A DNA stretch of 64,000 bases from Pseudomonas grandcourensis. GTDB taxonomy: Bacteria; Pseudomonadota; Gammaproteobacteria; Pseudomonadales; Pseudomonadaceae. The stretch is taken from the NCBI RefSeq assembly GCF_039909015.1, contig NZ_CP150919.1:4936501-5000500 (forward strand). Direction: 5' to 3'. Made by a program: the position numbers and the translations under genes. The notes below the pieces were generated by a model. The model worked only from the letters and a program-made list of their open reading frames with translations, did no database searches and was not told the DNA's origin. Positions 1 through 64,000 of this stretch are shown one piece after another (position 1 is the first letter of the stretch; the number at the start of each line of letters is the position of its first letter).

Positions 1-182
1 CCGAGTTGCCGAGCCGCACCCGCTACGCCTTCGAGATGTATCGCCTGCACGGCGTACCGCAAAAGGACATCGCCAAGGAACTCGGCGTCTCGCCGACCCT
101 GGTGAACTTCATGATCCGTGACGCGCTGGTGCATTGCCGCAAGGTGTCGGGCAAGCGTGGCGATATGGCTGCTCGCCAATAA
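1..182 (+). CDS. pvdS: ECF sigma factor C-terminus, PvdS-like (partial)
   Basis: The gene is cut by the window start; only the last 59 codons are present, reading from base 3 to a TAA at 180-182. They encode sigma region 4, with a helix-turn-helix around KDIAKELGVSPTLVNFM followed by RDALVHCRKV. This matches my memory of the C-terminus of PvdS, the iron-starvation sigma factor that directs pyoverdine synthesis genes in Pseudomonas. The convergent downstream gene is a siderophore-type acetyltransferase, which fits. Another FecI-type sigma factor cannot be excluded from so short a piece. Confidence 0.75.
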   Translation, partial: ELPSRTRYAFEMYRLHGVPQKDIAKELGVSPTLVNFMIRDALVHCRKVSGKRGDMAARQ

Positions 183-202
183 GATCCGAGATCCGCAGCG
201 CA

Positions 203-280
203 CCCATCGCGAGCAAGCTCGCTCCCACGGGGTCCTGTGAACACAGGGCAAATGTAGGAGCGAGCCTGCTCGCGATGGGG
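203..280. repeat. REP/BIME pair
   Basis: Two copies of the Pseudomonas REP core face each other: CATCGCGAGCAAGCTCGCTC at 205-224 and GTAGGAGCGAGCCTGCTCGC at 254-273, separated by about 30 bp. The same core recurs at 13343-13430 and, as a fragment, just after atuE. It lies between two convergent genes, the usual place for such repeats. Confidence 0.85.
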
Positions 281-315
281 CACTCAAGAGCGCCAAAGAT
301 CTTGAGCCTTAAGCA

Positions 316-1329
316 TCAGGCCAACTTGCACCGGTCAAAAAACCGCTCCCGACCCAACACCATCAGGGCCGCGCGCTTGTGCGGGAAGTCGAACTCTTTC
401 TCGCAGTGAAAGCGCTGCTCCTGCATGTACCCGATCATCTTCGCGTTATCGGCACGGGGCTCGGCAACCACGCGCCGGGTGCGCGGATCATCGAGAAACA
501 GGTAATGCACCAGCGCCGATAACCAGCTCGCCACCTTGTGCGGACCGCGGTGATTTTCTTCGCCCACCAGCATGTGAATGCCACGGTCGTAATCGCCGGC
601 CTCATAAAAGGGTGCAATGCGATCTTCCCTGGCCCAGTAGGCTTCGAAATAAGCGAACGGCTGATCGTCGAAACAACCGATCAGCGTCAGCGTGTGCGGG
701 TCGGCCTCGAGTTTGCTCAGGTATTGGCGATGCTGTTCGAGGCTGCCTTCCTCCTGCCAGAAACTCGCAACTCGCGGGTTGTTCTGCCAACGGTTGAAGC
801 GTGCCAGGTCTTGCTCGATGTCCAGCGTGCGCAGGGAAACCCGGGCGCCCAGCCGCGCATCGAAGCGTCGATACACTTCACCCCGGGGCTTGACCGGCCG
901 CCGTGGATGACGCTTGCCGTCGGTGATGAGCATTTGCTGCGGGTAGCTGCCGGTCAGGGAATGCCTCAGCCACGGCTGCGGTAAGTGCCAGAACAGGGTG
1001 CGCTCGCAGTGATACTGGCCGCTGACGGGCGTCGGAATCAGCAAGCCACTGAGCACGGCTTCGTCCGGCACCTCTTGCAGTTGCCAGGTCAGACGCTGGC
1101 AGTCGGGGTCGCGAGCGAACAGCCAGTAACAGGCCGCCCACAATGCCTGTTCTTCAGGGCGACTGAAGCGCTCCTCCAGTTGCACGTGCAACTCCGGGCC
1201 ACGACTGAGCCGCAGGGTAAGCAACGGTTGCCCTTCCAGATTCAGACTCAGGCGGCAATCGGTTTCATCAGCAGCAAGACGACTGCCTGTCGGCAGACAC
1301 AGGGCATTCAGGTCATTGAGATGGGGCAT
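316..1329 (-). CDS. GNAT acetyltransferase, siderophore (PvdYII/IucB) type
   Basis: A 337-residue protein with an unassigned N-terminal half and a C-terminal GNAT domain of the type that acylates N-hydroxylated amines during siderophore synthesis (IucB, RhbD, AlcB, PvdYII). Visible signatures are RGIHMLVGEENHRGPHK (about residues 248-264), the region that binds acetyl-CoA in this family, and VVAEPRADNAKMIGYMQEQ near 287-305. Its position next to a PvdS-like sigma factor suggests acetylation of N5-hydroxyornithine for pyoverdine, as for PvdYII. Substrate is inferred. The start at 1329 is the only good ATG before the domain. Confidence 0.8.
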   Translation of the reverse strand: MPHLNDLNALCLPTGSRLAADETDCRLSLNLEGQPLLTLRLSRGPELHVQLEERFSRPEEQALWAACYWLFARDPDCQRLTWQLQEVPDEAVLSGLLIPTPVSGQYHCERTLFWHLPQPWLRHSLTGSYPQQMLITDGKRHPRRPVKPRGEVYRRFDARLGARVSLRTLDIEQDLARFNRWQNNPRVASFWQEEGSLEQHRQYLSKLEADPHTLTLIGCFDDQPFAYFEAYWAREDRIAPFYEAGDYDRGIHMLVGEENHRGPHKVASWLSALVHYLFLDDPRTRRVVAEPRADNAKMIGYMQEQRFHCEKEFDFPHKRAALMVLGRERFFDRCKLA

Positions 1330-1404
1330 GGGGCGGGCTCACGATATTCGTCGACAGTTCAACGAAGTGACGTGAGCCAGGGCGGGAAATTTAACCAAAG
1401 ACCA

Positions 1405-2223
1405 TCAATTGGCGGCTTGTGGCGCCGGTTCGTTGTGCGGGACCGGCACCAGTGCAATCTTGTACGGATCAAAAATCCTCAGCATCTGGCCGTTGTCCCG
1501 CAAGCCTTGCAACAACTTGCCGAAGGCCTCGCCGCTGATGGGCGCGGTCGGGCGCAGAATGGCGTAGTGGTGATAGATCTGGTCGACGCGCTGGGATGCC
1601 AGCAATTCATCGGCGACTTTTTCATTGCGCAGGAAGTAGTCGCTCAGGTAAGAGCGCGTGACCAGGGCAATGTCGGCCCGACCGCGTAATACCATCAGCA
1701 GATTGCTGTCATGGGAATAGGTCAGCGTGGCGTTGTAGTTTTTCGCGAGGTACAAGGGGTCGGCATTGAAGTTGGCGAACTCGTAGTGATAGCCGCTGAA
1801 CAGTGCCAGGCGCTTGCCGCTCAGGTCGGCAAAATAGCTTTGCTGTCGATCGGGCAGGCGTTGCGCGACAAAAATCTCGGCATCCTCCAGCCCCATATCG
1901 ACGGCCGTGTGGGGGATCTCTTCCCAACCCCACGCGGGATTTTCGAAGATGGCCATGTCGACCCGGCCCTGCTTGAAATCACCAAAACGCCGGGGAATGG
2001 AAGTGGGCACCAGGACAAACTGGTAGTCAGTTTGCGATGCGTTCAGGGCCTCGACCAGCTGCGGCAGCAACCCGGTATCGGCTCCGGATTCCGGGCGCAC
2101 GGTGTAGGGCGGAAAGTGCGCGGCACCTATGCGCACCAGTTGCGCTGCCTGGGACGGCATCATCGTTGACGCCGCAAGCATCGCCAGCAAAAGCCGCGAG
2201 GCTGACCGAATTGGCGAACCCAT
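1405..2223 (-). CDS. Periplasmic solute-binding protein, SBP_bac_3-like
   Basis: A secreted protein of about 272 residues. The reading frame has an ATG at 2262, but the ATG at 2223 is preferred. It has GGGAG-type purines upstream and opens directly on a signal peptide (RLLLAMLAASTMM ending PSQA-AQ). The mature part starts VRIGAAHFPPYT and continues as the two-lobed fold of polar amino-acid binding proteins (family 3). No transporter permease or ATPase genes are adjacent, so it may be an orphan receptor or a stand-alone enzyme of the same fold. The ligand cannot be read from the sequence. Confidence 0.75.
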   Translation of the reverse strand: MGSPIRSASRLLLAMLAASTMMPSQAAQLVRIGAAHFPPYTVRPESGADTGLLPQLVEALNASQTDYQFVLVPTSIPRRFGDFKQGRVDMAIFENPAWGWEEIPHTAVDMGLEDAEIFVAQRLPDRQQSYFADLSGKRLALFSGYHYEFANFNADPLYLAKNYNATLTYSHDSNLLMVLRGRADIALVTRSYLSDYFLRNEKVADELLASQRVDQIYHHYAILRPTAPISGEAFGKLLQGLRDNGQMLRIFDPYKIALVPVPHNEPAPQAAN

Positions 2224-2315
2224 CAAAACGCCCCCACTCCCAATAAAACGGTACCAATGCATTCAAGCTAGGCGGTTTCGTCCAGTTAGCCAGTTTAATG
2301 CTGGCCAATACAAGC

Positions 2316-2966
2316 TTATTGCCGGTCTTCCAGCACCAGAATCAACGCCTCATCGGCCAACTGATCGAGGCTCATGCTGCCGCCGGCGCGAAACCAGGTG
2401 GTGGTCCAGGACAATGCACCGGTCAGGAAGCGGCGGGTGATGAACACATCGCCGCGGATAAACCCGGCGGTTTTGGCTTCGCCCAGTACTTGTAGCCAGA
2501 TGTCTTCGTAGATGTCCCGCAGCGCCAAGACCTTGGCCTGGCCCTCTTCGGACAGCGAGCGCCATTCGTAGACCAGCACGGCCATGGCCTCGCCGCTGCC
2601 GCCCATGATCGACTGCAACTCACAGCGGATCAGCGCCAGCACCTGCTCGCGCACATTGCCGGCCTCGGCGATGGCCGCTCGCATCAACGCGGTGTTGTAG
2701 AGAATGGTCTCCTCCATCACCGCCCGCAGGATTTCGTCCTTGCTCTTGAAGTGATGGAAAATGCTTCCGGACTGAATGCCCACGGCGCCGGCCAGGTCGC
2801 GCACGGTCGTGCGTTCATAGCCTTTATTGCGGAACAGGTGGGCCGCCACTTGCAGCAGCTTGCCACGGGCGCTGTCCGGGTCGGTCAGTTGGCCGTCGTC
2901 GACCAATTGGCGCATCACCCTCAGGGCTTTTTGCTCGTCCACCCGTTCTCTCCTACAGTCGTTCAA
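2316..2966 (-). CDS. atuR: TetR-family repressor of the atu operon
   Basis: A 216-residue TetR/AcrR regulator. The helix-turn-helix occupies roughly residues 33-80 (TTVRDLAGAVGIQSGSIFHH, then FKSKDEIL), followed by a ligand-binding helical domain. It is transcribed divergently from atuA. Two inverted 16-bp palindromes in the shared promoter match the known arrangement for AtuR, the repressor of acyclic terpene utilisation in P. aeruginosa, which binds two inverted repeats in the atuA-atuR gap. The inducer is probably an acyl-CoA of the pathway; that is inferred from the family. Confidence 0.88.
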   Translation of the reverse strand: MNDCRRERVDEQKALRVMRQLVDDGQLTDPDSARGKLLQVAAHLFRNKGYERTTVRDLAGAVGIQSGSIFHHFKSKDEILRAVMEETILYNTALMRAAIAEAGNVREQVLALIRCELQSIMGGSGEAMAVLVYEWRSLSEEGQAKVLALRDIYEDIWLQVLGEAKTAGFIRGDVFITRRFLTGALSWTTTWFRAGGSMSLDQLADEALILVLEDRQ

Positions 2967-3030
2967 TCAATAACGCCGATCCCCCCGAAAACAGCGGGGT
3001 TGCGCGGGCAATTTAAGCGCATGGATGCAA

Positions 3031-3089
3031 CCAAGCAAGCGCTTGGGCAGAAGATAATCAAGTCATTTACAAACCAAGCGCTTGCTTGG
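3031..3089. promoter_or_regulatory. Twin AtuR operators between atuR and atuA
   Basis: CCAAGCAAGCGCTTGG lies at 3031-3046 and CCAAGCGCTTGCTTGG at 3074-3089. Each has a palindromic core (CCAAGCGCTTGG), and the second is the exact reverse complement of the first. They are 43 bp apart centre to centre. The second ends about 30 bp before the atuA start. Two inverted repeats in this gap are documented for AtuR in P. aeruginosa. Confidence 0.88.
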
Positions 3090-3120
3090 TAATGTCGACG
3101 CACTTCGGTTGGAGGTGGCT

Positions 3121-4923
3121 ATGGAATGGACTGCGCCTGAAACAATTCGCATCGGATGTGCCAGCGCCTTCTGGGGCGATACCTCGACCGCTGCCGCGCA
3201 ACTGGTGGAACACGGGCATCTGGACTATCTGGTCTTCGATTACCTGGCCGAAATCACCCTGTCGATCATGGCCGGCGCGCGGATGAAAGATCCCCGGGCC
3301 GGCTATGCGGGCGACTTCATCGAAGTGCTCGCGCCCTTGCTGCCGCAGCTCGCACAGCAAAACATCCGGGTCATCAGCAATGCCGGCGGGGTCAATCCCC
3401 AAGCCTGTGCCGCCGCCCTGCAAGCGGCCTGCGACAAGGCCGGGGTGGCGCTGAAGATCGCCGTACTGCTGGGTGATGACCTTCAACCGCAATTCAAACA
3501 GCTGCGCAACCTGGGCATTCGTGAAATGTTCACTGGCGCGCCCCTGCCATCGATGTGCGTCTCGACCAATGCCTACCTCGGCGCACCCGGCATTGTCGAA
3601 GCCCTGCGCCTAGGGGCGGACATCGTGATCACCGGGCGCGTGGTCGACAGTGCGGTGGTCAGCGCCGCGCTGGTGCATGAGTTCGGCTGGTCGTGGCACG
3701 ACTACGACAAACTCGCCCAGGCGGCATTGGCCGGGCACATCATCGAATGCGGCGCCCAGTGCACGGGCGGCAACTTCACCGACTGGCGCGACGTGCCCGA
3801 CTACGAACACATCGGTTTTCCCATCGTCGAAGTCAGCGCCGACAGTCAGTTCATCGTCAGCAAACCCGAAGGTACGGGCGGGCTGGTCACGCCGCTGACG
3901 GTGGGCGAACAGATGCTGTACGAAATCGGTGACCCGCGGGCGTATCTGCTGCCCGACGTGGTGTGCGATTTCACTCAGGTCAAACTGCTGCAACAGGGCA
4001 AGAACGCGGTGCAGGTGCACGGTGCCAAAGGCCTGCCGCCGACCGCTCAATACAAGGTCAGCGCCACGTACCCCGATGGTTTTCGCTGTACCGCCAGTTG
4101 CCTGATCGCCGGCATCGATGCCGTCGACAAGGCGCGGCGGGTCGGCGATGCGATCATCAACAAGACTTCGGAAATGTTCCGCCAGCGCGGCTGGCCGCCC
4201 TACAGCGACGTGAGTATCGAGTTGCTGGGCAGCGAGGCCACCTACGGCCCCCATGGCCGGCGTCAGGACAGTCGCGAAGTGGTGATCAAACTCGCAGTGC
4301 GCCATCCGGACAAGCAGGCGTTGATCGTGTTCTCCCGGGAAATCGCCCAGGCCGCCACCGGCATGGCGCCGGGGCTGACCGGCATTGTCGGTGGCCGGCC
4401 GACGGTGTATCCGCTGATCCGGCTGTTCTCGTTCCTGATCGACAAAACCGCCTGCACGCTGGACATTGATTTCATGGGCCAGCGCCACCCGTGTGCCCTG
4501 CCTGCCCTCGATGTGCTCGACCCGCTGGACCTGCCAGCCCCGCTCGCGCCGCCGAAACCGCTTGGCCTGGCCGACGCCAGCGTGGCCCTGGTCAAACTGG
4601 CGGTCGCCCGTTCCGGCGACAAGGGCAACCACAGCAACATCGGCGTCATGGCCCGCGCGCCGGAGTTCCTGCCATGGATTGCAGAGGCGTTGACCCCGGA
4701 AGTGATCGTCGACTGGATGGGCCACGTCCTCGATCCCATCCACGGGCGGGTCGAACGCTGGTACTTGCCTGCCAGCCACAGCCTGAATTTCCTGCTGGAA
4801 AACGCCCTCGGCGGCGGCGGTGTCGCCAGCCTGCGTATCGATCCGCAAGGCAAGGCCTTAGCCCAGCAGCTGCTGGAAATTCAGATCCCGGTGCCGCAGC
4901 GCATCGCCGACCAGTTCAACTAG
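3121..4923 (+). CDS. atuA: AtuA, acyclic terpene utilisation protein (DUF1446)
   Basis: A 600-residue protein. The ATG at 3121 is chosen because GGAGG sits 6-9 bases upstream; the longer frame from 3082 would start inside an operator. The N-terminal three quarters is the DUF1446 family ([14 protein letters not shown]..., ...[31 protein letters not shown]). The tail carries [19 protein letters not shown], typical of the C-terminal AtuA-like region. AtuA is essential for citronellol and geraniol growth in P. aeruginosa, but its exact reaction is unsettled; a role in removing the acetyl unit after hydration has been proposed. First gene of the operon. Confidence 0.9.
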
Positions 4924-4935
4924 AGGATTGCCGCC

Positions 4936-5805
4936 ATGGCCTACGATTCGATTTTCAAAGCCGATTTGTTTGCCGGTCAAAACATCATCGTCACCGGTGG
5001 CGGCAGTGGCATCGGCCGCTGCACCGCCCACGAACTGGCGGCCCTCGGCGCCCATGTGCTGCTGGTCGGGCGCAAGGCCGACAAGTTGAAAACCGTTGCG
5101 GCGGAGATCGCCGACGACGGCGGCAAGGCCGACTGGGCGGTTTGCGATATCCGCGAGGAAGAATTGGTGCAGCACCTGGTCAGCGAACTGATCCGCAAGC
5201 ATGGCCCCATTCACGGCCTGGTCAACAATGCTGGCGGGCAGTACCCGTCACCCCTGTCCTCGATCAATCAGAAGGGTTTCGAAACCGTGATGCGCACCAA
5301 TCTGGTGGGCGGTTTCCTGATGGCCCGGGAAGTGTTCAACCAGTCCATGAGCAAGCACGGCGGCGCCATCGTCAACATGCTCGCCGACATGTGGGGCGGC
5401 ATGCCGGGCATGGGCCACTCCGGTGCGGCACGTTCGGGCATGGACAACCTGACCAAGACCGCCGCGTACGAATGGGGTCATGCCGGGGTCCGGGTCAACG
5501 CAGTGGCACCGGGGTGGGTTGCCTCCAGCGGCATGGACACCTACGAAGGCGCCTTCAAGGCCGTGATCCCGACCCTGCGCGAACACGTGCCGCTCAAGCG
5601 CATCGGCACCGAATCGGAAGTCAGCGCGGCGATTGTTTTCCTGCTCAGTCCCGCAGCGGCGTTTGTCAGCGGCAGCACCTTGCGCATCGACGGCGCCGCC
5701 AGCCTCGGCGGCCGCGCCTGGCCGATCCACAAGGCGACCAACAGCGAGTCGTACAACGGTTTCCACCGCGCCTACATACCAGACGTGTTGAAGGACAAGG
5801 AATAA
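4936..5805 (+). CDS. atuB: AtuB, SDR dehydrogenase/reductase of the terpene pathway
   Basis: A 289-residue short-chain dehydrogenase with the cofactor loop VTGGGSGIG (about residues 20-28) and NNAGG. Where classical SDRs have YxxxK it reads HSGAARSG, so the catalytic tyrosine is replaced. The same substitution occurs in peroxisomal trans-2-enoyl-CoA reductase (PECR), which it also resembles after this point (NLTKTAAYEW, VRVNAVAPG). In the atu pathway AtuB is assigned to oxidation of citronellol/citronellal or a later reduction; this family trait favours an enoyl-CoA-type substrate. It starts 12 bases after atuA. Confidence 0.85.
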   Translation: MAYDSIFKADLFAGQNIIVTGGGSGIGRCTAHELAALGAHVLLVGRKADKLKTVAAEIADDGGKADWAVCDIREEELVQHLVSELIRKHGPIHGLVNNAGGQYPSPLSSINQKGFETVMRTNLVGGFLMAREVFNQSMSKHGGAIVNMLADMWGGMPGMGHSGAARSGMDNLTKTAAYEWGHAGVRVNAVAPGWVASSGMDTYEGAFKAVIPTLREHVPLKRIGTESEVSAAIVFLLSPAAAFVSGSTLRIDGAASLGGRAWPIHKATNSESYNGFHRAYIPDVLKDKE

Positions 5806-5808
5806 CCC

Positions 5809-7425
5809 ATGCCGGTGATTCAGTCACAACTCGATCCCCACAGCGAGCCGTTCGCCCAGAACCGTGCGGCGATGCTGAGCGCCATCGAGCAAGTTCGCGT
5901 GCTCGAACAGAACTTGCTGAACAAGGCGGCCGAAGCCAGGCCGAAGTTCGAAAAACGCGGCCAGTTGCTGCCCCGCGAACGCCTCAATCTGCTGCTGGAC
6001 CCCGGCGCGCCGTTTCTCGAACTGGCCAGCCTGGCCGGCTACAAGCTGCACGACGACAAGGATGGCAGCTCCGCTGGTGGCGGCTTGATCGCCGGCATCG
6101 GCTATGTGTCCGGCGTACGTGTGTTGGTGGTCGCCAACAACAGCGCGATCAGGGGCGGGACCATCTCCCCCAGCGGCTTGAAAAAATCCCTGCGTCTGCA
6201 ACAGATCGCCATGGAAAACAAACTGCCGGTGATCACCCTCGCCGAAAGTGGCGGTGCCAACCTCAATTACGCGGCGGAAATTTTCGTCGAAGGCGCGCGC
6301 AGTTTTGCCAATCAGGCGCGGATGTCGGCCATGGGCTTGCCGCAGATTACCGTGGTGCATGGCTCGGCCACAGCGGGCGGCGCTTATCAGCCGGGGCTGT
6401 CGGATTACGTGGTGGTGGTACGCGGCAAGGCCAAGCTGTTTCTCGCCGGCCCGCCATTGCTCAAGGCCGCCACCGGCGAAGTCGCCACCGATGAAGAACT
6501 GGGCGGCGCCGAGATGCACGCACAAACCGCCGGCACCGCCGAGTACCTGGCTGAAAACGACGCCGACGGTGTGCGTCAGGTACGCGAGATCGTCAGCCTG
6601 CTGCCGTGGAACGAGCAGTTACCGCCACTCCCCGAGCGTCGCTGGGAGGAGCCGCTCTACCCCATCGACGAACTGCTGGGCCTGATCCCGGATGACCCGA
6701 AAAAGCCCTACGACGTGCGCGAAATCATCGCCCGTCTCGCCGACGCTTCGAACTTTCTTGAATTCAAGGGCGAGTTCGATCAGCAGACTGTGTGCGGTCA
6801 TCTGAAAATCCAGGGCCGCGCCTGTGGCTTCATCGGCAACAACGGCCCGATCACGCCAAAAGGTGCGAGCAAGGCCGCCCAGTTCATCCAGCTGTGCGAC
6901 CAGAGCCAGACGCCGCTGCTGTTTTTCCACAACACCACCGGGTTCATGGTCGGCACCGAATCGGAACAGCAAGGTGTGATCAAGCACGGCGCGAAGATGA
7001 TTCAAGCGGTGGCCAATGCCCGGGTGCCGAAGCTGACCATCGTCGTCGGCGGTTCCTACGGCGCCGGCAACTATGCAATGTGCGGGCGCGGCCTGGACCC
7101 GCGTTTCATCTTCGCCTGGCCTAACAGCCGCACCGCCGTGATGGGCGGCGCGCAAGCGGGCAAAGTGCTGCGCATCGTCACCGAGGCCAAGCAGGCCAAG
7201 GACGGGCTGGTGCCCGATCCGAAAATGCTCGACATGCTCGAACAGGTCACCGCGCAGAAACTCGACAGCCAGTCCACGGCGCTCTACGGCAGCGCCAGTC
7301 TGTGGGACGACGGTTTGATCGACCCGCGCGATACCCGGACCTTGCTTGGTTATCTGCTGGATATCTGTCACGAGGCCCAGGTGCGGCCATTGCAAGCCAA
7401 CAGCTTTGGCGTAGCCCGGCTCTAG
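5809..7425 (+). CDS. atuC: Geranyl-CoA carboxylase, carboxyltransferase (beta) subunit
   Basis: A 538-residue biotin-dependent acyl-CoA carboxyltransferase. The N-terminal crotonase-like half contains LLPRERLNLLLDPG and VTLAESGGANL (positions shared with methylcrotonyl-CoA carboxylase). The C-terminal half has NTTGFMVG and GGSYGAGNYAMCGRG for the acyl-CoA site, and GGAQAGKVL. With AtuF it carboxylates cis-geranyl-CoA at the beta-methyl group. It begins 3 bases after atuB. The paralogous leucine enzyme (LiuB) looks very similar; assignment to geranyl-CoA rests on the operon. Confidence 0.92.
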   Translation: MPVIQSQLDPHSEPFAQNRAAMLSAIEQVRVLEQNLLNKAAEARPKFEKRGQLLPRERLNLLLDPGAPFLELASLAGYKLHDDKDGSSAGGGLIAGIGYVSGVRVLVVANNSAIRGGTISPSGLKKSLRLQQIAMENKLPVITLAESGGANLNYAAEIFVEGARSFANQARMSAMGLPQITVVHGSATAGGAYQPGLSDYVVVVRGKAKLFLAGPPLLKAATGEVATDEELGGAEMHAQTAGTAEYLAENDADGVRQVREIVSLLPWNEQLPPLPERRWEEPLYPIDELLGLIPDDPKKPYDVREIIARLADASNFLEFKGEFDQQTVCGHLKIQGRACGFIGNNGPITPKGASKAAQFIQLCDQSQTPLLFFHNTTGFMVGTESEQQGVIKHGAKMIQAVANARVPKLTIVVGGSYGAGNYAMCGRGLDPRFIFAWPNSRTAVMGGAQAGKVLRIVTEAKQAKDGLVPDPKMLDMLEQVTAQKLDSQSTALYGSASLWDDGLIDPRDTRTLLGYLLDICHEAQVRPLQANSFGVARL

Positions 7426-7449
7426 GCCAGCTCAAGGAGAACAATAAAA

Positions 7450-8607
7450 ATGATCTTCACCCAGGAACACGAAGCACTGCGCCGCACCGTTCGCCAGTTC
7501 GTCGAGCACGAGATCAACCCCCACGTCGAGGAATGGGAGAAGGCCGGGCGCTTCCCCATCCACGACATCTTCCGCAAGGCAGGCGACCTCGGCTTGCTGG
7601 GCATTTCCAAACCGGAAAAATTCGGCGGCATGGGGCTCGACTACAGCTATTCGATCGTCGCCGCCGAAGAGTTCGGCACTATCCGTTGCGGCGGCATTCC
7701 GATGTCCATCGGCGTGCAGACCGACATGTGCACCCCGGCGCTGGCACGGTTCGGTTCCGATGAACTGCGCGAAGAATTCCTGCGTCCCGCCATCAGTGGC
7801 GAGCAGGTCGGCTGCATCGGCGTCTCCGAAGTCGGCGCCGGTTCCGACGTCGCCGGGCTGAAAACCACGGCGCGCAAGGACGGCGACGATTACGTGATCA
7901 ACGGCAGCAAGATGTGGATCACCAACTCGCCGTGCGCCGACTTCATCTGCCTGCTGGCCAACACCTCGGACGACAAGCCGCACATCAACAAGTCGCTGAT
8001 CATGGTGCCGATGAACACGCCAGGCATCAGCTTGAGTTCGCACCTGGACAAGCTCGGCATGCGCAGTTCGGAAACCGCCCAGGTGTTTTTCGACAATGTG
8101 CGCGTACCGCAGCGCAACCGCATCGGCCATGAAGGCGCGGGGTTCATGATGCAGATGCTGCAATTCCAGGAGGAACGCCTGTTCGGCGCGGCCAACATGA
8201 TCAAGGGCCTGGAGTATTGCGTCGACAGCACTATCGAATACTGCAAGGAGCGCAAAACCTTCGGTAACGCGCTGATCGACAATCAGGTGATCCACTTCCG
8301 CCTGGCGGAACTGCAGACCGAAATCGAATGCCTGCGGGCGCTGGTCTATCAGGCCACCGAGCAATACATCAAAGGCCAGGACGTCACGCGCCTGGCCTCC
8401 ATGGCCAAGCTCAAGGCCGGGCGGCTGGGCCGCGAAGTCAGTGACAGTTGCCTGCAATACTGGGGCGGCATGGGCTTCATGTGGGACAACCCGGTGGCCC
8501 GGGCTTACCGCGATGTACGGCTGGTGTCGATCGGCGGCGGCGCCGACGAAATCATGCTGGGGATCATCTGCAAACTCATGGGCATTCTGCCGGGGAAAAA
8601 GAAATGA
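7450..8607 (+). CDS. atuD: Citronellyl-CoA dehydrogenase
   Basis: A 385-residue acyl-CoA dehydrogenase. It has the FAD-loop GCIGVSEVGAGSDVAG (about 118-133) and MWITNSP, and the helical C-terminal domain ends with CLQYWGGMGFMWDNPVARAYRD and SIGGGADEIML. It oxidises citronellyl-CoA to geranyl-CoA in the atu route. AGGAGAA precedes the start. The stop overlaps the atuE start (ATGA), indicating translational coupling. Confidence 0.92.
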   Translation: MIFTQEHEALRRTVRQFVEHEINPHVEEWEKAGRFPIHDIFRKAGDLGLLGISKPEKFGGMGLDYSYSIVAAEEFGTIRCGGIPMSIGVQTDMCTPALARFGSDELREEFLRPAISGEQVGCIGVSEVGAGSDVAGLKTTARKDGDDYVINGSKMWITNSPCADFICLLANTSDDKPHINKSLIMVPMNTPGISLSSHLDKLGMRSSETAQVFFDNVRVPQRNRIGHEGAGFMMQMLQFQEERLFGAANMIKGLEYCVDSTIEYCKERKTFGNALIDNQVIHFRLAELQTEIECLRALVYQATEQYIKGQDVTRLASMAKLKAGRLGREVSDSCLQYWGGMGFMWDNPVARAYRDVRLVSIGGGADEIMLGIICKLMGILPGKKK

Positions 8608-9401
8608 ACAACCTGCCGGTTTGCCAGACCTTGCTGCTGGAACTGCACAACGGCGTGTTGCACATCACCCTCAACCGCCCGGAATGCCGCAATGCGATGA
8701 GTTTGCAGATGGTCGCCGAGTTGCGCTCGGTGCTGGCTGCGGTACGCGATAAACCAGGGGTTCGCGCACTGGTGATCGGCGGCGTCGGTGGGCACTTCTG
8801 TGCCGGCGGCGATATCAAGGACATGGCCAATGCCCGCGCTCAAGGCTCGACTGCGCACCGGGACCTGAACCGGGTGTTCGGCGCGCTGCTGCAAGAGGTG
8901 CAACACGCACCGCAAGTGGTGATCACGGTGCTGCAAGGCGCGGTGCTCGGCGGCGGTCTCGGCCTGGCCTGCGTCAGCGATATCGCTCTGGCCGATCACC
9001 AGGCGCAATTCGGCCTGCCGGAAACCAGCCTCGGCCTGCTGCCGGCGCAGATCGCTCCGTTCGTGGTGCAACGCATCGGCTTGACCCAGGCCCGGCGCCT
9101 CGCCCTGACTGCGGCGCGCTTCGACGGTACCCAGGCGCGGCGCATGGGGCTGGTGCATTTTGTCGAACATGATCCGCAGGCCCTGGCCGAACGTCTCGAT
9201 GAGGTGTTGGCCCATGTGTTGTGTTGTGCGCCGGGGGCGAATGCGGCGACCAAGAAACTCTTGCTGGCCAGTGCCGGACAGCCGTCGGATGAGTTGCTTG
9301 ATCAAGCGGCTGAAAGGTTCAGCGAAGCGGTGACCGGAGCCGAAGGCATAGAGGGAACGATGGCCTTCGTGCAAAAACGCAAACCGGGGTGGGCCTCTTA
9401 A
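8604..9401 (+). CDS. atuE: Isohexenylglutaconyl-CoA hydratase (crotonase family)
   Basis: A 265-residue enoyl-CoA hydratase/isomerase. The ATG at 8604 overlaps the TGA of atuD by four bases; longer readings of this frame lie inside atuD and have no initiation signal. The oxyanion-hole loops HFCAGGDIKDM (about 58-68) and GAVLGGGLGLA (about 112-122) are intact. In the atu pathway it hydrates isohexenylglutaconyl-CoA to the 3-hydroxy-3-isohexenylglutaryl-CoA intermediate. A REP fragment (GCTTGCTCGCGATG, 9404-9417) lies between it and atuF. Confidence 0.9.
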   Translation: MNNLPVCQTLLLELHNGVLHITLNRPECRNAMSLQMVAELRSVLAAVRDKPGVRALVIGGVGGHFCAGGDIKDMANARAQGSTAHRDLNRVFGALLQEVQHAPQVVITVLQGAVLGGGLGLACVSDIALADHQAQFGLPETSLGLLPAQIAPFVVQRIGLTQARRLALTAARFDGTQARRMGLVHFVEHDPQALAERLDEVLAHVLCCAPGANAATKKLLLASAGQPSDELLDQAAERFSEAVTGAEGIEGTMAFVQKRKPGWAS

Positions 9402-9457
9402 AAGCTTGCTCGCGATGAGGCCCGACCAGACACCGCTAAAAATCAGAGAGCCTACCC

Positions 9458-11419
9458 ATGCCCGGACTCAAAAAAATCCTCATCGCCAACCGCGGTGAAA
9501 TCGCCTGCCGCATCCAGCGCACGGCCCAGGCGCTAGGCTATCGCACGGTCGCCGTGTTCAGCGACGTCGACGCCGATGCACTGCATGTGCAGATGGCCGA
9601 CGAGGCGGTCAACATCGGCCCGGCCCCGGTACAACAGTCTTACCTGAACATCCAGGCCATCCTCGACGCGGCCCGGCGCACGGGCGCGGATGCGATTCAT
9701 CCGGGCTACGGTTTCCTCTCGGAAAACGCCGGGTTTGCCCTCGCATGCCGGGACGCCGGCATCACCTTCATCGGTCCCAGCCCCGAGGCCATCGAACTGA
9801 TGGGCAGCAAGCGCCTGTCGAAGATCGCCATGATCGAAGCCGGTGTGCCGTGCATCAACGGTTATCAAGGCGCCGGGCAGGACGACGCCACCCTGAGCCG
9901 CGAAGCCGAGCGCATCGGCTATCCGTTGATGATCAAGGCCAGCGCTGGCGGCGGTGGACGCGGCATGCGCCTGGTACACGACGCCGGCGACTTGCTGGAA
10001 CAGATTCGCACTGCGCGCTCCGAAGCCCTGAACGGTTTTGGCAGCGGCGAACTGATTCTTGAACAAGCACTCATCGAACCCCGTCACGTCGAGATCCAGT
10101 TGTTCGGTGACCGGCATGGCAACCTGATTTACCTCGGTGAGCGCGATTGTTCGGTACAGCGCCGGCATCAGAAAGTTATTGAGGAGGCACCCTGCCCGGT
10201 GATGACCGCCGAGCTGCGCCAGGCCATGGGCGAAGCGGCGCTCAAGGCCGGGCGGGCGGTGCAGTATGTCGGCGCGGGCACCGTGGAGTTTTTGCTGGAT
10301 GCCCGTGGGCAGTTTTACTTCCTGGAGATGAACACCCGACTGCAAGTGGAGCACCCGGTGACCGAATTGATCACCGGGCTGGATCTGGTGGCCTGGCAGC
10401 TGAACATCGCCGAAGGGCAACCGCTGCCCTTGCGCCAGGAACAGGTGCAACTCAATGGCCATGCCATGGAAGTACGCCTGTATGCCGAAGACCCGGCCCT
10501 GGGTTTCCTGCCGCAAACCGGGCGCGTCGTGGCCTGGGAACCGGCATTGCAGGACGGCGTGCGGATCGACCATGGCCTGATCGAAGGCCAAGTCATCAGC
10601 CCCTTCTACGACCCGATGCTCGGCAAGCTCATCGCCCACGGTGCCACCCGCGAAGAAGCCCGACGCAAATTGCTGCGGGCCGTACAAGACAGCGTGCTGC
10701 TGGGGCTGCAAAGCAATCAACGCCTGCTTGCCGGCCTGCTGGAACACCCGCAGTTCGCTGGTGGAGATTTCAGCACCGGGTTCATCGCGCAGCACTTCGC
10801 CGACCACGCCTGCCTGCATCCCGAAACCCCAGGCGCGCAGCACTTGGCCATCGCCGCCGCCCTGTTCTATCAGGCTGCAGCACAGGCTCATCCAGCCCCG
10901 CTTGGCGGTTGGCGCAACAACGCCAGCGTACCGCTGCACTATCGCATCGGCCTTGAAGATCAGGACTGGCCGGTAGCGTTGCAGGCGATCCCGGGCGAGC
11001 CGTTGCGCATTCAGGTCGCCGAGCACAGCCTCGAACTGAAGATCATCCACAGCGACGGACGCTGGGCCACCCTGGAAATCGAAGGCGTTCGCCAACGCCA
11101 CGCCTATCGCCTGGTGGCCGGGCGTCTCTGGCTGTTTACCCGGCCGGGCAGCCTGCAGTTCGTGGATCGCACTCAGGCGCAGGTTACCGGCCAGGCCAGT
11201 GTCAGCTCCGGAACCCTCAAGGCACCGATGGACGGGGCGATTGTCGACGTGCTGGTCAACGAAGGCAGCCCGGTGACCAAGGGTCAACTGCTGGTGGTAC
11301 TGGAGGCAATGAAAATGGAGCACCCGTTGAAATCTGGCATCGACGGTGTTCTGAAGCGCTTGCAAGTCAAAGTCGGGGATCAGGTGAAAAACCGGCAGAT
11401 TCTGTTGGAGGTCGAATAA
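9458..11419 (+). CDS. atuF: Geranyl-CoA carboxylase, biotin carboxylase (alpha) subunit
   Basis: A 653-residue fusion of biotin carboxylase and biotin carrier domains. The N-terminal part shows IANRGEIACRI (start), the ATP-grasp loop KASAGGGGRGMRLV (about 162-175) and EMNTRLQVEHPVTE (about 290-303). A linker follows, and the carrier domain has EAMKMEHPL with the biotinyl lysine at about residue 619. It works with AtuC. The gene sits 56 bp after atuE. In P. aeruginosa atuG and atuH follow; here the next gene is an unrelated exonuclease. Confidence 0.92.
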   Translation: MPGLKKILIANRGEIACRIQRTAQALGYRTVAVFSDVDADALHVQMADEAVNIGPAPVQQSYLNIQAILDAARRTGADAIHPGYGFLSENAGFALACRDAGITFIGPSPEAIELMGSKRLSKIAMIEAGVPCINGYQGAGQDDATLSREAERIGYPLMIKASAGGGGRGMRLVHDAGDLLEQIRTARSEALNGFGSGELILEQALIEPRHVEIQLFGDRHGNLIYLGERDCSVQRRHQKVIEEAPCPVMTAELRQAMGEAALKAGRAVQYVGAGTVEFLLDARGQFYFLEMNTRLQVEHPVTELITGLDLVAWQLNIAEGQPLPLRQEQVQLNGHAMEVRLYAEDPALGFLPQTGRVVAWEPALQDGVRIDHGLIEGQVISPFYDPMLGKLIAHGATREEARRKLLRAVQDSVLLGLQSNQRLLAGLLEHPQFAGGDFSTGFIAQHFADHACLHPETPGAQHLAIAAALFYQAAAQAHPAPLGGWRNNASVPLHYRIGLEDQDWPVALQAIPGEPLRIQVAEHSLELKIIHSDGRWATLEIEGVRQRHAYRLVAGRLWLFTRPGSLQFVDRTQAQVTGQASVSSGTLKAPMDGAIVDVLVNEGSPVTKGQLLVVLEAMKMEHPLKSGIDGVLKRLQVKVGDQVKNRQILLEVE

Positions 11420-11489
11420 GGCGCTAGGCGGAACCGCCGGGTTTGGCTACGCTCAAACCCTACAGGACGCGGATACCAGGAACCCTGCA

Positions 11490-12032
11490 ATGCCTCATTG
11501 GCTGGTCATTGATCTGGAGGCCACCACCGATGAAGGGGGTTGGCCCGTAACGGATATGGAAATCATTGAAATCGGCGCCACCCTGGTGGACCGCAAAGGA
11601 CGCGAACTGGACCAGTTCCAGCGCTTCGTCCGGCCTTTGCGGCGGCCGTTGCTGACGCCGTTTTGCCGCGAGTTGACGCACATCACCCAAGCCAACATCG
11701 ATGCCGCGCAACCGCTGGGCGAAGTCTGGCCGGCGTTTGAACGCTGGCTCGGCCAACACCACACGCGACTTGAAGGCTGGGCCAGCTGGGGCGATTACGA
11801 TCGCAAACAACTGCTTCAGGATTGGCAGCAGCTGGGACTCGCCAGCATGCTGACCAACGTGCCGCACATGAACCTCAAGCAGCGCTTTGCCAAGGCCCGA
11901 CGCCTGGAACGCCCGCTGGGGCTCAACGGCGCCCTGCAACTGGCCGGCCTGCAGTTCACCGGCCAGCAACACCGGGCGCTGGAAGATGCGCGCAATACCG
12001 CACGCCTGCTGCCGCTGGTTCTTCCGCTTTAG
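11490..12032 (+). CDS. DEDDh-type 3'-5' exonuclease, ERI-1/KapD-like
   Basis: A 180-residue single-domain exonuclease of the DnaQ fold. It opens on VIDLEATTDE (exo I, Asp/Glu metal ligands), has GDYDRKQL in the middle (exo II) and ends with HRALEDARNTARL (exo III, His and Asp). Proteins of this size are often annotated KapD or ERI-1-like and may trim RNA or DNA; the substrate is unknown. It stands alone between atuF and ppnP. Confidence 0.82.
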   Translation: MPHWLVIDLEATTDEGGWPVTDMEIIEIGATLVDRKGRELDQFQRFVRPLRRPLLTPFCRELTHITQANIDAAQPLGEVWPAFERWLGQHHTRLEGWASWGDYDRKQLLQDWQQLGLASMLTNVPHMNLKQRFAKARRLERPLGLNGALQLAGLQFTGQQHRALEDARNTARLLPLVLPL

Positions 12033-12101
12033 ACAGGTGACGACACTCAGGGCCTTGTGCATACTGGCCGGCCCTTTTTAGCCCTTTTCGAGGAATCGCC
12101 C

Positions 12102-12386
12102 ATGTTTAAAGTCAACGAGTACTTCGACGGTACCGTCAAGTCGATCGCCTTTGGCACCGCAGAAGGTCCAGCGACCATCGGCGTCATGGCTCCGGGCGAG
12201 TACGAATTCGGCACCAGCCAGCGTGAAATCATGCACGTGGTCAGCGGCGCACTGACCGTCAAACTGCCAGACAGCAGCGACTGGGAAACCTTCGCCGCCG
12301 GTAGCCAGTTCAACGTGCCGGCCAACAGCAAGTTCCAGCTGAAAGTCGCCGTCGACACCGCTTACCTGTGCGAATACCGCGGCTAA
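12102..12386 (+). CDS. ppnP: Pyrimidine/purine nucleoside phosphorylase PpnP
   Basis: A 94-residue single-cupin protein of the DUF1255/YaiE family, now known as PpnP, which phosphorolyses several nucleosides to base and ribose-1-phosphate. The frame is open upstream, but the ATG at 12102 has GAGGA eight bases before it and gives the standard length. Diagnostic stretches are [20 protein letters not shown] and [16 protein letters not shown]. It is followed at once by a strong terminator. Confidence 0.92.
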
Positions 12387-12420
12387 GCCTGCGCGGCCTC
12401 AACAAAAAAGTCGCCGCAAT

Positions 12421-12456
12421 AAAAATGCCCGTGTTTTTCGACACGGGCATTTTTTA
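12421..12456. terminator. Bidirectional intrinsic terminator
   Basis: AAAAATGCCCGTGT, a TTTTCG loop, then ACACGGGCATTTTTT: a 9-10 bp GC stem with A-tract before and T-tract after. It serves ppnP (+) and the MOSC gene (-), which converge here. Confidence 0.9.
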
Positions 12457-12468
12457 TTCTGCGCAAAA

Positions 12469-13275
12469 TTACTCGAGGATCTCCACCGGCATGCCGACTT
12501 CGAGTCGACCATTGCCATCGTTAACCAGGTTCTGGCCGAACATTGCGCCGTCTGCCTGGGAACGGTATTTCTGCAAGGTTGCCAACGGTTCGCGGTCGTC
12601 ACTACGCTCCCCGGTTTGCGGGTCGATGGTGGTCAGGATGCAGCGCGAACAGGACTTGACCACGCGGAACTCGACCTCGCCGATACGGATACGCTTCCAG
12701 CCGTCCTCGGCGAACGCTGCACTGCCTTCGATCACCAGGTTCGGCCGGAAACGCAGCATCTCCAACGGACGCCCGACCCGTTGCGACAAGTCCTCGAGAG
12801 AGGCCTGGCCAATCAGCAACAGCGGATAACCATCGGCGAACGCCACCTGGTCGTCATCCTTGCCGTAGCCAGCCTCCGTCATCCGCGCACGATCCAGCGG
12901 CACCTGCACCAGGCGAGTCGGTTTGCCGATGAACCGGCTGACCCAGGCCCCTGCTTCATCGCCTGCATCGGGGACTCGCAAGGTATCGCGCCAGATCGTC
13001 ACGCCACGCAGTTCTGCATCGCTATCGGGCAAGGCTATGTCGATCGGCGAATGGCCAGGCGCACTGAGGGTCAAGCCGCCTTCGGCATTCCACAGCGCCG
13101 ACAACTGGCTCATCTGCGCCACCGCACGCTGGGTCAGGAAGCGACCGCTGGCCTCGTCCACCAGCATCCAGCGGCGATCGCCGTCCAGTCCGAGTTTATC
13201 GAGACCGATCGCTTGCAAGGTCTCGGCCTTGGCGGACTTCAACGGATAACGATACAGCGCGCTCAGACGCAACAT
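12469..13275 (-). CDS. MOSC-domain protein (YcbX-like)
   Basis: A 268-residue protein with an N-terminal beta-barrel MOSC_N region (LYRYPLKSAKAETLQ) and a C-terminal MOSC domain containing RFRPNLVIEG and the cysteine motif VVKSCSRCILTTIDPQTG. Members bind molybdenum cofactor and reduce N-hydroxylated compounds (YcbX) or move sulfur. It lacks the ferredoxin domain of E. coli YcbX, so it needs an external electron donor. Function beyond the family is inferred. Confidence 0.85.
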   Translation of the reverse strand: MLRLSALYRYPLKSAKAETLQAIGLDKLGLDGDRRWMLVDEASGRFLTQRAVAQMSQLSALWNAEGGLTLSAPGHSPIDIALPDSDAELRGVTIWRDTLRVPDAGDEAGAWVSRFIGKPTRLVQVPLDRARMTEAGYGKDDDQVAFADGYPLLLIGQASLEDLSQRVGRPLEMLRFRPNLVIEGSAAFAEDGWKRIRIGEVEFRVVKSCSRCILTTIDPQTGERSDDREPLATLQKYRSQADGAMFGQNLVNDGNGRLEVGMPVEILE

Positions 13276-13342
13276 GGCCAGCTCCCTGGTAGGTAAAACG
13301 CCACCCTATACGAGCTTGATCACCGAATCAAAGAGCAAAAAC

Positions 13343-13430
13343 CTGTAGGAGCGAGCTTGCTCGCGATGGTGTATCAGTCACATCAGTGCTGGATGTGCCG
13401 ACGCCTTCGCGAGCAAGCTCGCTCCTACAG
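13343..13430. repeat. REP/BIME pair
   Basis: CTGTAGGAGCGAGCTTGCTC starts at 13343 and is mirrored by GCGAGCAAGCTCGCTCCTAC ending at 13428. About 38 bp separate the arms. It is the same repeat family as at 203-280 and lies between the MOSC gene and the end of cheV. Confidence 0.9.
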
Positions 13431-13446
13431 TTGACCGTGGTCTTGA

Positions 13447-14415
13447 TCAGGCCGGTACTTCGTCAAGCATCAGGCGCTGGCGCACCACGTCGACGAGTTT
13501 GTCCGGCTGGAATTTTGAGAGGAAATTGTCGCAGCCGACCTTTTTCACCATCGAGTCGTTGAAGCTGCCGGACAGCGAGGTGTGCAGCACCACGTACAAG
13601 CGGCGCAGGCGCGGGTCGTTGCGAATCTCGGTGGTCAGGCGATAACCATCCATTTCCGGCATTTCCGCATCGGTGAAGACCATCAGCAGTTTTTCGGTCA
13701 TGTCCACACCGGTATCAGCCCAGGCCTTGAGCATGTTCAGGGCCTTCAACCCGTCGCTGGCGATGTGCATCTTCACGCCCAGCTGTCCCAGGGTATCGCG
13801 CAATTGCGCCAGGGCCACGTTCGAGTCATCCACCAGCAGCACCTCACGGCCACGGGCCCGCTCCAGCACCGGATCTTCGAGCTTGTCGCGGGAGACCTTG
13901 GCGTTGTACGGGACGATTTCTGCCAGGACCTTTTCGACGTCGATGATTTCCACCAGTTGGTCATCGACCTTGCTGATGGCTGTCAGGTAGTGCTGGCGGC
14001 CGGCGCTGCTCGGGGGCGGCAGGATGGCTTCCCAGTTCATGTTGACGATCCGGTCCACGCCACCGACCAGGAAGGCCTGAACCGAACGGTTGTATTCGGT
14101 GACGATAATCGTGCTGCCAGGCCCGGGCACCAAGGGGCGCATGCCAATGGCCTGGGACAGGTCGATCACTGGCAGGGTCTGGCCACGCAGGTTGACCACG
14201 CCGCATACAAAAGGATGGCGCTGAGGCATCAGCGTCAACTTTGGCAGCTGCAGGACTTCCTGTACTTTAAAGACATTGATTGCGAACAATTGCCGTCCGG
14301 CGAGCCGGAACATGAGAATTTCCAGGCGATTCTCACCCACCAGTTGCGTGCGTTGGTCTACCGTGTCGAGAATGCCGGCCATCAATGACTCCAGGTCTTG
14401 TTCGGATGAATTCAC
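13447..14415 (-). CDS. cheV: Chemotaxis protein CheV
   Basis: A 322-residue protein with an N-terminal CheW domain (about 30-165: EILMFRLAGRQLFAINVFKV, CGVVNLRGQTLPVIDLSQ) and a C-terminal receiver domain (about 190-318). The receiver shows VLLVDDSN, the phospho-acceptor Asp in VFTDAEMPEMDGY, HTSLSG and a late lysine (LSKFQPDKL). CheV couples chemoreceptors to CheA and tunes adaptation through phosphorylation. It is monocistronic here. Pseudomonads carry several paralogues; which one this is cannot be fixed. Confidence 0.92.
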   Translation of the reverse strand: MNSSEQDLESLMAGILDTVDQRTQLVGENRLEILMFRLAGRQLFAINVFKVQEVLQLPKLTLMPQRHPFVCGVVNLRGQTLPVIDLSQAIGMRPLVPGPGSTIIVTEYNRSVQAFLVGGVDRIVNMNWEAILPPPSSAGRQHYLTAISKVDDQLVEIIDVEKVLAEIVPYNAKVSRDKLEDPVLERARGREVLLVDDSNVALAQLRDTLGQLGVKMHIASDGLKALNMLKAWADTGVDMTEKLLMVFTDAEMPEMDGYRLTTEIRNDPRLRRLYVVLHTSLSGSFNDSMVKKVGCDNFLSKFQPDKLVDVVRQRLMLDEVPA

Positions 14416-14845
14416 TTAAGGAAGGTTATCGGCTGTTTTTGCCGAAACTTGACCCTCTCTAAAATGCCACGCCCGGCCATTGATGTCACATTAACATCAT
14501 GCTTTACTGGCGCTGAGATTACATCTGCCATACTTCTGCGCCGCGCGACTCTGGTTCGCGCGAAAGGTTCCCCTGCGTAAGGGATTCCCCTACCAACAAT
14601 CAGGTGCAACCTGATATTCCCAATATCCAATAGCCATTAATGTGACGCCATTCTCATTGCATGAACGGAGTCAGGCTTTTGTGTGCGATCGCAAGTCAGT
14701 GGCCAACCACCCTCTCGTGTTCCCCTGCCTGCTTCCGGGCCAGCCATAGTTCGTTCACCCGACGACTCGGCAATGCCGGGGTTCCGACCGCCCTCGTCGA
14801 CACACACGATATCCCCTCATTTGACATGACGTTGTGGAGATAAGT
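14416..14845. other. Intergenic region upstream of cheV and a + strand gene
   Basis: The 430 bp must hold the divergent promoters of cheV (-) and the gene at 14846 (+). No convincing gene is present; short open frames here lack ribosome sites. I see no clear sigma-54 or sigma-28 consensus. Confidence 0.5.
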
Positions 14846-15316
14846 ATGCCGAACGACCGTAAAGAGTGGGCCCAGCGGCTCCCGGAGTTTCTTGTCGAGG
14901 CTGAAACACTCCTGGCTAAAACCGAGGAATGCCTGAGTCATCTGCAACTGATCAGCAATGACAAGGACGCCATCGACTGTCTGCTCAGCACATTGCTCAA
15001 GCTGGCCAACAAGGCCGATGCCCTGGCGTTGGCGGCCGTGTCTGAATTCTCCCTGCATATTCATGGCCTGCTGAACCACGCACAGAACACCATGAGCCTG
15101 CACGACGAGGCGCTGAGTGCCCTGAAAGACTGCCTGACCCTGATTGCCTGGCAACTCGAACTCATCGACCAGACCACCGGACAGCTCAGTCTCGACGACA
15201 GTGAGCAGGCCACCCTGATCGAAGCCTTTGCCTTTCAGGTCGGGCAAAGCCGGTTTCAACCACCGGTCAACGCAAGGCCCTTCACTCTCGTATCCTATTC
15301 GGAGCGACAGGCCTGA
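14846..15316 (+). CDS. Small helical protein, degenerate HPt-like
   Basis: A 156-residue, almost wholly helical protein. The ATG at 14846 is preferred because GGAG lies about eight bases before it. The opening (LPEFLVEAETLLAKTEECL) has the pattern of histidine-phosphotransfer (CheA P1) first helices, and the four-helix spacing fits. But the place where HPt domains carry HxxKG reads LKLANKADALAL, so no phospho-histidine is available there. It sits between cheV and a two-component pair. I do not recognise a named family; the HPt link is a judgement from pattern only. Confidence 0.65.
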   Translation: MPNDRKEWAQRLPEFLVEAETLLAKTEECLSHLQLISNDKDAIDCLLSTLLKLANKADALALAAVSEFSLHIHGLLNHAQNTMSLHDEALSALKDCLTLIAWQLELIDQTTGQLSLDDSEQATLIEAFAFQVGQSRFQPPVNARPFTLVSYSERQA

Positions 15317-15543
15317 ACTTGCCAAACCATGTCGTATGGCGTGTTCTGAATATCAATACCGCGCTGTAACTTGAGTGCGCACATGTCGCAAATGAATATT
15401 TCATAGCTATAAGCGACATCTTTAAACAACAACTCTTGCCCATCGACAATTGCGCGCCTGCCTTGACCCGGGTATTCCCTGATATCAACAACAAAATCCG
15501 GGGCAATCGGCATTTTGCGATGGCAACAACCAACTTGTTCCAT
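15295..15543 (-). CDS. Hypothetical small protein
   Basis: An 82-codon frame convergent with, and overlapping by 22 bases, the preceding gene. The translation looks protein-like (FVVDIREYPGQG, DVAYSYEIFICDMCALKLQRG, YDMVWQVQACRSE) with a CxxC pair near residue 52. No good ribosome site is seen before the ATG at 15543 or at 15513. No family recognised; it could be a chance frame. Confidence 0.4.
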   Translation of the reverse strand: MEQVGCCHRKMPIAPDFVVDIREYPGQGRRAIVDGQELLFKDVAYSYEIFICDMCALKLQRGIDIQNTPYDMVWQVQACRSE

Positions 15544-15791
15544 TATGGAATCATCGTCCAGACGACTGGGCTCCTGACTTTTCGGACATACATACGGACG
15601 CGACCAACGGTATCTTAGGTGCTACTATGCCGCCTGTTAGTTGACGCCAATTAATGGCAGTGTGAATTGCAGCCGGATACAGCTCGCTGCAGTTAGCAGC
15701 TGAACTCGTCGGCGCTCCACATAAAAAACAGGGGCCTGTCAGCCAGCATGACCGGTCAGCCCGCAGCGAACATCCATTGGCTCCATCCGCT

Positions 15792-16685
15792 ATGCACGCC
15801 AGCCTCAAGTCAATCGCCACGTGGCCACCTTCCCGAGCACATGCACGCATATTCACGCTGTTGCTATGCGCCTGCTCGACCCTCGGCAGTTTGCTGGTCC
15901 ATGGCTTGTCCATTCCTTTGCCCCTGTCATTGCTGGCGCTCAACGTTGCGGCGCTGACCAGTGTTGCCGTGCAGTACTGCCTCTCGCGCAAATCGATCAA
16001 ATTCGAGCCACAGGAACTGGCCGACCGGCTGCTGCAGGTTCAGGAAAACGAGCGTCACCGGCTGAGCCGCGAACTGCATGACGACATCGGTCAATTGCTG
16101 ACCGCCGCCAAACTGCAAAGTGACTGGCTCAAACGCCGGATGCCCGAAGAACTCCAGGAGCAATGTTCGGTCCTCTGCGACACGCTGGAAGAAACCCTGG
16201 CCAAAGTTCGTGACGTATCCGCCATTCTCAATCCCCGGCAGTTGACCAGCCTTGGGCTGGAAGCCAGTCTGCGGGCACATCTGCTCAAGACCCTGGCCAA
16301 CACCCCGGTGCACTGGAGCCTGGAATGCCAGCAGCGCCTGACCGGCATACCGGAAGAAATGGCCGTGGCAGCTTTCCGTATCACCCAGGAAGCGGTCACC
16401 AACATCCTGCGACATGCCCAGGCCAAGAACCTGCTAGTGTGCCTGCAGCGCCTGCCCCAAGGCCTGAAGTTGCAGATCAGCGACGATGGTCAGGGCTTCG
16501 CCCCCGCAACAGACCCTGGTCGCGAAGGGCAGCGCGGTATGGCCGGGATGTCGGAACGGATCGATCAACTGGGCGGCACACTGACTGTTACCAGCGAGCC
16601 GGGCAAAGGCACTCAAATCGAAGCTCTTTTTCCCTGGGCGCCCCGTGCGCTCGAACGGGCCAGTTCGAATAAGGTTATGCATTGA
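15792..16685 (+). CDS. NarL-type sensor histidine kinase
   Basis: A 297-residue membrane kinase. Two N-terminal hydrophobic stretches (about residues 20-38 and 42-60) form a short membrane anchor with almost no periplasmic loop. The HisKA_3 domain follows, with the phospho-histidine in HRLSRELHDDIGQLL (about 90-104). The HATPase has ITQEAVTNILRHAQA (N box) and DDGQGFAP, GMAGMSERI (G boxes). The ATG at 15792 is used; a TTG lies five codons upstream. It overlaps the response regulator behind it. With no sensor domain, the signal may be membrane-borne or arrive through a partner. Confidence 0.85.
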   Translation: MHASLKSIATWPPSRAHARIFTLLLCACSTLGSLLVHGLSIPLPLSLLALNVAALTSVAVQYCLSRKSIKFEPQELADRLLQVQENERHRLSRELHDDIGQLLTAAKLQSDWLKRRMPEELQEQCSVLCDTLEETLAKVRDVSAILNPRQLTSLGLEASLRAHLLKTLANTPVHWSLECQQRLTGIPEEMAVAAFRITQEAVTNILRHAQAKNLLVCLQRLPQGLKLQISDDGQGFAPATDPGREGQRGMAGMSERIDQLGGTLTVTSEPGKGTQIEALFPWAPRALERASSNKVMH

Positions 16686-17341
16686 CTTGTAATTTACTAC
16701 TGGTGGATGACCACTCGCTGATCAGGGCTGGCGTGCGCGCCCTGGTAATGGATCTGCCCGGCTATGCCGTCATCGGTGAGGCCAGTGATGGCTCGCAGCT
16801 GCTCGAAATGGTCGGGCATCTGTCCCCGGATATTGTCCTGCTGGATATTTCGATGCGCCAGACCGGCGGCCTCGAAGCCTTGCAACAGCTCAAGCGGGTG
16901 CGCCCGCAGAGCAAGGTCCTGATCCTCTCGATGCACACCGATCCGGCCCTGATCATGCAGGCGCTGGAGTCCGGAGCCCATGGCTACCTGCTCAAGGACA
17001 CCACGGCGACCGAACTCGAACACGCGCTGGAGGCCTTGCGCAACAACGAGCGCTATCTGAGCCCGGCCATTGCCCACACGGTGATCAACCAGGCGCTGAC
17101 CCGAAACCAGAAGCACCAACCCGAACCCGCCGACTCGCACAACCTGACGGCACGTCAGCTGGAAATCCTGCGGTTGATCGTTCGCGGAAAATCCACCCGA
17201 GAGATCGCCAATGGCCTGGGGCTGAGCGTCAAGACCGTCGAAACCCACCGCTCGCAGGTCATGAAGCGTCTGCAGATCTACGATGTGGCAGGCCTCGTGC
17301 TGTTTGCCGTGCGCGAACAAATCATCAGCCTTGATGACTAG
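16682..17341 (+). CDS. NarL/FixJ response regulator
   Basis: A 219-residue regulator with a receiver (about 1-118: LLLVDDHSLIRAGVRAL, phospho-Asp in DIVLLDISM, LSMH, YLLKD) and a LuxR-type helix-turn-helix (about 150-210: LTARQLEILRLIVRGKST, VKTVETHRSQVMKRL). The start is a TTG at 16682 that overlaps the kinase stop (TTGA). No ATG or GTG is available in frame before the receiver core, so translation is probably coupled to the kinase. The two form one signalling pair of unknown input. Confidence 0.88.
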   Translation: MTCNLLLVDDHSLIRAGVRALVMDLPGYAVIGEASDGSQLLEMVGHLSPDIVLLDISMRQTGGLEALQQLKRVRPQSKVLILSMHTDPALIMQALESGAHGYLLKDTTATELEHALEALRNNERYLSPAIAHTVINQALTRNQKHQPEPADSHNLTARQLEILRLIVRGKSTREIANGLGLSVKTVETHRSQVMKRLQIYDVAGLVLFAVREQIISLDD

Positions 17342-18242
17342 GCATTTCACCGGTACGTAACAGCGGCGAATTCTCAGGCAGATGCACGAGTAACGCCGCT
17401 GGGCGAACCGAAAAACGCAGGTTGTCCCCTTCCAGCGGCTCACCATCAAGGTTGATGTACAGCCCTTCCGAAACCTTGATCTCGACCCAGGGCAGGCGCG
17501 CCCGGACAAACATGCTGTCGATGCCGAAGCCTTCGGTCAGCAGGTCTTTCAATGTCCCGACCACCTCCTGCGGTGCCGGCAGGATGCTGATATCCAGCAA
17601 ACCGTCATCTATCAGCGCCTCTGGGCACAACTGCCGCCCACCACCGGCCTGCCGGCCATTGCCGATGCCCAGTGCCAGCAGATCGCCGCGCCAGTGAAAG
17701 TCCGGCCCCTGCAATTCACCGTAGGCAGTATGCAATTCATTGAAGCGTGACAAGCCGGTGAACAGATACGCCGCACCGCCGAGGATTTTCTTCAGATCCT
17801 CCGGGGTGTTCGCCGTGACATGACTGCCGAACCCACCGGTAGCCATGTTCAGGAATATCTGCCCATCAACCTCCCCCAGATCAATGGCAGCCGGCACGCA
17901 ATCAAGCAGCTCCAACGCCTGATCGGGTTCCAGGGGTACACCCGCCGCACGCGCAAAGTCATTGGCGGTACCCAGCGGCATCAATACCAGGCTGGCCTTT
18001 TTCGAATGCTCCGCCATGGCTTCGGCGATATCGCGCAAGGTGCCATCGCCACCACCGGCAATGATGTATCGATAGCCGGTCGCCAACGCTTCGCCCACCA
18101 GCCTCCGCGCATCGCCGGCTTCCCAGGTCAATCGGACAGCCAGCTCCCAACCTCGCTCACGCCGGCTTTCGACGGCAGTGCGAACCGCCTCGTTGAGCGC
18201 TTGCTTGCCATGCAGAATCAATAGCGCCTTGCGATCGCTCAT
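17325..18242 (-). CDS. yegS: YegS-type lipid kinase
   Basis: A 305-residue diacylglycerol-kinase-fold enzyme. The catalytic loop GGGDGTLRDIAEAM (about 63-76) and MPLGTANDFAR (about 87-97) are intact, as is LNMATGGFGSHV. YegS phosphorylates phosphatidylglycerol in E. coli; substrate here is presumed. It converges on the response regulator with a 17-base overlap. Confidence 0.9.
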   Translation of the reverse strand: MSDRKALLILHGKQALNEAVRTAVESRRERGWELAVRLTWEAGDARRLVGEALATGYRYIIAGGGDGTLRDIAEAMAEHSKKASLVLMPLGTANDFARAAGVPLEPDQALELLDCVPAAIDLGEVDGQIFLNMATGGFGSHVTANTPEDLKKILGGAAYLFTGLSRFNELHTAYGELQGPDFHWRGDLLALGIGNGRQAGGGRQLCPEALIDDGLLDISILPAPQEVVGTLKDLLTEGFGIDSMFVRARLPWVEIKVSEGLYINLDGEPLEGDNLRFSVRPAALLVHLPENSPLLRTGEMPSHQG

Positions 18243-18567
18243 TACTCACTCCCGGTTTGAATGGCATCCGGGAGATGTTGACCACGAAGGCTCCGGTAAA
18301 AGTCGCGAGAAATCGAATTAATTCCTGCCGGAAAGTCTTGGCCCCCACACGGCAGGAAATTTCTTACAAAACATGAGGAATCGGCTCAATTGACCGGAAA
18401 TCTGAATTGATAGAGTTTTAGGAGCCTTCTGGACATCACAAGGACGTGCCATGCAACGCCAGAACCTCGCGCCACAGACTATTTCGGTCTTGCCGCTCAC
18501 AGATAATAAAAATGCAGGCCATCGAGCTGAAAGCCGCAACAGCACAAAAGCCACGGGAGAAGATGAT

Positions 18568-18765
18568 ATGGAACCTCGCGTCACCGAGCTGGAAACACAC
18601 CTCAAGTGCATACGCAGGGACATGGAAGAAGCCCGGGATGACGTCAAATCCATCAAGCACCGGCTTGTCTATTCCGCCTGCGGAACAGCCGTGATCCTCG
18701 GCCTCCTTGGCTGGATCGCCAATAGCCGTTTCGAGCAGGTTATTTCATTGCTTCTGGCGCATTGA
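18568..18765 (+). CDS. Small membrane protein, XhlA/holin-like topology
   Basis: A 65-residue protein made of an amphipathic, coiled-coil-like N-terminal half (VTELETHLKCIRRDMEEARD, DVKSIKHRL) and one C-terminal membrane helix (GTAVILGLLGWIA). GGAGAAG sits before the ATG at 18568, so this start is chosen over an in-frame ATG at 18451 whose extra 39 residues look disordered. The layout resembles haemolysin XhlA and other small phage or stress membrane proteins, but there are no phage neighbours. Confidence 0.7.
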   Translation: MEPRVTELETHLKCIRRDMEEARDDVKSIKHRLVYSACGTAVILGLLGWIANSRFEQVISLLLAH

Positions 18766-18774
18766 GTGGCCCTC

Positions 18775-18811
18775 CACACAAGACCCGGTTCAATCAACCG
18801 GGTCTTGTGTG
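18775..18811. terminator. Stem-loop between convergent genes
   Basis: CACACAAGACCCGGTT, loop CAATC, AACCGGGTCTTGTGTG: a perfect 16-bp stem between the small membrane protein (+) and moeA (-). The T-tract is weak, so it may work partly as a 3'-end stabiliser. Confidence 0.75.
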
Positions 18812-18829
18812 ACAGAGCCACTGAAGCTA

Positions 18830-20056
18830 TCAGCCCAGGACTTCACTCAGCGGAATGAAGAAAACGCTATCGCCCTGAACCAGCGTGCGACCTTCCAGGA
18901 CTTCCACCAGTCCATCAGCCCAGGCGGCGCTGCGCAGCACACCGGAACTCTGGTTTTTGTAGATCGTCGCCCTGCCGTTTTCCAGCCGTCCGCGCAGATA
19001 CTCACGTCGATTGCCTGGCTGGAGCCAGTCAAACCCTGCCGGCACCTGCACCTTCAGCGGCTCTACGTCTTGCACACCCTGACGGCGCAAGAGATAGGGC
19101 CTGGTCAACAAGGCAAAGGTCACGAGGGTCGATGCCGGATTGCCCGGCAAGCCAATCACCGGCACACCGCGGAAATGTCCGAACGTCAGCGGTTTACCGG
19201 GTTTGATGGCGAGTTTCCACAGCGTCAGTTCGCCCTCTTCGCGCAAGGCGATGCCCAGAAAGTCGGCTTCCCCCACCGATACGCCACCGGTCGAGAGAAT
19301 CAGGTCGACATCCTTCAATTCACCCAATCGGGAGCGAGTGGTTTCCAGATTGTCCGGCAGAATTCCCGCGTCGACGACCTCACACCCCAAACGCTGCAAC
19401 CAGCTACACAACAACACCCGGTTGCTGTTGTAGATCTGGCCTGGCCCCAGCGTCTGACCCGGTTCAATCAACTCGTCGCCGGTAGACAGTACCGCTACAC
19501 GCACCTTGCGAACCACCTCCAGCTCAGCGCACCCCAAGGAGGCCGCCAATCCTTGCTCGATTGGCCCCAGCCGCGTACCTGCCGGCAGGATCAGTTCGCC
19601 GACGGTGGTTTCCTGGCCTTGCGGGCGGATGTTCTGGCCTTGGCTCAAGGCTTGAGTGAAACGTACTCGCTCATCGGCCTGAACCTCGGCGTTTTCCTGC
19701 ATCTCGACGCAATCGGCACCGGCGGGAACAGGCGCCCCGGTGAAAATGCGCGCACAGGTGCCTGGCTGCAACGGACCGGGGGCCTGACCGGCAAACACCT
19801 TCTGACTGACCGGCAACGGCTCTCCCGTCCAGTCGGCCATGCGCAAGGCATAACCGTCCATGGCACTGTTCGGCCAGGGGGGCAGATCAAGCGTCGACAC
19901 CAGGTCTTCAGCCAGTACACGCCCCTGTACCTGCGCCAACGGCAAGCGTTCACGCTCGACAATCCTCGAGGCCTCGGCCATTTCCAGCAAGCGCGCCAAC
20001 GCCTGCTCGACAGGCATCAGGCTGCCAGACTTGCCAGGCTTACCCACGGGATTCAC
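18830..20056 (-). CDS. moeA: Molybdopterin molybdenumtransferase MoeA
   Basis: A 408-residue MoeA of typical length. Domains run from the N-terminal hairpin (PWPNSAMDGYALR) through the MPT-binding domain (VAVLSTGDELIEPG, IYNSNRVLL, LSTGGVSVGEADF, KPGKPLTFG, GLPGNPAS) to a C-terminal beta domain. It inserts molybdate into adenylyl-molybdopterin. Its start overlaps the end of moaB by 17 bases, so the two are one operon, with mobA divergent. Confidence 0.95.
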   Translation of the reverse strand: MNPVGKPGKSGSLMPVEQALARLLEMAEASRIVERERLPLAQVQGRVLAEDLVSTLDLPPWPNSAMDGYALRMADWTGEPLPVSQKVFAGQAPGPLQPGTCARIFTGAPVPAGADCVEMQENAEVQADERVRFTQALSQGQNIRPQGQETTVGELILPAGTRLGPIEQGLAASLGCAELEVVRKVRVAVLSTGDELIEPGQTLGPGQIYNSNRVLLCSWLQRLGCEVVDAGILPDNLETTRSRLGELKDVDLILSTGGVSVGEADFLGIALREEGELTLWKLAIKPGKPLTFGHFRGVPVIGLPGNPASTLVTFALLTRPYLLRRQGVQDVEPLKVQVPAGFDWLQPGNRREYLRGRLENGRATIYKNQSSGVLRSAAWADGLVEVLEGRTLVQGDSVFFIPLSEVLG

Positions 20057-20579
20057 AAGGCGCTGCCTGTTTCAAATGGGGCACGAAATTGCACGGCCGA
20101 TGCCGCGCGTCCAGCTGCTCGGCCAGTATGCCGTTCCAAGCGGTGCGCACGGCATTGGTCGAGCCCGGCAAGCAGCATACCAGCGTGCCGTTGGCCAGAC
20201 CGGCCAATGCCCGGGACTGAACGGTCGAGGTGCCGATATCGGCAACCGAGATCTGGCGGAACAGCTCGCCAAATCCATCGACCTGTTTGTCCAGCAGGCA
20301 AGCGACGGCTTCCGGCGTGCTGTCACGCCCGGTAAAACCGGTGCCACCGGTGATCAGCACCACCTGCACGACATCGTCGGCAATCCAGTTGGCGACTTGC
20401 GCGCGAATTTTGTAGAGGTCATCTTTGAGCAACACCCGGGCGGCCAGGTAATGACCGGCAGAGGTCAAGCCGTCGACAAAGGCCTGGCCTGAGGTGTCGG
20501 TTTCCAGTGTGCGGGTATCGCTGACAGTCAGCACTGCAACATTGAGCGGTGCGAAAGGTACATCAGCCTTGGCTTTCAT
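20040..20579 (-). CDS. moaB: Molybdenum cofactor biosynthesis protein MoaB
   Basis: A 179-residue MogA/MoaB-family protein with the ligand loops VLITGGTGFTGRDSTPEAV (about 88-106) and CLPGSTNAVRTAW (about 146-158). It adenylylates molybdopterin ahead of metal insertion by MoeA, encoded immediately downstream. Confidence 0.94.
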   Translation of the reverse strand: MKAKADVPFAPLNVAVLTVSDTRTLETDTSGQAFVDGLTSAGHYLAARVLLKDDLYKIRAQVANWIADDVVQVVLITGGTGFTGRDSTPEAVACLLDKQVDGFGELFRQISVADIGTSTVQSRALAGLANGTLVCCLPGSTNAVRTAWNGILAEQLDARHRPCNFVPHLKQAAPCESRG

Positions 20580-20660
20580 AGGCTCGTCCAGTTGTAGGAG
20601 AAACAGCCCGGTGTTATATCACAGCGCTCCGTTTTTTCGCCGCCCCCATGGAGGCCTGCC

Positions 20661-21263
20661 ATGACCACGAATTCACAATTGCCACCCTGCTCCATTCTGC
20701 TCCTGGCGGGCGGCCGCGGCCAACGTATGGGGGGGCGGGACAAAGGGTTGCTGGACTGGCACGGCGAACCGCTGATTGTGCATCTGCATCGCAAGACCCG
20801 TCCGCTGACCGATGACCTGATCATCTCCTGCAATCGCAACCTTGAGAAGTACGCCCCCTACGCCGACCAGTTGGTCCACGATGATGAAGGTGACTTCCCC
20901 GGGCCGTTGGCCGGTATCCGTGCAGGCCTGAAAGCTGCTCGCCATAGCCATCTGCTGGTCATGCCCTGTGACGTTCCGGGCATCGATGCGGCGCTGATCG
21001 ACACTATGCGCGAGGCCGCCAACCTGCATCCGGACAAGCCGTTGATGGTGCGGCATGACGACCACTGGGAGCCGTTGTTGTGTGTGATCCCGGTGCTACA
21101 CAGGGCCGCATTTGAAAATGCCTGGAACGAGGGTGAGCGCAGCCCTGGCCGGTTGATGCGCAAGCTCGGCGCGACCGCACTGCAATGCCCCGACAAGGAC
21201 CCACGATTGGCCAACCTCAACACGCCGGAACTTTTAAGCGGTCATGGCACTGTGTCAGACTGA
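20661..21263 (+). CDS. mobA: Molybdenum cofactor guanylyltransferase MobA
   Basis: A 200-residue nucleotidyltransferase with the GTP-binding signature [19 protein letters not shown] (about 13-31), then [19 protein letters not shown] and MPCDVPGID. It attaches GMP to molybdenum cofactor for bis-MGD enzymes. It starts after AGGCCTGCC and is divergent from moaB-moeA. Confidence 0.95.
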
Positions 21264-21340
21264 TATTCATCAGGAACTTGCGCAGACGGTGCACGTCTCA
21301 AGTTCAGCAACCACAGAATTCTTATTCGGAGACACAACTC

Positions 21341-21562
21341 ATGACTCAACGGACCCTCGCCACTTTCATGCTCGCACTGGGCCTTGCCACCCTCGCCGGT
21401 TGCGCATCGCCTACAGTGATCACCTTGAATGACGGTCGCGAAATCCAGGCCGTCGACACGCCGCAATTCGACAAGGATTCCGGTTTCTACGAATTCGAAC
21501 AGCTAGACGGCAAGCAGACCCGCATCAACAAGGATCAGGTTCGTACCGTCAAGGAGCTGTAA
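21341..21562 (+). CDS. YgdI/YgdR-type small lipoprotein
   Basis: A 73-residue lipoprotein: signal sequence TLATFMLALGLATLAGC with lipobox LAGC, then the DUF903 core (ITLNDGREIQAVDTPQFD, YEFEQLDGKQTRINKDQV). GGAGA lies ten bases before the ATG at 21341. The family is widespread in the outer membrane of gammaproteobacteria with no settled role. Confidence 0.9.
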   Translation: MTQRTLATFMLALGLATLAGCASPTVITLNDGREIQAVDTPQFDKDSGFYEFEQLDGKQTRINKDQVRTVKEL

Positions 21563-21583
21563 TCCTGGCGCCACCGGATACAG

Positions 21584-21609
21584 AAAAGCCCGCTTGATGC
21601 GGGTTTTTT
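21584..21609 (+). terminator. Intrinsic terminator
   Basis: AAAAGCCCGC, loop TTGAT, GCGGGTTTTTT directly after the lipoprotein gene. The A-tract also allows function for the convergent pseudouridine synthase gene. Confidence 0.85.
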
Positions 21610-21646
21610 CATGCCTGGAGAACAGCGCACCAGGATTGCTTCCTGA

Positions 21647-22537
21647 TCACCATTGCAGGGTGATTTCACTCTCGAATTCACGCGCCTGGCCCGTGACCGG
21701 ATCGATAAATTTAAGCCCCTGAGCCAGCAGCTTCAAAGGATTGGCGTAGTCATCCTGCGCATCCTTGAGCACCTCGGGGTAAAACGGGTCGTTGCAGATT
21801 GCGGCGCCCAACGCTGCCATATGTACCCGTAGCTGATGCTTCTTGCCCGTCACCGGGTAAAGACCATAACGCCAGAGACCCCCCTGTTTTTCCCTGACTT
21901 CGACCGCCGTCTCGGTATTGCTGGCCCCCGGCCCCTCCTGCATACGGAAGAACGGTTCGCCATCGACCAGTCGGCTTTTATGCACCAACGGGAAAGCAAG
22001 GTCGGGCAACGCCTTGGCGATGGCTTCGTAGCGTTTTTCGATTTGCCGGGTTGGAAACAACGACTGATAGGCTGAGCGGGTCTGCGGATTGGCGGAAAAC
22101 AGCACCAGCCCTGCAGTGTGCCGGTCAATGCGATGCAATGGCACCAGGTGCGGATTGTCCAGGCGCCGGATCAAGCGCCGCAGCAGCGTCTGTTCGACGT
22201 ATTCGCCAGCCGGTGTCACCGGCAGGAAATGTGGCTTGTCGGCCACCACCAGATGCTCGTCCGCGTACAGAATCGACTCGATCACCGGGATCGGCTTTTC
22301 ATCCGGCACTTCGCGAAAATAATGAATTCGCAAACCTTCCCTGTAGGCCAGATCGAGGGCAATCGGCATGCCCTGCCCATCAAGGACCCGGCCACGGGCA
22401 ATTCTGTCCAGCCATTGCTCACGACCGATGGCGCTGAAATGCTCGCACAGGCAATCGACAACGGTCTGCCACGGGCCAGGTGGCAAGTAGAGCGTACTGG
22501 CCTGACTGTGTGCCGCGGAAAAAGAAGAAGTGGACAT
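21647..22537 (-). CDS. RluA-family pseudouridine synthase
   Basis: A 296-residue RNA pseudouridine synthase. The catalytic Asp is in PLHRIDRHTAGLVLFS (about 133-148), and KPHFLPVTPAGEY and PVTGKKHQLRVHMA (near 228) complete the fold. There is no S4 domain. Its target (rRNA or tRNA) cannot be read; similar stand-alone enzymes are often labelled RluA/RluD-like. Confidence 0.9.
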   Translation of the reverse strand: MSTSSFSAAHSQASTLYLPPGPWQTVVDCLCEHFSAIGREQWLDRIARGRVLDGQGMPIALDLAYREGLRIHYFREVPDEKPIPVIESILYADEHLVVADKPHFLPVTPAGEYVEQTLLRRLIRRLDNPHLVPLHRIDRHTAGLVLFSANPQTRSAYQSLFPTRQIEKRYEAIAKALPDLAFPLVHKSRLVDGEPFFRMQEGPGASNTETAVEVREKQGGLWRYGLYPVTGKKHQLRVHMAALGAAICNDPFYPEVLKDAQDDYANPLKLLAQGLKFIDPVTGQAREFESEITLQW

Positions 22538-22609
22538 ACGAAAGCTCTAACCCTCAGTGCAGGGCGGCATTATCCAACAGCAGGAGGGAATGAACCTAGA
22601 GAAGATTCC

Positions 22610-22927
22610 TCAAGCCGGGATCTGTGTGCGCGCCGCCGCTTCGGTGTACTCCTTGAGCCAGCGCAGCACATCGACCGCCTCCCAGCGAGCGGGGTCGTAC
22701 AGGGCGTACAACAATCCCTGATAACCCACGACATCGAGTTGCCGGTGATAACCCGCGCGCTGAAACAAGGCTTCGATTTCTGCGAAACAGGTATTGAAAT
22801 GCGTTTTGTTGAAGGGCGTTTTCCCCTCGGTCACCAGACCATCTAGACGCAACTCAAGGACAGCCTCGCGCACGACTTCTGCAGACATCCGGTTCACGCT
22901 GTTCTTCAACTGTTCGACATTGACCAC
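22610..22927 (-). CDS. Conserved hypothetical protein
   Basis: A 105-residue soluble protein, starting MVNVEQLKNSVNRMS, with mixed helix and no signal or membrane segment. It has one central hydrophobic stretch (QLDVVGYQGLLYALYD). No named family recognised. It precedes a glutaredoxin-like gene on the same strand by 172 bp. Confidence 0.65.
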   Translation of the reverse strand: MVNVEQLKNSVNRMSAEVVREAVLELRLDGLVTEGKTPFNKTHFNTCFAEIEALFQRAGYHRQLDVVGYQGLLYALYDPARWEAVDVLRWLKEYTEAAARTQIPA

Positions 22928-23099
22928 GATTCATCCCTCTGACGCCCGGGCTTGCCTGCTCACTCCCGAAAATCAGGAACGGCAAGGCAGGCACCGCGAA
23001 TAACTGTATGCGCATACAGTATCCGATCAACACCGAATAAGCCAAGGGGATCAATCGCAAAGTTCGACAGGCGGGACATGCCGCCAACGCAAGAACCGC

Positions 23100-23336
23100 T
23101 CAACGCAGGAACGCCACCACCTGATCGGCACTGAACGGCCAGCCCAGTTCCGCACCGGTATCGACTCGCCGCAACACCGGAATTCGCAGGCTGTAGGCTG
23201 CGAACCATGTTTCATCGTCGGCGATGTCCACCAGTTCCACCAGCAGACCGCGCTCGACGAACTCCATCAACATGGCTTCGGCTACTTCACAGAGATGGCA
23301 TCCAAGGGTGCCGAACAGCTGACATTCGGGAAGCAT
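23100..23336 (-). CDS. Glutaredoxin-like protein (DUF836)
   Basis: A 78-residue thioredoxin-fold protein. CHLC in LFGTLGCHLCEVAEAML (about 8-24) is the CxxC active site, and SLRIPVLRR supplies the cis-proline. Proteins of this family (YbbN/DUF836) are short glutaredoxin relatives of unknown partner. Confidence 0.85.
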   Translation of the reverse strand: MLPECQLFGTLGCHLCEVAEAMLMEFVERGLLVELVDIADDETWFAAYSLRIPVLRRVDTGAELGWPFSADQVVAFLR

Positions 23337-23441
23337 GAGCGCTCAACCAGAAAATGAAGTGACCATTCTAGGCCTGCCCCGAAAAACCGTCGAGCCATTG
23401 AGGCCCCTGCCCTGGTGCCACCGACGATAAAGAGACCTGAG

Positions 23442-24650
23442 TCAGTCCTGGCTCACGGCACCGATCTTGTGGATCGACAGGTCCGCGCCGTAATACTCCT
23501 CTTCCTGGCTCAGGCGCAATCCATGCAGCGCCTTGATCACGCCATACACCGCAAACCCGCCGGCCAGTGCCACAGTGATGCCCAGCGCAGTGCCGATCAA
23601 CTGGCTGATCAGGCTGACCCCGCCCAGCCCGCCCAAAGCGGTCTGCCCGAAAATGCCGCAGGCGATGCCGCCCCACACACCGCACAAGCCATGCAACGGC
23701 CACACACCCAACACATCGTCGATGCGCCATTTGCCTTGGGCCGCGGTAAAGCACCAGACAAACAGCGCCCCCGCGACGGCACCGGTGACCAGCGCCCCCA
23801 CAGGATGCATCAGGTCGGAACCGGCACAGATTGCCACGAGCCCCGCCAACGGGCCGTTGTGCAGAAAACCGGGGTCGTTGCGCCCGACAATCAGCGCCGC
23901 CACGGTACCACCCACCATGGCCATCAACGAGTTCACCGCCACCAGTCCGCTGACACCTTGCAGGGTTTGCGCACTCATGACGTTGAAGCCGAACCAGCCA
24001 ACAATCAGGATCCACGAACCCAGTGCCAGAAACGGGATGCTCGATGGCGCGAACGCAACCAGCCGACCGTCGCGATAGCGACCATTACGCGGCCCGAGCA
24101 ACAGCACCGCCGCCAGTGCCAGCCAACCGCCCATGGCATGCACCACCACGGAGCCTGCGAAATCATGGAACCCGGCGCCAAAGCGCTCCAGCAACCAGGC
24201 TTGCAAGCCCAGGTTGCCGTTCCAGACAATGCCTTCGAAGAACGGATAGATGAACGCGACGATCAACGCGGTTGCACACAGCTGGGGAACAAATCGGGCG
24301 CGCTCGGCGATGCCTCCGGAAATGATCGCCGGGATCGCCGCGGCAAAGGTCAGCAGGAAGAAAAACTTCACCAGGCCATAGCCGTGGTCGGCATTGAGCA
24401 CGGCCGCTGGCTGCATGAACGTCACGCCATAGGAAATCCAATAGCCTATAAAGAAGTAGGCCAGTGTCGAAACAGCGAAGTCGCTGAGAATCTTCGACAA
24501 CGCATTGACCTGGTTTTTCTGTCGAACGGTTCCGACTTCGAGAAAGGCGAAACCGGCGTGCATGGCCAGAACCATGACCGCACCGATCAGAATGAACAGC
24601 GTATTGGAGCTATGGACCAGGGTGTCCACAGCGCTTTGCAGATTTTCCAT
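23442..24650 (-). CDS. amt: Ammonium transporter Amt
   Basis: A 402-residue AmtB-family channel with eleven predicted membrane helices. The two pore histidines are in DFAGSVVVHAMGG and WPLHGLCGVWGG, and the signature DFAGSVVVH is intact. The frame opens 66 bases upstream, but the ATG at 24650 begins at the normal first helix. No glnK is next to it, so it is a stand-alone Amt. A possible sigma-54 promoter lies about 245 bases upstream. Confidence 0.92.
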   Translation of the reverse strand: MENLQSAVDTLVHSSNTLFILIGAVMVLAMHAGFAFLEVGTVRQKNQVNALSKILSDFAVSTLAYFFIGYWISYGVTFMQPAAVLNADHGYGLVKFFFLLTFAAAIPAIISGGIAERARFVPQLCATALIVAFIYPFFEGIVWNGNLGLQAWLLERFGAGFHDFAGSVVVHAMGGWLALAAVLLLGPRNGRYRDGRLVAFAPSSIPFLALGSWILIVGWFGFNVMSAQTLQGVSGLVAVNSLMAMVGGTVAALIVGRNDPGFLHNGPLAGLVAICAGSDLMHPVGALVTGAVAGALFVWCFTAAQGKWRIDDVLGVWPLHGLCGVWGGIACGIFGQTALGGLGGVSLISQLIGTALGITVALAGGFAVYGVIKALHGLRLSQEEEYYGADLSIHKIGAVSQD

Positions 24651-24864
24651 GGAATGGGCAGACCTTATGGCAGAAAAAAGCACCAAAGCAGTTCGCGATG
24701 ACTGTCCATGCACCAAGTTGCAGCTTCAAGGTATCAGCGCACTGATCCCGTTGAACCACTTTGGCGCACGGACGCCGCCCGGGAAAAACGCGCCCCGGAC
24801 GTTTACGCGAGTTTTTGATTGTTGGTCCTACGGTTTTACTGAAATCATGCCCGGCAATAGCGCA

Positions 24865-24907
24865 ATGGTGCGCACCGGTGCACCACGACTCAGCAAAAGT
24901 TGTACCA
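24865..24907 (-). promoter_or_regulatory. Possible sigma-54 promoter and GGTGC dyads for amt
   Basis: On the minus strand TGGTACAACTTTTGCT (24907-24892) has GG and GC separated by ten bases, the -24/-12 spacing of RpoN promoters. Between it and amt is a TGGTGC...GCACCA dyad at about 24865-24884, similar in outline to NtrC half-sites. Amt genes are usually nitrogen regulated. NtrC sites more often lie upstream, so this is a moderate guess. Confidence 0.35.
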
Positions 24908-24978
24908 GCCATTTGTACTGAACCTTCGCCGAAGGCTCATACTCGAACGCATCAGAAAGCCACTTAAGGAGATCCACC

Positions 24979-25293
24979 ATGGCCCGCACCCAGGCAAAGA
25001 CTGCTCAAGAAATCCTGATGAACGACTTTCAGACACTGGTCAGTGACACCGAACGCTTGCTGGAGCACACCGCGACCCTGGCCGGCGATCAGGCCGACGA
25101 GTTGCGCGAGCAGATCCACGACAGCCTCTTGCGTGCCCGTGAAACCCTGAAACTGACCGAAGACTCCCTGCGCGAACAAGGCAAGGCTGCTGTCACCGCC
25201 ACTGAAGACTATGTCCAGGCCAACCCTTGGCAATCCGTCGGGATCGCGGCCGGCGTGGGTTTCCTGATCGGCCTGCTGGCCAGCCGGCGCTGA
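24979..25293 (+). CDS. YqjD/ElaB/DUF883-family membrane protein
   Basis: A 104-residue protein with a long amphipathic helix (about 10-75) and a C-terminal membrane anchor (GIAAGVGFLIGLLASRR). In E. coli, YqjD and ElaB tether ribosomes to the inner membrane in stationary phase. AAGGAG sits before the ATG. First of three adjacent genes with the same order as yqjD-yqjE-yqjK. Confidence 0.88.
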   Translation: MARTQAKTAQEILMNDFQTLVSDTERLLEHTATLAGDQADELREQIHDSLLRARETLKLTEDSLREQGKAAVTATEDYVQANPWQSVGIAAGVGFLIGLLASRR

Positions 25294-25294
25294 T

Positions 25295-25684
25295 ATGTCG
25301 ATCGGCGAATCCGGCCCGTCCGTGACGGGAACAAGCTCCTCATCGCGGCGCCTGGGTGCTGCCTTCCTTGGGTTGCTGCACAGCCATGTCGAACTGTTCG
25401 GCATCGAATTGCAGGAACAAAAAGCCCGCACCGTCAGCCTGTTGCTGTTTGCCGGCCTGGCGCTGGTGTTTGCGTTGCTGCTGCTGGTAGGGCTGTCGAC
25501 GCTGGTGCTTATCCTGTTCTGGGACACGTATCGACTGGCCGCCATCATCGGGCTCTGCGTGTTCTACTCCCTCGCGGCCATATTCTGTGGAATGCGCCTG
25601 AGAGCGGCGATTTTCGATGAGTCCTCGCCCTTCCATGGCACCCTGGAAGAGCTGGCCAACGATCGGGAGCGCCTGCTGCCATGA
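25295..25684 (+). CDS. YqjE-like phage-holin-family membrane protein
   Basis: A 129-residue protein with two hydrophobic helices (about 47-70 and 77-98) and a short cytoplasmic tail. It begins one base after the YqjD-like gene and its stop overlaps the next start (ATGA). The partnership with the YqjD-like gene is conserved in many proteobacteria; no catalytic motif is seen. Confidence 0.85.
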   Translation: MSIGESGPSVTGTSSSSRRLGAAFLGLLHSHVELFGIELQEQKARTVSLLLFAGLALVFALLLLVGLSTLVLILFWDTYRLAAIIGLCVFYSLAAIFCGMRLRAAIFDESSPFHGTLEELANDRERLLP

Positions 25685-26025
25685 GCCTGCCTGAATTGCC
25701 ACAAAACAGCTCACGCGCGGAAATGCGCAAGGCCCTGATCCGCTTGCGCATGGAAATGCATCGTCAGGAAATCCGCCACGAATCCGCGCAACTGCTGCAG
25801 CCCTTGCAACGGGTGCGCGGGATGACGCAAAACCTGCAGGACGGTTTTGGCATCAAGCACGCTCCACTCTGGGGCGTGGCCGCCGTTACCCTGCTGGGTT
25901 TTCTGACCGGCAAGGGTGCAAAAAACGGAGGTGGCCTCAGCAGCCTGACCCGGCTGGTCCGCCTCGGCACCACACTGGGACCGCTGATCAAACTGATCTT
26001 GCAGGGCTCTTCGCGCAAAGACTGA
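25681..26025 (+). CDS. YqjK-position hypothetical protein
   Basis: A 114-residue basic protein: a charged helical N-terminal half (MRKALIRLRMEMHRQEI) and a moderately hydrophobic centre (LWGVAAVTLLGFLTG). It overlaps the holin-like gene by four bases, so it is co-translated with that operon. Sequence similarity to YqjK is weak; the call rests on position and character. Confidence 0.75.
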   Translation: MSLPELPQNSSRAEMRKALIRLRMEMHRQEIRHESAQLLQPLQRVRGMTQNLQDGFGIKHAPLWGVAAVTLLGFLTGKGAKNGGGLSSLTRLVRLGTTLGPLIKLILQGSSRKD

Positions 26026-26226
26026 TCAGTTTCTTCCTGGTTGCATTCTTGATGCGCCCCTCTATCGGGGGGGGCAATCCTGTGCGCCTACCCGGTCAGC
26101 AGGCGCTTTCCAAAAAAGATCTTACCAGGAGGCTCGATATCGACGCCGCCGGGTTGCAGTTCCGCTTGCAGGTCATGGCGCGAAACGGGAAGCTAGGCCA
26201 TCAGTCACCTGACGGAGAGCCCCGCC

Positions 26227-27555
26227 TTGGATTGGCACACCCTGCTTACCCGCGAACGTCTCGGAAAACCTCTGCACAGCCCTGAAGAACTCGGCCGCAG
26301 CCCTTTTCACAAAGACCACGACCGCATCATTTTCTCGGGGGCTTTCCGCCGCCTCGGGCGCAAGACCCAGGTCCATCCGGTGTCCAGCAACGATCACATT
26401 CATACGCGCCTGACCCACTCGCTGGAAGTCAGTTGTGTGGGTCGTTCACTGGGCATGCGGGTCGGCGAAACCATCCGCAGGACCCTGCCCGAATGGTGCG
26501 AACCCAGCGACTTGGGGATGGTGGTGCAATCGGCCTGCCTGGCACACGACATCGGCAACCCGCCGTTCGGCCATTCCGGTGAAGACGCGATCCGCCATTG
26601 GTTCCAGCAAGCCGCCGGCCGTGGCTGGCTGGATGCAATGAGTGAAGCCGAGCGCAATGACTTCCTGAATTTCGAAGGCAATGCCCAGGGCTTTCGGGTA
26701 CTCACCCAACTGGAGTATCACCAGTTCGACGGCGGCACCCGCCTGACCTATGCAACGCTGGGCACGTACCTGAAGTATCCATGGACGGCCAGGCACGCCG
26801 ACTCGCTGGGCTACAAGAAACACAAGTTCGGCTGTTATCAGAGCGAGCTGCCGCTGCTGGAGCAGATCGCCCATAAACTCGGCCTGCCGCAACTGGAGGA
26901 GCAACGCTGGGCGCGGCATCCGCTGGTGTACCTGATGGAGGCCGCCGACGACATCTGCTATGCGCTGATCGACCTGGAAGACGGCCTGGAAATGGAGTTG
27001 CTGGAATACGCCGAAGTCGAATCCCTGCTGCTTGGCCTGGTGGGCGATGACTTGCCGGAGACCTATCGCCAGCTCGGTCCTGACGATTCGCGCCGACGCA
27101 AACTGGCGATCCTGCGCGGTAAAGCCATCGAGCACTTGACCAATGCCGCCGCCCGCGCCTTCGTCGAGCAACAGGATGCGCTGCTGGCCGGTACACTGCC
27201 CGGCGATCTGGTGGAACACATGCACGGTCCCGCCAAGCGTTGCGTGCTCAATGCCAAGGACATGGCCCGCAAGAAAATCTTCCAGGACAAGCGCAAGACC
27301 CTGCACGAGATCGGCGCCTACACCACGCTGGAAATCCTGCTCAACGCCTTTTGCGGTGCAGCGCTGGAGCAGCACAACGGTCGAACCCCGTCATTCAAGA
27401 GCCGCCGCATCCTTGACCTGTTGGGCAACAATGCACCTGATCCTCACGGCCCGTTGCACACTTCGTTTTTACGCATGATTGATTTCATCGCCGGCATGAC
27501 CGACAGCTATGCCAGCGACATGGCCCTGGAAATGACCGGTCGCGCCAGCCACTGA
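26227..27555 (+). CDS. dgt: Deoxyguanosinetriphosphate triphosphohydrolase-like protein
   Basis: A 442-residue HD-domain dNTPase. Metal-binding residues are visible as RLTHSLEVS (H), [18 protein letters not shown] (HD) and later [16 protein letters not shown] (D). The reaction is dNTP to deoxynucleoside plus triphosphate. The start is a TTG at 26227 with GGAGAGC before it; the resulting N-terminus ([12 protein letters not shown]) matches the family. It is the shorter dGTPase-like subfamily, often regulatory rather than dGTP specific. Confidence 0.92.
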
Positions 27556-27733
27556 GGTGAACCGATTGATCAGCCATTACGGCATTCGTTATGGCTGATC
27601 TCCCCTTCAACATCCAACAGCACTCAAGTTTCGTCGAATCGCCCTACAGCACATGGCGAGCAAACTGATCGCTTGCCCGGAACTCTCGCGAAACAATCGC
27701 CCTCCCTTCTGTTCGACAGATGAAGTGCGCCCC

Positions 27734-28126
27734 ATGGCTGAAGACGATCTACGCATCCTCGTGGTGGAAGACCATCCCTTCCAACTGATAGCCACTCAAT
27801 GCCTGCTGGAAAGTTATGGCTTCACCCGGCTGACGACCACCGACAGCGCCAAAGGCGCCCTGCAGCAACTGCTCGGGGCCGACCAACCGTTCGACATCCT
27901 TTTATGCGATCAATGCCTGCCGGATCTGACGGGGCTCGAACTGGTCCGGTTCGCCAGCCAGCGAGGGCTGATCAGGCAGGCGATCATTCTGAGTAGCCTG
28001 ACGACGTCTGAACTGGATGAGCTTGAAAAAACGGCCACAGAACACAGGCTGCCATTATTGGGCTACTTGATAAAACCACTGAAACAATCTGAATTTAGAA
28101 ACTTGTTGACCTCAGCACCCCTATAG
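27734..28126 (+). CDS. Single-domain response regulator
   Basis: A 130-residue receiver with no output domain: ILVVEDHPFQLIATQCLLES, phospho-Asp in DILLCDQCLPDLTGLEL, SSLTTSE and YLIKPL. The ATG at 27734 gives a clean receiver; an in-frame ATG at 27653 adds 27 unlikely residues. The sequence resembles receivers of the RocA/BvgA neighbourhood in pseudomonads. A second, damaged regulator follows. Confidence 0.75.
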   Translation: MAEDDLRILVVEDHPFQLIATQCLLESYGFTRLTTTDSAKGALQQLLGADQPFDILLCDQCLPDLTGLELVRFASQRGLIRQAIILSSLTTSELDELEKTATEHRLPLLGYLIKPLKQSEFRNLLTSAPL

Positions 28127-28371
28127 AAAAAAACATATAAAAGCTGACTAAAACAAAGTGAAAAACCTACAAACTACTTCCCTTTAAAGCACACCCGCAG
28201 GTTGGACTTTTTTCAACCTTCCTAATAAGAAACCTAGTTAATACGTAGTCCCATTCTTTTTAATCTGTAGGATTTTTCCTATATTGCTGCTACAGGTCGG
28301 TGAGTTCATGCGTCCCTTCAAGTATCTGAGCTATGGTGCGCGCTTTATTTGAGCTCGCATGGGACTTGATT

Positions 28372-28710
28372 ATGAACTCCGTTTTTATTGTCGATGATCA
28401 CCCGGTTATCCGCCTTGCCGTTCGAATGTTACTGGAACATGAAGGTTACAAAGTCGTCGGCGAAACTGACAATGGGGTCGACGCCATGCAAATGGTTCGC
28501 GAATGCATGCCGGACCTAGTCATTCTCGACATCAGCATTCCAAAACTGGATGGCCTGGAAGTGCTATCCCGATTCAACGCAATGAACACCCCTCTTAAGA
28601 CTCTGGTACTGACAGCACAATGCCCGACACTTTTCGGTATTCGTTGCATGCAATCGGGCGCATCGGGCTATGTCTGTAAACAAGAGGCGGTCATTTTCAA
28701 GATAAATTAA
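28372..28710 (+). pseudogene. Response regulator missing its DNA-binding domain
   Basis: The receiver starts SVFIVDDHPVIRLAVRMLL, has the phospho-Asp in DLVILDISIPKLDGLEV and ends at SGASGYVCKQEAV, then stops at FKIN. Relatives of this type (BvgA/EvgA-like) continue into a LuxR helix-turn-helix. Here the sequence turns AT-rich and non-coding after about 28690, and the missing half is not found on the far side of the island. It looks truncated by the island's arrival. Confidence 0.7.
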
Positions 28711-28938
28711 AATTTTTCAGGAATATTCAATTGTAAACATCTAGGATCGAGCCAAGCCACAGTCCTTTTGGCGGAACTCCATTTACCGGTTTGCGCGTTG
28801 GGTGGCTCGTTGGCTGGGCCCCGCACCAACACTACCCTATCCGCACTCTCTGATCCCCTCGTGCAATCCGAGCATAGCTCTCCGCATCCAGCAACTGCTT
28901 TAAGCCGCTCACTCCTGGTCAAGATGGCTAGGGGTGCA
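28711..28938. other. Island-edge sequence without a supported gene
   Basis: Between the broken regulator and the first repeat array there is no frame with a convincing start. The composition differs from the flanking core genes. It may contain worn-out mobile DNA. Confidence 0.4.
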
Positions 28939-29503
28939 GGTAAAATCCGTTGTAAATGGCTGGTTAGGTCCGTTGCAAATGAGTGGTCAAGTCAGTGCAA
29001 TTGTCCAGGTGTCAGCGGATCTGGAGAAGTGGCTCCAGCCAGCGGCGAGTTCAGCTAGTCTTCCGGCACCAGTTATTCAAGGACGACACCCATGCCAGAT
29101 AACTCTGAAGCCAACATAGCCACAGCGGACGCTCTCACACTACTCCTGCACAACCAGCACGCGATATGTGCGGCCATTGAAGAGGTAACCAAGTGGCTCT
29201 CTGAGAATGGAGTGGGGAGTGTTTCCGCTAACGCGATGGGAGCCATGGAAACGCTGGACAAGAATGCACGAGCCATCACCGATGCAATTATGCGGCTACG
29301 CCTTTCATGAGCATCATCTAATGCCCGATGCTCCTCTTAAATGAACAAATCCCGATTTAATGCGGGAAAAATGGGATTTTTTGGAGAGTGGGGAATTTCA
29401 TTCCCCTTGACCAACCATTTGCATTGCCACTGACCAGCTAATTGCATTCGAATTGACCAGTAATCGCCATCGTGACGACCGACAGAGAACGACCCAAAGC
29501 AGC
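28939..29503. mobile_element. Mini-element A: inverted arrays of TGGTCA/ATGCAA repeats, no transposase
   Basis: The left end has three direct units of about 21-23 bp (TGGTTAGGTCCGTTGCAAAT, TGGTCAAGTCAGTGCAATTG and a worn one). The right end has the same type of unit in inverse orientation (TGCATTCGAATTGACCAG, TTGCATTGCCACTGACCAGC), then the conserved GACCGACAGAGAACGACCC. Between them is one small ORF and no transposase. Several ordered repeats at each end recall IS21-family termini; that link is from memory. Confidence 0.6.
29092..29310 (+). CDS. Small hypothetical protein inside mini-element A
   Basis: A 72-residue helical protein (TADALTLLLHNQHAICAAIE, then a GVGSVSANAMGAMETL stretch). AAGGACG lies before the ATG. 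It is the only apparent cargo of the element. The size and helical character recall the three ORFs of mini-element B, but I see no clear shared motif. Function unknown. Confidence 0.6.
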   Translation: MPDNSEANIATADALTLLLHNQHAICAAIEEVTKWLSENGVGSVSANAMGAMETLDKNARAITDAIMRLRLS

Positions 29504-29558
29504 CTGTCGTGCCCTCGCTTGTTCGTGGAGCTGCATGTGGATGGGGTAGCGTTTGAAT

Positions 29559-29580
29559 CCATCCTCTCTGGGGGGATATG
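29559..29580. promoter_or_regulatory. RcnR/NreA-type G-tract operator upstream of nreA
   Basis: CCATCCTCTCTGGGGGGATA (29559-29578): a run of G with an ATCC/GGAT dyad, 20 bases before the repressor start. It matches the site at 31336-31354 before the exporter. RcnR-like repressors bind G/C tracts with inverted flanks. Confidence 0.55.
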
Positions 29581-29599
29581 ATTTGCGCAATCACTTACG

Positions 29600-29908
29600 A
29601 TGAAGACTCAAGATATGAGCAACCACGAACATCCGCATCCCCATACTCACCAAAGTCACGAGGCGATCATCAAGCGCCTCAAGCGGGCGGATGGCCATTT
29701 ACGCGGCATCATCACCATGATTGAAGAAGGTCGGCAGTGCGTCGACATTGCTCAGCAGCTGCATGCCGTCGAAAAAGCGGTGTGCCAAGCCAAACGCACG
29801 CTTATCCAGGATCACATTGATCATTGCCTGGAAGACACCGTCTCTGCATTGAACAATGGCGAGCGCGCGCCACTGGAAGCCTTCAAACAAATCACCAAGT
29901 ACCTCTAA
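29600..29908 (+). CDS. CsoR/RcnR-family metal-sensing repressor, NreA-like
   Basis: A 102-residue DUF156 helical repressor with a His-rich N-terminus (HEHPHPHTHQSH). The fold signature is IIKRLKRADGHLRGI, ligands are likely Cys in GRQCVDIAQQLHAVEKAVC and His in IQDHIDHCL. The extended His region is typical of Ni/Co sensors such as NreA and DmeR. Downstream, in the opposite strand, is an MFS exporter with a His-rich tail. A second ATG lies at 29615. Confidence 0.82.
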   Translation: MKTQDMSNHEHPHPHTHQSHEAIIKRLKRADGHLRGIITMIEEGRQCVDIAQQLHAVEKAVCQAKRTLIQDHIDHCLEDTVSALNNGERAPLEAFKQITKYL

Positions 29909-29944
29909 GCGACCTTCCTTAAAGACCTGCGGCTTCGTGGGATC

Positions 29945-31253
29945 TCAGTTCGGCCATTTCCGATGCTGGTCGTCGATCACATAAGGGTGTTCGTGATCCG
30001 TACCCTCTTCGCCGTTGAAGTGCGTGTGATTGTCCGGCAGATTCTCATGGGTGTGCTTGATCGACTCAAGGTCATGAGCCGGACGCCAGATCATGATGCT
30101 GACTACCAGTGCACTACCTGCCACCACAGCGAGCCCAACAAACGACGCCGTGAGGCTGATGTTGGCACCCAGCCATCCCGCCAAGGGGTAAGTAATCAAC
30201 CAGCAGGCATGGGATAGAGCAAATTGTGCGGCAAACAAGGCCGGGCGATCTTCGGCATGTGCCGAGCGACGGAGCAGCCGACCGCTCGGGGTCTGTGCCA
30301 GGGAATAACCCACGCCGAGTACCATCCACAGCGGCAACAGGAAGTTGTAGGTGGTCAGGTTGATACCAACAGCCAAGCCTGCGACCAGTATCCCTCCGCC
30401 AAACAGCATGGCTGTTCGGTCCTTGATGTCTTTCAACAGCCGAGGCAAGGCCAAAGCCGCGATCATCGAGCCGCCGCCAAACGCGGCCAGCGCCAATGCC
30501 GTAGAACTCTGCGGCAGGGCGAAGCGGGATTGTACCAGCACCACTGTGTTGACGATAACCATGGCACTGGCCGCCGCCACTGTCAGGTTAAGAGCCAGCA
30601 GCCCTCGCAGCCGGGGCGTGGCCAGGAATATGCGCATGCCGCGGGTGGTTCGTTCGTAGATGCTGCGTCGCGGTGTTTTCTTCGCCTTTGGCAGTAGCAC
30701 TGGCCGCTGAGGCAAGGAAACCAATGACCGTGCCTGCGAACAGGTTGTGGAAGCTGATCACCGTCAGCAACGTCGCTGCGAGCATCGGACTGGCGACGCT
30801 TTCGAGGTCGTAAGCCAGACGCGAAAGCGACAAGGCACGAGTGTAGTCGTCTTCATCCGGCAGGATGTCAGGGATGGTCGCCTGGAACGTCGGGGTGAAC
30901 GCCGCCGAGGCCGACTGAAGGACGAAAATCAGCACATAAATTTGCCAGACCTCGGTCACGAACGGCAGAGCCAACGCGACCAAGGCTCGTACTAAATCCA
31001 GCGAAACCAGCATGGCTCGGCGAGGCAGACGCTCTGAAAAAGCCGCTGCAATCGGCGCAACGCCTATGTAGGCCGTCATTTTGATCGCCAATGCTGTGCC
31101 AAGGACAGCGCCCGCTTGGGCGCCCGCAAGGTCGAACGCTAGCAGGCCCAATGCGACCGTAGCGAGTCCCGTCCCGACGAGCGCAATCACTTGGGCCAGA
31201 AAGAGATGACGGTAGGTTCGGTTGGACAGGATTTTCAGCATGAGAAATCTCAA
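29945..31253 (-). pseudogene. MFS metal exporter, NreB-like, frameshifted
   Basis: Two reading frames together make one major-facilitator protein. The first (31253-30588) gives the N-terminal six helices (LSNRTYRHLFLAQVIALVG, GFLASAASATA). The second (30724-29945) continues from KAKKTPRRSIYERTTRG through six more helices to a His-rich tail (HTHENLPDNHTHFNGEE, DHEHPY). The shift falls at about 30680-30700, near GCCAAAGGCGAAGAAAAC. NreB nickel exporters have this layout. Sequencing error, a real lesion or programmed shifting are all possible. Confidence 0.75.
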
Positions 31254-31549
31254 ATGGAAAGACGCGTGCCCATCTGGTTGTCGAGCATTTATCGAAGAAA
31301 GAGACTGATGAGCTTATCGTTTGCAGATGATTTTGCATCCCCCCCAGGGGGATGTTAGACCATCCTAAACCAGAGGCAGGGACAGCTCAAGAAATAGGCG
31401 CTTAGCCTACTTTCCATTACCTCCATGGCGGCCTCCGCGCACAGCGGCGGTACTGATGCAAAAGGTTGCCGTCACAACCGTAAACGAACGACTGCCACTA
31501 AACGGCAAAAGCCCAGCGCTAGGCTGGGCTTCAGTGCGAGCTTGTCTCT
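31254..31549. promoter_or_regulatory. Leader of the metal exporter with G-tract operator
   Basis: CATCCCCCCCAGGGGGATG (31336-31354) is a dyad of the RcnR/CsoR G/C-tract kind, 83 bases before the exporter start. Its partner is the site before the repressor at 29559. Between 31380 and 31549 I see no gene, only the 3' end of the chromate cluster. Confidence 0.55.
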
Positions 31550-32002
31550 TTACACTTGAGGAGGCCAGTTATGCGATTCACCTTGGCATTCCTTGCACCA
31601 GGCATAGAGCGCGTCGTACATGACCAGACCGTGCGCCAGCATTTCGTGATCGTCCGAAAAACGCTGCGACAGTCCCAGCGAAATCGCGTATAGCCCAGCC
31701 GATTGAGGCGTTAGATCCAGGCGGGAGGTATCTGCCCCGCGCACGATTTTCGCCAACTGCTGCAAAGCGGGCTCGCTGAGCTGGTACTTCTTCAGGAACG
31801 CATCGAAGCTGCACAGCTCGCCCTCATGAGTCAGTTCTACGCCGGGAATATCGTAGGGTGCAGCCTCTTTCTCCGCCGCTAAACGCAACACGTCACCACT
31901 GGGCACGTAAAAAAACTCGGGCTGCGGATCGATAAAGCGAGCGATCAGCCAGGGACAGGCGATGCGGTCAATCTTGGGCCGTTCACGGGTAATCCACTTC
32001 AT
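31550..32002 (-). CDS. ChrB C-terminal-domain protein (chromate resistance)
   Basis: A 150-residue protein equal to the second half of ChrB: IDRIACPWLIARFIDPQPEF, GVELTHEGELCSFDAF and a helical end. The same motif occurs in the full ChrB upstream (VDRLACAWLIRRFIDP). It is the third gene of the chr unit, 83 bases after chrA. It may be a stand-alone ChrB-domain protein, with chromate sensing or reduction proposed for the domain. Confidence 0.85.
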   Translation of the reverse strand: MKWITRERPKIDRIACPWLIARFIDPQPEFFYVPSGDVLRLAAEKEAAPYDIPGVELTHEGELCSFDAFLKKYQLSEPALQQLAKIVRGADTSRLDLTPQSAGLYAISLGLSQRFSDDHEMLAHGLVMYDALYAWCKECQGESHNWPPQV

Positions 32003-32085
32003 GGAACACCTCCTGCCTAGCTCGGTAGGCTGGGTGATCTGGCGGGCCCGGTGCCCGCCAAAGACTGTTGATTCACTCGTGCGGT

Positions 32086-33444
32086 CTAGCGCAGCAGATG
32101 CACGGCCAAACCGACGAGCGCGCAGGCCATCAGCACCTGGATGACGCCCCGTTTGAAGCGGAACAAGGCAATTGCCGCTGCAATGGCAATCAGTGCGGAG
32201 GACCAGTCAAGGTTGCCGCTGAAACCCTTAGGCCAAAGTACGTGATAGCCGAAGAAACACGCCAGATTGAGGATAACCCCAACGACGGCGGCGGTGATGG
32301 CGGTAAGCGGTGCCGTGAACTTGAGTTCGTTGTGGGTCGACTCCACCAGCGGGCCGCCCGCGAGGATGAACAAAAATGAGGGCAGGAAGGTGAACCATGT
32401 CACCAGGGTGGCGGCCACAGCTCCGGCCAGAAACACCTGATCAGCCCCAAACACTTGCGAGACATAGGCCCCGACGAAGCCGACGAAAGCCACCACCATG
32501 ATCAGTGGCCCTGGTGTGGTTTCCCCTAGAGCCAGCCCGTCAATCATCTGTGTCGGGGTCAGCCAGCTATAGTGACCGACAGCGCCTTGATACACATACG
32601 GCAGCACGGCGTAGGCACCACCAAAGGTCAGTAACGCCGCCTTGGTAAAGAACCATCCCATTTGGGTCAAGGTGCCTTCCCAACCAAAGAGCGCGGTCAG
32701 AACTCCCATCGGCAAAGCCCATAACACGGCGCCGATCAGTGCGAGCGAGGCCAATTTCAACCAGCTGAATCGGGCATGGTCAGGGGACGGAGTATCGTCA
32801 TCGATCAAGGCTAGGCCGAAGGACTTTTTAGCGGCGCTATGCCCACCGGTTCTGAACTTCTCGGGCGCCAGACGCCCCCCAAAATAGCCAATCAACGCTG
32901 CTCCTAAAACGATCAGCGGGAACGGAACATTGAAAGCAAAGATCGCGGTAAATGACGCCGCCGCTATCGTCCACAGCCAATTATTCTTCAATGCCCGAGA
33001 ACCGATCCTATGCGCGGCCTGCACCACGATGGCTGTCACGGCGGGCTTGATGCCATAGAAGAGTCCGGCCACTACGGGTACTTCGCCGAACGCGATGTAC
33101 ATCCACGACAGCGCGATCAGGATGAAGAGCGAGGGCAGCACAAAGAGCACCCCGGCGATCACTCCTCCCCAGGTTCGATGCATCAGCCAACCGATGTAAG
33201 TAGCCAATTGCTGAGCCTCTGGCCCAGGCAGCAACATGCAGTAGTTGAGGGCGTGCAGAAAGCGTCGTTCGGAGATCCAGCGCCGACGCTCCACCAGTTC
33301 CTGGTGCATGATCGATATCTGTCCAGCTGGCCCGCCAAAGCTAATGAAACCCAGCTTCAACCAGAACCAGAAAGCCTCACGCAAACTGATCGGCTTTGGC
33401 CTCGACAATTCCTCTGCAACCGCTGGTGCGAAAACCTTATTCAT
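32086..33444 (-). CDS. chrA: Chromate efflux transporter ChrA
   Basis: A 452-residue CHR-family transporter built of two homologous halves, each opening with the same type of motif: LGFISFGGPAGQISIMHQEL in the first and KAALLTFGGAYAVLPYVYQG in the second. There are ten to twelve membrane helices. It exports chromate in exchange for sulfate-like ions. Its first codons overlap the end of chrB by eight bases, so translation is probably coupled. Confidence 0.93.
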   Translation of the reverse strand: MNKVFAPAVAEELSRPKPISLREAFWFWLKLGFISFGGPAGQISIMHQELVERRRWISERRFLHALNYCMLLPGPEAQQLATYIGWLMHRTWGGVIAGVLFVLPSLFILIALSWMYIAFGEVPVVAGLFYGIKPAVTAIVVQAAHRIGSRALKNNWLWTIAAASFTAIFAFNVPFPLIVLGAALIGYFGGRLAPEKFRTGGHSAAKKSFGLALIDDDTPSPDHARFSWLKLASLALIGAVLWALPMGVLTALFGWEGTLTQMGWFFTKAALLTFGGAYAVLPYVYQGAVGHYSWLTPTQMIDGLALGETTPGPLIMVVAFVGFVGAYVSQVFGADQVFLAGAVAATLVTWFTFLPSFLFILAGGPLVESTHNELKFTAPLTAITAAVVGVILNLACFFGYHVLWPKGFSGNLDWSSALIAIAAAIALFRFKRGVIQVLMACALVGLAVHLLR

Positions 33445-34381
33445 TGGGTTTCTCCTCTTTTACAAACCCGGCGAGCAGGCCGTCGAAGATGGCGCTCGCG
33501 GCAGCCAGCAGATGGTCGTCGTGGGTAATGGTTTCGCGTAGACCAGCCAGTACACGTTCGATGCCAGCAGCCTCCACCGGCTGAATGCCCCCGATATCGA
33601 GGTAGTGCACCAGTGCGGCAATCCGGTTTAGGCCTGGTTCCTGGAGTTCAAAGCTGGCTTGCAAGGTTTCGAAGGTCACGCGGTTGCCGACATGACTGAA
33701 GGTCGCATCATCGAAGTCAAAACCCAGTGCATCTAGCGGGCAGTCCTGTGGTGTGTTCAGCCAGAGGATCTGAGCGAGGGGATCTATGAAGCGGCGAATT
33801 AACCAGGCACACGCCAGTCGGTCGACCCAGGGACGTTTACGTGTTGCCCAGATACGGCCCTGATAATCGCCGAGATTGAGTGCCGTTATTGGCTGGTTGC
33901 TGCTATGAGGCTCATCCGGCGACAGGGCTCTACTGACCGCAGTCTCTAGCTCCTGCAACGCCGAATCGATCTGCTGTTTCGGCTTGCCTGGGAAGTAATC
34001 GATGCTGACCAGTTGATCGTAGGCTTTGCGCAGCTTACGAATTTGTTTGGTCGTCGCTAGAGCATTTTCAGTATTCAGCTGTCCACGGCATTCTTCGATC
34101 TCTGCACCAAGCTTGCCGTAGTCATCGCTACGGTCGAACAACTCGACGAAGCGCTTACCTCCAGGGTCGACAACCGGCAGAACGTAGGCAGTGCCATTGA
34201 TGGCGAGGATATCGCGCTCGACAGACGTCAGTGCTTCACGGCAGGCGCCAGTGTCTGGCAGCAGATACGCACCATCGCGCAGAACCGCAGCACCCGAAGC
34301 TTTCAGGGCACGCCAAGCTCGCATGCGTTCGGTGGCATTGGCAGTGGGTAAGCCAAGAATCAGAGCTAGCCAATTATTCAT
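33437..34381 (-). CDS. chrB: Chromate-sensing regulator ChrB
   Basis: A 314-residue protein with an N-terminal winged-helix-like region (about 1-100, WLALILGLPTANATERMRAW) and the C-terminal ChrB domain (WVDRLACAWLIRRFIDPLAQ). ChrB represses or senses chromate for chrA in Cupriavidus and Ochrobactrum. First gene of the leftward chrB-chrA-chrB' unit. Confidence 0.9.
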   Translation of the reverse strand: MNNWLALILGLPTANATERMRAWRALKASGAAVLRDGAYLLPDTGACREALTSVERDILAINGTAYVLPVVDPGGKRFVELFDRSDDYGKLGAEIEECRGQLNTENALATTKQIRKLRKAYDQLVSIDYFPGKPKQQIDSALQELETAVSRALSPDEPHSSNQPITALNLGDYQGRIWATRKRPWVDRLACAWLIRRFIDPLAQILWLNTPQDCPLDALGFDFDDATFSHVGNRVTFETLQASFELQEPGLNRIAALVHYLDIGGIQPVEAAGIERVLAGLRETITHDDHLLAAASAIFDGLLAGFVKEEKPNE

Positions 34382-34596
34382 GTAGAGTTAGCTATATAAT
34401 TTGTAGTAAGAATTACATTACCTTTGATCTTGGCGTTTGGAAAGCCGCGCCTCGAAACTAGGGTTTTGGTGAGTCCGAGCGGAGAGAGGCGTGGCCGTGT
34501 GCAAGCAGGGGCATTAGGTGCTGTGCGATGTGGAGAGCGACACAAAGGCTTCTTTCATGCGCTTTAGACTTTAAAGGTGAAGGGCCGCTTTTGGCC
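34382..34596. other. Promoter region of the chr unit
   Basis: An AT-rich stretch, 34382-34420 (TTAGCTATATAATTTGTAG), lies just before chrB and should hold its promoter. The rest (34421-34596) holds no supported gene. Confidence 0.5.
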
Positions 34597-34756
34597 GAGG
34601 GTGTGTAAAAACGTTTTTGAGCGCGACAGGTACTCAAAACCGGACTGGAAATCGCGCGTCTACGCGAAATCCACATCTGCTGACGTGCCGATAAATTTCA
34701 GATTTAACGTAGACGCGCACACTTCAATTTTGGCGAAGCGTTTTTACACACTCTGG
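34597..34756. mobile_element. Small MITE-like element with GTGTGTAAAAACG ends
   Basis: GAGGGTGTGTAAAAACGTTT at 34597-34616 is mirrored by AAGCGTTTTTACACACTCTG at 34736-34755; about 17 of 20 bases agree. Inside is a second pair, GCGCGTCTACG and CGTAGACGCGC. It is 160 bp with no room for a transposase. Its right end touches the left end of the next element. Confidence 0.55.
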
Positions 34757-34884
34757 GCCGTTCCCTGCCGATCATGGTTACAAAGCGTGCTGGTCAAATC
34801 CGATGCAATCGGTGGTCAGAACGAATGCAAATGACTGGTCAGGTCGAATGCAAGCGGGTGATCAAGTAGAGTGCAATTTCGCAG
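34756..34884 (+). repeat. Left 129-bp inverted repeat of mini-element B
   Basis: It begins GGCCGTTCCCTGCCGATCAT and ends GAGTGCAATTTCGCAG, with four TGGTCA...ATGCAA units between. The first bases overlap the MITE end. Its partner is at 36117-36245. Confidence 0.85.
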
Positions 34885-34927
34885 CTGAATATCGGATTAG
34901 TGTTGTGGGGACTTGTAAGGGGTGATG

Positions 34928-35179
34928 ATGGGGCTCAACAAACCAGTGCAGGACCTGAAGCGCGATCTGCAGGGTGTCGCCTCTGATCTGAAGTGGTCGG
35001 CCGTGGAGTTAGTTCGGATTGCCGAGCGGCTAAGCCACGCAGGTAATGGACCAGACGCTGAGGCGCTTCGAAGGATGATCACAATCTTCCAGCAAGGTGA
35101 GAATCGGTTAGATGGCTGGATTAAAGAAATCGGTGCAGGTCAGGTAGTCCGGCCGGCGAAGGCAGACCACTGCCAATGA
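34928..35179 (+). CDS. Small helical ORF 1 of mini-element B
   Basis: An 83- to 85-residue protein (ATGs at 34922, 34925 and 34928). It has the repeated pattern LNKPVQDLKRDLQGVASDL, AVELVRIAERLS and ends GWIKEIGAGQVVRPAKA. The next ORF opens LNKPNQELRRDLKAAAYSL and ends VKAGRIVRKAE, so the two are clear paralogues in tandem. No family recognised. Confidence 0.7.
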   Translation: MGLNKPVQDLKRDLQGVASDLKWSAVELVRIAERLSHAGNGPDAEALRRMITIFQQGENRLDGWIKEIGAGQVVRPAKADHCQ

Positions 35180-35207
35180 TCGCGGAAGGGATTGGCAGGA
35201 GGTTGTC

Positions 35208-35432
35208 ATGGCACTTAACAAACCCAATCAAGAGTTACGCCGCGACTTGAAAGCCGCTGCATATTCCCTCGAAGAAGCTGCCCTGGAAATGTTCAGGCTT
35301 GCAAAACAGCGCGGGGATACAGAGCTTCTGGAGGCAATGGAGACGATCGAAAAGCTGCATGAGCAAGCTGATCGGCTGACTGCTTACACAGATGAGGTGA
35401 AGGCGGGAAGGATTGTCCGGAAGGCTGAATAG
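35208..35432 (+). CDS. Small helical ORF 2 of mini-element B
   Basis: A 74-residue paralogue of ORF 1: the same LNKPNQELRRDL start, ALEMFRLAKQ centre and KAGRIVRK end, seven residues shorter in the middle. AGGAGG stands eight bases before the ATG, the best ribosome site in the element. No cysteine, signal or membrane segment. Confidence 0.72.
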   Translation: MALNKPNQELRRDLKAAAYSLEEAALEMFRLAKQRGDTELLEAMETIEKLHEQADRLTAYTDEVKAGRIVRKAE

Positions 35433-35500
35433 CCATGCGTCTGGCGGGCGTATTCGCGCTAGATCTGAAATACAAGCAATGCCCTGTAAACGGTTACTCA

Positions 35501-35704
35501 ATGAAGAAGAAGCTGACGGACAGTAAAGCAGCAGTGACTGCTGCTGAAATTGAGCGTTCTATCCAAGCCCTGAACAAAATGGCTGAACGCCTATGGGGGG
35601 ATGGCCGGGAAGCCGAGGCGAAAGCTCTCCTCGATGCCTTGGACGCATTAAACCGGGCGCTTGATCGGATCAGGATTGGAGAGTGTCGCAGGGTTCTCCA
35701 TTGA
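35501..35704 (+). CDS. Small helical ORF 3 of mini-element B
   Basis: A 67-residue protein from the ATG at 35501 (or 89 residues from 35435, three bases after ORF 2, where GGAAGG offers a ribosome site). It is a charged helical protein (IERSIQALNKMAERLWG, ALLDALDALNRALDRIRIG) with the same general size and an IRIG-type end as the first two. Divergent paralogy is likely but not certain. Confidence 0.6.
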   Translation: MKKKLTDSKAAVTAAEIERSIQALNKMAERLWGDGREAEAKALLDALDALNRALDRIRIGECRRVLH

Positions 35705-35828
35705 ACGGCACAAACTAGCTGGCGGGTTATGAAGGCGAGAAGAAGTGTGCGGGGGAAGGCGGAGTAGGCGCGTGGTATGACGGCGAGATGTTGTAGCGGC
35801 TTGGCGGTCGTACCGATGTAACTCAAAT

Positions 35829-35847
35829 GCCCGGTCCAGAGCCGGGC
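35829..35847 (+). terminator. Hairpin 1 of mini-element B
   Basis: GCCCGGTCCAGAGCCGGGC folds as a 6-bp GC stem followed by TTCTCG. It lies after the third ORF. The T-tract is poor. Confidence 0.5.
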
Positions 35848-35931
35848 TTCTCGTATCTGCCCCTGTCATGCCTTCGTCACACCTACCAAGCACAATGCAG
35901 TCAGCCAAAGGGATTTGGCCCATCTACAGAG

Positions 35932-35957
35932 AGCCCGGCTAATGTGCCGGGCTTTTT
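35932..35957 (+). terminator. Intrinsic terminator in mini-element B
   Basis: AGCCCGGC, loop TAATGT, GCCGGGCT then TTTT: a strong stem with T-run. Confidence 0.8.
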
Positions 35958-36037
35958 CGTTTCTGCGACATGCTTTTCACCAATCGCTCACATGGTGGAG
36001 CGCAGATTAACCCTGCTCCTTTGAAGAATTCCCATTT

Positions 36038-36065
36038 GGCCCGCCCGCATGCGGGCCATTTTTTT
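36038..36065 (+). terminator. Third hairpin of mini-element B
   Basis: GGCCCGC, loop CCGCAT, GCGGGCC, then ATTTTTTT. It stands just before the right inverted repeat and may insulate flanking genes. Confidence 0.8.
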
Positions 36066-36116
36066 GGTCGCTGCCACGACTTCTACAAGAACTGGAGAAG
36101 CGACCATGTCAGATGA

Positions 36117-36245
36117 CTGCGAAATTGCACTCCACTTGACCACCCGCTTGCATTCGACCTGACCAGTCATTTGCATTCGTTCTGACCACCGATTGCATCG
36201 GATTTGACCAGCACGCTTTGTAACCATGATCGGCAGAGAACGGCC
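36117..36245 (-). repeat. Right 129-bp inverted repeat of mini-element B
   Basis: Reverse complement of 34756-34884 with about three mismatches. An ATG with a ribosome site at 36106 reads into it for 18 codons and stops, so it cuts off or starts a chance ORF. Confidence 0.85.
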
Positions 36246-36278
36246 AATAGCAGCCCTTCATGATCGGCTGCTATTGGC
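36243..36278. terminator. Perfect stem-loop at the element's right edge
   Basis: GCCAATAGCAGCC, ten-base loop, GGCTGCTATTGGC, then AAAAAGG. It overlaps the last bases of the right repeat. The motif GGCAGAGAACGGCCAATAGC also occurs at 61640, beside the IS66 fragment. Confidence 0.6.
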
Positions 36279-36341
36279 AAAAAGGCAGCACTAGCCGACA
36301 CCGACCTACGGCGAGTGTCAGCAATGGGCCGCAAGTTCGCG

Positions 36342-37823
36342 TTACTTCGATGCCACCACTGCCGGTGGCTGCCAGCTGCCGCTGCCTGCGGGAAGAATCG
36401 AAGGCGCCGTGGTCTTCGGCCAATAGAGGCGCATCACCAGATAGGCCGTGTCGTCAGGCGCCGGCAACCAGTTGGCCTCCTTGGCCTTGCCCGGCGAATC
36501 CTTCTGGATGTACAGCGTCAGTGAGCCATCTGCGTTCTTCTTCATCGTCGACAGCATCGGCGAATTGATCAGGTAGCGGTTGATCGGGTTCTTGATCAGC
36601 AGCTGGCTCTTGCCGTCGTACATGGTCACCGACCAGAAGGAATTGACTGGCGGCAGTTTGCCGGCGGAGAAGGTGAGCGTGTAGTTGTGCTTGCCGGTGT
36701 TCAACGTCTGGCCGTTGCCATCGGTACGCGTAATGGGGTACATCGCCTCGGCGGCGTCATTGCCGTACAGACCAGCCTTCGCGGCGCCAGCCCGCATCAG
36801 CCAATCGCCTTTGTAGAACGCCTGGTCGCCTAAGAACGCACCGACGCTCCAGCCGTTGATATTTTTCAAGCCGTTCGAGAGGAACTTGTCGACCTTCTCG
36901 TCGCCGGCCTTCATCCCGAGCAGGACCACGGCCTTGTGCTCGAGCGAGAGGTCTTTGAATTCGAAGCTGCGACCGGGGCCTACCCCGATGCTGGCCAGCT
37001 TGGCACGGATCTCCTTGTCGTAAGCCGATGGCGGCACATACTCCAACGCGGCCGACAGGTACTCGAAGAAGTTGGCCTTGATGCCTTGCGTGGTAGCCGG
37101 CACGAAATCGATCTTCGGCGCAGCGGGCGGCGCGGGTTGATGGAGGAAGGCGGACAGCGGCTGGATCTTGAAAGCCGCCTGCAGCTTCTCGACATTCGGC
37201 ATGTCGGCCGGATTGAACAGCTGGGTCCGGATCAGAGTCAATGCGAAGGGTGTCGTGGAGTTGAACACCTTGTCGATGCCAGGCGGTGTCACCCCCTTCC
37301 AGTCGGGGCCTGCGATCAGATAGCTCCCGGCCGCGCTGGCCGTCGCCCGGCTGCCGATGTAACCGTAGTTATAGGTGTTGCCGTCGATCAGTTGCACCGA
37401 GTAGTAACGTTTTTTAGAGACGGCCGGCACCGTGATCACCAGCGGCTCGGCGCGCAGGTCGGCCCAGAGAAAGGAGTACGGCGTGTCGCTGTTGGGTGTA
37501 ATGATGGCTGTGTCAGCGGGGGTCGCGACCTTATGATCATTGTGCAGTTGGTTGAAGGGGGCCTTGAACTGGCTGGACTTGGAGTCCACCGCGAATTCGT
37601 TCATCACGGCGTAGTTCATGACCAACGGCAAGCCGTAGATAAAGCCTTCCTCGGCGATCGCCTTGGTTTGCTCCAGACTCGGCGCGGCCACGCCCTTGGC
37701 CACATCCGCCTTGTCTGCCTGCGCGATCGGATCGTTCTTGCCCGCACACCCCGCGAAAAGCGTTGAACCCACGACGACGACTGCCGCCGCCATTGTCCAG
37801 CCCCGGTTTGACTTCCTGTTCAT
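36342..37823 (-). CDS. DUF1254/DUF1214 lipoprotein
   Basis: A 493-residue exported protein. The ATG at 37823 is chosen: GAGGTGG precedes it, and it opens on a lipoprotein signal (MAAAVVVVGSTLFAGC, lipobox FAGC). The N-terminal DUF1254 (EEGFIYGLPLVMNYAVMNEF, TPNSDTPYSFLWADL) and C-terminal DUF1214 (YTLTFSAGKLPPVNSFWSVT, LYIQKDSPGK) fill the rest. Such proteins are common in soil proteobacteria, with no proven reaction. No partner gene is adjacent; it may belong to the island's right flank. Confidence 0.88.
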   Translation of the reverse strand: MNRKSNRGWTMAAAVVVVGSTLFAGCAGKNDPIAQADKADVAKGVAAPSLEQTKAIAEEGFIYGLPLVMNYAVMNEFAVDSKSSQFKAPFNQLHNDHKVATPADTAIITPNSDTPYSFLWADLRAEPLVITVPAVSKKRYYSVQLIDGNTYNYGYIGSRATASAAGSYLIAGPDWKGVTPPGIDKVFNSTTPFALTLIRTQLFNPADMPNVEKLQAAFKIQPLSAFLHQPAPPAAPKIDFVPATTQGIKANFFEYLSAALEYVPPSAYDKEIRAKLASIGVGPGRSFEFKDLSLEHKAVVLLGMKAGDEKVDKFLSNGLKNINGWSVGAFLGDQAFYKGDWLMRAGAAKAGLYGNDAAEAMYPITRTDGNGQTLNTGKHNYTLTFSAGKLPPVNSFWSVTMYDGKSQLLIKNPINRYLINSPMLSTMKKNADGSLTLYIQKDSPGKAKEANWLPAPDDTAYLVMRLYWPKTTAPSILPAGSGSWQPPAVVASK

Positions 37824-38602
37824 TTCCACCTCGTTAGTTTTGAGCAAGCTGGCACCGTGAGCCTTCATGGCCACGGTGAAATAATCTGAATGCCTGAAAC
37901 CCTCCCGACTTTTTCAGTAGTGCCAGGTCGTGTGGGCGATCAGGGCTTCAATCCAGGTGTTGTCGAACTCGCCTGATACACGATTGCCAGACAAGGTTTT
38001 TTGCTGGTCGACTGGCGTGCCCCCACCCAGACCGCGACTCACTGAAATTCAGGTCTATCTCTAAACTGAGCGACTGAGTAAATCTTGTGGCGAAGCGTCT
38101 ACTCACAGCTCAGGGAGTGTAGATCACAATAGGCCAGCATCCCCTTGCGCAGCTGAGCAGCTCAGATTCAGTTCCGTAATATTTACGCGCCGCCGTTACG
38201 GACCATTTGGCTTCGAGAACAGCCAATCGTGATCAGCAGCCAAAAAACGGATAGTCAGAGATTAACTCTTGAGGTCCGCCAAAGACCGCTCTGGGTCGCA
38301 CGCAGCCCTTCGCGACAGGCACCGACCGGCCAGAAGCAGCCCTTCACACTGAACCCATGTTGCGACCGGGCTAACAGCGCTTGCTCAGGAGCCATGTATA
38401 TCTTGAGTTCATTGTCCATCACCCCGCCTCAACCTGGTTGGACTTCCGGGATTCCAGCATGGGCGGCAGGCCGCTCTCAAGTGGTTTAGAACAGCGCCCC
38501 CTTACCCTGTCGATGCATTGCATGCATAGGCGTATCCTTGGCTGCAGAGTAAACTTCGCTCCTGGCCTATCGGAGCAATTCATTTTTACATTGGGAATTA
38601 CT
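37824..38602. other. Long intergenic region with old repeat debris
   Basis: 779 bp without a supported gene. Around 38277-38340 it contains CCGCCAAAGACCGCTCTGGG and CACCGACCGGCCAGAAGCAG, an intergenic motif seen at other IS borders in pseudomonads. Promoters of the DUF1254 gene (-) and of the HutC-like gene (+) must lie here. Confidence 0.45.
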
Positions 38603-39355
38603 GTGTCCAAACCTATTGAGGATAATGCGTCCCTCGAGTCCTTTTCGCTCGAAAGCCCCTCCCCGCTATATGCGCGGGTCAAGCAAATCATCATGCAGAA
38701 GATTCGCTCCGGTGCGTGGCTACCCAATTCCAAACTGCCCTCTGAAAGTGAACTCCTGAATTTGCTCGGCGTGAGTCGCATGACCATCAACCGGGCGCTG
38801 CGAGAACTGACCATTGAGGGTTCACTGGTGCGCATGCAGGGTGTAGGCACTTTTGTAGCCGAACCAAAAGGCCATGCGGCGCTGTTCGAGATCCACAACA
38901 TTGCGGAAGAGATTGCGGCCCGAGGTCATGAGCATCGCTGTGAAGTGGTCGTGCTTGAAGAGATGCCTGAACGGGCGCGCGCTTCGATGCCCTTTCCCCT
39001 CGAGGGGGTCAAGCGCTTGTTCCATTCGGTTGTCGTGCATCACGAAAATGATGTGCCGGTGCAGATCGAAGAGCGCTTCGTCAATGCCGAGGTCGCACCC
39101 GCCTATCTGCAGCAGGACTTTACCAAGGTCACGCCTTACGCCTATCTGATTCAACTGGCGCCGTTGACCGAAGGTGAGCACGTGGTCGAGGCGATTCTCG
39201 CCAAATCTGCCGAGTGCAAGCTTCTGCAAATCAAACGCTATGAACCGTGCCTGCTGATTCGCCGCCGCACATGGGCGGCAATGGGTCAGGTTGGTTGCGC
39301 ACGCCTGGTCTACCCGGGTTCGCGCTATCGCCTCGAAGGCAAATTCGGTAACTGA
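38603..39355 (+). CDS. hutC: HutC-type GntR repressor
   Basis: A 250-residue GntR/HutC-family regulator. The start is taken as GTG at 38603 with GGGA upstream; the longer frame to 38381 has no family-like sequence. The wHTH (about 18-85) has SPLYARVKQIIMQKIRSG and LPSESELLNLLGVSRMTINR; the UTRA sensor domain follows (EVVVLEEMPERAR, GARHxxR-like RRRTWAAM, CARLVYPGSRYRLEG). HutC senses urocanate. It stands 391 bp before a urocanase gene. It is a paralogous locus, since hutF, hutD and hutH are absent. Confidence 0.88.
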   Translation: MSKPIEDNASLESFSLESPSPLYARVKQIIMQKIRSGAWLPNSKLPSESELLNLLGVSRMTINRALRELTIEGSLVRMQGVGTFVAEPKGHAALFEIHNIAEEIAARGHEHRCEVVVLEEMPERARASMPFPLEGVKRLFHSVVVHHENDVPVQIEERFVNAEVAPAYLQQDFTKVTPYAYLIQLAPLTEGEHVVEAILAKSAECKLLQIKRYEPCLLIRRRTWAAMGQVGCARLVYPGSRYRLEGKFGN

Positions 39356-39554
39356 CTCACAAGTCGAGCGGCCCCCGCCTGCCGCTCGATAGGCACCTCC
39401 CCCTGGACATCCCTCCGAAGGTGTTACCCATGCCAAGCCAATTGGCAGAATGGTGACACTTCTCAAAAAAACGCGAAAAATCGTTACAAAGCGCACAACC
39501 GTCGCGACTATTACTCACAAAGTTGCAACAACATTCTCATCATTCCCGTCTCGC

Positions 39555-39690
39555 TCATAATTTTCATCAGTTTTTTAACTATTTGATTTAATTCTATTTT
39601 TTGTATTTTTATCTTTTCATTTGGTTCTCATCAGGCGAATTTGGCCCCTCGCTTGCATTCACTTGTACATACAGGCTGGTATAAGTGCGC
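39555..39690 (+). promoter_or_regulatory. Sigma-54 promoter and HutC-type operator of the urocanase operon
   Basis: TGGCCCCTCGCTTGCAT (39642-39658) has GG and GC exactly ten bases apart and the TGGC/TTGC signatures of RpoN promoters. ACTTGTACATACAGG (39661-39675), a TGTA-N2-TACA dyad, overlaps the expected start site and suits HutC. Upstream is a 70-bp AT-rich block with CATCAGTTTTTTA (39567-39579), one base from an IHF site. Hut promoters of P. fluorescens are known to be RpoN dependent. Confidence 0.65.
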
Positions 39691-39746
39691 ATATACATCG
39701 CAAAGCATGACTACCACCCCGCTCACCACTGAATGAGGAGATAACC

Positions 39747-41426
<1,680 letters not shown>

Positions 41427-41452
41427 GCCCCCACAATCGAGGAGCCTGCACC

Positions 41453-42619
41453 ATGAGCAGCAGCCCGTTTACCCAACAATTACAGGGCGTTCGCGTGCTT
41501 GACCTGAGCCGCGTACTGGCCGGCCCGCATTGCACGGCGATGCTCGCCGACCTGGGCGCCGACGTCATTAAATTCGAAGTCCCTGACCACGGCGATGACA
41601 GCCGTCACCTGGGCCCCTTCAAGGATGGCGAGAGTGTGTATTTCGGCCTGATCAATCGCGGCAAGCGCAGTGTCGAAATGGACTTCAAGTCCACTGCTGA
41701 TCGCGCCCGGCTATATGAGCTGGTCCGTGACGCAGACGTCGTCGTGGAAAACTTTCGTCCCGGGGTGACACGTCGCCTGGGTATCGACTTCGACACCCTC
41801 AAGCAATATAACCCCAAGCTGATCTACGCGAGCATCTCTGGTTTCGGCCAGCATGGTCCGCTGTCGGCTAACCCGGCCTATGACATCGTAGCCCAGGCCA
41901 TGTCGGGGCTAATGAGCGTCACAGGTTTTGCAGAGACAGGCCCTACACGCAGTGGCGAAGCCATCGGAGATCTATGCGCCGGTGTTTATGCTGCGTGGGC
42001 CATCAGCTCTGCGCTATTCGCTCGCGAACGGCATGCACCCGGCGCGCAATACATCGATGTTGCCATGTTCGATGTGTTGTTCAGCCTGCAGATGACTGGT
42101 CTGTCCAATCTCTTCGCCAATGGCGTTGCGCCTGGGCTGGTGGGCAACCGCCACCCGGTTTCGACCCCCTTTGACACTTACCGCGCCGCCGACGGCCAAG
42201 TGGTCATCGCCGTGGCGAGCAACAAGCTGTTCCAACGCTTATGCGAATGCCTGGGCAAGCCAGCACTTGGCAGCGACCCACGCTTTGCCGATGACCCGCA
42301 ACGCACACTCAACGAGCCGGTGCTACGTGCCGAAATCGAAGTCTGGACGCAGCAAAGAAGCGTTGAACAGGTCTGCGACATCCTGCTCGAGGCGGGCGTG
42401 CCGTCCTCCCCTGTGTGGAACCTCGCCCAGGCGGCCAGCAGTGAACAGGCCCAGGTGCGACAGTTACTGATTCACCCCGAGGGCTCCGCGCAGCCGCTGG
42501 TACCACAACCGGTTTTCTTCAATGGCCACAAACCCCACGCAGTCACCCACGCCCCACGCCTCGGTGCCGACAACCATGCTTTCGGACTGAACAAACAGGA
42601 GCTTTCCCATGAACTTTGA
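41453..42619 (+). CDS. Class III (CaiB/BaiF-type) CoA-transferase
   Basis: A 388-residue family III acyl-CoA transferase: VRVLDLSRVLAGPHCTAMLA at the start, DLGADVIKFEVPDHGDDSR, FRPGVTRRLGID, and the catalytic Asp in AIGDLCAGVYA (about residue 169). It moves CoA between carboxylic acids through an aspartyl-CoA intermediate. It lies 26 bases after hutU and overlaps the acyl-CoA dehydrogenase by 11 bases. Proposed role: activating imidazolepropionate with urocanyl-CoA as donor; substrate is inferred. Confidence 0.88.
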   Translation: MSSSPFTQQLQGVRVLDLSRVLAGPHCTAMLADLGADVIKFEVPDHGDDSRHLGPFKDGESVYFGLINRGKRSVEMDFKSTADRARLYELVRDADVVVENFRPGVTRRLGIDFDTLKQYNPKLIYASISGFGQHGPLSANPAYDIVAQAMSGLMSVTGFAETGPTRSGEAIGDLCAGVYAAWAISSALFARERHAPGAQYIDVAMFDVLFSLQMTGLSNLFANGVAPGLVGNRHPVSTPFDTYRAADGQVVIAVASNKLFQRLCECLGKPALGSDPRFADDPQRTLNEPVLRAEIEVWTQQRSVEQVCDILLEAGVPSSPVWNLAQAASSEQAQVRQLLIHPEGSAQPLVPQPVFFNGHKPHAVTHAPRLGADNHAFGLNKQELSHEL

Positions 42620-43751
42620 ATTAGATCAGGTCGAATTGGCCGTTATCGAAACCGCTGAAAAACTGGCTCGCGAGGTGATCCAGCCGCGCGCTCAGCATTA
42701 CGATGAAACCGAGACATTCTGTGCCGAGAGCCTGCAGGCATTGGCCGAACTTGGTGGGCTGGGTATCAACTTGCCCGAGGAGTACGGCGGACTGGGTATC
42801 GGCAGCCTGGCCATGAGCCGTGTGGTTGAAGCCGTGGCTGGCGCCTGCGCCTCGACCGCTTCGGCCCTGACTGCGCATTTCCTGGCGACCGATTCGATCC
42901 TGATTGGCGGCACTGAAGCGCAGAAACAGGAATGGCTCCCCCGCGCCGCCAGCGGAGAGCTGCTCGGTGCCTTCGCCCTGACGGAGCCGGCCGCTGGCTC
43001 CAACCCGGCCGATATGCGCTGCCGTGCCCAGCGTGAAGATGGCGGTTGGCGGGTGCGCGGTAGTAAGCACTACATCACCAATGCCCGCGAAGCAGGCTTC
43101 ATTGTGCTCTATGCCAAGACCGACGCCGAAGCCGGCCACAAGGGCATCAGCGCCTTCATGATTCCCCAGGGCACCGCGGGGATCAGCTTCTCCAGTCCGG
43201 AAAAAACCATGGGACTGCGTGGCAGCACGATCTATGAGTTGGCCCTGGACTGCTGGTTGCCCGAGTCGGCATTGCTGGGCATCGAAGGTGCCGGTTTCAA
43301 CACGGCCATGGCGGTGTTGGATCGGGGTCGCGTTGAAGTGGCGGCCATGTCCCTGGGCATTGCCAATGCCGCCTTGCAAGCAAGCTTGAACTGGGCCCGC
43401 GAACGGCAGATCGGCCCCAAGCCGCTTGCTGCCTACCAAGGCACACAGTGGCGTCTGGCCGATATGTACGCACAGCTGGAAGGTGCCCGCATGCTGACCT
43501 GGAAAGCCGCCGCCCGCCGCGACAGCGGTGAACGATTCAGTCTGGACTCGGCCACCGCCAAACTGGTCGCCGCCGAATGCGCCGGTTTCATCACCGATGC
43601 AGCGCTCCAGCTCCATGGCGGTTATGGCTACATCCGCGATCTTCCACTGGAGCGTTACGTACGAGATGCACGGATCCTGCGCATTTTCGAAGGCACGTCC
43701 GAAGTGCAGAAAATCATCATTTCCCGAAGCTTGCTCGACGCCCAGCGCTGA
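42609..43751 (+). CDS. Acyl-CoA dehydrogenase
   Basis: A 380-residue FAD dehydrogenase. Family motifs are AFALTEPAAGSNPADM (about 122-137), KHYITNA, and at the end LHGGYGYIRDLPLERYVRDA and RIFEGTSEVQK with the catalytic Glu of the short-chain class. Start codon overlaps the transferase end. It would oxidise the CoA ester formed by the transferase to the alpha,beta-enoyl-CoA. Confidence 0.9.
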   Translation: MNFELDQVELAVIETAEKLAREVIQPRAQHYDETETFCAESLQALAELGGLGINLPEEYGGLGIGSLAMSRVVEAVAGACASTASALTAHFLATDSILIGGTEAQKQEWLPRAASGELLGAFALTEPAAGSNPADMRCRAQREDGGWRVRGSKHYITNAREAGFIVLYAKTDAEAGHKGISAFMIPQGTAGISFSSPEKTMGLRGSTIYELALDCWLPESALLGIEGAGFNTAMAVLDRGRVEVAAMSLGIANAALQASLNWARERQIGPKPLAAYQGTQWRLADMYAQLEGARMLTWKAAARRDSGERFSLDSATAKLVAAECAGFITDAALQLHGGYGYIRDLPLERYVRDARILRIFEGTSEVQKIIISRSLLDAQR

Positions 43752-43813
43752 TCGAGCGAAAACCCGGGCCTGTTTAACAGGCCCTCCCCTGAGTCACTCC
43801 CCCACGAGAAGGC

Positions 43814-43830
43814 TGTCGTACGGTACGACA
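43814..43830. promoter_or_regulatory. Perfect 17-bp palindrome before the permease
   Basis: TGTCGTACGGTACGACA, perfect around a central G, ends 16 bases before the permease ATG and next to its ribosome site. Size and symmetry suit a TetR operator; the TetR gene is at 45347. No second copy found. Confidence 0.45.
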
Positions 43831-43846
43831 CCCGAGAGGAACTGCC

Positions 43847-45274
43847 ATGTCCGCCACCAAAGAAAGTGCGCAGCGCAAGACGTATATAGAACGGCGATCC
43901 ATCGATTACATACCTGAGTCCGAGCGCCATGGCCGGCTGCTCAGTCAATTCACCCTGTGGTTCGGCGCCAACCTTCAAGTCACTGCGATCGTCACTGGCG
44001 CGCTGGCTGTCGTATTGGGCGGCGATGTGTTCTGGTCGCTGATTGGCTTGTTGATAGGGCAACTGCTGGGTGGCGCGATCATGGCGCTGCATGCGGCTCA
44101 AGGCCCCCAGTTAGGCCTGCCGCAAATGATCTCCAGTCGCGTGCAATTCGGCGTCTACGGCGCCGTTATTCCTATTGTCCTGGTCTGCCTGATGTACGTG
44201 GGCTTTTCTGCCAGTGGCTCGGTACTTGCGGGCCAGGCCATCAGTCAACTGGTCAACGTCAGTGACGCCGCTGGCATCCTGATTTTCGCGGCGATGATCG
44301 TTGTGCTCACAGCGCTCGGCTATCGGACTATCCATTTGATCGGACGCCTGTCGAGCCTGATTGGCGTGGTGTCTTTCTTCTACTTGTTCTACCGCTTGCT
44401 GTCAGCTCATGACATCAGCGAGCTGCTTGGAAATCGACACTTTTCAATGGCCAGTTTTCTTTTGGCGATATCACTCTCGGCTTCTTGGCAGATCGCATTC
44501 GGCCCCTATGTCGCAGACTATTCGCGCTACCTGCCGAGAAAAACATCAGCCTGGAAAACCTTTTTGGCTGTGGGCCTGGGTTCAGTGATCGGCACTCAAA
44601 TCTCCATGGTCTTCGGTGTATTCGTCGCCGCCCTGGCGGGTGACCAGTTTGCCGGCCACGAGGTGTCCTACATCGTCGGCATGGGGGCCAGCGGCGTCGT
44701 CGCGTCACTGCTGTTTTTCAGTATCGTGTTCGGCAAAGTGACCATTACCACGCTCAACGCCTACGGTAGTTTCATGTCTCTGGCTACGATCATCAGCGGT
44801 TTCAGAGGCAACCAGGAAATTTCCAGAACCGTGCGGTTGATCTACATCCTGGTCATGGTCGGATTCGCCACTGCACTGGCTCTGCTGGGGAGGCATTCTT
44901 TCCTTCATGACTTCTCAGCGTTCATCCTGTTCCTGCTGGCCTTTTTCACGCCCTGGAGCGCCATCAACCTGGTTGACTTTTATCTGGTCACCAAGGAGCG
45001 CTATGACATCCCCGCCCTCTCTGATCCGGAGGGTCGATACGGACGCTGGAATGTCGCCGGCATAGCGGTCTACGCCCTCGGCGTATTGATTCAGATGCCC
45101 TTCATTGCCACCAGTTTCTACACCGGCCCCTTGGTTGAAACCTTGGGCGGGACGGACATTTCGTGGTTGATCGGCCTGACCGTACCGGCCCTCGTTTACT
45201 ACTGGGTGGCCCGTAACTCGACGCTACGGATTCCCGCGCAGCTGATTCTTCCGGAAGAAGCCAATCCAGCCTGA
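43847..45274 (+). CDS. NCS1-family permease (cytosine/purine/allantoin type)
   Basis: A 475-residue transporter with twelve membrane helices. The N-terminus has the NCS1-like RLLSQFTLWFGANLQVTAIV; LGLPQMISSRVQFGVYGA, ASWQIAFGPYVADYSRYLP and FTPWSAINLVDFY are also family features. It takes up heteroaromatic bases or hydantoins. In this setting an imidazole acid is likely. Pseudomonas hut loci contain a related uptake gene (HutT type). Confidence 0.88.
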   Translation: MSATKESAQRKTYIERRSIDYIPESERHGRLLSQFTLWFGANLQVTAIVTGALAVVLGGDVFWSLIGLLIGQLLGGAIMALHAAQGPQLGLPQMISSRVQFGVYGAVIPIVLVCLMYVGFSASGSVLAGQAISQLVNVSDAAGILIFAAMIVVLTALGYRTIHLIGRLSSLIGVVSFFYLFYRLLSAHDISELLGNRHFSMASFLLAISLSASWQIAFGPYVADYSRYLPRKTSAWKTFLAVGLGSVIGTQISMVFGVFVAALAGDQFAGHEVSYIVGMGASGVVASLLFFSIVFGKVTITTLNAYGSFMSLATIISGFRGNQEISRTVRLIYILVMVGFATALALLGRHSFLHDFSAFILFLLAFFTPWSAINLVDFYLVTKERYDIPALSDPEGRYGRWNVAGIAVYALGVLIQMPFIATSFYTGPLVETLGGTDISWLIGLTVPALVYYWVARNSTLRIPAQLILPEEANPA

Positions 45275-45290
45275 TCACACATCCACTCAG

Positions 45291-45310
45291 GGCGGTCCAA
45301 CAGGACCGCC
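45291..45310. terminator. Stem-loop after the permease
   Basis: GGCGGTCC AACA GGACCGCC: an 8-bp perfect stem with a 4-base loop, without T-tract. It sits between the permease and the TetR gene. Confidence 0.5.
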
Positions 45311-45346
45311 ACTGCACCTCTCTCAACGCAGAGTTTTTGACCTCCT

Positions 45347-45961
45347 ATGCTTGCCGCAATCACACCGAAGCACCCTGCCCCGAGTGCCCGCGACCGCCTG
45401 CTCGATGTTGCACTGGTACTCTTTGCAACGCGCGGCTATCAGGCCATCGGCCTGCGTGACCTGGCTGGCCAGTTGGGGCTGCATGCCGGCTCGCTGTACA
45501 ACCATATCGAGAACAAACAAAGCCTATTGTTCGAACTGATCGAAGGCGCGGTCTCCGACCTGTTGGCCGGTACCAAGCGCCGTATGCGGGGAGCCCGGAC
45601 GCACCGCGACCGTCTCCAGCGCTTTGTGCACGCATTTGTGGTGTTCAACATGGCCGAGAAACATCGGCTAATGCTGGTGACACGAGAGTTCGTCAACCTC
45701 AGCGATGAGCAACAACAGGAGATCAATCAGCTGAAGAACAGCTACGCCAATCTGCTGAAGGCCATCGTTTCCGCTGAGTGTGGCGAAACTGGCTGCATCG
45801 GTGACCGCACAGGCCTGATCACAGAGGCCGTCATCGGCATGCTTTACGGACAGTCCCTCTGGCAAAGCATTGACGTCCCGGAACAACAACTCACGGATGC
45901 CTTCACCCACTTTGCCCTGGGCATCATTGCCTGCAGCAGAGACCCAGCGCTCAAGGCATAA
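45347..45961 (+). CDS. TetR-family regulator
   Basis: A 204-residue regulator. The HTH is at about 16-62 (RDRLLDVALVLFATRGYQAI, LRDLAGQLGLHAGSLYNHI), followed by a ligand domain that resembles fatty-acyl-CoA-type TetR proteins (FNMAEKHRLMLVTREF). It lies after the permease and before the steroid-like cluster, so either set could be its target. The palindrome at 43814 is a candidate site. Confidence 0.85.
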   Translation: MLAAITPKHPAPSARDRLLDVALVLFATRGYQAIGLRDLAGQLGLHAGSLYNHIENKQSLLFELIEGAVSDLLAGTKRRMRGARTHRDRLQRFVHAFVVFNMAEKHRLMLVTREFVNLSDEQQQEINQLKNSYANLLKAIVSAECGETGCIGDRTGLITEAVIGMLYGQSLWQSIDVPEQQLTDAFTHFALGIIACSRDPALKA

Positions 45962-46043
45962 GCACTATGCACCCGTTACGACATACGCCTCATGACGAAC
46001 TGCATGCCCGCTTGACGCCAATGCCCCGCTTTCGCGCTCACCC

Positions 46044-46062
46044 CTAGTCCTGTCGGACGATG
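46044..46062 (+). promoter_or_regulatory. Operator copy 1 (TAGTCY-N4-GGACGATG)
   Basis: CTAGTCCTGTCGGACGATG: dyad GTCC-N4-GGAC with TA before and GATG after. It ends 86 nt before the OYE-type gene. One of six similar sites in this cluster. Confidence 0.75.
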
Positions 46063-46148
46063 TTGCTGCCGGGAAGGAGGGAGAACAATCCCGCCAGTTC
46101 CCGGGTAGGGAACGCTGCACTGACAATTAGAACAACAAAGGGTTAGCC

Positions 46149-47390
46149 ATGCAGAACAACAACGTTCAGGCCATTGCGCCGCCCCCCTTCAGTCCGCTGA
46201 CCATTGGTCCGCTAACACTGCGCAACCGTTTCATCAAGTCCGCCACCAACGAGGGCATGTCCCCCAATGGCGTACCAAGCAAACAGATGGCCAGGTTCCA
46301 TGGCGACATCGCTGCCGGTGGCGTGGGCATGACCACGCTGGCCTACTGTGCCGTCAGCCCGGATGGCTGTACGCTGCCGAACCAGATCGTCCTCAACCGG
46401 GATAACCTTTCGCACCTGCGCGTGATCACCGACGCCGTGCATCGTCATGGCGCCGCGGCCTCGGCACAGATCACCCACGGCGGCTGCTTCACCTTTTTGC
46501 CGCCGCGGCAGACAGCGCGCCCGCTATCCTCCAGCGGCGGCTTCAACAAGGTTGGCATGCTCAGCGGCATGTTCCGCAAGCAGGCGATGACCGAGGTCGA
46601 CATGCTGCGGGTCGCCGACGAGTTCGTGCGCGGCGCGCGGCTGGCTCGCGAGGCCGGCTTCGATGCGGTTGAACTGCACATGGGCCACGGCTATTTGCTC
46701 AGCCAGTTCATTTCGCCGTTGTACAACAAGCGCCGCGACCCGTATGGCGGCAGCCTGGACAATCGCCTGCGCTTCCCCGGCCTGGTGCTGCGCAAGGTGC
46801 TCGATGCGGTGGGCAAGGACCTGGCGGTGGTGTGCAAGTTCAGCATCACCGAGGGCGTGCGGGCCGGCAATACCGCCGAGGACGGCGCCGCCATCGCCCG
46901 TATCCTCGAACGTGAGGGCGCGCACCTGCTGGTGTTGAGCGCGGGAATGAACGTCGAGTCGACGACCACCATGTTCGGTTCCACCTTTCCCAAGGAAAAC
47001 CGCGTCACCGTCCGCAACCCGATCATCGCCGCCGGCATGTTCATCCAGAGCCTGATCGAACCCAAGGTCGAGTTCCGCGAGCTGTACCTGCTCGAGCATG
47101 CCCGCAAGATCCGGGCGGCAGTGAAGATGCCGCTGGCCTACCTGGGCGGGGCCAAGAGCCTGGCCGGAATCGAGCAGCTGATGGCCGAGGGCTTCGACGC
47201 CGTGGCCATGGGGCGCGTGCTGATCGCCGAGCGCGACTATGTCAACAAGCTACAGTCGGGTATCAGTCGCGACTCAATCTGCACCGCCTGCAATCGCTGC
47301 GTGGCGATGATGTACACCCCGGGCGGCACCTCCTGCGTGCTGGGACAACCCGGTGACCCGCAGCTCAACAGCCAGGGCGCCGCGTCCTGA
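46149..47390 (+). CDS. Old-yellow-enzyme-type Fe-S flavin oxidoreductase
   Basis: A 413-residue TIM-barrel FMN enzyme: FSPLTIGPLTLRNRFIKSAT (start), ASAQITHGGC, AVELHMGHGYLLSQFISPLY and GGAKSLAGIEQLMAEGFDAV. It ends with CTACNRC-VAMMYTPGGTSC, the cysteine set that binds a [4Fe-4S] cluster in 2,4-dienoyl-CoA reductase, BaiCD and BaiH. The C-terminal FAD/NADH half of those enzymes is missing, so electrons must come from another protein. It would reduce, or oxidise, an enone. Confidence 0.88.
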   Translation: MQNNNVQAIAPPPFSPLTIGPLTLRNRFIKSATNEGMSPNGVPSKQMARFHGDIAAGGVGMTTLAYCAVSPDGCTLPNQIVLNRDNLSHLRVITDAVHRHGAAASAQITHGGCFTFLPPRQTARPLSSSGGFNKVGMLSGMFRKQAMTEVDMLRVADEFVRGARLAREAGFDAVELHMGHGYLLSQFISPLYNKRRDPYGGSLDNRLRFPGLVLRKVLDAVGKDLAVVCKFSITEGVRAGNTAEDGAAIARILEREGAHLLVLSAGMNVESTTTMFGSTFPKENRVTVRNPIIAAGMFIQSLIEPKVEFRELYLLEHARKIRAAVKMPLAYLGGAKSLAGIEQLMAEGFDAVAMGRVLIAERDYVNKLQSGISRDSICTACNRCVAMMYTPGGTSCVLGQPGDPQLNSQGAAS

Positions 47391-47414
47391 TTCCGGTGGA
47401 TGTTGCTGCGGTTC

Positions 47415-47445
47415 GCCGCCACTGCGTTGGGAGCGCAGTGGCGGC
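47415..47445. terminator. Stem-loop between convergent genes
   Basis: GCCGCCACTGCG, loop, CGCAGTGGCGGC: a 12-bp stem between the OYE gene (+) and the flavoprotein gene (-). No T-tract. Confidence 0.6.
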
Positions 47446-47448
47446 CCG

Positions 47449-48930
47449 TTAGCCTTGCTGTCGCGCTTTGGCGGCATGCAACCCGGCCTGGCGACCGAAG
47501 AAGGTCGCATCCGCCAGGGACATGCCGGAACTATAGCCGCCACCCCAACGGGGCAATCCGCACGCAGTACGCCCTGCCGCATACAGGCCGCCAATCGGCT
47601 CACGCTTTTCCGTGAGGACTTCGCCAGTCGGCAGGGTATCCAGCCCTCCCAGGGTAAAGTGTGGGTAAAGCGCATAATCGACTCGGCAATCCAGCGCAAC
47701 GAACGGCGGCTCGTTGAGTGGCTTGAGCCATTTCGCGGCTTTGTGGAACAACGGGTCGCTGCCATCGGCGGCATGGCGGTTGTACAGCGCTACTGTGGAT
47801 ACCAAGGTGCCCTCGGGGAGCCCAAGGTCCCCTTCCACCTCCTCCCAGGTTTCGCCTGCCGCGGCAATCTGGATGCGTGTGAAGTCCGCGGGCGGCTGGA
47901 ACGTGGCGTTATCGACCAGCAGGTAAATGCGGTCGCCCATCTGCTGCATGATGTGATAACCGACGCGGCCGTGATAGCAATCCTCATTGATGAATCGCTG
48001 GCCACGCTCATTGATGAAAATCCCATTGATCAGCGATTCGGGTGCATAAAACGGCAGGCTCAGGAAGGCCTCGCCCATGTGGATCGCCGCGCCCCCCACG
48101 CTCATCCCCAGGAGGATGCCCGTGCCATTGTCGCCAGGGGTTCCGATGGGATTGTCGGAGCGCAGCAAATGCGGCACATGGCGTTTGACCATATCGCGAT
48201 TCATCACGAAGCCGCCGGCACACAGGATGACGCCGTTGCGGGCCCGGGCAAAACAGATCTGGCCAGCGATCCGAACCACCACACCATGGACATGATTGGC
48301 CTCATCGGCAATCAGGGCGAGCACCCGGCTGTCGTAGCGAATCTCCACGCCAAGCGTTTCGACGCGCGCGGCCAGTGTGTCCATCAACATGCGCCCGCCG
48401 CCCCAGCCGGTCCACTGCGGCGTGTGTCCGCGCGGGCACGGTTTGGCGTGCTCCACGAACGGCCATGCCTCTTCACTGCCGGACCAGATCAGGCAGTCGT
48501 CTGTCACTGGCTCGAGCATTTTTTCCGGCAAAAACGTGTTCTTGTACTTGACCCCTTGCGCGACCAGCCACTCATAGTGGCCAAGACTATTCTCCGCATA
48601 CAGGCGTACCTTCGACTCGTCGGCGTCGGCGCCGCCTGCCATCATCAAATAACGGAAAAGGTCTTCGGTGTCGTCGCTGAAGCCGGCTTGCCGCTGAGCG
48701 GGCGTGCCACCGCTGCCACCCAGATAGATTTCGCCCCCCGACAGAGCGCTCGTGCCGCCGTGGCCGGAGGCGGCTTCCAGAAGCGTCACGGCCGCGCCCG
48801 CGCCGGCGGCTTCAATGGCGGCACAAGCGCCTGCGGCGCCAAAACCGACGACAATCACATCTGTCTCGAGGTCCCAGTTGGGAACCTGGTGGGTCTGGCA
48901 GGGCCGTGAAGAAGAAAAATTAAATGACAT
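47449..48930 (-). CDS. FAD-dependent dehydrogenase, ketosteroid/fumarate-reductase family
   Basis: A 493-residue flavoprotein. It has the Rossmann loop DVIVVGFGAAGACAAIEAAG (about 24-43), HGGTSALSGGEIYLGGS after it, GVILCAGGFVMNR, INERGQRFINED, and a C-terminal GGLYAAGRTACGLPRWGGGY. This pattern is seen in 3-ketosteroid delta-1/delta-4 dehydrogenases and their relatives. It has no FMN-binding domain. It shares a transcript with the SDR gene to its right (18-bp gap). Confidence 0.88.
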   Translation of the reverse strand: MSFNFSSSRPCQTHQVPNWDLETDVIVVGFGAAGACAAIEAAGAGAAVTLLEAASGHGGTSALSGGEIYLGGSGGTPAQRQAGFSDDTEDLFRYLMMAGGADADESKVRLYAENSLGHYEWLVAQGVKYKNTFLPEKMLEPVTDDCLIWSGSEEAWPFVEHAKPCPRGHTPQWTGWGGGRMLMDTLAARVETLGVEIRYDSRVLALIADEANHVHGVVVRIAGQICFARARNGVILCAGGFVMNRDMVKRHVPHLLRSDNPIGTPGDNGTGILLGMSVGGAAIHMGEAFLSLPFYAPESLINGIFINERGQRFINEDCYHGRVGYHIMQQMGDRIYLLVDNATFQPPADFTRIQIAAAGETWEEVEGDLGLPEGTLVSTVALYNRHAADGSDPLFHKAAKWLKPLNEPPFVALDCRVDYALYPHFTLGGLDTLPTGEVLTEKREPIGGLYAAGRTACGLPRWGGGYSSGMSLADATFFGRQAGLHAAKARQQG

Positions 48931-48948
48931 AATTGGCGTCCCGTGATG

Positions 48949-49740
48949 TCACGCTAAGAAGTCGCCGCCATTGACGTCGAGTGTTGCGCCGGTAATCGCG
49001 CTGGCGTAATCGGATACCAGAAAGAGTGCGGCTCTGGCACATTCATCGTCGGTCGGTATGCGCCCGAGTGCGATATTGGCGGCGATTGGTGCAATGATAT
49101 CGGCCTCCGGCACCCGGTATTCGGCCGCTGTCTGCTGGACATAACCCTGTACCGGCGCGCCCCACATCCAGCCCATATGGACATTGTTGGCCCGCACACC
49201 ATGAGATCCCAGTTCCCTGGCCAGATACTTGACCGCCACTGCCAGAGCGCCCTTGGACGCCGCGTAGCCCGATTCGCCTGGAAACGGTTTGCGCGTGGCC
49301 TGGGTGTTGATCATGACGATTGCGCCGTTACCCTGCTTTTTCATGTGCGGCAGGATTTCCTGCGTCAGCGTCATGGTGCCGATGACATTGGTGTCGAAGA
49401 CCGAGCGCCAGCTATCGAGATCAGCCTGCTCGATAGCTTCAGGGAAATTGCCATGCACGTAGGCACTGTTCACCAATGCATCGATCCGGCCGAACCGCTC
49501 GATCGTTTGGTCTGCCAGGCGCTGGCATTGCGCCCTGTCATTAATGTCGGTCACTACCTTGAGTACCTCGCATTGCGTGCCCAGATCGCGAATCCGCGCC
49601 TCTGCATCGTCCAGTTTTGCGGCTGTGCGTGCGGCGAGAATCACCGCATGCGCGCCCTCGCGTGCGGCTTCGATGGCAAGCTTGACACCCAGGCCGGGAC
49701 CGATACCGGACACCACGACGACTTTGTTTCGTAGCAACAT
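48949..49740 (-). CDS. Short-chain dehydrogenase
   Basis: A 263-residue SDR. The cofactor loop is GIGPGLG, and the catalytic motif YAASK follows INTQATRKPFPGESG. The end VNGGDFLA is typical. It is the first gene of a leftward pair with the ketosteroid-dehydrogenase-like gene, under operator copy 2. Confidence 0.88.
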   Translation of the reverse strand: MLLRNKVVVVSGIGPGLGVKLAIEAAREGAHAVILAARTAAKLDDAEARIRDLGTQCEVLKVVTDINDRAQCQRLADQTIERFGRIDALVNSAYVHGNFPEAIEQADLDSWRSVFDTNVIGTMTLTQEILPHMKKQGNGAIVMINTQATRKPFPGESGYAASKGALAVAVKYLARELGSHGVRANNVHMGWMWGAPVQGYVQQTAAEYRVPEADIIAPIAANIALGRIPTDDECARAALFLVSDYASAITGATLDVNGGDFLA

Positions 49741-49811
49741 TTCAACGTCTCCAGTTATTGTTATTCGTATGGATTTGAAAGGTCACCGTATAAGTGAGCG
49801 GCGGCCACATT

Positions 49812-49831
49812 CTTCGTCCGACTGGACTAAG
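49812..49831 (-). promoter_or_regulatory. Operator copy 2
   Basis: On the minus strand CTTAGTCCAGTCGGACGAAG, dyad GTCC-N4-GGAC. It ends 71 nt before the SDR gene start. A weaker look-alike (ATAGTCTGTTTGAGGGATTC, 49897-49916) stands before the rightward EthD-like gene. Confidence 0.7.
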
Positions 49832-50013
49832 TGACTGCGCCTGGTGCGTGCAGTCGCCGGGAACGACTTGGGCTGCGGGCGAACGACAGATCCCGAATAG
49901 TCTGTTTGAGGGATTCCACGGTCTTTCCCGTGACTGACCATGGCTTGCAGGCCTCATCTGGAGGTCGACACAGGCCAAGATACCCACTCACTGAAACGAG
50001 GTTTTTTATCGCT

Positions 50014-50715
50014 ATGGAAAAAGTCATCTACCTGCTCTGGCGTGATACGCAGACCAGCCGCGAAACCTTCGTCCGACGCCTACGCAGCGAGGTCGCCGAA
50101 CAGCTGCAAGCCTTGGGTGCCCAGGGTCTGCAATTGAACCTGGCCGACGCCGATGTCGAACCTGCAGCCGGCCTGCGCCAAGAGAACAACCGGCCGTTGC
50201 CCGACGCCAGCCTATCGCTGTGGCTGGACAGCGCCAACGGCCCCTCGCGTCGCCCGTTTGACAACCTGATCGTTGCCGCGACGGCACGCATGGCCGCCTA
50301 TCTGGTCTGCGAGTCGGTCGCGATCCGCAACACCCGCTTCCCCGCCACACCCGGCGAGCGTACCCACGGTTTCGCCCAGGTGGCCCTGCTGACCCGCCCG
50401 CCGCGCCTGACACCGGAAGCCTGGCTGGACATCTGGCGCAATCACCACACCCCGGTGGCCATCGACACCCAGGACAACTTCCAATACGTGCAGAACCTGG
50501 TGGTATTGGCATTGACCCACGGCGCTCCGCGGATCGACGCTATTGTCGAAGAGTGTTTCCCACCAGCGGCCATGACCGATCCCCAGGCCTTTTTCGATGC
50601 GGTTGGCGACGAAGCGAAATTCCAGCGCAACCTGGCCGCGATGATCGACAGCTGCAATCGCTTTATCGATTTCGACAAGATCGATGTGCTGCCTACCAGT
50701 CAGTACTGCCTGTAG
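50014..50715 (+). CDS. EthD-like protein (duplicated dimeric alpha-beta barrel)
   Basis: A 233-residue protein from the ATG at 50014 (GAGG about 13 bases before). The first half opens VIYLLWRDTQTSRETFVRRL and the second has ALLTRPPRLTPEAWLDIWRN, HHTPVAIDTQDNFQYVQNLV and an RPxxLSxxEFxxHWxxxH-like pattern, as in EthD ferredoxin-like barrels. The fold is probably duplicated. EthD-domain proteins accompany many ring-degradation operons; their role is often unproven. Confidence 0.75.
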   Translation: MEKVIYLLWRDTQTSRETFVRRLRSEVAEQLQALGAQGLQLNLADADVEPAAGLRQENNRPLPDASLSLWLDSANGPSRRPFDNLIVAATARMAAYLVCESVAIRNTRFPATPGERTHGFAQVALLTRPPRLTPEAWLDIWRNHHTPVAIDTQDNFQYVQNLVVLALTHGAPRIDAIVEECFPPAAMTDPQAFFDAVGDEAKFQRNLAAMIDSCNRFIDFDKIDVLPTSQYCL

Positions 50716-50747
50716 GCCGATCTGCATTTCTCGGTAACCGCCATAAC

Positions 50748-50773
50748 GCCCGACGCACTGCGCCGGGCTTTTT
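50748..50773. terminator. Intrinsic terminator
   Basis: GCCCGACGC, loop ACT, GCGCCGGGC, then TTTTT. It is placed between the EthD-like gene (+) and the convergent NTF2-like gene (-). Confidence 0.8.
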
Positions 50774-50784
50774 CATTGGTTTGT

Positions 50785-51270
50785 CTACGCGTGGCAGGCC
50801 GCATCGAACAAGCTGGCAGTCAGCTTGAACTGTTCGGGCAGCGGTGAAGTCAGGGTCTCGAATACGCGGCGGTACCCTGTTGCAAGGATCTGCCAGACCC
50901 CGTCGCGCTTGACGTATTCATCCTGATAAAAAGCCGTACCGTGCAGCATCCAGCCCCCGTCCAGATCAATGACATGATCTTCCAGGTACCAGATGCCCCT
51001 GGCCCTGTCGGGCGCCAGCATTTCGATCTCCGGATGATGGCCCTGGTGCTTGGACAGCAGGCCGGGCCTGTCCATTATTGCCTTGAGCCCCTCTACGAAT
51101 GCAGCGCAGCCATCGAAGCTGTACTTGCCACTGTCCAGGGCGGTTTTCACATCTTCGGCCAGGCAGGTTTCGAACAAGGTCCAGTCGTGGCTGTCGAGCG
51201 CGCGAAAGTAGCGGTACTTGAGCTGTCTGATCTGCTCGATTTCGAGGTAGGTGTCCATCGTGATGGCCAT
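50785..51270 (-). CDS. NTF2/SnoaL-like protein, BaiE-like (steroid 7-dehydratase type)
   Basis: A 161-residue NTF2-fold protein. The ATG at 51270 has AGGAG before it; the upstream ATG at 51330 lies in an operator. It resembles BaiE, the bile-acid 7alpha-dehydratase: QLKYRYFRALDSHDW, GHHPEIE, WYLEDHVIDLDGG, HGTAFYQDEYVKRDGVW and TGYRRVFE match the places of the BaiE catalytic Tyr, Asp, His, Asp and Arg as I recall them. It could dehydrate a ring-hydroxy compound. The similarity is from memory. Confidence 0.8.
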   Translation of the reverse strand: MAITMDTYLEIEQIRQLKYRYFRALDSHDWTLFETCLAEDVKTALDSGKYSFDGCAAFVEGLKAIMDRPGLLSKHQGHHPEIEMLAPDRARGIWYLEDHVIDLDGGWMLHGTAFYQDEYVKRDGVWQILATGYRRVFETLTSPLPEQFKLTASLFDAACHA

Positions 51271-51327
51271 CGGTTGTGCTCCTGTGGGTGGGTCTTCGCG
51301 CAGGATAGGCAGGGGGTGGGCGACACT

Positions 51328-51348
51328 CATCGTCCGGCCAGACTACGG
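51328..51348 (-). promoter_or_regulatory. Operator copy 3
   Basis: Minus-strand CGTAGTCTGGCCGGACGATG: dyad GTCT-N4-GGAC with GATG side toward the BaiE-like gene, 57 nt from its ATG. It pairs with copy 4 in one divergent promoter region. Confidence 0.75.
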
Positions 51349-51391
51349 CCTGCCCGAAGCCTGTTTGAACGATACCGCCCTGCCCCCTGCG

Positions 51392-51410
51392 GTAGTCTCC
51401 TCGGACGATG
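51392..51410 (+). promoter_or_regulatory. Operator copy 4
   Basis: GTAGTCTCCTCGGACGATG, 69 nt before the second NTF2-like gene. Copies 3 and 4 point outward from a 43-bp gap. Confidence 0.75.
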
Positions 51411-51479
51411 CCCCCCCTCCTCCGGAATGCGAGCTTGACCGCACCTGCACCATCGCAGGGCAGACAAGTAGGCTCGAGA

Positions 51480-51914
51480 ATGTCCAAGGCATCGCACCAG
51501 CAAGCGCTCTACGAACTCATCTGTCGTTATGCCCAGGCAGTCGACCAACGCAACTGGGCGGCGCTGTCCCGCCTGTTCACCCCCGAGGCAACGCTCAAGG
51601 GGCCGGGGTTCAGCTTCGATGGCGTCACCGCCATCGTCGAAGGCATGAACGGCCTGGGCCACTACAGCAAGACCCAGCATCACATCCATAACCACCTGGC
51701 TGAAGTGGATGACTTGCAAGCCAGCGCGGAAACCTACTGCGTGGCCAACCATCTCTATGAGACCGAGGGGATCGAGCGCAAGCTCGACTGGGGCATTCGC
51801 TACCGCGACCGTTTCGCCTGCATGGACGGCATCTGGCACTTCACGTGCCGCGAGCTGTTGCTCGACTGGAGCCAGGACCTGCCCCTGCGAGGAGCCCCAC
51901 ATGAAACGCGTTGA
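51480..51914 (+). CDS. NTF2/SnoaL-like protein
   Basis: A 144-residue protein of the same fold (ALYELICRYAQAVDQRNWAA, TKT-type QHHIHNHLAEV, AETYCVANHLYETEG, RYRDRFACMDGIW). It is less BaiE-like and its active site residues are not clear. It overlaps the next SDR gene by 14 bases, so the two are made together. Confidence 0.8.
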   Translation: MSKASHQQALYELICRYAQAVDQRNWAALSRLFTPEATLKGPGFSFDGVTAIVEGMNGLGHYSKTQHHIHNHLAEVDDLQASAETYCVANHLYETEGIERKLDWGIRYRDRFACMDGIWHFTCRELLLDWSQDLPLRGAPHETR

Positions 51915-52662
51915 AAACAAGGTCGTGCTTATCACCGGCGGCGCCAGTGGCGTTGGCAAGGCCGATGCCCTGCTGCTGGCCGCCGAAGGCGCCCGCGTGG
52001 TGGTTGCCGACGTCAACTGCCAGGCCGGCCAGGCCGTGGCCGATGAGATCGGTGCACATGCCCTGTTCATCGAACTGGATGTGGCCGACGAAACACACTG
52101 GCAACGAGCGATCGCCAAGACCCTGGCCCACTTCGGACGCCTGGACGTGCTGGTCAACAATGCGGCGATCTGCCCGCTGGGGACTATCGAGCAAGCCAGC
52201 CTGGAACAGTGGCGCAACGTCATGCGGGTCAACGCTGACGGCTATTTTCTCGGCTGCAAGTACGCTGTCGAGGCGATGAAAAATAATGCCGCGGGCGGCT
52301 CGATCATCATGATGTCTTCGGTCGCGGCCCTCGCCGGCCTGGCGCCGATGTGCGCTTACAGCAGTTCCAAGGGCGCGGTGACCGCGCTGACCCGCAGCGT
52401 GGCCGTCCATTGCAAGCAGCAGGGCTACCGCATCCGCTGCAATTCGGTGCACCCGGACGGCATCTGGACCCCGATGACCCAGGCCATGGTCCCCGACCTC
52501 GACCCGGTAGCCCTGGGCATCGGCGACAACCCCATGGCGCGCATGTGCATGCCCGAGGACGTGGCCGACCTGGTGCTGTTCCTCGCCTCGGATGAATCGC
52601 GCTTCATCAATGGCGCCGAACTGCGCATCGACAACGCGCAGCTGATTTCCGGTATCGCTTGA
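51901..52662 (+). CDS. Short-chain dehydrogenase, hydroxysteroid-dehydrogenase-like
   Basis: A 253-residue SDR: ITGGASGVGK, NNAAICPLG, catalytic YSSSK, and a C-terminal NGAELRIDN. GAGGAG precedes the ATG. The overall pattern resembles 3-/20-hydroxysteroid dehydrogenases and other sec-alcohol SDRs. Second gene of the rightward set. Confidence 0.88.
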   Translation: MKRVENKVVLITGGASGVGKADALLLAAEGARVVVADVNCQAGQAVADEIGAHALFIELDVADETHWQRAIAKTLAHFGRLDVLVNNAAICPLGTIEQASLEQWRNVMRVNADGYFLGCKYAVEAMKNNAAGGSIIMMSSVAALAGLAPMCAYSSSKGAVTALTRSVAVHCKQQGYRIRCNSVHPDGIWTPMTQAMVPDLDPVALGIGDNPMARMCMPEDVADLVLFLASDESRFINGAELRIDNAQLISGIA

Positions 52663-52703
52663 TGTTCCACCAACAAAAAAAGTCTCTGACAGAGGTACCA
52701 CAC

Positions 52704-53459
52704 ATGAACATGCTCAAAGGCAAAGTAGCCCTGATCACCGGTGGTGGCCAAGGGGTCGGCCAGGGTATTGCCTATGCCCTCGCGGATGAAGGTGCAACGG
52801 TCGCAGTGGCAGGCCGCACGCGCGCCACCCTGGAGCAAACCTGTGCAGAAATCCGTCGCCGTGGCGGCACCGCGCTGGTCGTGGAATGCGACGTGATGAG
52901 CCAGGCCGACATCGATCGCTGCGTCGCCCAGGTAGTAGAAGCCTTCGGCGGACTGAACATCCTGGTCAACAATGCCCATATCGTGCCGTTAGGCAGCATC
53001 CTCGAGGTCAGCGACGAAGCCTTCATGCAGGGCATCGACTCGGGCCCCATGGCCACCCTGCGCCTGATGCGGGCCTGCTACCCCTACCTCAAGGGCGACG
53101 GCGCGGTGATCAACCTGGCCTCCTCGGCGGCGGTACGCTGGGACGCATCGGGCTACGGCCATTATGCCGCGACCAAGGAAGCAATCCGCGCCCTGAGCCG
53201 TGGCGCCGCTTGCGAATGGGGTGTGGATGGCATCCGTGTCAACGTCATTGCGCCGCATGCGCTATCACCGGGCCTGCGCGGTTGGGTCGAAAACAACCCG
53301 CAAGAGGCCCAGGCCTTCTTCAGCAGCATCCCGTTGCGCCGGGTCGGCGATTGCGAGACCGACATCGGTCGCACCGTCGCCTTCCTGGTCAGCGACAACG
53401 CACGTTACCTGACTGGCGCGACCATCCCGCTGGATGGCGGCCAGGCTTACTGGGGTTAA
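52704..53459 (+). CDS. Short-chain dehydrogenase
   Basis: A 251-residue SDR from the ATG at 52704 (AGAGG nine bases before). It has ITGGGQGVGQGIAYALADEG, NNAHIVPLG, catalytic YAATK and LTGATIPLDGG. Third gene of the rightward operon. Confidence 0.88.
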   Translation: MNMLKGKVALITGGGQGVGQGIAYALADEGATVAVAGRTRATLEQTCAEIRRRGGTALVVECDVMSQADIDRCVAQVVEAFGGLNILVNNAHIVPLGSILEVSDEAFMQGIDSGPMATLRLMRACYPYLKGDGAVINLASSAAVRWDASGYGHYAATKEAIRALSRGAACEWGVDGIRVNVIAPHALSPGLRGWVENNPQEAQAFFSSIPLRRVGDCETDIGRTVAFLVSDNARYLTGATIPLDGGQAYWG

Positions 53460-53474
53460 TCGAGGAGAAACCGT

Positions 53475-54251
53475 ATGCAACGTTTAGCAAACAAAGTCGC
53501 CATTATCACCGGCGGAGCCCGCGGCATGGGCGCACAGACCTGTCGACTGTTCGTCGAGCACGGCGCGCAGGTGGTCATCGCCGACCTGCTGGAAGCCGAG
53601 GGCCAGGCCCTGGCCAGTGAACTGGGCGACGCCGCCAGCTTTCGCCGCCTGGATGTCAGCGACGAGGGGAGTTGGCAGCAACTGGTGAACGAGACGGTAG
53701 AACGCCTCGGACGCATCGATGTACTGGTGAACAACGCCGCCGTGCTGGTCTTCGGCTCCCTGGAGCAACTGTCCAAGGCCGACTTCGAGCGGGCGCTATC
53801 GATCAATCTGACCGGTACCTTCCTTGGCATCCATACCGTGGCGCCGATCATGCGTGAGCAGCGCGCCGGCTCGATCGTCAACATCTCCTCGGTGGACGGC
53901 TTGCGCGGAGTCAACGCCCTGGCCGCCTACGTCTCCAGCAAGTGGGGCGTTCGCGGGCTGACCAAGGTTGCGGCGCTGGAGCTGGGCCCGCATGGCGTGC
54001 GGGTCAATTCGGTGCATCCGGGCGGGGTCGATACGCAAATGTCCAACCCCACCGGCGCCCCGCGCGACTCGCTCAACAACCAATACCGTCAGGTACCGCT
54101 GCAGCGCATCGGCGCCCCGGAGGAAATTGCCCGCGCCACGCTGTTCCTCGCCAGCGACGACGCCAGCTACTGCAATGGCAGCGAACTGTCGGTGGATGGC
54201 GGCGCGGCGGCTGGTATCTACTACGAAGGCTTGCCGGGTTCGCCCATCTGA
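53475..54251 (+). CDS. Short-chain dehydrogenase, 20-beta-HSD-like
   Basis: A 258-residue SDR starting QRLANKVAIITGGARGMG, which is close to the start of 3alpha,20beta-hydroxysteroid dehydrogenases as I recall them. NNAAVLVFG, catalytic YVSSK and VHPGGVDTQMS complete the fold. It is 15 bases after the previous SDR and ends the operon at a double terminator. Confidence 0.88.
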   Translation: MQRLANKVAIITGGARGMGAQTCRLFVEHGAQVVIADLLEAEGQALASELGDAASFRRLDVSDEGSWQQLVNETVERLGRIDVLVNNAAVLVFGSLEQLSKADFERALSINLTGTFLGIHTVAPIMREQRAGSIVNISSVDGLRGVNALAAYVSSKWGVRGLTKVAALELGPHGVRVNSVHPGGVDTQMSNPTGAPRDSLNNQYRQVPLQRIGAPEEIARATLFLASDDASYCNGSELSVDGGAAAGIYYEGLPGSPI

Positions 54252-54302
54252 ATCATGGGGCACCAATAAAAAAAGACCCGCACGTCGTGCTGACCTCAGA
54301 CG

Positions 54303-54388
54303 CCCCCCCGCCTTTCAAGCGGGGGGTACTTTTAATAGTGTGACTCGCCTGCCGACACCGGCCATGCAGGACAAGGCCGGTGTCGGTT
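54303..54388. terminator. Two stem-loops between convergent operons
   Basis: CCCCCCGC with GCGGGGGG (about 54304-54326, T-rich after), then CCGACACCGGCC with GGCCGGTGTCGG (54352-54386). They separate the rightward SDR operon from the leftward epimerase operon. Confidence 0.75.
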
Positions 54389-54392
54389 GTTT

Positions 54393-55298
54393 CTAGCCGC
54401 GGTACTGACTCACCACTTCGCTCACCGCGCGCTGGATATCCTGGCGCACGTAACCGAGCAATTCAGCGTCCTGCGCGTCGGGCTGGTAGCTGACGGTGTT
54501 GCCACGCCCGGTATAGAGTGCCATGTCCGGTAGCAGCGGGTGCTCCTGGTCCAGAGATGGCATCTCGGCGTCGTTGCCGACAGCGCGCAGGAAGGTCTGG
54601 AAGTATTGGGCGTAACTGAGATTCTCGTCCCCCACAAGGTATGCCTTGCCCGACTCGCCGCGCTGCAGTGCACCCCAGATTGCCTGGGATAGCGAGCGAG
54701 TAGAGATGAAGTTGCTGCCACCCGCCGGACCGTAGAACGGCATTGGCGCGAACTTGCCTTCAGCATAACGGGTGTAGGCCTCGAACATATCCACCTTGAG
54801 TCCCGGCACCATCCCTACAACGAAGGGCGCGTTGACGCTGCAGACTCTGAAGTCCGGCCCGGACAGTGCTCTTGCACCTTCATCCGATAGATGACGCGAG
54901 CGCACGTACGGGATGCTGTCGATCAACTCCGGTGCCACTTGAGGATAAAAGCTGCCCACCAGCACCGCCTGCTTGATCCCGGCGCTACGAGCCAGCTCGA
55001 AAAAGCGCGGGATGGCCTCGACATTCGCGCGTTGCCAGTGAGCATCGATATCACCCTCCTGCGGAACGTGGCGGATGTCGCTGCCGGCAGCGAACACCAG
55101 GGCATCGAAGCTGGCCAGCTCGTCCCGGCTGAGGGTACCCGCGATGTAGTCGCACTGCAGTTGTTTCAACTCGGCGAGGGCGCTGCTTGCGGCCGCCGGT
55201 TTACGGCCGGCGATAGTCACGTCGTTACCCTGGTCCTTGAGATAGAGGGCAGCATGACCACCGATCAGGCCGGTCCCGCCAATTACGAGAATCTTCAT
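54393..55298 (-). CDS. NAD(P)-dependent epimerase/reductase, extended SDR
   Basis: A 301-residue Rossmann protein. The ATG at 55298 (AGGAGC upstream) opens on ILVIGGTGLIGGHAALYL. It has no clear YxxxK in the usual place, and its middle resembles atypical SDRs (AAGSDIRHVPQEGDIDAHW, GSFYPQVAPEL). A reductase or isomerase role is likely; the substrate is unknown. Second gene of a leftward operon. Confidence 0.78.
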   Translation of the reverse strand: MKILVIGGTGLIGGHAALYLKDQGNDVTIAGRKPAAASSALAELKQLQCDYIAGTLSRDELASFDALVFAAGSDIRHVPQEGDIDAHWQRANVEAIPRFFELARSAGIKQAVLVGSFYPQVAPELIDSIPYVRSRHLSDEGARALSGPDFRVCSVNAPFVVGMVPGLKVDMFEAYTRYAEGKFAPMPFYGPAGGSNFISTRSLSQAIWGALQRGESGKAYLVGDENLSYAQYFQTFLRAVGNDAEMPSLDQEHPLLPDMALYTGRGNTVSYQPDAQDAELLGYVRQDIQRAVSEVVSQYRG

Positions 55299-55382
55299 CG
55301 AATATTCGCTCCTGCTTGAGCCCGAAGTCGGGCCGTTTTTTTTGGGGGGGGAAGCGCCAGGGCAACGCCGGGCGCGCACAGC

Positions 55383-56261
55383 TCAGATAACGCGTGCGGG
55401 GTGCTGTCGCCGAGGAGCACCGAGCATCTCGCGATAGGACGGTGGCTGACGTCCGGCCTCATCGCTGATGCCATAGCCCAGGGCCAGCTCGGCGCTGATC
55501 AGGGTCTGCCCGGAGAGGCTGGCCAGTTCCGGGGCATCGAGCAGCGAGCGGATCACTCGACCGTTGAATTCCGGAGTTTCTGCCATGGCCATGAAGGCAT
55601 CGTATTGGTCGGTGCGCTCCGCTCCGGCAATAGCCGTGCGTTCGGTACGCTGCGGGCCGAGCCAGAGAGATATCGCGGCAACGCCGGTGCCCTCGAAGTC
55701 CACCGCCATATCCGCGGCCAGCTTGTCGCAGCCGGCCTTCTGTGCACCATAGGCAGGACCGTGCATGTAGCAGCCGGCGCCGAAGGAGGACACAAACGCA
55801 ATCAGGCCATGTCCGTTACGCACCAGCAGGGGCGCGGCATGGTAGCTGGCGACATAGGCCGAGCGCAGACCGACGTCGAGGATGTCCATCAACTCCAGGG
55901 GTTTGTCCCAGAACGGCCCTGGATCTATCAGGTTCTCGTGGAGCAAGGCGGCGTTGTTTACCAGAAGGTCGAGACGCCCCTGCTCGCGTTCGACGCGGGC
56001 GAAGAGTTCGCGTACCTGTTCATCGTCGCAGTGGTCACAGGACACAGCGATGCCCTTGCCTCCAGCGCGAGTCACTGCCTCGGCGGTTTCCGCCAAACTA
56101 CCAGGCAGCGGCTGACCGCGCAGCTGGCTGGTGCTGGCGGTGGCTGAGCGGGCACTGAGGTAGACGGTCATGCCCGCCGCACCGAGGGCGATGGCAATGC
56201 CCTTGCCAACGCCGCGGCTGGCGCCAGTGACAACCGCGATCCTGGAATTATCCGATTTCAT
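55383..56261 (-). CDS. Short-chain dehydrogenase, DHRS1-like
   Basis: A 292-residue SDR with VTGASRGVGKGIAIALGAAG, NNAALLHENLIDPGPFWDKP, catalytic YGAQK and a long C-terminal tail. The arrangement matches DHRS1-type dehydrogenases. A decayed SDR start (56329-56388) stands between it and its operator. Confidence 0.87.
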   Translation of the reverse strand: MKSDNSRIAVVTGASRGVGKGIAIALGAAGMTVYLSARSATASTSQLRGQPLPGSLAETAEAVTRAGGKGIAVSCDHCDDEQVRELFARVEREQGRLDLLVNNAALLHENLIDPGPFWDKPLELMDILDVGLRSAYVASYHAAPLLVRNGHGLIAFVSSFGAGCYMHGPAYGAQKAGCDKLAADMAVDFEGTGVAAISLWLGPQRTERTAIAGAERTDQYDAFMAMAETPEFNGRVIRSLLDAPELASLSGQTLISAELALGYGISDEAGRQPPSYREMLGAPRRQHPARVI

Positions 56262-56328
56262 CTGTGCTTCCTTATTATTTTTGGTGGTGATGCGCAGCCC
56301 GTCAGTGCGGGGTCAGAAATTGAGACCG

Positions 56329-56388
56329 TTACCGCAGGCCTGCTCCACCGCCAGTGACCAGTACTGTTTTGCCTGTGAAGTCCATCAT
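56329..56388 (-). pseudogene. Remnant of an SDR gene (first 19 codons)
   Basis: Two ATGs at 56388 and 56385 with GGGTAGCGGG before them begin an SDR: FTGKTVLVTGGGAGLR, then TAA at 56331-56329. Everything after the cofactor loop is gone. It kept its ribosome site and the operator 58 nt upstream. The intact SDR gene starts 68 bases further on. Confidence 0.75.
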
Positions 56389-56446
56389 CCCGCTACCCTC
56401 GTTGGCTTGTCGTTTCGGCGATTGTTTGCCGGCGCTACCGGGGCGG

Positions 56447-56466
56447 CATCGTCCTGGGGGACTACC
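56447..56466 (-). promoter_or_regulatory. Operator copy 5
   Basis: Minus-strand GGTAGTCCCCCAGGACGATG: dyad GTCC-N4-GGAC, 58 nt before the SDR remnant and 185 nt before the intact leftward gene. Confidence 0.75.
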
Positions 56467-56531
56467 TCGAATCCAAAGGGCGCACAGCCGCATCAGACGG
56501 TGCGGGCATGCAGAAGGCGGTCTTTCTACAC

Positions 56532-56550
56532 CTAGTCCGGTAGGACGATG
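56532..56550 (+). promoter_or_regulatory. Operator copy 6
   Basis: CTAGTCCGGTAGGACGATG, 94 nt before the DUF1302 gene. It differs from copy 1 at two bases of the spacer only. Confidence 0.78.
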
Positions 56551-56644
56551 AGGACGTACAAGCGTCGACTCCATAGTCATGTCGCAGCGTTCACACCCCG
56601 ACACATACCGACCGGGTAATACCTGGCTCAGGTAAGAGGACGAC

Positions 56645-58276
56645 ATGATAAAAACAATAATCGCCCAGCAACCCCTGCGTTCCGCCGCTCGCTTGTCTCT
56701 GGCCATGTTGGCCGGTGGGCTGGCTGGTCAAGCCCATGCCTTGAGCTACCAGCCCAGCGAAGACTTGAAGGTCCAGTGGAACACCAACCTCACCTATGGC
56801 CTGGCCTGGCGCACCGAGTCCCGCGACAAGCAGTTGTCCGATGGTTTCCCCAACCCTTTGATCGCCAACATCGACGACGGCAACAATGCCTTCGACCGCG
56901 GTAGCCTGATCAGCAATCGATCCAGCTTCCTCACCGAGATAAACCTCAACTGGCAACAGGATTACGGCCTGTTCATGCGCGCCAGCGGCTTCTACGACGA
57001 CGTCTACAACCGCGACAACGACAACGACACCGGCACCTCGAACTGCTTCGTTGGCGGCGAATGCTCAAGTCCCAAGCACTTTTCCCAGGAGACCATCGAC
57101 CAGCACGGACGTGATGTACGTCTGCTCGACTCCTATGTATACGGCAGCTGGAACCTGGGCGGGCACGACCTCAACCTGCGCCTGGGCGACCAGGTGGTCA
57201 GTTGGGGTGAAAGCCTGTACATCGCCAACGGCATCTCCGGCGCGCAAAGCCCGGCCGACGCCACCAAGGCCAATACCCCCGGGGTCGAGGTCAAGGAGAT
57301 CTTCCTGCCGGTGGGCCAGCTGTTCGGCCAGATCAGCGTGACCGATAACATAGGTCTGCAGGCTTACTACCAGTACGAATGGCGCAAGACCGAGATCGAC
57401 GGCGTCGGCAGCTTTTTCTCGGTCACCGACCAGATCGACGAGGGCGGCTTCACCGATGCCTTCGGCCTGACCCACCGCCTGAAGGACGACAAGCCCAGCG
57501 ACAAAGGGCAGTACGGCGTGGCCATGACCTATATGGCCGAAGCACTGAACAATACCGAATTCGGTTTGTACTACTCGCGCTTCCATGACAAGGCACCCCA
57601 GCTGGATTTCCTCAGCCACTGGAACGAAGCCGCTTACCTGGTGCATTACTTCGATGAAGTCGACCTGTTTGGCGCCAGCTTCTCCACCGTACTTGGCGAA
57701 ACCAACGTCAGTGGCGAGATCAGCTACCGCGACGGTGCGCCCGTGATGGTGGATACCGGCCTAGTGCCTTACTCGGTACGAGGCGAGACCCTGCAGACCC
57801 AGGTGTCCTTCGTCCACATGCTGAGCAACACCTGGGTGGCCGACACGGTCAACCTCACCGGTGAAGTGGGCTACAACCGCGTCCTGCAGAACGACAAGGC
57901 GCCAAGTTTCAATGTGTTCGTCGCCGATGGCACGGGCGGGTTCGCCTCCCTCACCACGCCGAACACCGACACGCTGTTCAACGACACATCGTCTTGGGGC
58001 TACACCGTCGGCGCCACCTTTTCCTACCTGAACCTCATCAATGGCTGGGATATGAGCATTCCCCTTGTGTTCAGCCAGGCGGTCAACGGCGACTCCTCGC
58101 TGCTCGGCAGTTTCGGCATGGGTGAGGGAGACAATCGCCTGGGTGTCGGCGTCAGCTGGAGCTACCTCAACAACCTGACCCTCGATACTCGTTACAACGC
58201 CTTCCTTGGCGACGCCAAGGACACCCCGCTGGCCGATCGCGACAACCTCGCCATCAGCGCCAAGTACAGCTTCTAA
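56645..58276 (+). CDS. DUF1302 outer-membrane protein
   Basis: A 543-residue exported protein with a signal peptide (LSLAMLAGGLAGQAHA) and a beta-barrel-like body that ends in aromatic AKYSF. DUF1302 and DUF1329 proteins are nearly always neighbours and are found in hydrophobic-substrate degradation clusters of Pseudomonas. A role in uptake or transfer across the outer membrane is likely. AAGAGG precedes the ATG. First gene of the pair. Confidence 0.9.
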   Translation: MIKTIIAQQPLRSAARLSLAMLAGGLAGQAHALSYQPSEDLKVQWNTNLTYGLAWRTESRDKQLSDGFPNPLIANIDDGNNAFDRGSLISNRSSFLTEINLNWQQDYGLFMRASGFYDDVYNRDNDNDTGTSNCFVGGECSSPKHFSQETIDQHGRDVRLLDSYVYGSWNLGGHDLNLRLGDQVVSWGESLYIANGISGAQSPADATKANTPGVEVKEIFLPVGQLFGQISVTDNIGLQAYYQYEWRKTEIDGVGSFFSVTDQIDEGGFTDAFGLTHRLKDDKPSDKGQYGVAMTYMAEALNNTEFGLYYSRFHDKAPQLDFLSHWNEAAYLVHYFDEVDLFGASFSTVLGETNVSGEISYRDGAPVMVDTGLVPYSVRGETLQTQVSFVHMLSNTWVADTVNLTGEVGYNRVLQNDKAPSFNVFVADGTGGFASLTTPNTDTLFNDTSSWGYTVGATFSYLNLINGWDMSIPLVFSQAVNGDSSLLGSFGMGEGDNRLGVGVSWSYLNNLTLDTRYNAFLGDAKDTPLADRDNLAISAKYSF

Positions 58277-58298
58277 CTCAGTGCGCCGGAGAATCCAC

Positions 58299-59672
58299 AT
58301 GCATATTCAGCACAAGACCCTATTGCTCAGCGTGTTGCTTGCCAGCAGTTTCAGCAGCGTCGCACTGGCCAAATCAAGCCCTGAAGAGGCCGCCCGTCTG
58401 GGCCGCGAACTCACCCCCATGGGCGCGGAAAAAGCCGGCAATGCCGATGGCAGCATTCCCGCCTGGAGCGGCAAATGGCGCGGTGCACCGCCCAACCTGA
58501 ACTACGCCGGCAGCGGCAGCCAGTACCCGAATCCCTACGCCGATGAGAAACCGCTGTTCACCATCACGGCACAGAACATGGCGCAATACGAAGGCAAGCT
58601 TTCCGACGGCCAGAAAGCCCTGTTCCGGCACTACCCGCAGACGTTCAAGATGCCGATCTACCCCAGCCATCGCGATTTCCGCTACTCGGAAAGGGTCGAG
58701 AGCAACATTGCGAAGAATGCTGTCGATGCCGAACTGATCAGCGATGGCAACGGCGTGACCAATGCCATTGGCGCCTCTCCCTTCCCCATCCCGAAAAATG
58801 GCTACGAGCTGATGTGGAACCTCAACCTGCCTGCCCGGGCCTGGAAGGAGGACGCCGTCTACACCATGGCCCTTACCCTGTCCAACGGTGAGCGCTCGCT
58901 CGAGTCCATGGACTACAAGATCTACTCGGTCTGGGACGACCCCAAGGAAAGCGTCGGTAGCTCCGGCGGCGTACAGGCCTACGCCATGGTGTCCACCCTG
59001 GAACCTGCGCGTAAAAAGGGCGAGATCATCCTTGCCCACACGTTCACCGACCCCATGGCCTCTCCATCCCAGGCCTGGCAATACGTTCCTGGCATGCGTC
59101 GGGTACGTCGAGCCCCCACCGTGGCCTACGACACCCCCTTCGGTGCCGGTGGCTTTCGCGTGATGGATGAAGACCGCCTGTTCAACGGCGCGCCGGATCG
59201 GTACGAGTGGAAGTTGCTCGGCAAACAGGAGATGTATATCCCCTATAACAACAACAAGCTCGACGATCCCGGCATGAAGCTCGACCAGTTGCTGGCTACC
59301 AAAGGCCACGTCAATCCCGATTACATGCGTTACGAGTTGCACCGTGTATGGGTTCTGGAAGCCAACCTCAAGCCCGGCAAACGGCACGTCTATGGCAAGC
59401 GCAGGCTCTATATCGACGAAGACTCGTGGATCGGCGTGCTGGCCGACAACTACGACGGCAAGGGCGCCCTGTGGCGCAGCAACATGCAGACCACGGTGTA
59501 CGCCTACGACATGCAGGGCTTCCAGGCGCGCCTCGCGATGTTCCATGACCTGATCGCCGGTTCCTACCTGACCGACCGCCTGCTCAATGGTCAACCCCCC
59601 GCTCGCCTGAACAGCAGCAGTTTCGAAGCGGACTATTTCACCACTACCAACCTACGCAAACTTGGGCGCTGA
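58299..59672 (+). CDS. DUF1329 outer-membrane-associated protein
   Basis: A 457-residue exported protein. The ATG at 58299 has GGAGA before it and a signal peptide (TLLLSVLLASSFSSVALA). The mature part starts EEAARLGRELTPMGAEKAGN, typical of DUF1329, which is related to the LolB/LppX-like lipid-binding fold. It lies 22 bases after DUF1302 and works with it, presumably for a hydrophobic compound. Confidence 0.9.
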   Translation: MHIQHKTLLLSVLLASSFSSVALAKSSPEEAARLGRELTPMGAEKAGNADGSIPAWSGKWRGAPPNLNYAGSGSQYPNPYADEKPLFTITAQNMAQYEGKLSDGQKALFRHYPQTFKMPIYPSHRDFRYSERVESNIAKNAVDAELISDGNGVTNAIGASPFPIPKNGYELMWNLNLPARAWKEDAVYTMALTLSNGERSLESMDYKIYSVWDDPKESVGSSGGVQAYAMVSTLEPARKKGEIILAHTFTDPMASPSQAWQYVPGMRRVRRAPTVAYDTPFGAGGFRVMDEDRLFNGAPDRYEWKLLGKQEMYIPYNNNKLDDPGMKLDQLLATKGHVNPDYMRYELHRVWVLEANLKPGKRHVYGKRRLYIDEDSWIGVLADNYDGKGALWRSNMQTTVYAYDMQGFQARLAMFHDLIAGSYLTDRLLNGQPPARLNSSSFEADYFTTTNLRKLGR

Positions 59673-59736
59673 CAATCAGAGCCACTGCCCGAACGCCACG
59701 CGGTCGGGCAGCAGGCTCACACGACATGAGGTCCAT

Positions 59737-60867
59737 ATGCTACATCCCCTCAGCCTTGAAGAATTCAGCGGCATGCTCGGCAGCCTTTACCAGGGGCCGC
59801 TGGAAAGTATTCCCTGGAGCACCTTTCTAGACCAACTCAAATGCTCGATGGGGGCCAAGCACGCCACCCTCACCCTGCGACCGCCGAGCCAGCACGTGGA
59901 CGGTCTGAGTATCAACACTGCCGGTTCCTCGGCGGCGATGTCAGCGTCCTACAATCAGTACTTCTACACCCTCGACCCCTTCACCGACCTGCCCAATCGC
60001 CAAGTCGTCATCTGCACCGAATTCGTTTCCGAGAAGGACTGGCTGGAATCCGAGTTTTACAAGGGGTTCCTGGAACCTGTGGATGTGTTCCATATCCTTG
60101 GAGCCGACATCAACACCAGCCTTGGCTCCAAATGCCGGATCCGCATCTCCCGCGATCGCGCCAGCGGGCCATTCAATCAGCAGGACAAGGAGTTTCTTGC
60201 CTCGTTCCTGCCGCACCTTGAACGTACAGTCATCCTGCACATGTGCCTCAACCGCATCGAGAGTGAACGCAACCTTTATGCTGGCGCCGTCGACAAACTG
60301 GCTGTGGGCACCATCATCCTCGACCAGGACGGAAAGGTCCTGCAGAGCAATCGACTCGCCCAACGCCTGCTGGCGGAAAGGGACGGTATCGAACTGGTCA
60401 ACGACGGTCTACAAGTGGGGACGGTGCGCGATTGCCAGGAATTCCACAAACTGATCGATCAGGCCTTGCTCTCGCAGAAGGGCAAGAACCCCTCGCTGGT
60501 CAAGGCCATGCGCGTGCAACGTCCTTCCGGGCGGGTCAACCTTGGCCTGATCGTGCGCCGCGTGCAGCAAAGCGAATGGAGCGACGGCAGATACTGCCCG
60601 GCAGTGGTCATTTTCATCAGCGACCCTGCGCAGAAATCCACCGCCCTTGAAGAAATCGTCCGGTCGCTGTTCGACCTGACGCCTGCCGAAACTCACCTGA
60701 CCTTTCAGTTAGCCAATGGCCAGACCATTGATGAAGCCTCGGAGGAACTCGGCATCAGCCGCAACACGGCACGTGCGCAACTGCGTTCTATCTTTTCGAA
60801 AACCGGGGTCACCAGCCAGACCTTACTGGTGCGCTTGATTCTGCGTAGCGTCGCCACCCTCGGTTAA
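59737..60867 (+). CDS. LuxR-type regulator, candidate master of the cluster
   Basis: A 376-residue regulator from the ATG at 59737 (GAGG before). The N-terminal two thirds is a sensor region with a PAS-like part (NLYAGAVDKLAVGTIILDQD, GKVLQSNRLAQRLL). The C-terminal LuxR helix-turn-helix is LTPAETHLTFQLANGQTIDE and ISRNTARAQLRSIFSKTGV. Regulators of this shape sit beside DUF1302/DUF1329 genes in other pseudomonads. The six dyads of this cluster are the natural candidates for its binding sites. Confidence 0.88.
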   Translation: MLHPLSLEEFSGMLGSLYQGPLESIPWSTFLDQLKCSMGAKHATLTLRPPSQHVDGLSINTAGSSAAMSASYNQYFYTLDPFTDLPNRQVVICTEFVSEKDWLESEFYKGFLEPVDVFHILGADINTSLGSKCRIRISRDRASGPFNQQDKEFLASFLPHLERTVILHMCLNRIESERNLYAGAVDKLAVGTIILDQDGKVLQSNRLAQRLLAERDGIELVNDGLQVGTVRDCQEFHKLIDQALLSQKGKNPSLVKAMRVQRPSGRVNLGLIVRRVQQSEWSDGRYCPAVVIFISDPAQKSTALEEIVRSLFDLTPAETHLTFQLANGQTIDEASEELGISRNTARAQLRSIFSKTGVTSQTLLVRLILRSVATLG

Positions 60868-60915
60868 GCGGCCGCCACGCACGATAAAACGGGTTTCCTT
60901 TAGCGAAGGATGATT

Positions 60916-61080
60916 ATGAAAACAAAAAAAACACTATTTATCGCCGCGCTATTGTGCATTGCCACTTTTGGCTATGTGGCGCTTCTAGTGACAATCCCGA
61001 CATTGCAGCATACAGCCATCAGTCAATGTCAAAAGTATGGATACTCGTGCTTTCTAATACCCTTCAGATTCTGGCCTTGA
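60916..61080 (+). CDS. 54-residue membrane or secreted peptide
   Basis: ATG at 60916 with AAGGATG before it. The peptide has KTKKTLFIAALLCIATFG (one hydrophobic helix), a TVP-like turn and a C-terminal part with two cysteines (SQCQKYGYSC). It is AT-rich compared with its neighbours. A shifted small frame (61026-61163, also hydrophobic) overlaps its end. No family recognised. Confidence 0.55.
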   Translation: MKTKKTLFIAALLCIATFGYVALLVTIPTLQHTAISQCQKYGYSCFLIPFRFWP

Positions 61081-61154
61081 GTCTCTGGCTATCCTATAAG
61101 GCTGCTGGAGTTCTCCGTGGACTCGCCCCTATAAAGCTGGGCACCAACTCCCCG

Positions 61155-61332
61155 TTAAACTGATGCCGCGGCCAAGCGCCTAAACTCCCGTGGTGAGCGG
61201 TACTTCAGCGCGCTGTGCGGCTGCTCCTCGTTTTAACGCTCGAAGGCAATTGCCAAGTTGCGCAACACTGTTTCCCGACCAGGTTTGAGCATATGCGCGA
61301 TGTAGTCGCGCTTGATCGTTTTGATGGTAAGG
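61155..61332 (-). pseudogene. IS3-family transposase (orfB) C-terminal fragment
   Basis: The minus strand reads IKTIKRDYIAHMLKPGRET, VLRNLAIAFER, stop, NEEQPHSALKYRSPREFRRL and a final stop at 61155. That is the end of an IS3/IS2-type integrase domain. The internal TAA replaces the expected tyrosine codon before NE. The upstream part is missing. Confidence 0.8.
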
Positions 61333-61426
61333 GGCCGGCGAACACACCCTCCGAGCCCGTCCGATAAGAGCGATTGTGTCCGCGTAATTTTATGCGGACG
61401 CAATTACCTTTAATGTCAGGATCGCC

Positions 61427-61624
61427 ATGCGTGAACGTAAGTCCTACACAGCATCCTTCAAGGCCCAAGTCGTCCATGAGTGCGAGCAGCCCGTCGTTTG
61501 CGTGGCAGCCATCGCGATGAGTCATGGTATCAACGCTAATGTCGTGCGCCGTTGGCTGCCGCTTTACCGTGATCAGCAGGCTGTCGCGCTACCAGCTTTT
61601 ATCCCTTTGAAAGTCGAATCTTAA
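61427..61624 (+). CDS. IS66-type TnpA (OrfA), short or truncated
   Basis: A 65-residue protein like the first IS66 accessory ORF: RKSYTASFKAQVVHECEQP, INANVVRRWLPLYRDQQ and LPAFIPLKVE. It ends just where longer relatives continue. A hairpin (GTCCGC...GCGGAC, about 61379-61400) precedes it. The motif GACCGGCAGAGAACGGCCAA follows at 61635. No TnpB or TnpC is present, so the element is dead or a fragment. Confidence 0.75.
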   Translation: MRERKSYTASFKAQVVHECEQPVVCVAAIAMSHGINANVVRRWLPLYRDQQAVALPAFIPLKVES

Positions 61625-61914
61625 CGATTGGCTGACCGGCAGAGAACGGCCAATAGCTGCCATTTAATGCAGCTCCACCGGTGCAAGTTTGCTGAGTAAC
61701 CTGAAATAACAGGCCAGCCTTCTCCGCTGCAAGCAGTTGCTTGCTTGGAGTGAGGTATATCCGAAGCTGCTCACCAGGTCTCATGTTGCTGGACTGCGGC
61801 AAAAACAGTCGTATCCCGACCTGGCGTTTCTCAGCGTGATCATCCGCGAAGCGGTTGGTGCATTCTCAGGATCGCGAGTCACACTTGGGCATGGCCTCGC
61901 GTCCATTTTGCGGA
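61625..61914. other. Region between IS66 fragment and the RelA/SpoT gene
   Basis: 290 bp with the repeated motif GACCGGCAGAGAACGGCCAA at 61635-61654. Otherwise I see no supported gene. It should mark the left edge of the next module. Confidence 0.45.
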
Positions 61915-62826
61915 TCAAGCTTCAGCTCTAGCTCTCCCAAACTGCTCTAAGCCGGAATTTTCAAGAATGCGCAAAATACGTTGTGGTGTTATATCGAGGA
62001 TTTCAGTGTTACCTGCGTATAGGTAATTGCCGATATAAATTATGTTGTCAGCATTGATTGGAAGCTCGACCTTGTTCTTAATTATTCGGCTCAAGAAAAT
62101 CTCCCGATTGATCCGAAAGATCTTTTTGCCTGTTTCAGGATAGAGCTTTAACTTATCTACCACCTCTTTGCTAAGGTCACTTTCAGACCTCAATCGAAAC
62201 TTGGTTCGAACCATTTGACTCCATTCGCCAGCTTTATAATGACGATAGGCTAGGGTCTCAAATAGCTTCATCATTCCCCAGTCGGAGGTCTCAAGAGTTG
62301 CGAAGATACCATTAAGTGCGCGGCCTAAATCTGAATACCCAGACCAGTCGTCTTGACACTTGTACCTCAAATCATGCTCGACCTCGTGCCATCCTTCAGA
62401 AAGTACCGTTCGAATTTGAACTTCAAACGTATCGTCCAGTACGTCATAAGAATCCAAGAGCGTACTGTTCTCAGAAATCTCAGGGGGAAGCTTAAATATC
62501 AGATTGCAACGGTTCGCGGTAAAGACCGAACCATTGGGCGTATCGATGGTGGAGGAGTGCTCGTCGTAGTTAAACGAGTTTTTTAAAACATCCATAGCTA
62601 CGGCCTGATCGTCAGGGAAATACAGCGCTACTCTCACGCCGAAAGCGTCTTGGATCTTCTTGCCGGTAGGGGTGTATTTTCCAGCCGATTTATTGATTTT
62701 CTTCTCTATGGATTCAACACTTTTAGCTCTCGAAAATACTCGGCAAAGCAACCCGATCCTATCAAGCTCGGACTGGATTAAGTGCTGGAGATTGTTGGCA
62801 ATCAATTTGTCAGGAGAAACGGACAT
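61915..62826 (-). CDS. RelA/SpoT-domain nucleotidyltransferase
   Basis: A 303-residue protein with the RelA/SpoT synthetase fold near the N-terminus. Motifs are SRAKSVESIEKKINKSAGKY (about 33-52), the DxFGVRVALYF region (QDAFGVRVALYFPDD) and FEVQIRTVLSEGWHEVEHDL, where the Glu/Gln and His sit in (p)ppGpp synthetases. The C-terminal 120 residues match no family I know. No HD hydrolase domain. Such stand-alone proteins act as toxic alarmone makers or tRNA modifiers (ToxSAS, CapRel). It is coupled to the gene upstream. Confidence 0.78.
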   Translation of the reverse strand: MSVSPDKLIANNLQHLIQSELDRIGLLCRVFSRAKSVESIEKKINKSAGKYTPTGKKIQDAFGVRVALYFPDDQAVAMDVLKNSFNYDEHSSTIDTPNGSVFTANRCNLIFKLPPEISENSTLLDSYDVLDDTFEVQIRTVLSEGWHEVEHDLRYKCQDDWSGYSDLGRALNGIFATLETSDWGMMKLFETLAYRHYKAGEWSQMVRTKFRLRSESDLSKEVVDKLKLYPETGKKIFRINREIFLSRIIKNKVELPINADNIIYIGNYLYAGNTEILDITPQRILRILENSGLEQFGRARAEA

Positions 62827-64000
62827 TAGCTGCGCCCCAGCATTGTTTTGACTTCCGAAATATGTTCGAGGTTTAGTTCTAGAACGCTGTTTTTTCCACC
62901 ATCACGGATAAAACGCTGCCGGCGTAATGAAGCAATCGCCTCAAGGATTTCGTCTTGGCCGATTTGTGCAGAGTTCGCGCAAACGATTCTAATGGGCCGA
63001 TGTTTGTGGAAAGTGGGTCTCCCTTTGGGCCAGAATTTTTCGAGAACGAAGATCTCAGCGTCCGGGAATTTCCTTACTATCGTTGTGTCGTCTACCGCCC
63101 TTTGCTGGAGGGCTAGCAGGAGATTTGGGTTATCTGAGTCGCAGCCGAGCGCGTGGATAACACCGCCTTCTTCATCATGTTCAAAGCCGCAATTGAAAAA
63201 ACGGCAGTTGATGAAGGACACTTTATCCATGTTCTTGCCGACTAAGGTCACGTCCGAGAAACAGCAACCAATGAAAATGAAGTTGTTGATCGAATTGGAT
63301 TTGCCAATATCAACACTCTTGATTTCAATGTTTTCTACTGAACCGTCACAAAGATCAATATCCAACCTGTCAGTAAGCATGATCGTGTAAAGCACCTTGT
63401 CCGTTACCGGAAGGAACTCCAGAGAGAACTCCAGCGCGTGCCAAAGGTTTTGTTTCGTGTCGTCGACTCTAGCAATCGTCGCAATCACCGAAGGCTCAAT
63501 AAACCGCTCGAATCCAGCCCACTCATTAGAAGTGTCATCAATGATTATCTCGGCGCAGAAGTTTCCAAGCACAAACTCATTCACGAAGCCAATACCCTGA
63601 CCGTTCTCATTACTCCGATCCAGCATTGCGTGTCCCGACAATTTGGTCACAAGCTCCCCGAGCGTGGGTCGCTCTTCTGGCTGGTACTGCTTACGACTCT
63701 GATCAAGCAACTCATCGTGATTTTTCAGAATAACGTCTGAAATGTATTCTTTCGACTCGGAGGTATAGTTCCTCTCCATCATGTCGTTAGCAATAGTCTT
63801 AAGAATGGCATACTGATCTTGAGGTAGTACGCGCAGGTCTTGGCGGCGACGTTCCCGCTCAAGCATCGAAGAGAAGTATTTATCCACTATCGAGTTGGGG
63901 TTCGCGATTGCCGCATCAAACTCGGCGTTAGAGATGCACCGAAGATAGGAAAGCAGTACGGGATTGCTCAGCCTATCGATTGGGAAGTTGACGAGTTTCA
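62826..64000 (-). CDS. Large protein with helical and pentapeptide-like C-terminus (partial)
   Basis: The frame is open to the window end (last codon starts beyond 64000), so only the C-terminal 391 residues are seen. The first visible part (FPIDRLSNPVLLSYLRCIS) and GIGFVNEFVLGNFCAEIII look like the helical region that follows NACHT/STAND NTPase cores. Next is a pentapeptide-like run (NNFIFIGCCFSDVTLVGKNM, DKVSFINCRFFNCGF), then a winged-helix-like tail (IGQDEILEAIASLRRQRFI). Its stop overlaps the RelA/SpoT start (TAATG). Low GC suggests transfer. NTPase identity cannot be shown here. Confidence 0.7.
   Translation of the reverse strand, partial: KLVNFPIDRLSNPVLLSYLRCISNAEFDAAIANPNSIVDKYFSSMLERERRRQDLRVLPQDQYAILKTIANDMMERNYTSESKEYISDVILKNHDELLDQSRKQYQPEERPTLGELVTKLSGHAMLDRSNENGQGIGFVNEFVLGNFCAEIIIDDTSNEWAGFERFIEPSVIATIARVDDTKQNLWHALEFSLEFLPVTDKVLYTIMLTDRLDIDLCDGSVENIEIKSVDIGKSNSINNFIFIGCCFSDVTLVGKNMDKVSFINCRFFNCGFEHDEEGGVIHALGCDSDNPNLLLALQQRAVDDTTIVRKFPDAEIFVLEKFWPKGRPTFHKHRPIRIVCANSAQIGQDEILEAIASLRRQRFIRDGGKNSVLELNLEHISEVKTMLGRS

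Follow-up and report, generated by a model that had tools for sequence, protein, structure and literature searches.

A dyad shared by steroid-related gene clusters of Pseudomonas grandcourensis as the probable operator of TeiR/TesR-family LuxR-type regulators

In this study, we describe an 18-nt dyad that recurs upstream of catabolic genes in Pseudomonas grandcourensis and that is very probably the operator of an activator of the TeiR/TesR family, through which a steroid regulon would be turned on by class II activation. This reading draws on features of the sequence, namely the set of sites, their confinement, their co-occurrence with TeiR, their intergenic position and the register of a downstream -10-like element. 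The TeiR regulator family is itself already known. No TeiR operator was found in the accessible text of the open literature searched, including PMC12239570 and PMC12882949, a scope that does not take in the primary TeiR/TesR papers (Pruneda-Paz 2004, Gohler 2008, Linares 2008, Horinouchi 2004), where the sequence may stand.

Operator copies and genes of the window

The window, which is the whole stretch of DNA that was analysed, comprises 64,000 nucleotides. Scanning with the pattern TAGTCY-N4-GGACGATG, an 18-mer dyad, returned the copies listed below. Distances run from the end of the site to the called start codon (the 58 nt for 56447 was counted by hand), and scores are from a PWM built from other genomes (172 contexts, the 16 of P. 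grandcourensis left out).

46045-46062, plus: exact; PWM 27.1; 86 nt before the old-yellow-enzyme-like gene; -10-like AACAAT at 46084-46089
49812-49829, minus: one mismatch (GAAG); PWM 22.3; 71 nt before the SDR gene 48949-49740, which the KstD-like flavoprotein gene follows; -10-like TATACG at 49787-49792
51328-51345, minus: exact; PWM 24.0; 69 nt before the SnoaL-like gene 50785-51258; -10-like TATCCT at 51302-51307; site shared with P. akapageensis
51393-51410, plus: exact; PWM 27.1; 69 nt before the SnoaL-like gene 51480-51914 and three SDR genes; no good in-register -10-like hexamer (best 2/6)
56447-56464, minus: exact; PWM 19.6; 58 nt before the SDR remnant and 185 nt before the SDR gene 55383-56261; -10-like AACAAT at 56421-56426
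56533-56550, plus: exact; PWM 23.9; 94 nt before the DUF1302 gene; -10-like CATAGT at 56572-56577

The genes of the cluster are as follows.

46149-47390, plus: old-yellow-enzyme-like oxidoreductase (NCBIfam equivalogs matched only below cut-offs)
47449-48930, minus: FAD-binding KstD-like dehydrogenase (NCBIfam PRK07121.1-3 subfamily above cut-off)
48949-49740, minus: SDR oxidoreductase
50014-50715, plus: EthD-like protein, with no site of its own in the window
50785-51258, minus: SnoaL-like protein
51480-51914, plus: SnoaL-like protein
51901-52662, 52662-53459 and 53475-54251, plus: three SDR genes
54393-55379, minus: epimerase-like gene
55383-56261, minus: SDR gene
56338-56388, minus: truncated SDR remnant; full-length relative at L156:17775-18611 in P. 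akapageensis
56645-58276, plus: DUF1302 protein
58281-59672, plus: DUF1329 protein
59737-60867, plus: TeiR/TesR-like LuxR-type regulator of 376 aa, the likely binder

The six-copy set that the initial annotation had proposed is therefore present, with five exact copies and one, the GAAG-for-GATG copy at 49812-49829, carrying a single mismatch. Its minus-strand starts were correct and its plus-strand starts each one base low (46045, 51393 and 56533). The claimed spacing of 57-94 nt to a start codon is borne out by distances of 86, 71, 69, 69 and 94 nt, and by copy 56447 if that is counted to the SDR remnant rather than to the called gene. The weak copy placed at 49897, before the EthD-like gene, was rejected as an operator; it has four mismatches by hand count and a PWM score below 8, against a lowest training score of 17.7. 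Homologues of the EthD-like protein in Cupriavidus (68-69%) do have a site. At up to three mismatches, 18 matches occur in the window, where shuffled sequence gave 6.64 on average (sd 2.53, largest 12).

The regulator had been thought to lack a site, which is true locally but probably not of its transcription unit. DUF1329 and teiR share a strand, the teiR start lies 64 nt past the DUF1329 stop codon, and neither a promoter nor a terminator was called in the gap; DUF1302, DUF1329 and teiR therefore probably form one operon behind site 56533, with teiR as its last gene. The window cluster itself holds no ring-cleavage genes, only plausible accessory genes, and the cluster of the TeiR paralogue is one for steroid degradation. 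When the P. akapageensis cluster is set against that of the window, homology resumes at 56338. No family in Rfam reached its gathering threshold in the window.

Confinement of the dyad and its association with TeiR

Whether the sites are as common elsewhere in the genome, a question posed beforehand as a refuting condition, was checked by both pattern and PWM and did not refute the proposal; copies resembling true sites proved to be confined to two clusters plus one place. Across the whole genome (6.76 Mb), the dyad occurs 10 times exactly and 8 times with one mismatch, and 16 of these 18 copies lie in the window cluster or in one other; the reversed pattern has no exact copy in this genome. 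Allowing two mismatches gave 91 genome matches, and PWM scoring covered these together with the stretches examined. Of the 91, nineteen hits, at 17 distinct places, reached 17.7, the next best scoring 15.0; six of the places are in the window cluster, ten in a cluster at 2.20-2.23 Mb and one elsewhere, at genome position 3217246, such that the two clusters hold 18 of the 19 hits and 16 of the 17 places. A one-mismatch match at genome position 4135405 scored 12.6 and was rejected as a site. Since the raw pattern at up to two mismatches is not enriched genome-wide (91 matches versus 123 for the reversed control), only near-exact copies are informative, and two-mismatch matches were rejected as evidence.

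The 2.20-2.23 Mb cluster encodes the 9,10-seco steroid pathway, with HsaA/B/C-like, Ksh, KstD-like, FadD3-like and TesE/F/G-like genes. NCBIfam models for FadD3, acetaldehyde dehydrogenase and aldolase were matched above their cut-offs, and those for HsaA, HsaC, KstD and the hydratase below theirs. The catabolic regulon proposed for the window also reaches this cluster and one more locus, and its substrate class would be steroids. By blastp, DUF1302, DUF1329, TeiR and two SDRs are paralogues common to both clusters. Such sharing could mean that the similarity among sites is a remnant of recent duplication of promoter DNA that has no function in binding, an explanation to which we give almost no credence. 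Comparison of flanks contradicts it, as the 18-mer is kept across 188 contexts that share less than 70% mutual identity, 111 of them less than 50% downstream, and in both gamma- and betaproteobacteria the operators stand before gene families that are unrelated. These contexts derive from 432 sites at no more than one mismatch, reduced to 348 and then to 188 differing contexts; in-gene sites (except those of the 2.2 Mb cluster), sites with no called downstream start and incomplete contexts were dropped from the 432, and the source sequences overlap in part (e.g. L144/L169 and L066/L156-L157).

Across genomes the sites are predominantly intergenic. Only 3 of 149 exact copies fall within called genes, and a start codon lies no more than 250 nt downstream of 126; among copies at up to one mismatch, 28 of 432 are inside called genes, versus 11 of 11 for the reversed pattern. 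The motif also travels with TeiR, in line with the proposal of the LuxR-type protein at 59737 as the likely binder, a role that may instead be that of its 67% paralogue. In raw genome counts that ignore phylogeny, exact sites occur in 21 of 21 TeiR-bearing Pseudomonas genomes (3-10 each) and in 5 of 128 without TeiR (1-2 each), and among 53 genomes of a Comamonas-like genus (that of G372) a site is found in 18 of 18 that bear TeiR versus 0 of 35 others. Named TeiR loci have a site at no more than one mismatch in 79 of 80 cases, and the motif adjoins TeiR relatives in Endozoicomonas, Marinobacter, Cupriavidus, Paraburkholderia and Collimonas as well. A TAGTC-type site was absent from the examined genomes that have weak TeiR relatives only. 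In the Comamonas-like genome, sites lie upstream of homologues of tesA2 and tesB, the operons of which are reported, in the available text of PMC6895838, to need TesR; no site was identified at the tesA1 operon of that genome.

Promoter register

Across the 188 contexts, a -10-like hexamer begins 20-22 nt downstream of the site in 104, compared with a shuffled mean of 3.9 (largest 10), and stricter de-duplication leaves it in register in 59 of 111. The other 84 contexts, site 51393 included, have no in-register hexamer, and the fit is poorer for symmetric sites, of which 18 of 51 fit on neither side. If transcription is assumed to start 7 nt after the -10, the dyad axis would lie near -42.5. 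The lux box of the LuxR/LasR quorum-sensing activators is likewise at -42.5. No -35 hexamer was seen over the 188 contexts, and the presence of a -10 without a -35 is as expected for activator-dependent promoters. Taken from sequence, the geometry of the site (axis near -42.5, a -10, no -35) matches that of a class II LuxR-type promoter.

A site over the -35 region could also block polymerase, and available passages of two reviews report a LuxR repressor of 3,17beta-HSD in C. testosteroni (PMC6678751, PMC8700777). That TeiR binds the dyad as a repressor, or that the two paralogues act in opposite senses, is nonetheless very improbable given the activator-like promoters, and TeiR/TesR of C. testosteroni is described in the available text as a positive regulator of steroid degradation (PMC6678751, PMC8399759, PMC6895838).

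TeiR and the proposed mechanism

The window regulator shares 37% identity over the alignment with the named C. testosteroni TeiR (P0125, UniRef), and its only paralogue found, at 67% identity, is in the 2.2 Mb cluster. Its predicted structure consists of a LasR-like sensor with the fold of an autoinducer-binding domain, a PAS-like domain and an HTH. The C-terminal HTH matched GerE at E 2.4e-4 but with 21.1 bits, under the Pfam cut-off of 23.5; the LuxR-type core is near-invariant across TeiR relatives and folds as an HTH in the predicted model, but, as a point against, position 348 of the HTH is Q in the window protein versus H in nearly all relatives. A PDB sequence search with TeiR gave no match at E<=1e-3.

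Co-occurrence alone cannot separate co-travelling genes, and reviews describe TeiR, in the text available, as a membrane protein located at the pole and having kinase activity (PMC6678751, PMC8399759, PMC8700777). The dyad could then belong to another co-travelling regulator, TeiR being an upstream membrane kinase and some other protein the one that finally binds DNA. We consider this unlikely, as TeiR has its own LuxR-type HTH with a near-invariant core, no kinase domain was matched in it by Pfam at E<=1e-3, and none of its 19-residue stretches is strongly hydrophobic (highest mean 1.16 for the window protein and 1.65 for P0125). No kinase fold was among the Foldseek matches listed (top 1000 chains), an absence on which we place no weight. 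When the two clusters of this genome are compared, TeiR is the sole window regulator (genes from 39 kb on) with a blastp match in the 2.2 Mb cluster, whereas the TetR gene at 45347 has none.

Direct binding by TeiR, its dimeric state, its ligand, activation, transcription starts and substrate are what we infer. The LasR-like domain of TeiR, its PAS-like domain or both would sense a steroid or a metabolite of one, and a TeiR dimer would bind T(A/C)GTCY-N4-RGACGATG through the LuxR-type HTH. At asymmetric sites the dyad axis, near -42.5, would stand in for the -35 element, and RNA polymerase would be recruited by TeiR to promoters with a -10 box only. One operator code would thereby turn on the 9,10-seco pathway at 2.20-2.23 Mb, the accessory module of the window (old yellow enzyme, KstD-like, SnoaL-like, SDR and DUF1302/1329 genes), which probably acts on the side groups of steroids or bile acids, and a BNR/MMPL transporter locus. 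The window teiR, probably behind its own site, would add positive feedback.

TeiR/TesR of C. testosteroni resembles the window protein in sequence, in the HTH core and in its place beside steroid genes, and in the genus of G372 close relatives of TeiR accompany the same operator, but the window protein, a paralogue, has diverged and its cluster is an accessory one. The LuxR/LasR activators differ in that identity is about 11%, in TeiR an additional PAS-like domain separates the sensor from the HTH, its operator is distinct and it is located in catabolic clusters. In actinobacteria, KstR/KstR2 control the steroid catabolon through a dedicated operator set, as in the TeiR system; KstR proteins are TetR-type repressors, whereas the TeiR system is LuxR-type and probably activating. 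KstR is named in accessible passages of the steroid literature (PMC6678751, PMC8399759, PMC4810484). The available text of PMC13101464 assigns removal of the C12-hydroxyl to steABCD of C. testosteroni. SDRs, a SnoaL/NTF2-type dehydratase and an OYE-like reductase occur in the window too, but the gene order is unlike and orthology is putative, with identities to putative SteA-D of 28-38% for SDRs, 29% for OYE and 24-28% for SnoaL (E about 1e-4). Putative ste equivalents in the Comamonas-like genome have the operator upstream; all ste labels were assigned in this analysis.

A defined operator would make steroid regulons readable from genome sequence, point to accessory gene sets like the window module and provide a compact part for steroid biosensors. 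It also permits a direct test of a DNA-binding receptor versus a membrane kinase. We suggest, tentatively and at somewhat less than even confidence, that TeiR is a soluble steroid receptor (LasR fold plus PAS) acting directly on DNA, with two 67% paralogues reading one operator code so that two steroid signals drive the whole catabolon, with positive feedback. If true, such a receptor would supersede the account in which proteobacteria sense steroids through a membrane kinase.

Distribution of the dyad in the genome

Six dyads in the window were initially annotated as operators of a catabolic regulon, with the LuxR-type protein at 59737 as the likely binder, an interpretation that our sequence comparisons support. 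A pattern search recovered TAGTCY-N4-RGACGATG as claimed, five times exactly and once with a single mismatch; plus-strand positions had been placed one base too low.

46045 (+), candidate operator
49812 (-), candidate operator
51328 (-), candidate operator
51393 (+), candidate operator
56447 (-), candidate operator
56533 (+), candidate operator
59737-60867 (+), gene for the TeiR-like LuxR-type regulator

Allowing up to three mismatches gives 18 matches in the window, whereas shuffled controls average 6.64. The ten exact copies in the 6.76-Mb genome are divided equally between the window and a second cluster at 2.203-2.233 Mb, and of eight one-mismatch copies one is in the window, five are at 2.203-2.233 Mb and two are elsewhere; at up to two mismatches there is no enrichment (91 matches versus 123 for the reversed control pattern). 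A position matrix trained on 172 sites from other genomes (lowest training score 17.7) was applied to the 91 matches and to selected sequence stretches. Nineteen of the 91 scored at least 17.7 and represent 17 distinct places, two sites scoring on both strands; the best score below this cut-off was 15.0. Six places are in the window, ten in the second cluster, and one lies outside both:

G000:C1:3217246-3217263 (L034:9747-9764), symmetric site, matrix score 25.5

An AraC-type gene immediately precedes this site, genes for a BNR-repeat protein and an MMPL-type transporter lie downstream, and in P. akapageensis its palindrome recurs upstream of an SDR gene (L158:9829).

The 2.2-Mb stretch encodes the 9,10-seco steroid pathway. 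NCBIfam cut-offs are exceeded by its FadD3-like, acetaldehyde dehydrogenase and aldolase proteins, HsaA-, HsaC-, 3-ketosteroid-1-dehydrogenase- and hydratase-like proteins fall below them, Pfam identifies an HsaB-like flavin reductase and a KshB-like reductase, and we read a Rieske protein as KshA-like. Paralogues common to both clusters include DUF1302 (60%), DUF1329 (63%), two SDRs (69% and 63%) and the LuxR regulator (67%). Sites in the second cluster lie 45-111 nt upstream of called gene starts except for 12895 (-), which overlaps a called SDR gene; the true start of this gene probably lies further downstream, because the Pfam match begins at residue 46. Another good site (L031:16889-16906 (-), genome 2206888, matrix score 23.9) lies 61 nt before a 55-aa ORF without a Pfam match. 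The site at L031:17643-17660 (-), genome 2207642, is 54 nt upstream of a nudE-like Nudix gene, with the teiR paralogue on its other side; several other Pseudomonas genomes also have a site directly downstream of teiR.

Co-occurrence of the dyad with TeiR

TeiR relatives (E<=1e-30) were found in 21 of 149 Pseudomonas genomes, all 21 of which carry 3-10 exact sites, versus one or two exact sites in 5 of the 128 TeiR-negative genomes. The same association holds in the genus of G372, a genome termed Comamonas-like given the 97% identity of its TeiR to that of Comamonas testosteroni (P0125): relatives of P0125 (E<=1e-60) occur in 18 of 53 genomes, and each of these 18 contains TAGTCY-N4-RGACGATG in 4-7 copies, whereas the remaining 35 have none. 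Fisher values, which ignore phylogeny, are 3e-21 and 1.5e-14, respectively. The reversed pattern appears as a single copy in each of four Pseudomonas genomes and three of the G372 genus. Where TeiR relatives are only weak (four genomes, E 1e-42 to 1e-56), the TAGTC-type site is missing and 1-4 TCGTC-type matches are present. In G372, 10 of 11 matches lie within 2.756-2.926 Mb, around teiR. Many TeiR-bearing genomes of this genus have two to four TeiR-related matches, which suggests that the sensor was repeatedly duplicated over one operator.

Among named loci from the TeiR alignment search (the best 80 of 437 relatives), 79 have a site with at most one mismatch: 60/60 in Pseudomonas/Stutzerimonas, 5/6 in Endozoicomonas, 3/3 in Oceanospirillales/Marinobacter and 11/11 in beta loci. 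Exact sites occur in 47, 1, 2 and 6 of these loci, respectively. With exactly one mismatch, the reversed pattern was matched 10 times, always in Pseudomonas loci.

Promoter geometry and symmetry

Among 149 exact sites from 102 sources, 3 lie inside called genes and 126 have a same-strand gene start within 250 nt downstream (median 86 nt). At up to one mismatch, 28 of 432 are in genes and 357 point towards a gene start; reversed-control matches were all in genes (11/11), none facing a start. Besides the site, one more clear signal emerges from the 188 de-duplicated contexts: a -10-like hexamer resembling TANAAT, starting 20, 21 or 22 nt past the site (17, 64 and 23 contexts; no other offset from 1 to 49 exceeds 5). 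These 104 contexts compare with a shuffled mean of 3.9 (maximum 10), and stricter de-duplication leaves 59 of 111. Five of the six window sites, 51393 being the exception, have a hexamer matching at 4/6 in this register. If transcription starts 7 nt past the -10, as we assumed, the dyad axis would fall at about -42.5, with the site's right end replacing the -35 hexamer, as in class II activation by LuxR-type proteins.

Among the 256 distinct sites are 51 symmetric ones, which score on both strands. Where genes diverge, a symmetric site is the only one in 17 cases and has a companion site in 4; for one-strand sites the numbers are 20 and 61 (Fisher 3.6e-6). Therefore, one symmetric dyad seems to serve two promoters, while asymmetric dyads appear one-directional and paired. 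The -10 register (4/6 matches, 20-22 nt) is occupied at 132 of 205 asymmetric sites; control offsets 30-32 gave 30 and offsets 10-12 none. Symmetric sites have it on both sides in 16, one side in 17 and neither in 18 cases, and the mechanism there is less certain.

Content of the proposed regulon and cluster history

Outside Pseudomonas, genes behind the sites encode homologues of KshA, HsaA, HsaC/TesB, TesD, DUF1302 and DUF1329; several sites have no called or matched gene downstream. Cupriavidus sites precede homologues of the window EthD gene (68-69%) and, at the score limit, of the SnoaL genes (59-60%), and a Marinobacter MAG has a site before a homologue (54%) of the KstD-like gene. In the Comamonas-like genome, tesA2 and tesB homologues each have a site upstream, none was identified for tesA1, and the same-strand run of called genes from tesB ends in teiR. 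According to PMC6895838, induction of tesB-tesR, tesA1-tesG and tesA2-ORF18 requires TesR. In its make-up (OYE, KstD-like, SnoaL-like, SDRs), the window set is similar to the ste genes for hydroxyl removal, weakly so for the dehydratase (24-28%), and we read the window as a putative accessory steroid or bile-acid module.

Parts of the cluster (50745-55313, with a gap, and 56338-60868) are 88-90% identical in P. akapageensis, whose version has four of the six window sites; homology breaks at 56338. A truncated SDR remnant (56338-56388), the start of a gene that is full-length in P. akapageensis, still lies behind its putative operator at 56447. P. akapageensis also has genes for a Cys/Met-metabolism PLP enzyme and a CBS/PALP-domain protein inside the cluster (L156:13951-16502), absent from the window. 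At residue 348, in the HTH, the window TeiR has Q where nearly all relatives have H, and this may alter the DNA affinity of this paralogue.

The regulator family is already known. No DNA target for TeiR was found in the open literature searched, the primary TeiR papers lying outside that search. The candidate operator set makes the mode of action of TeiR directly testable.
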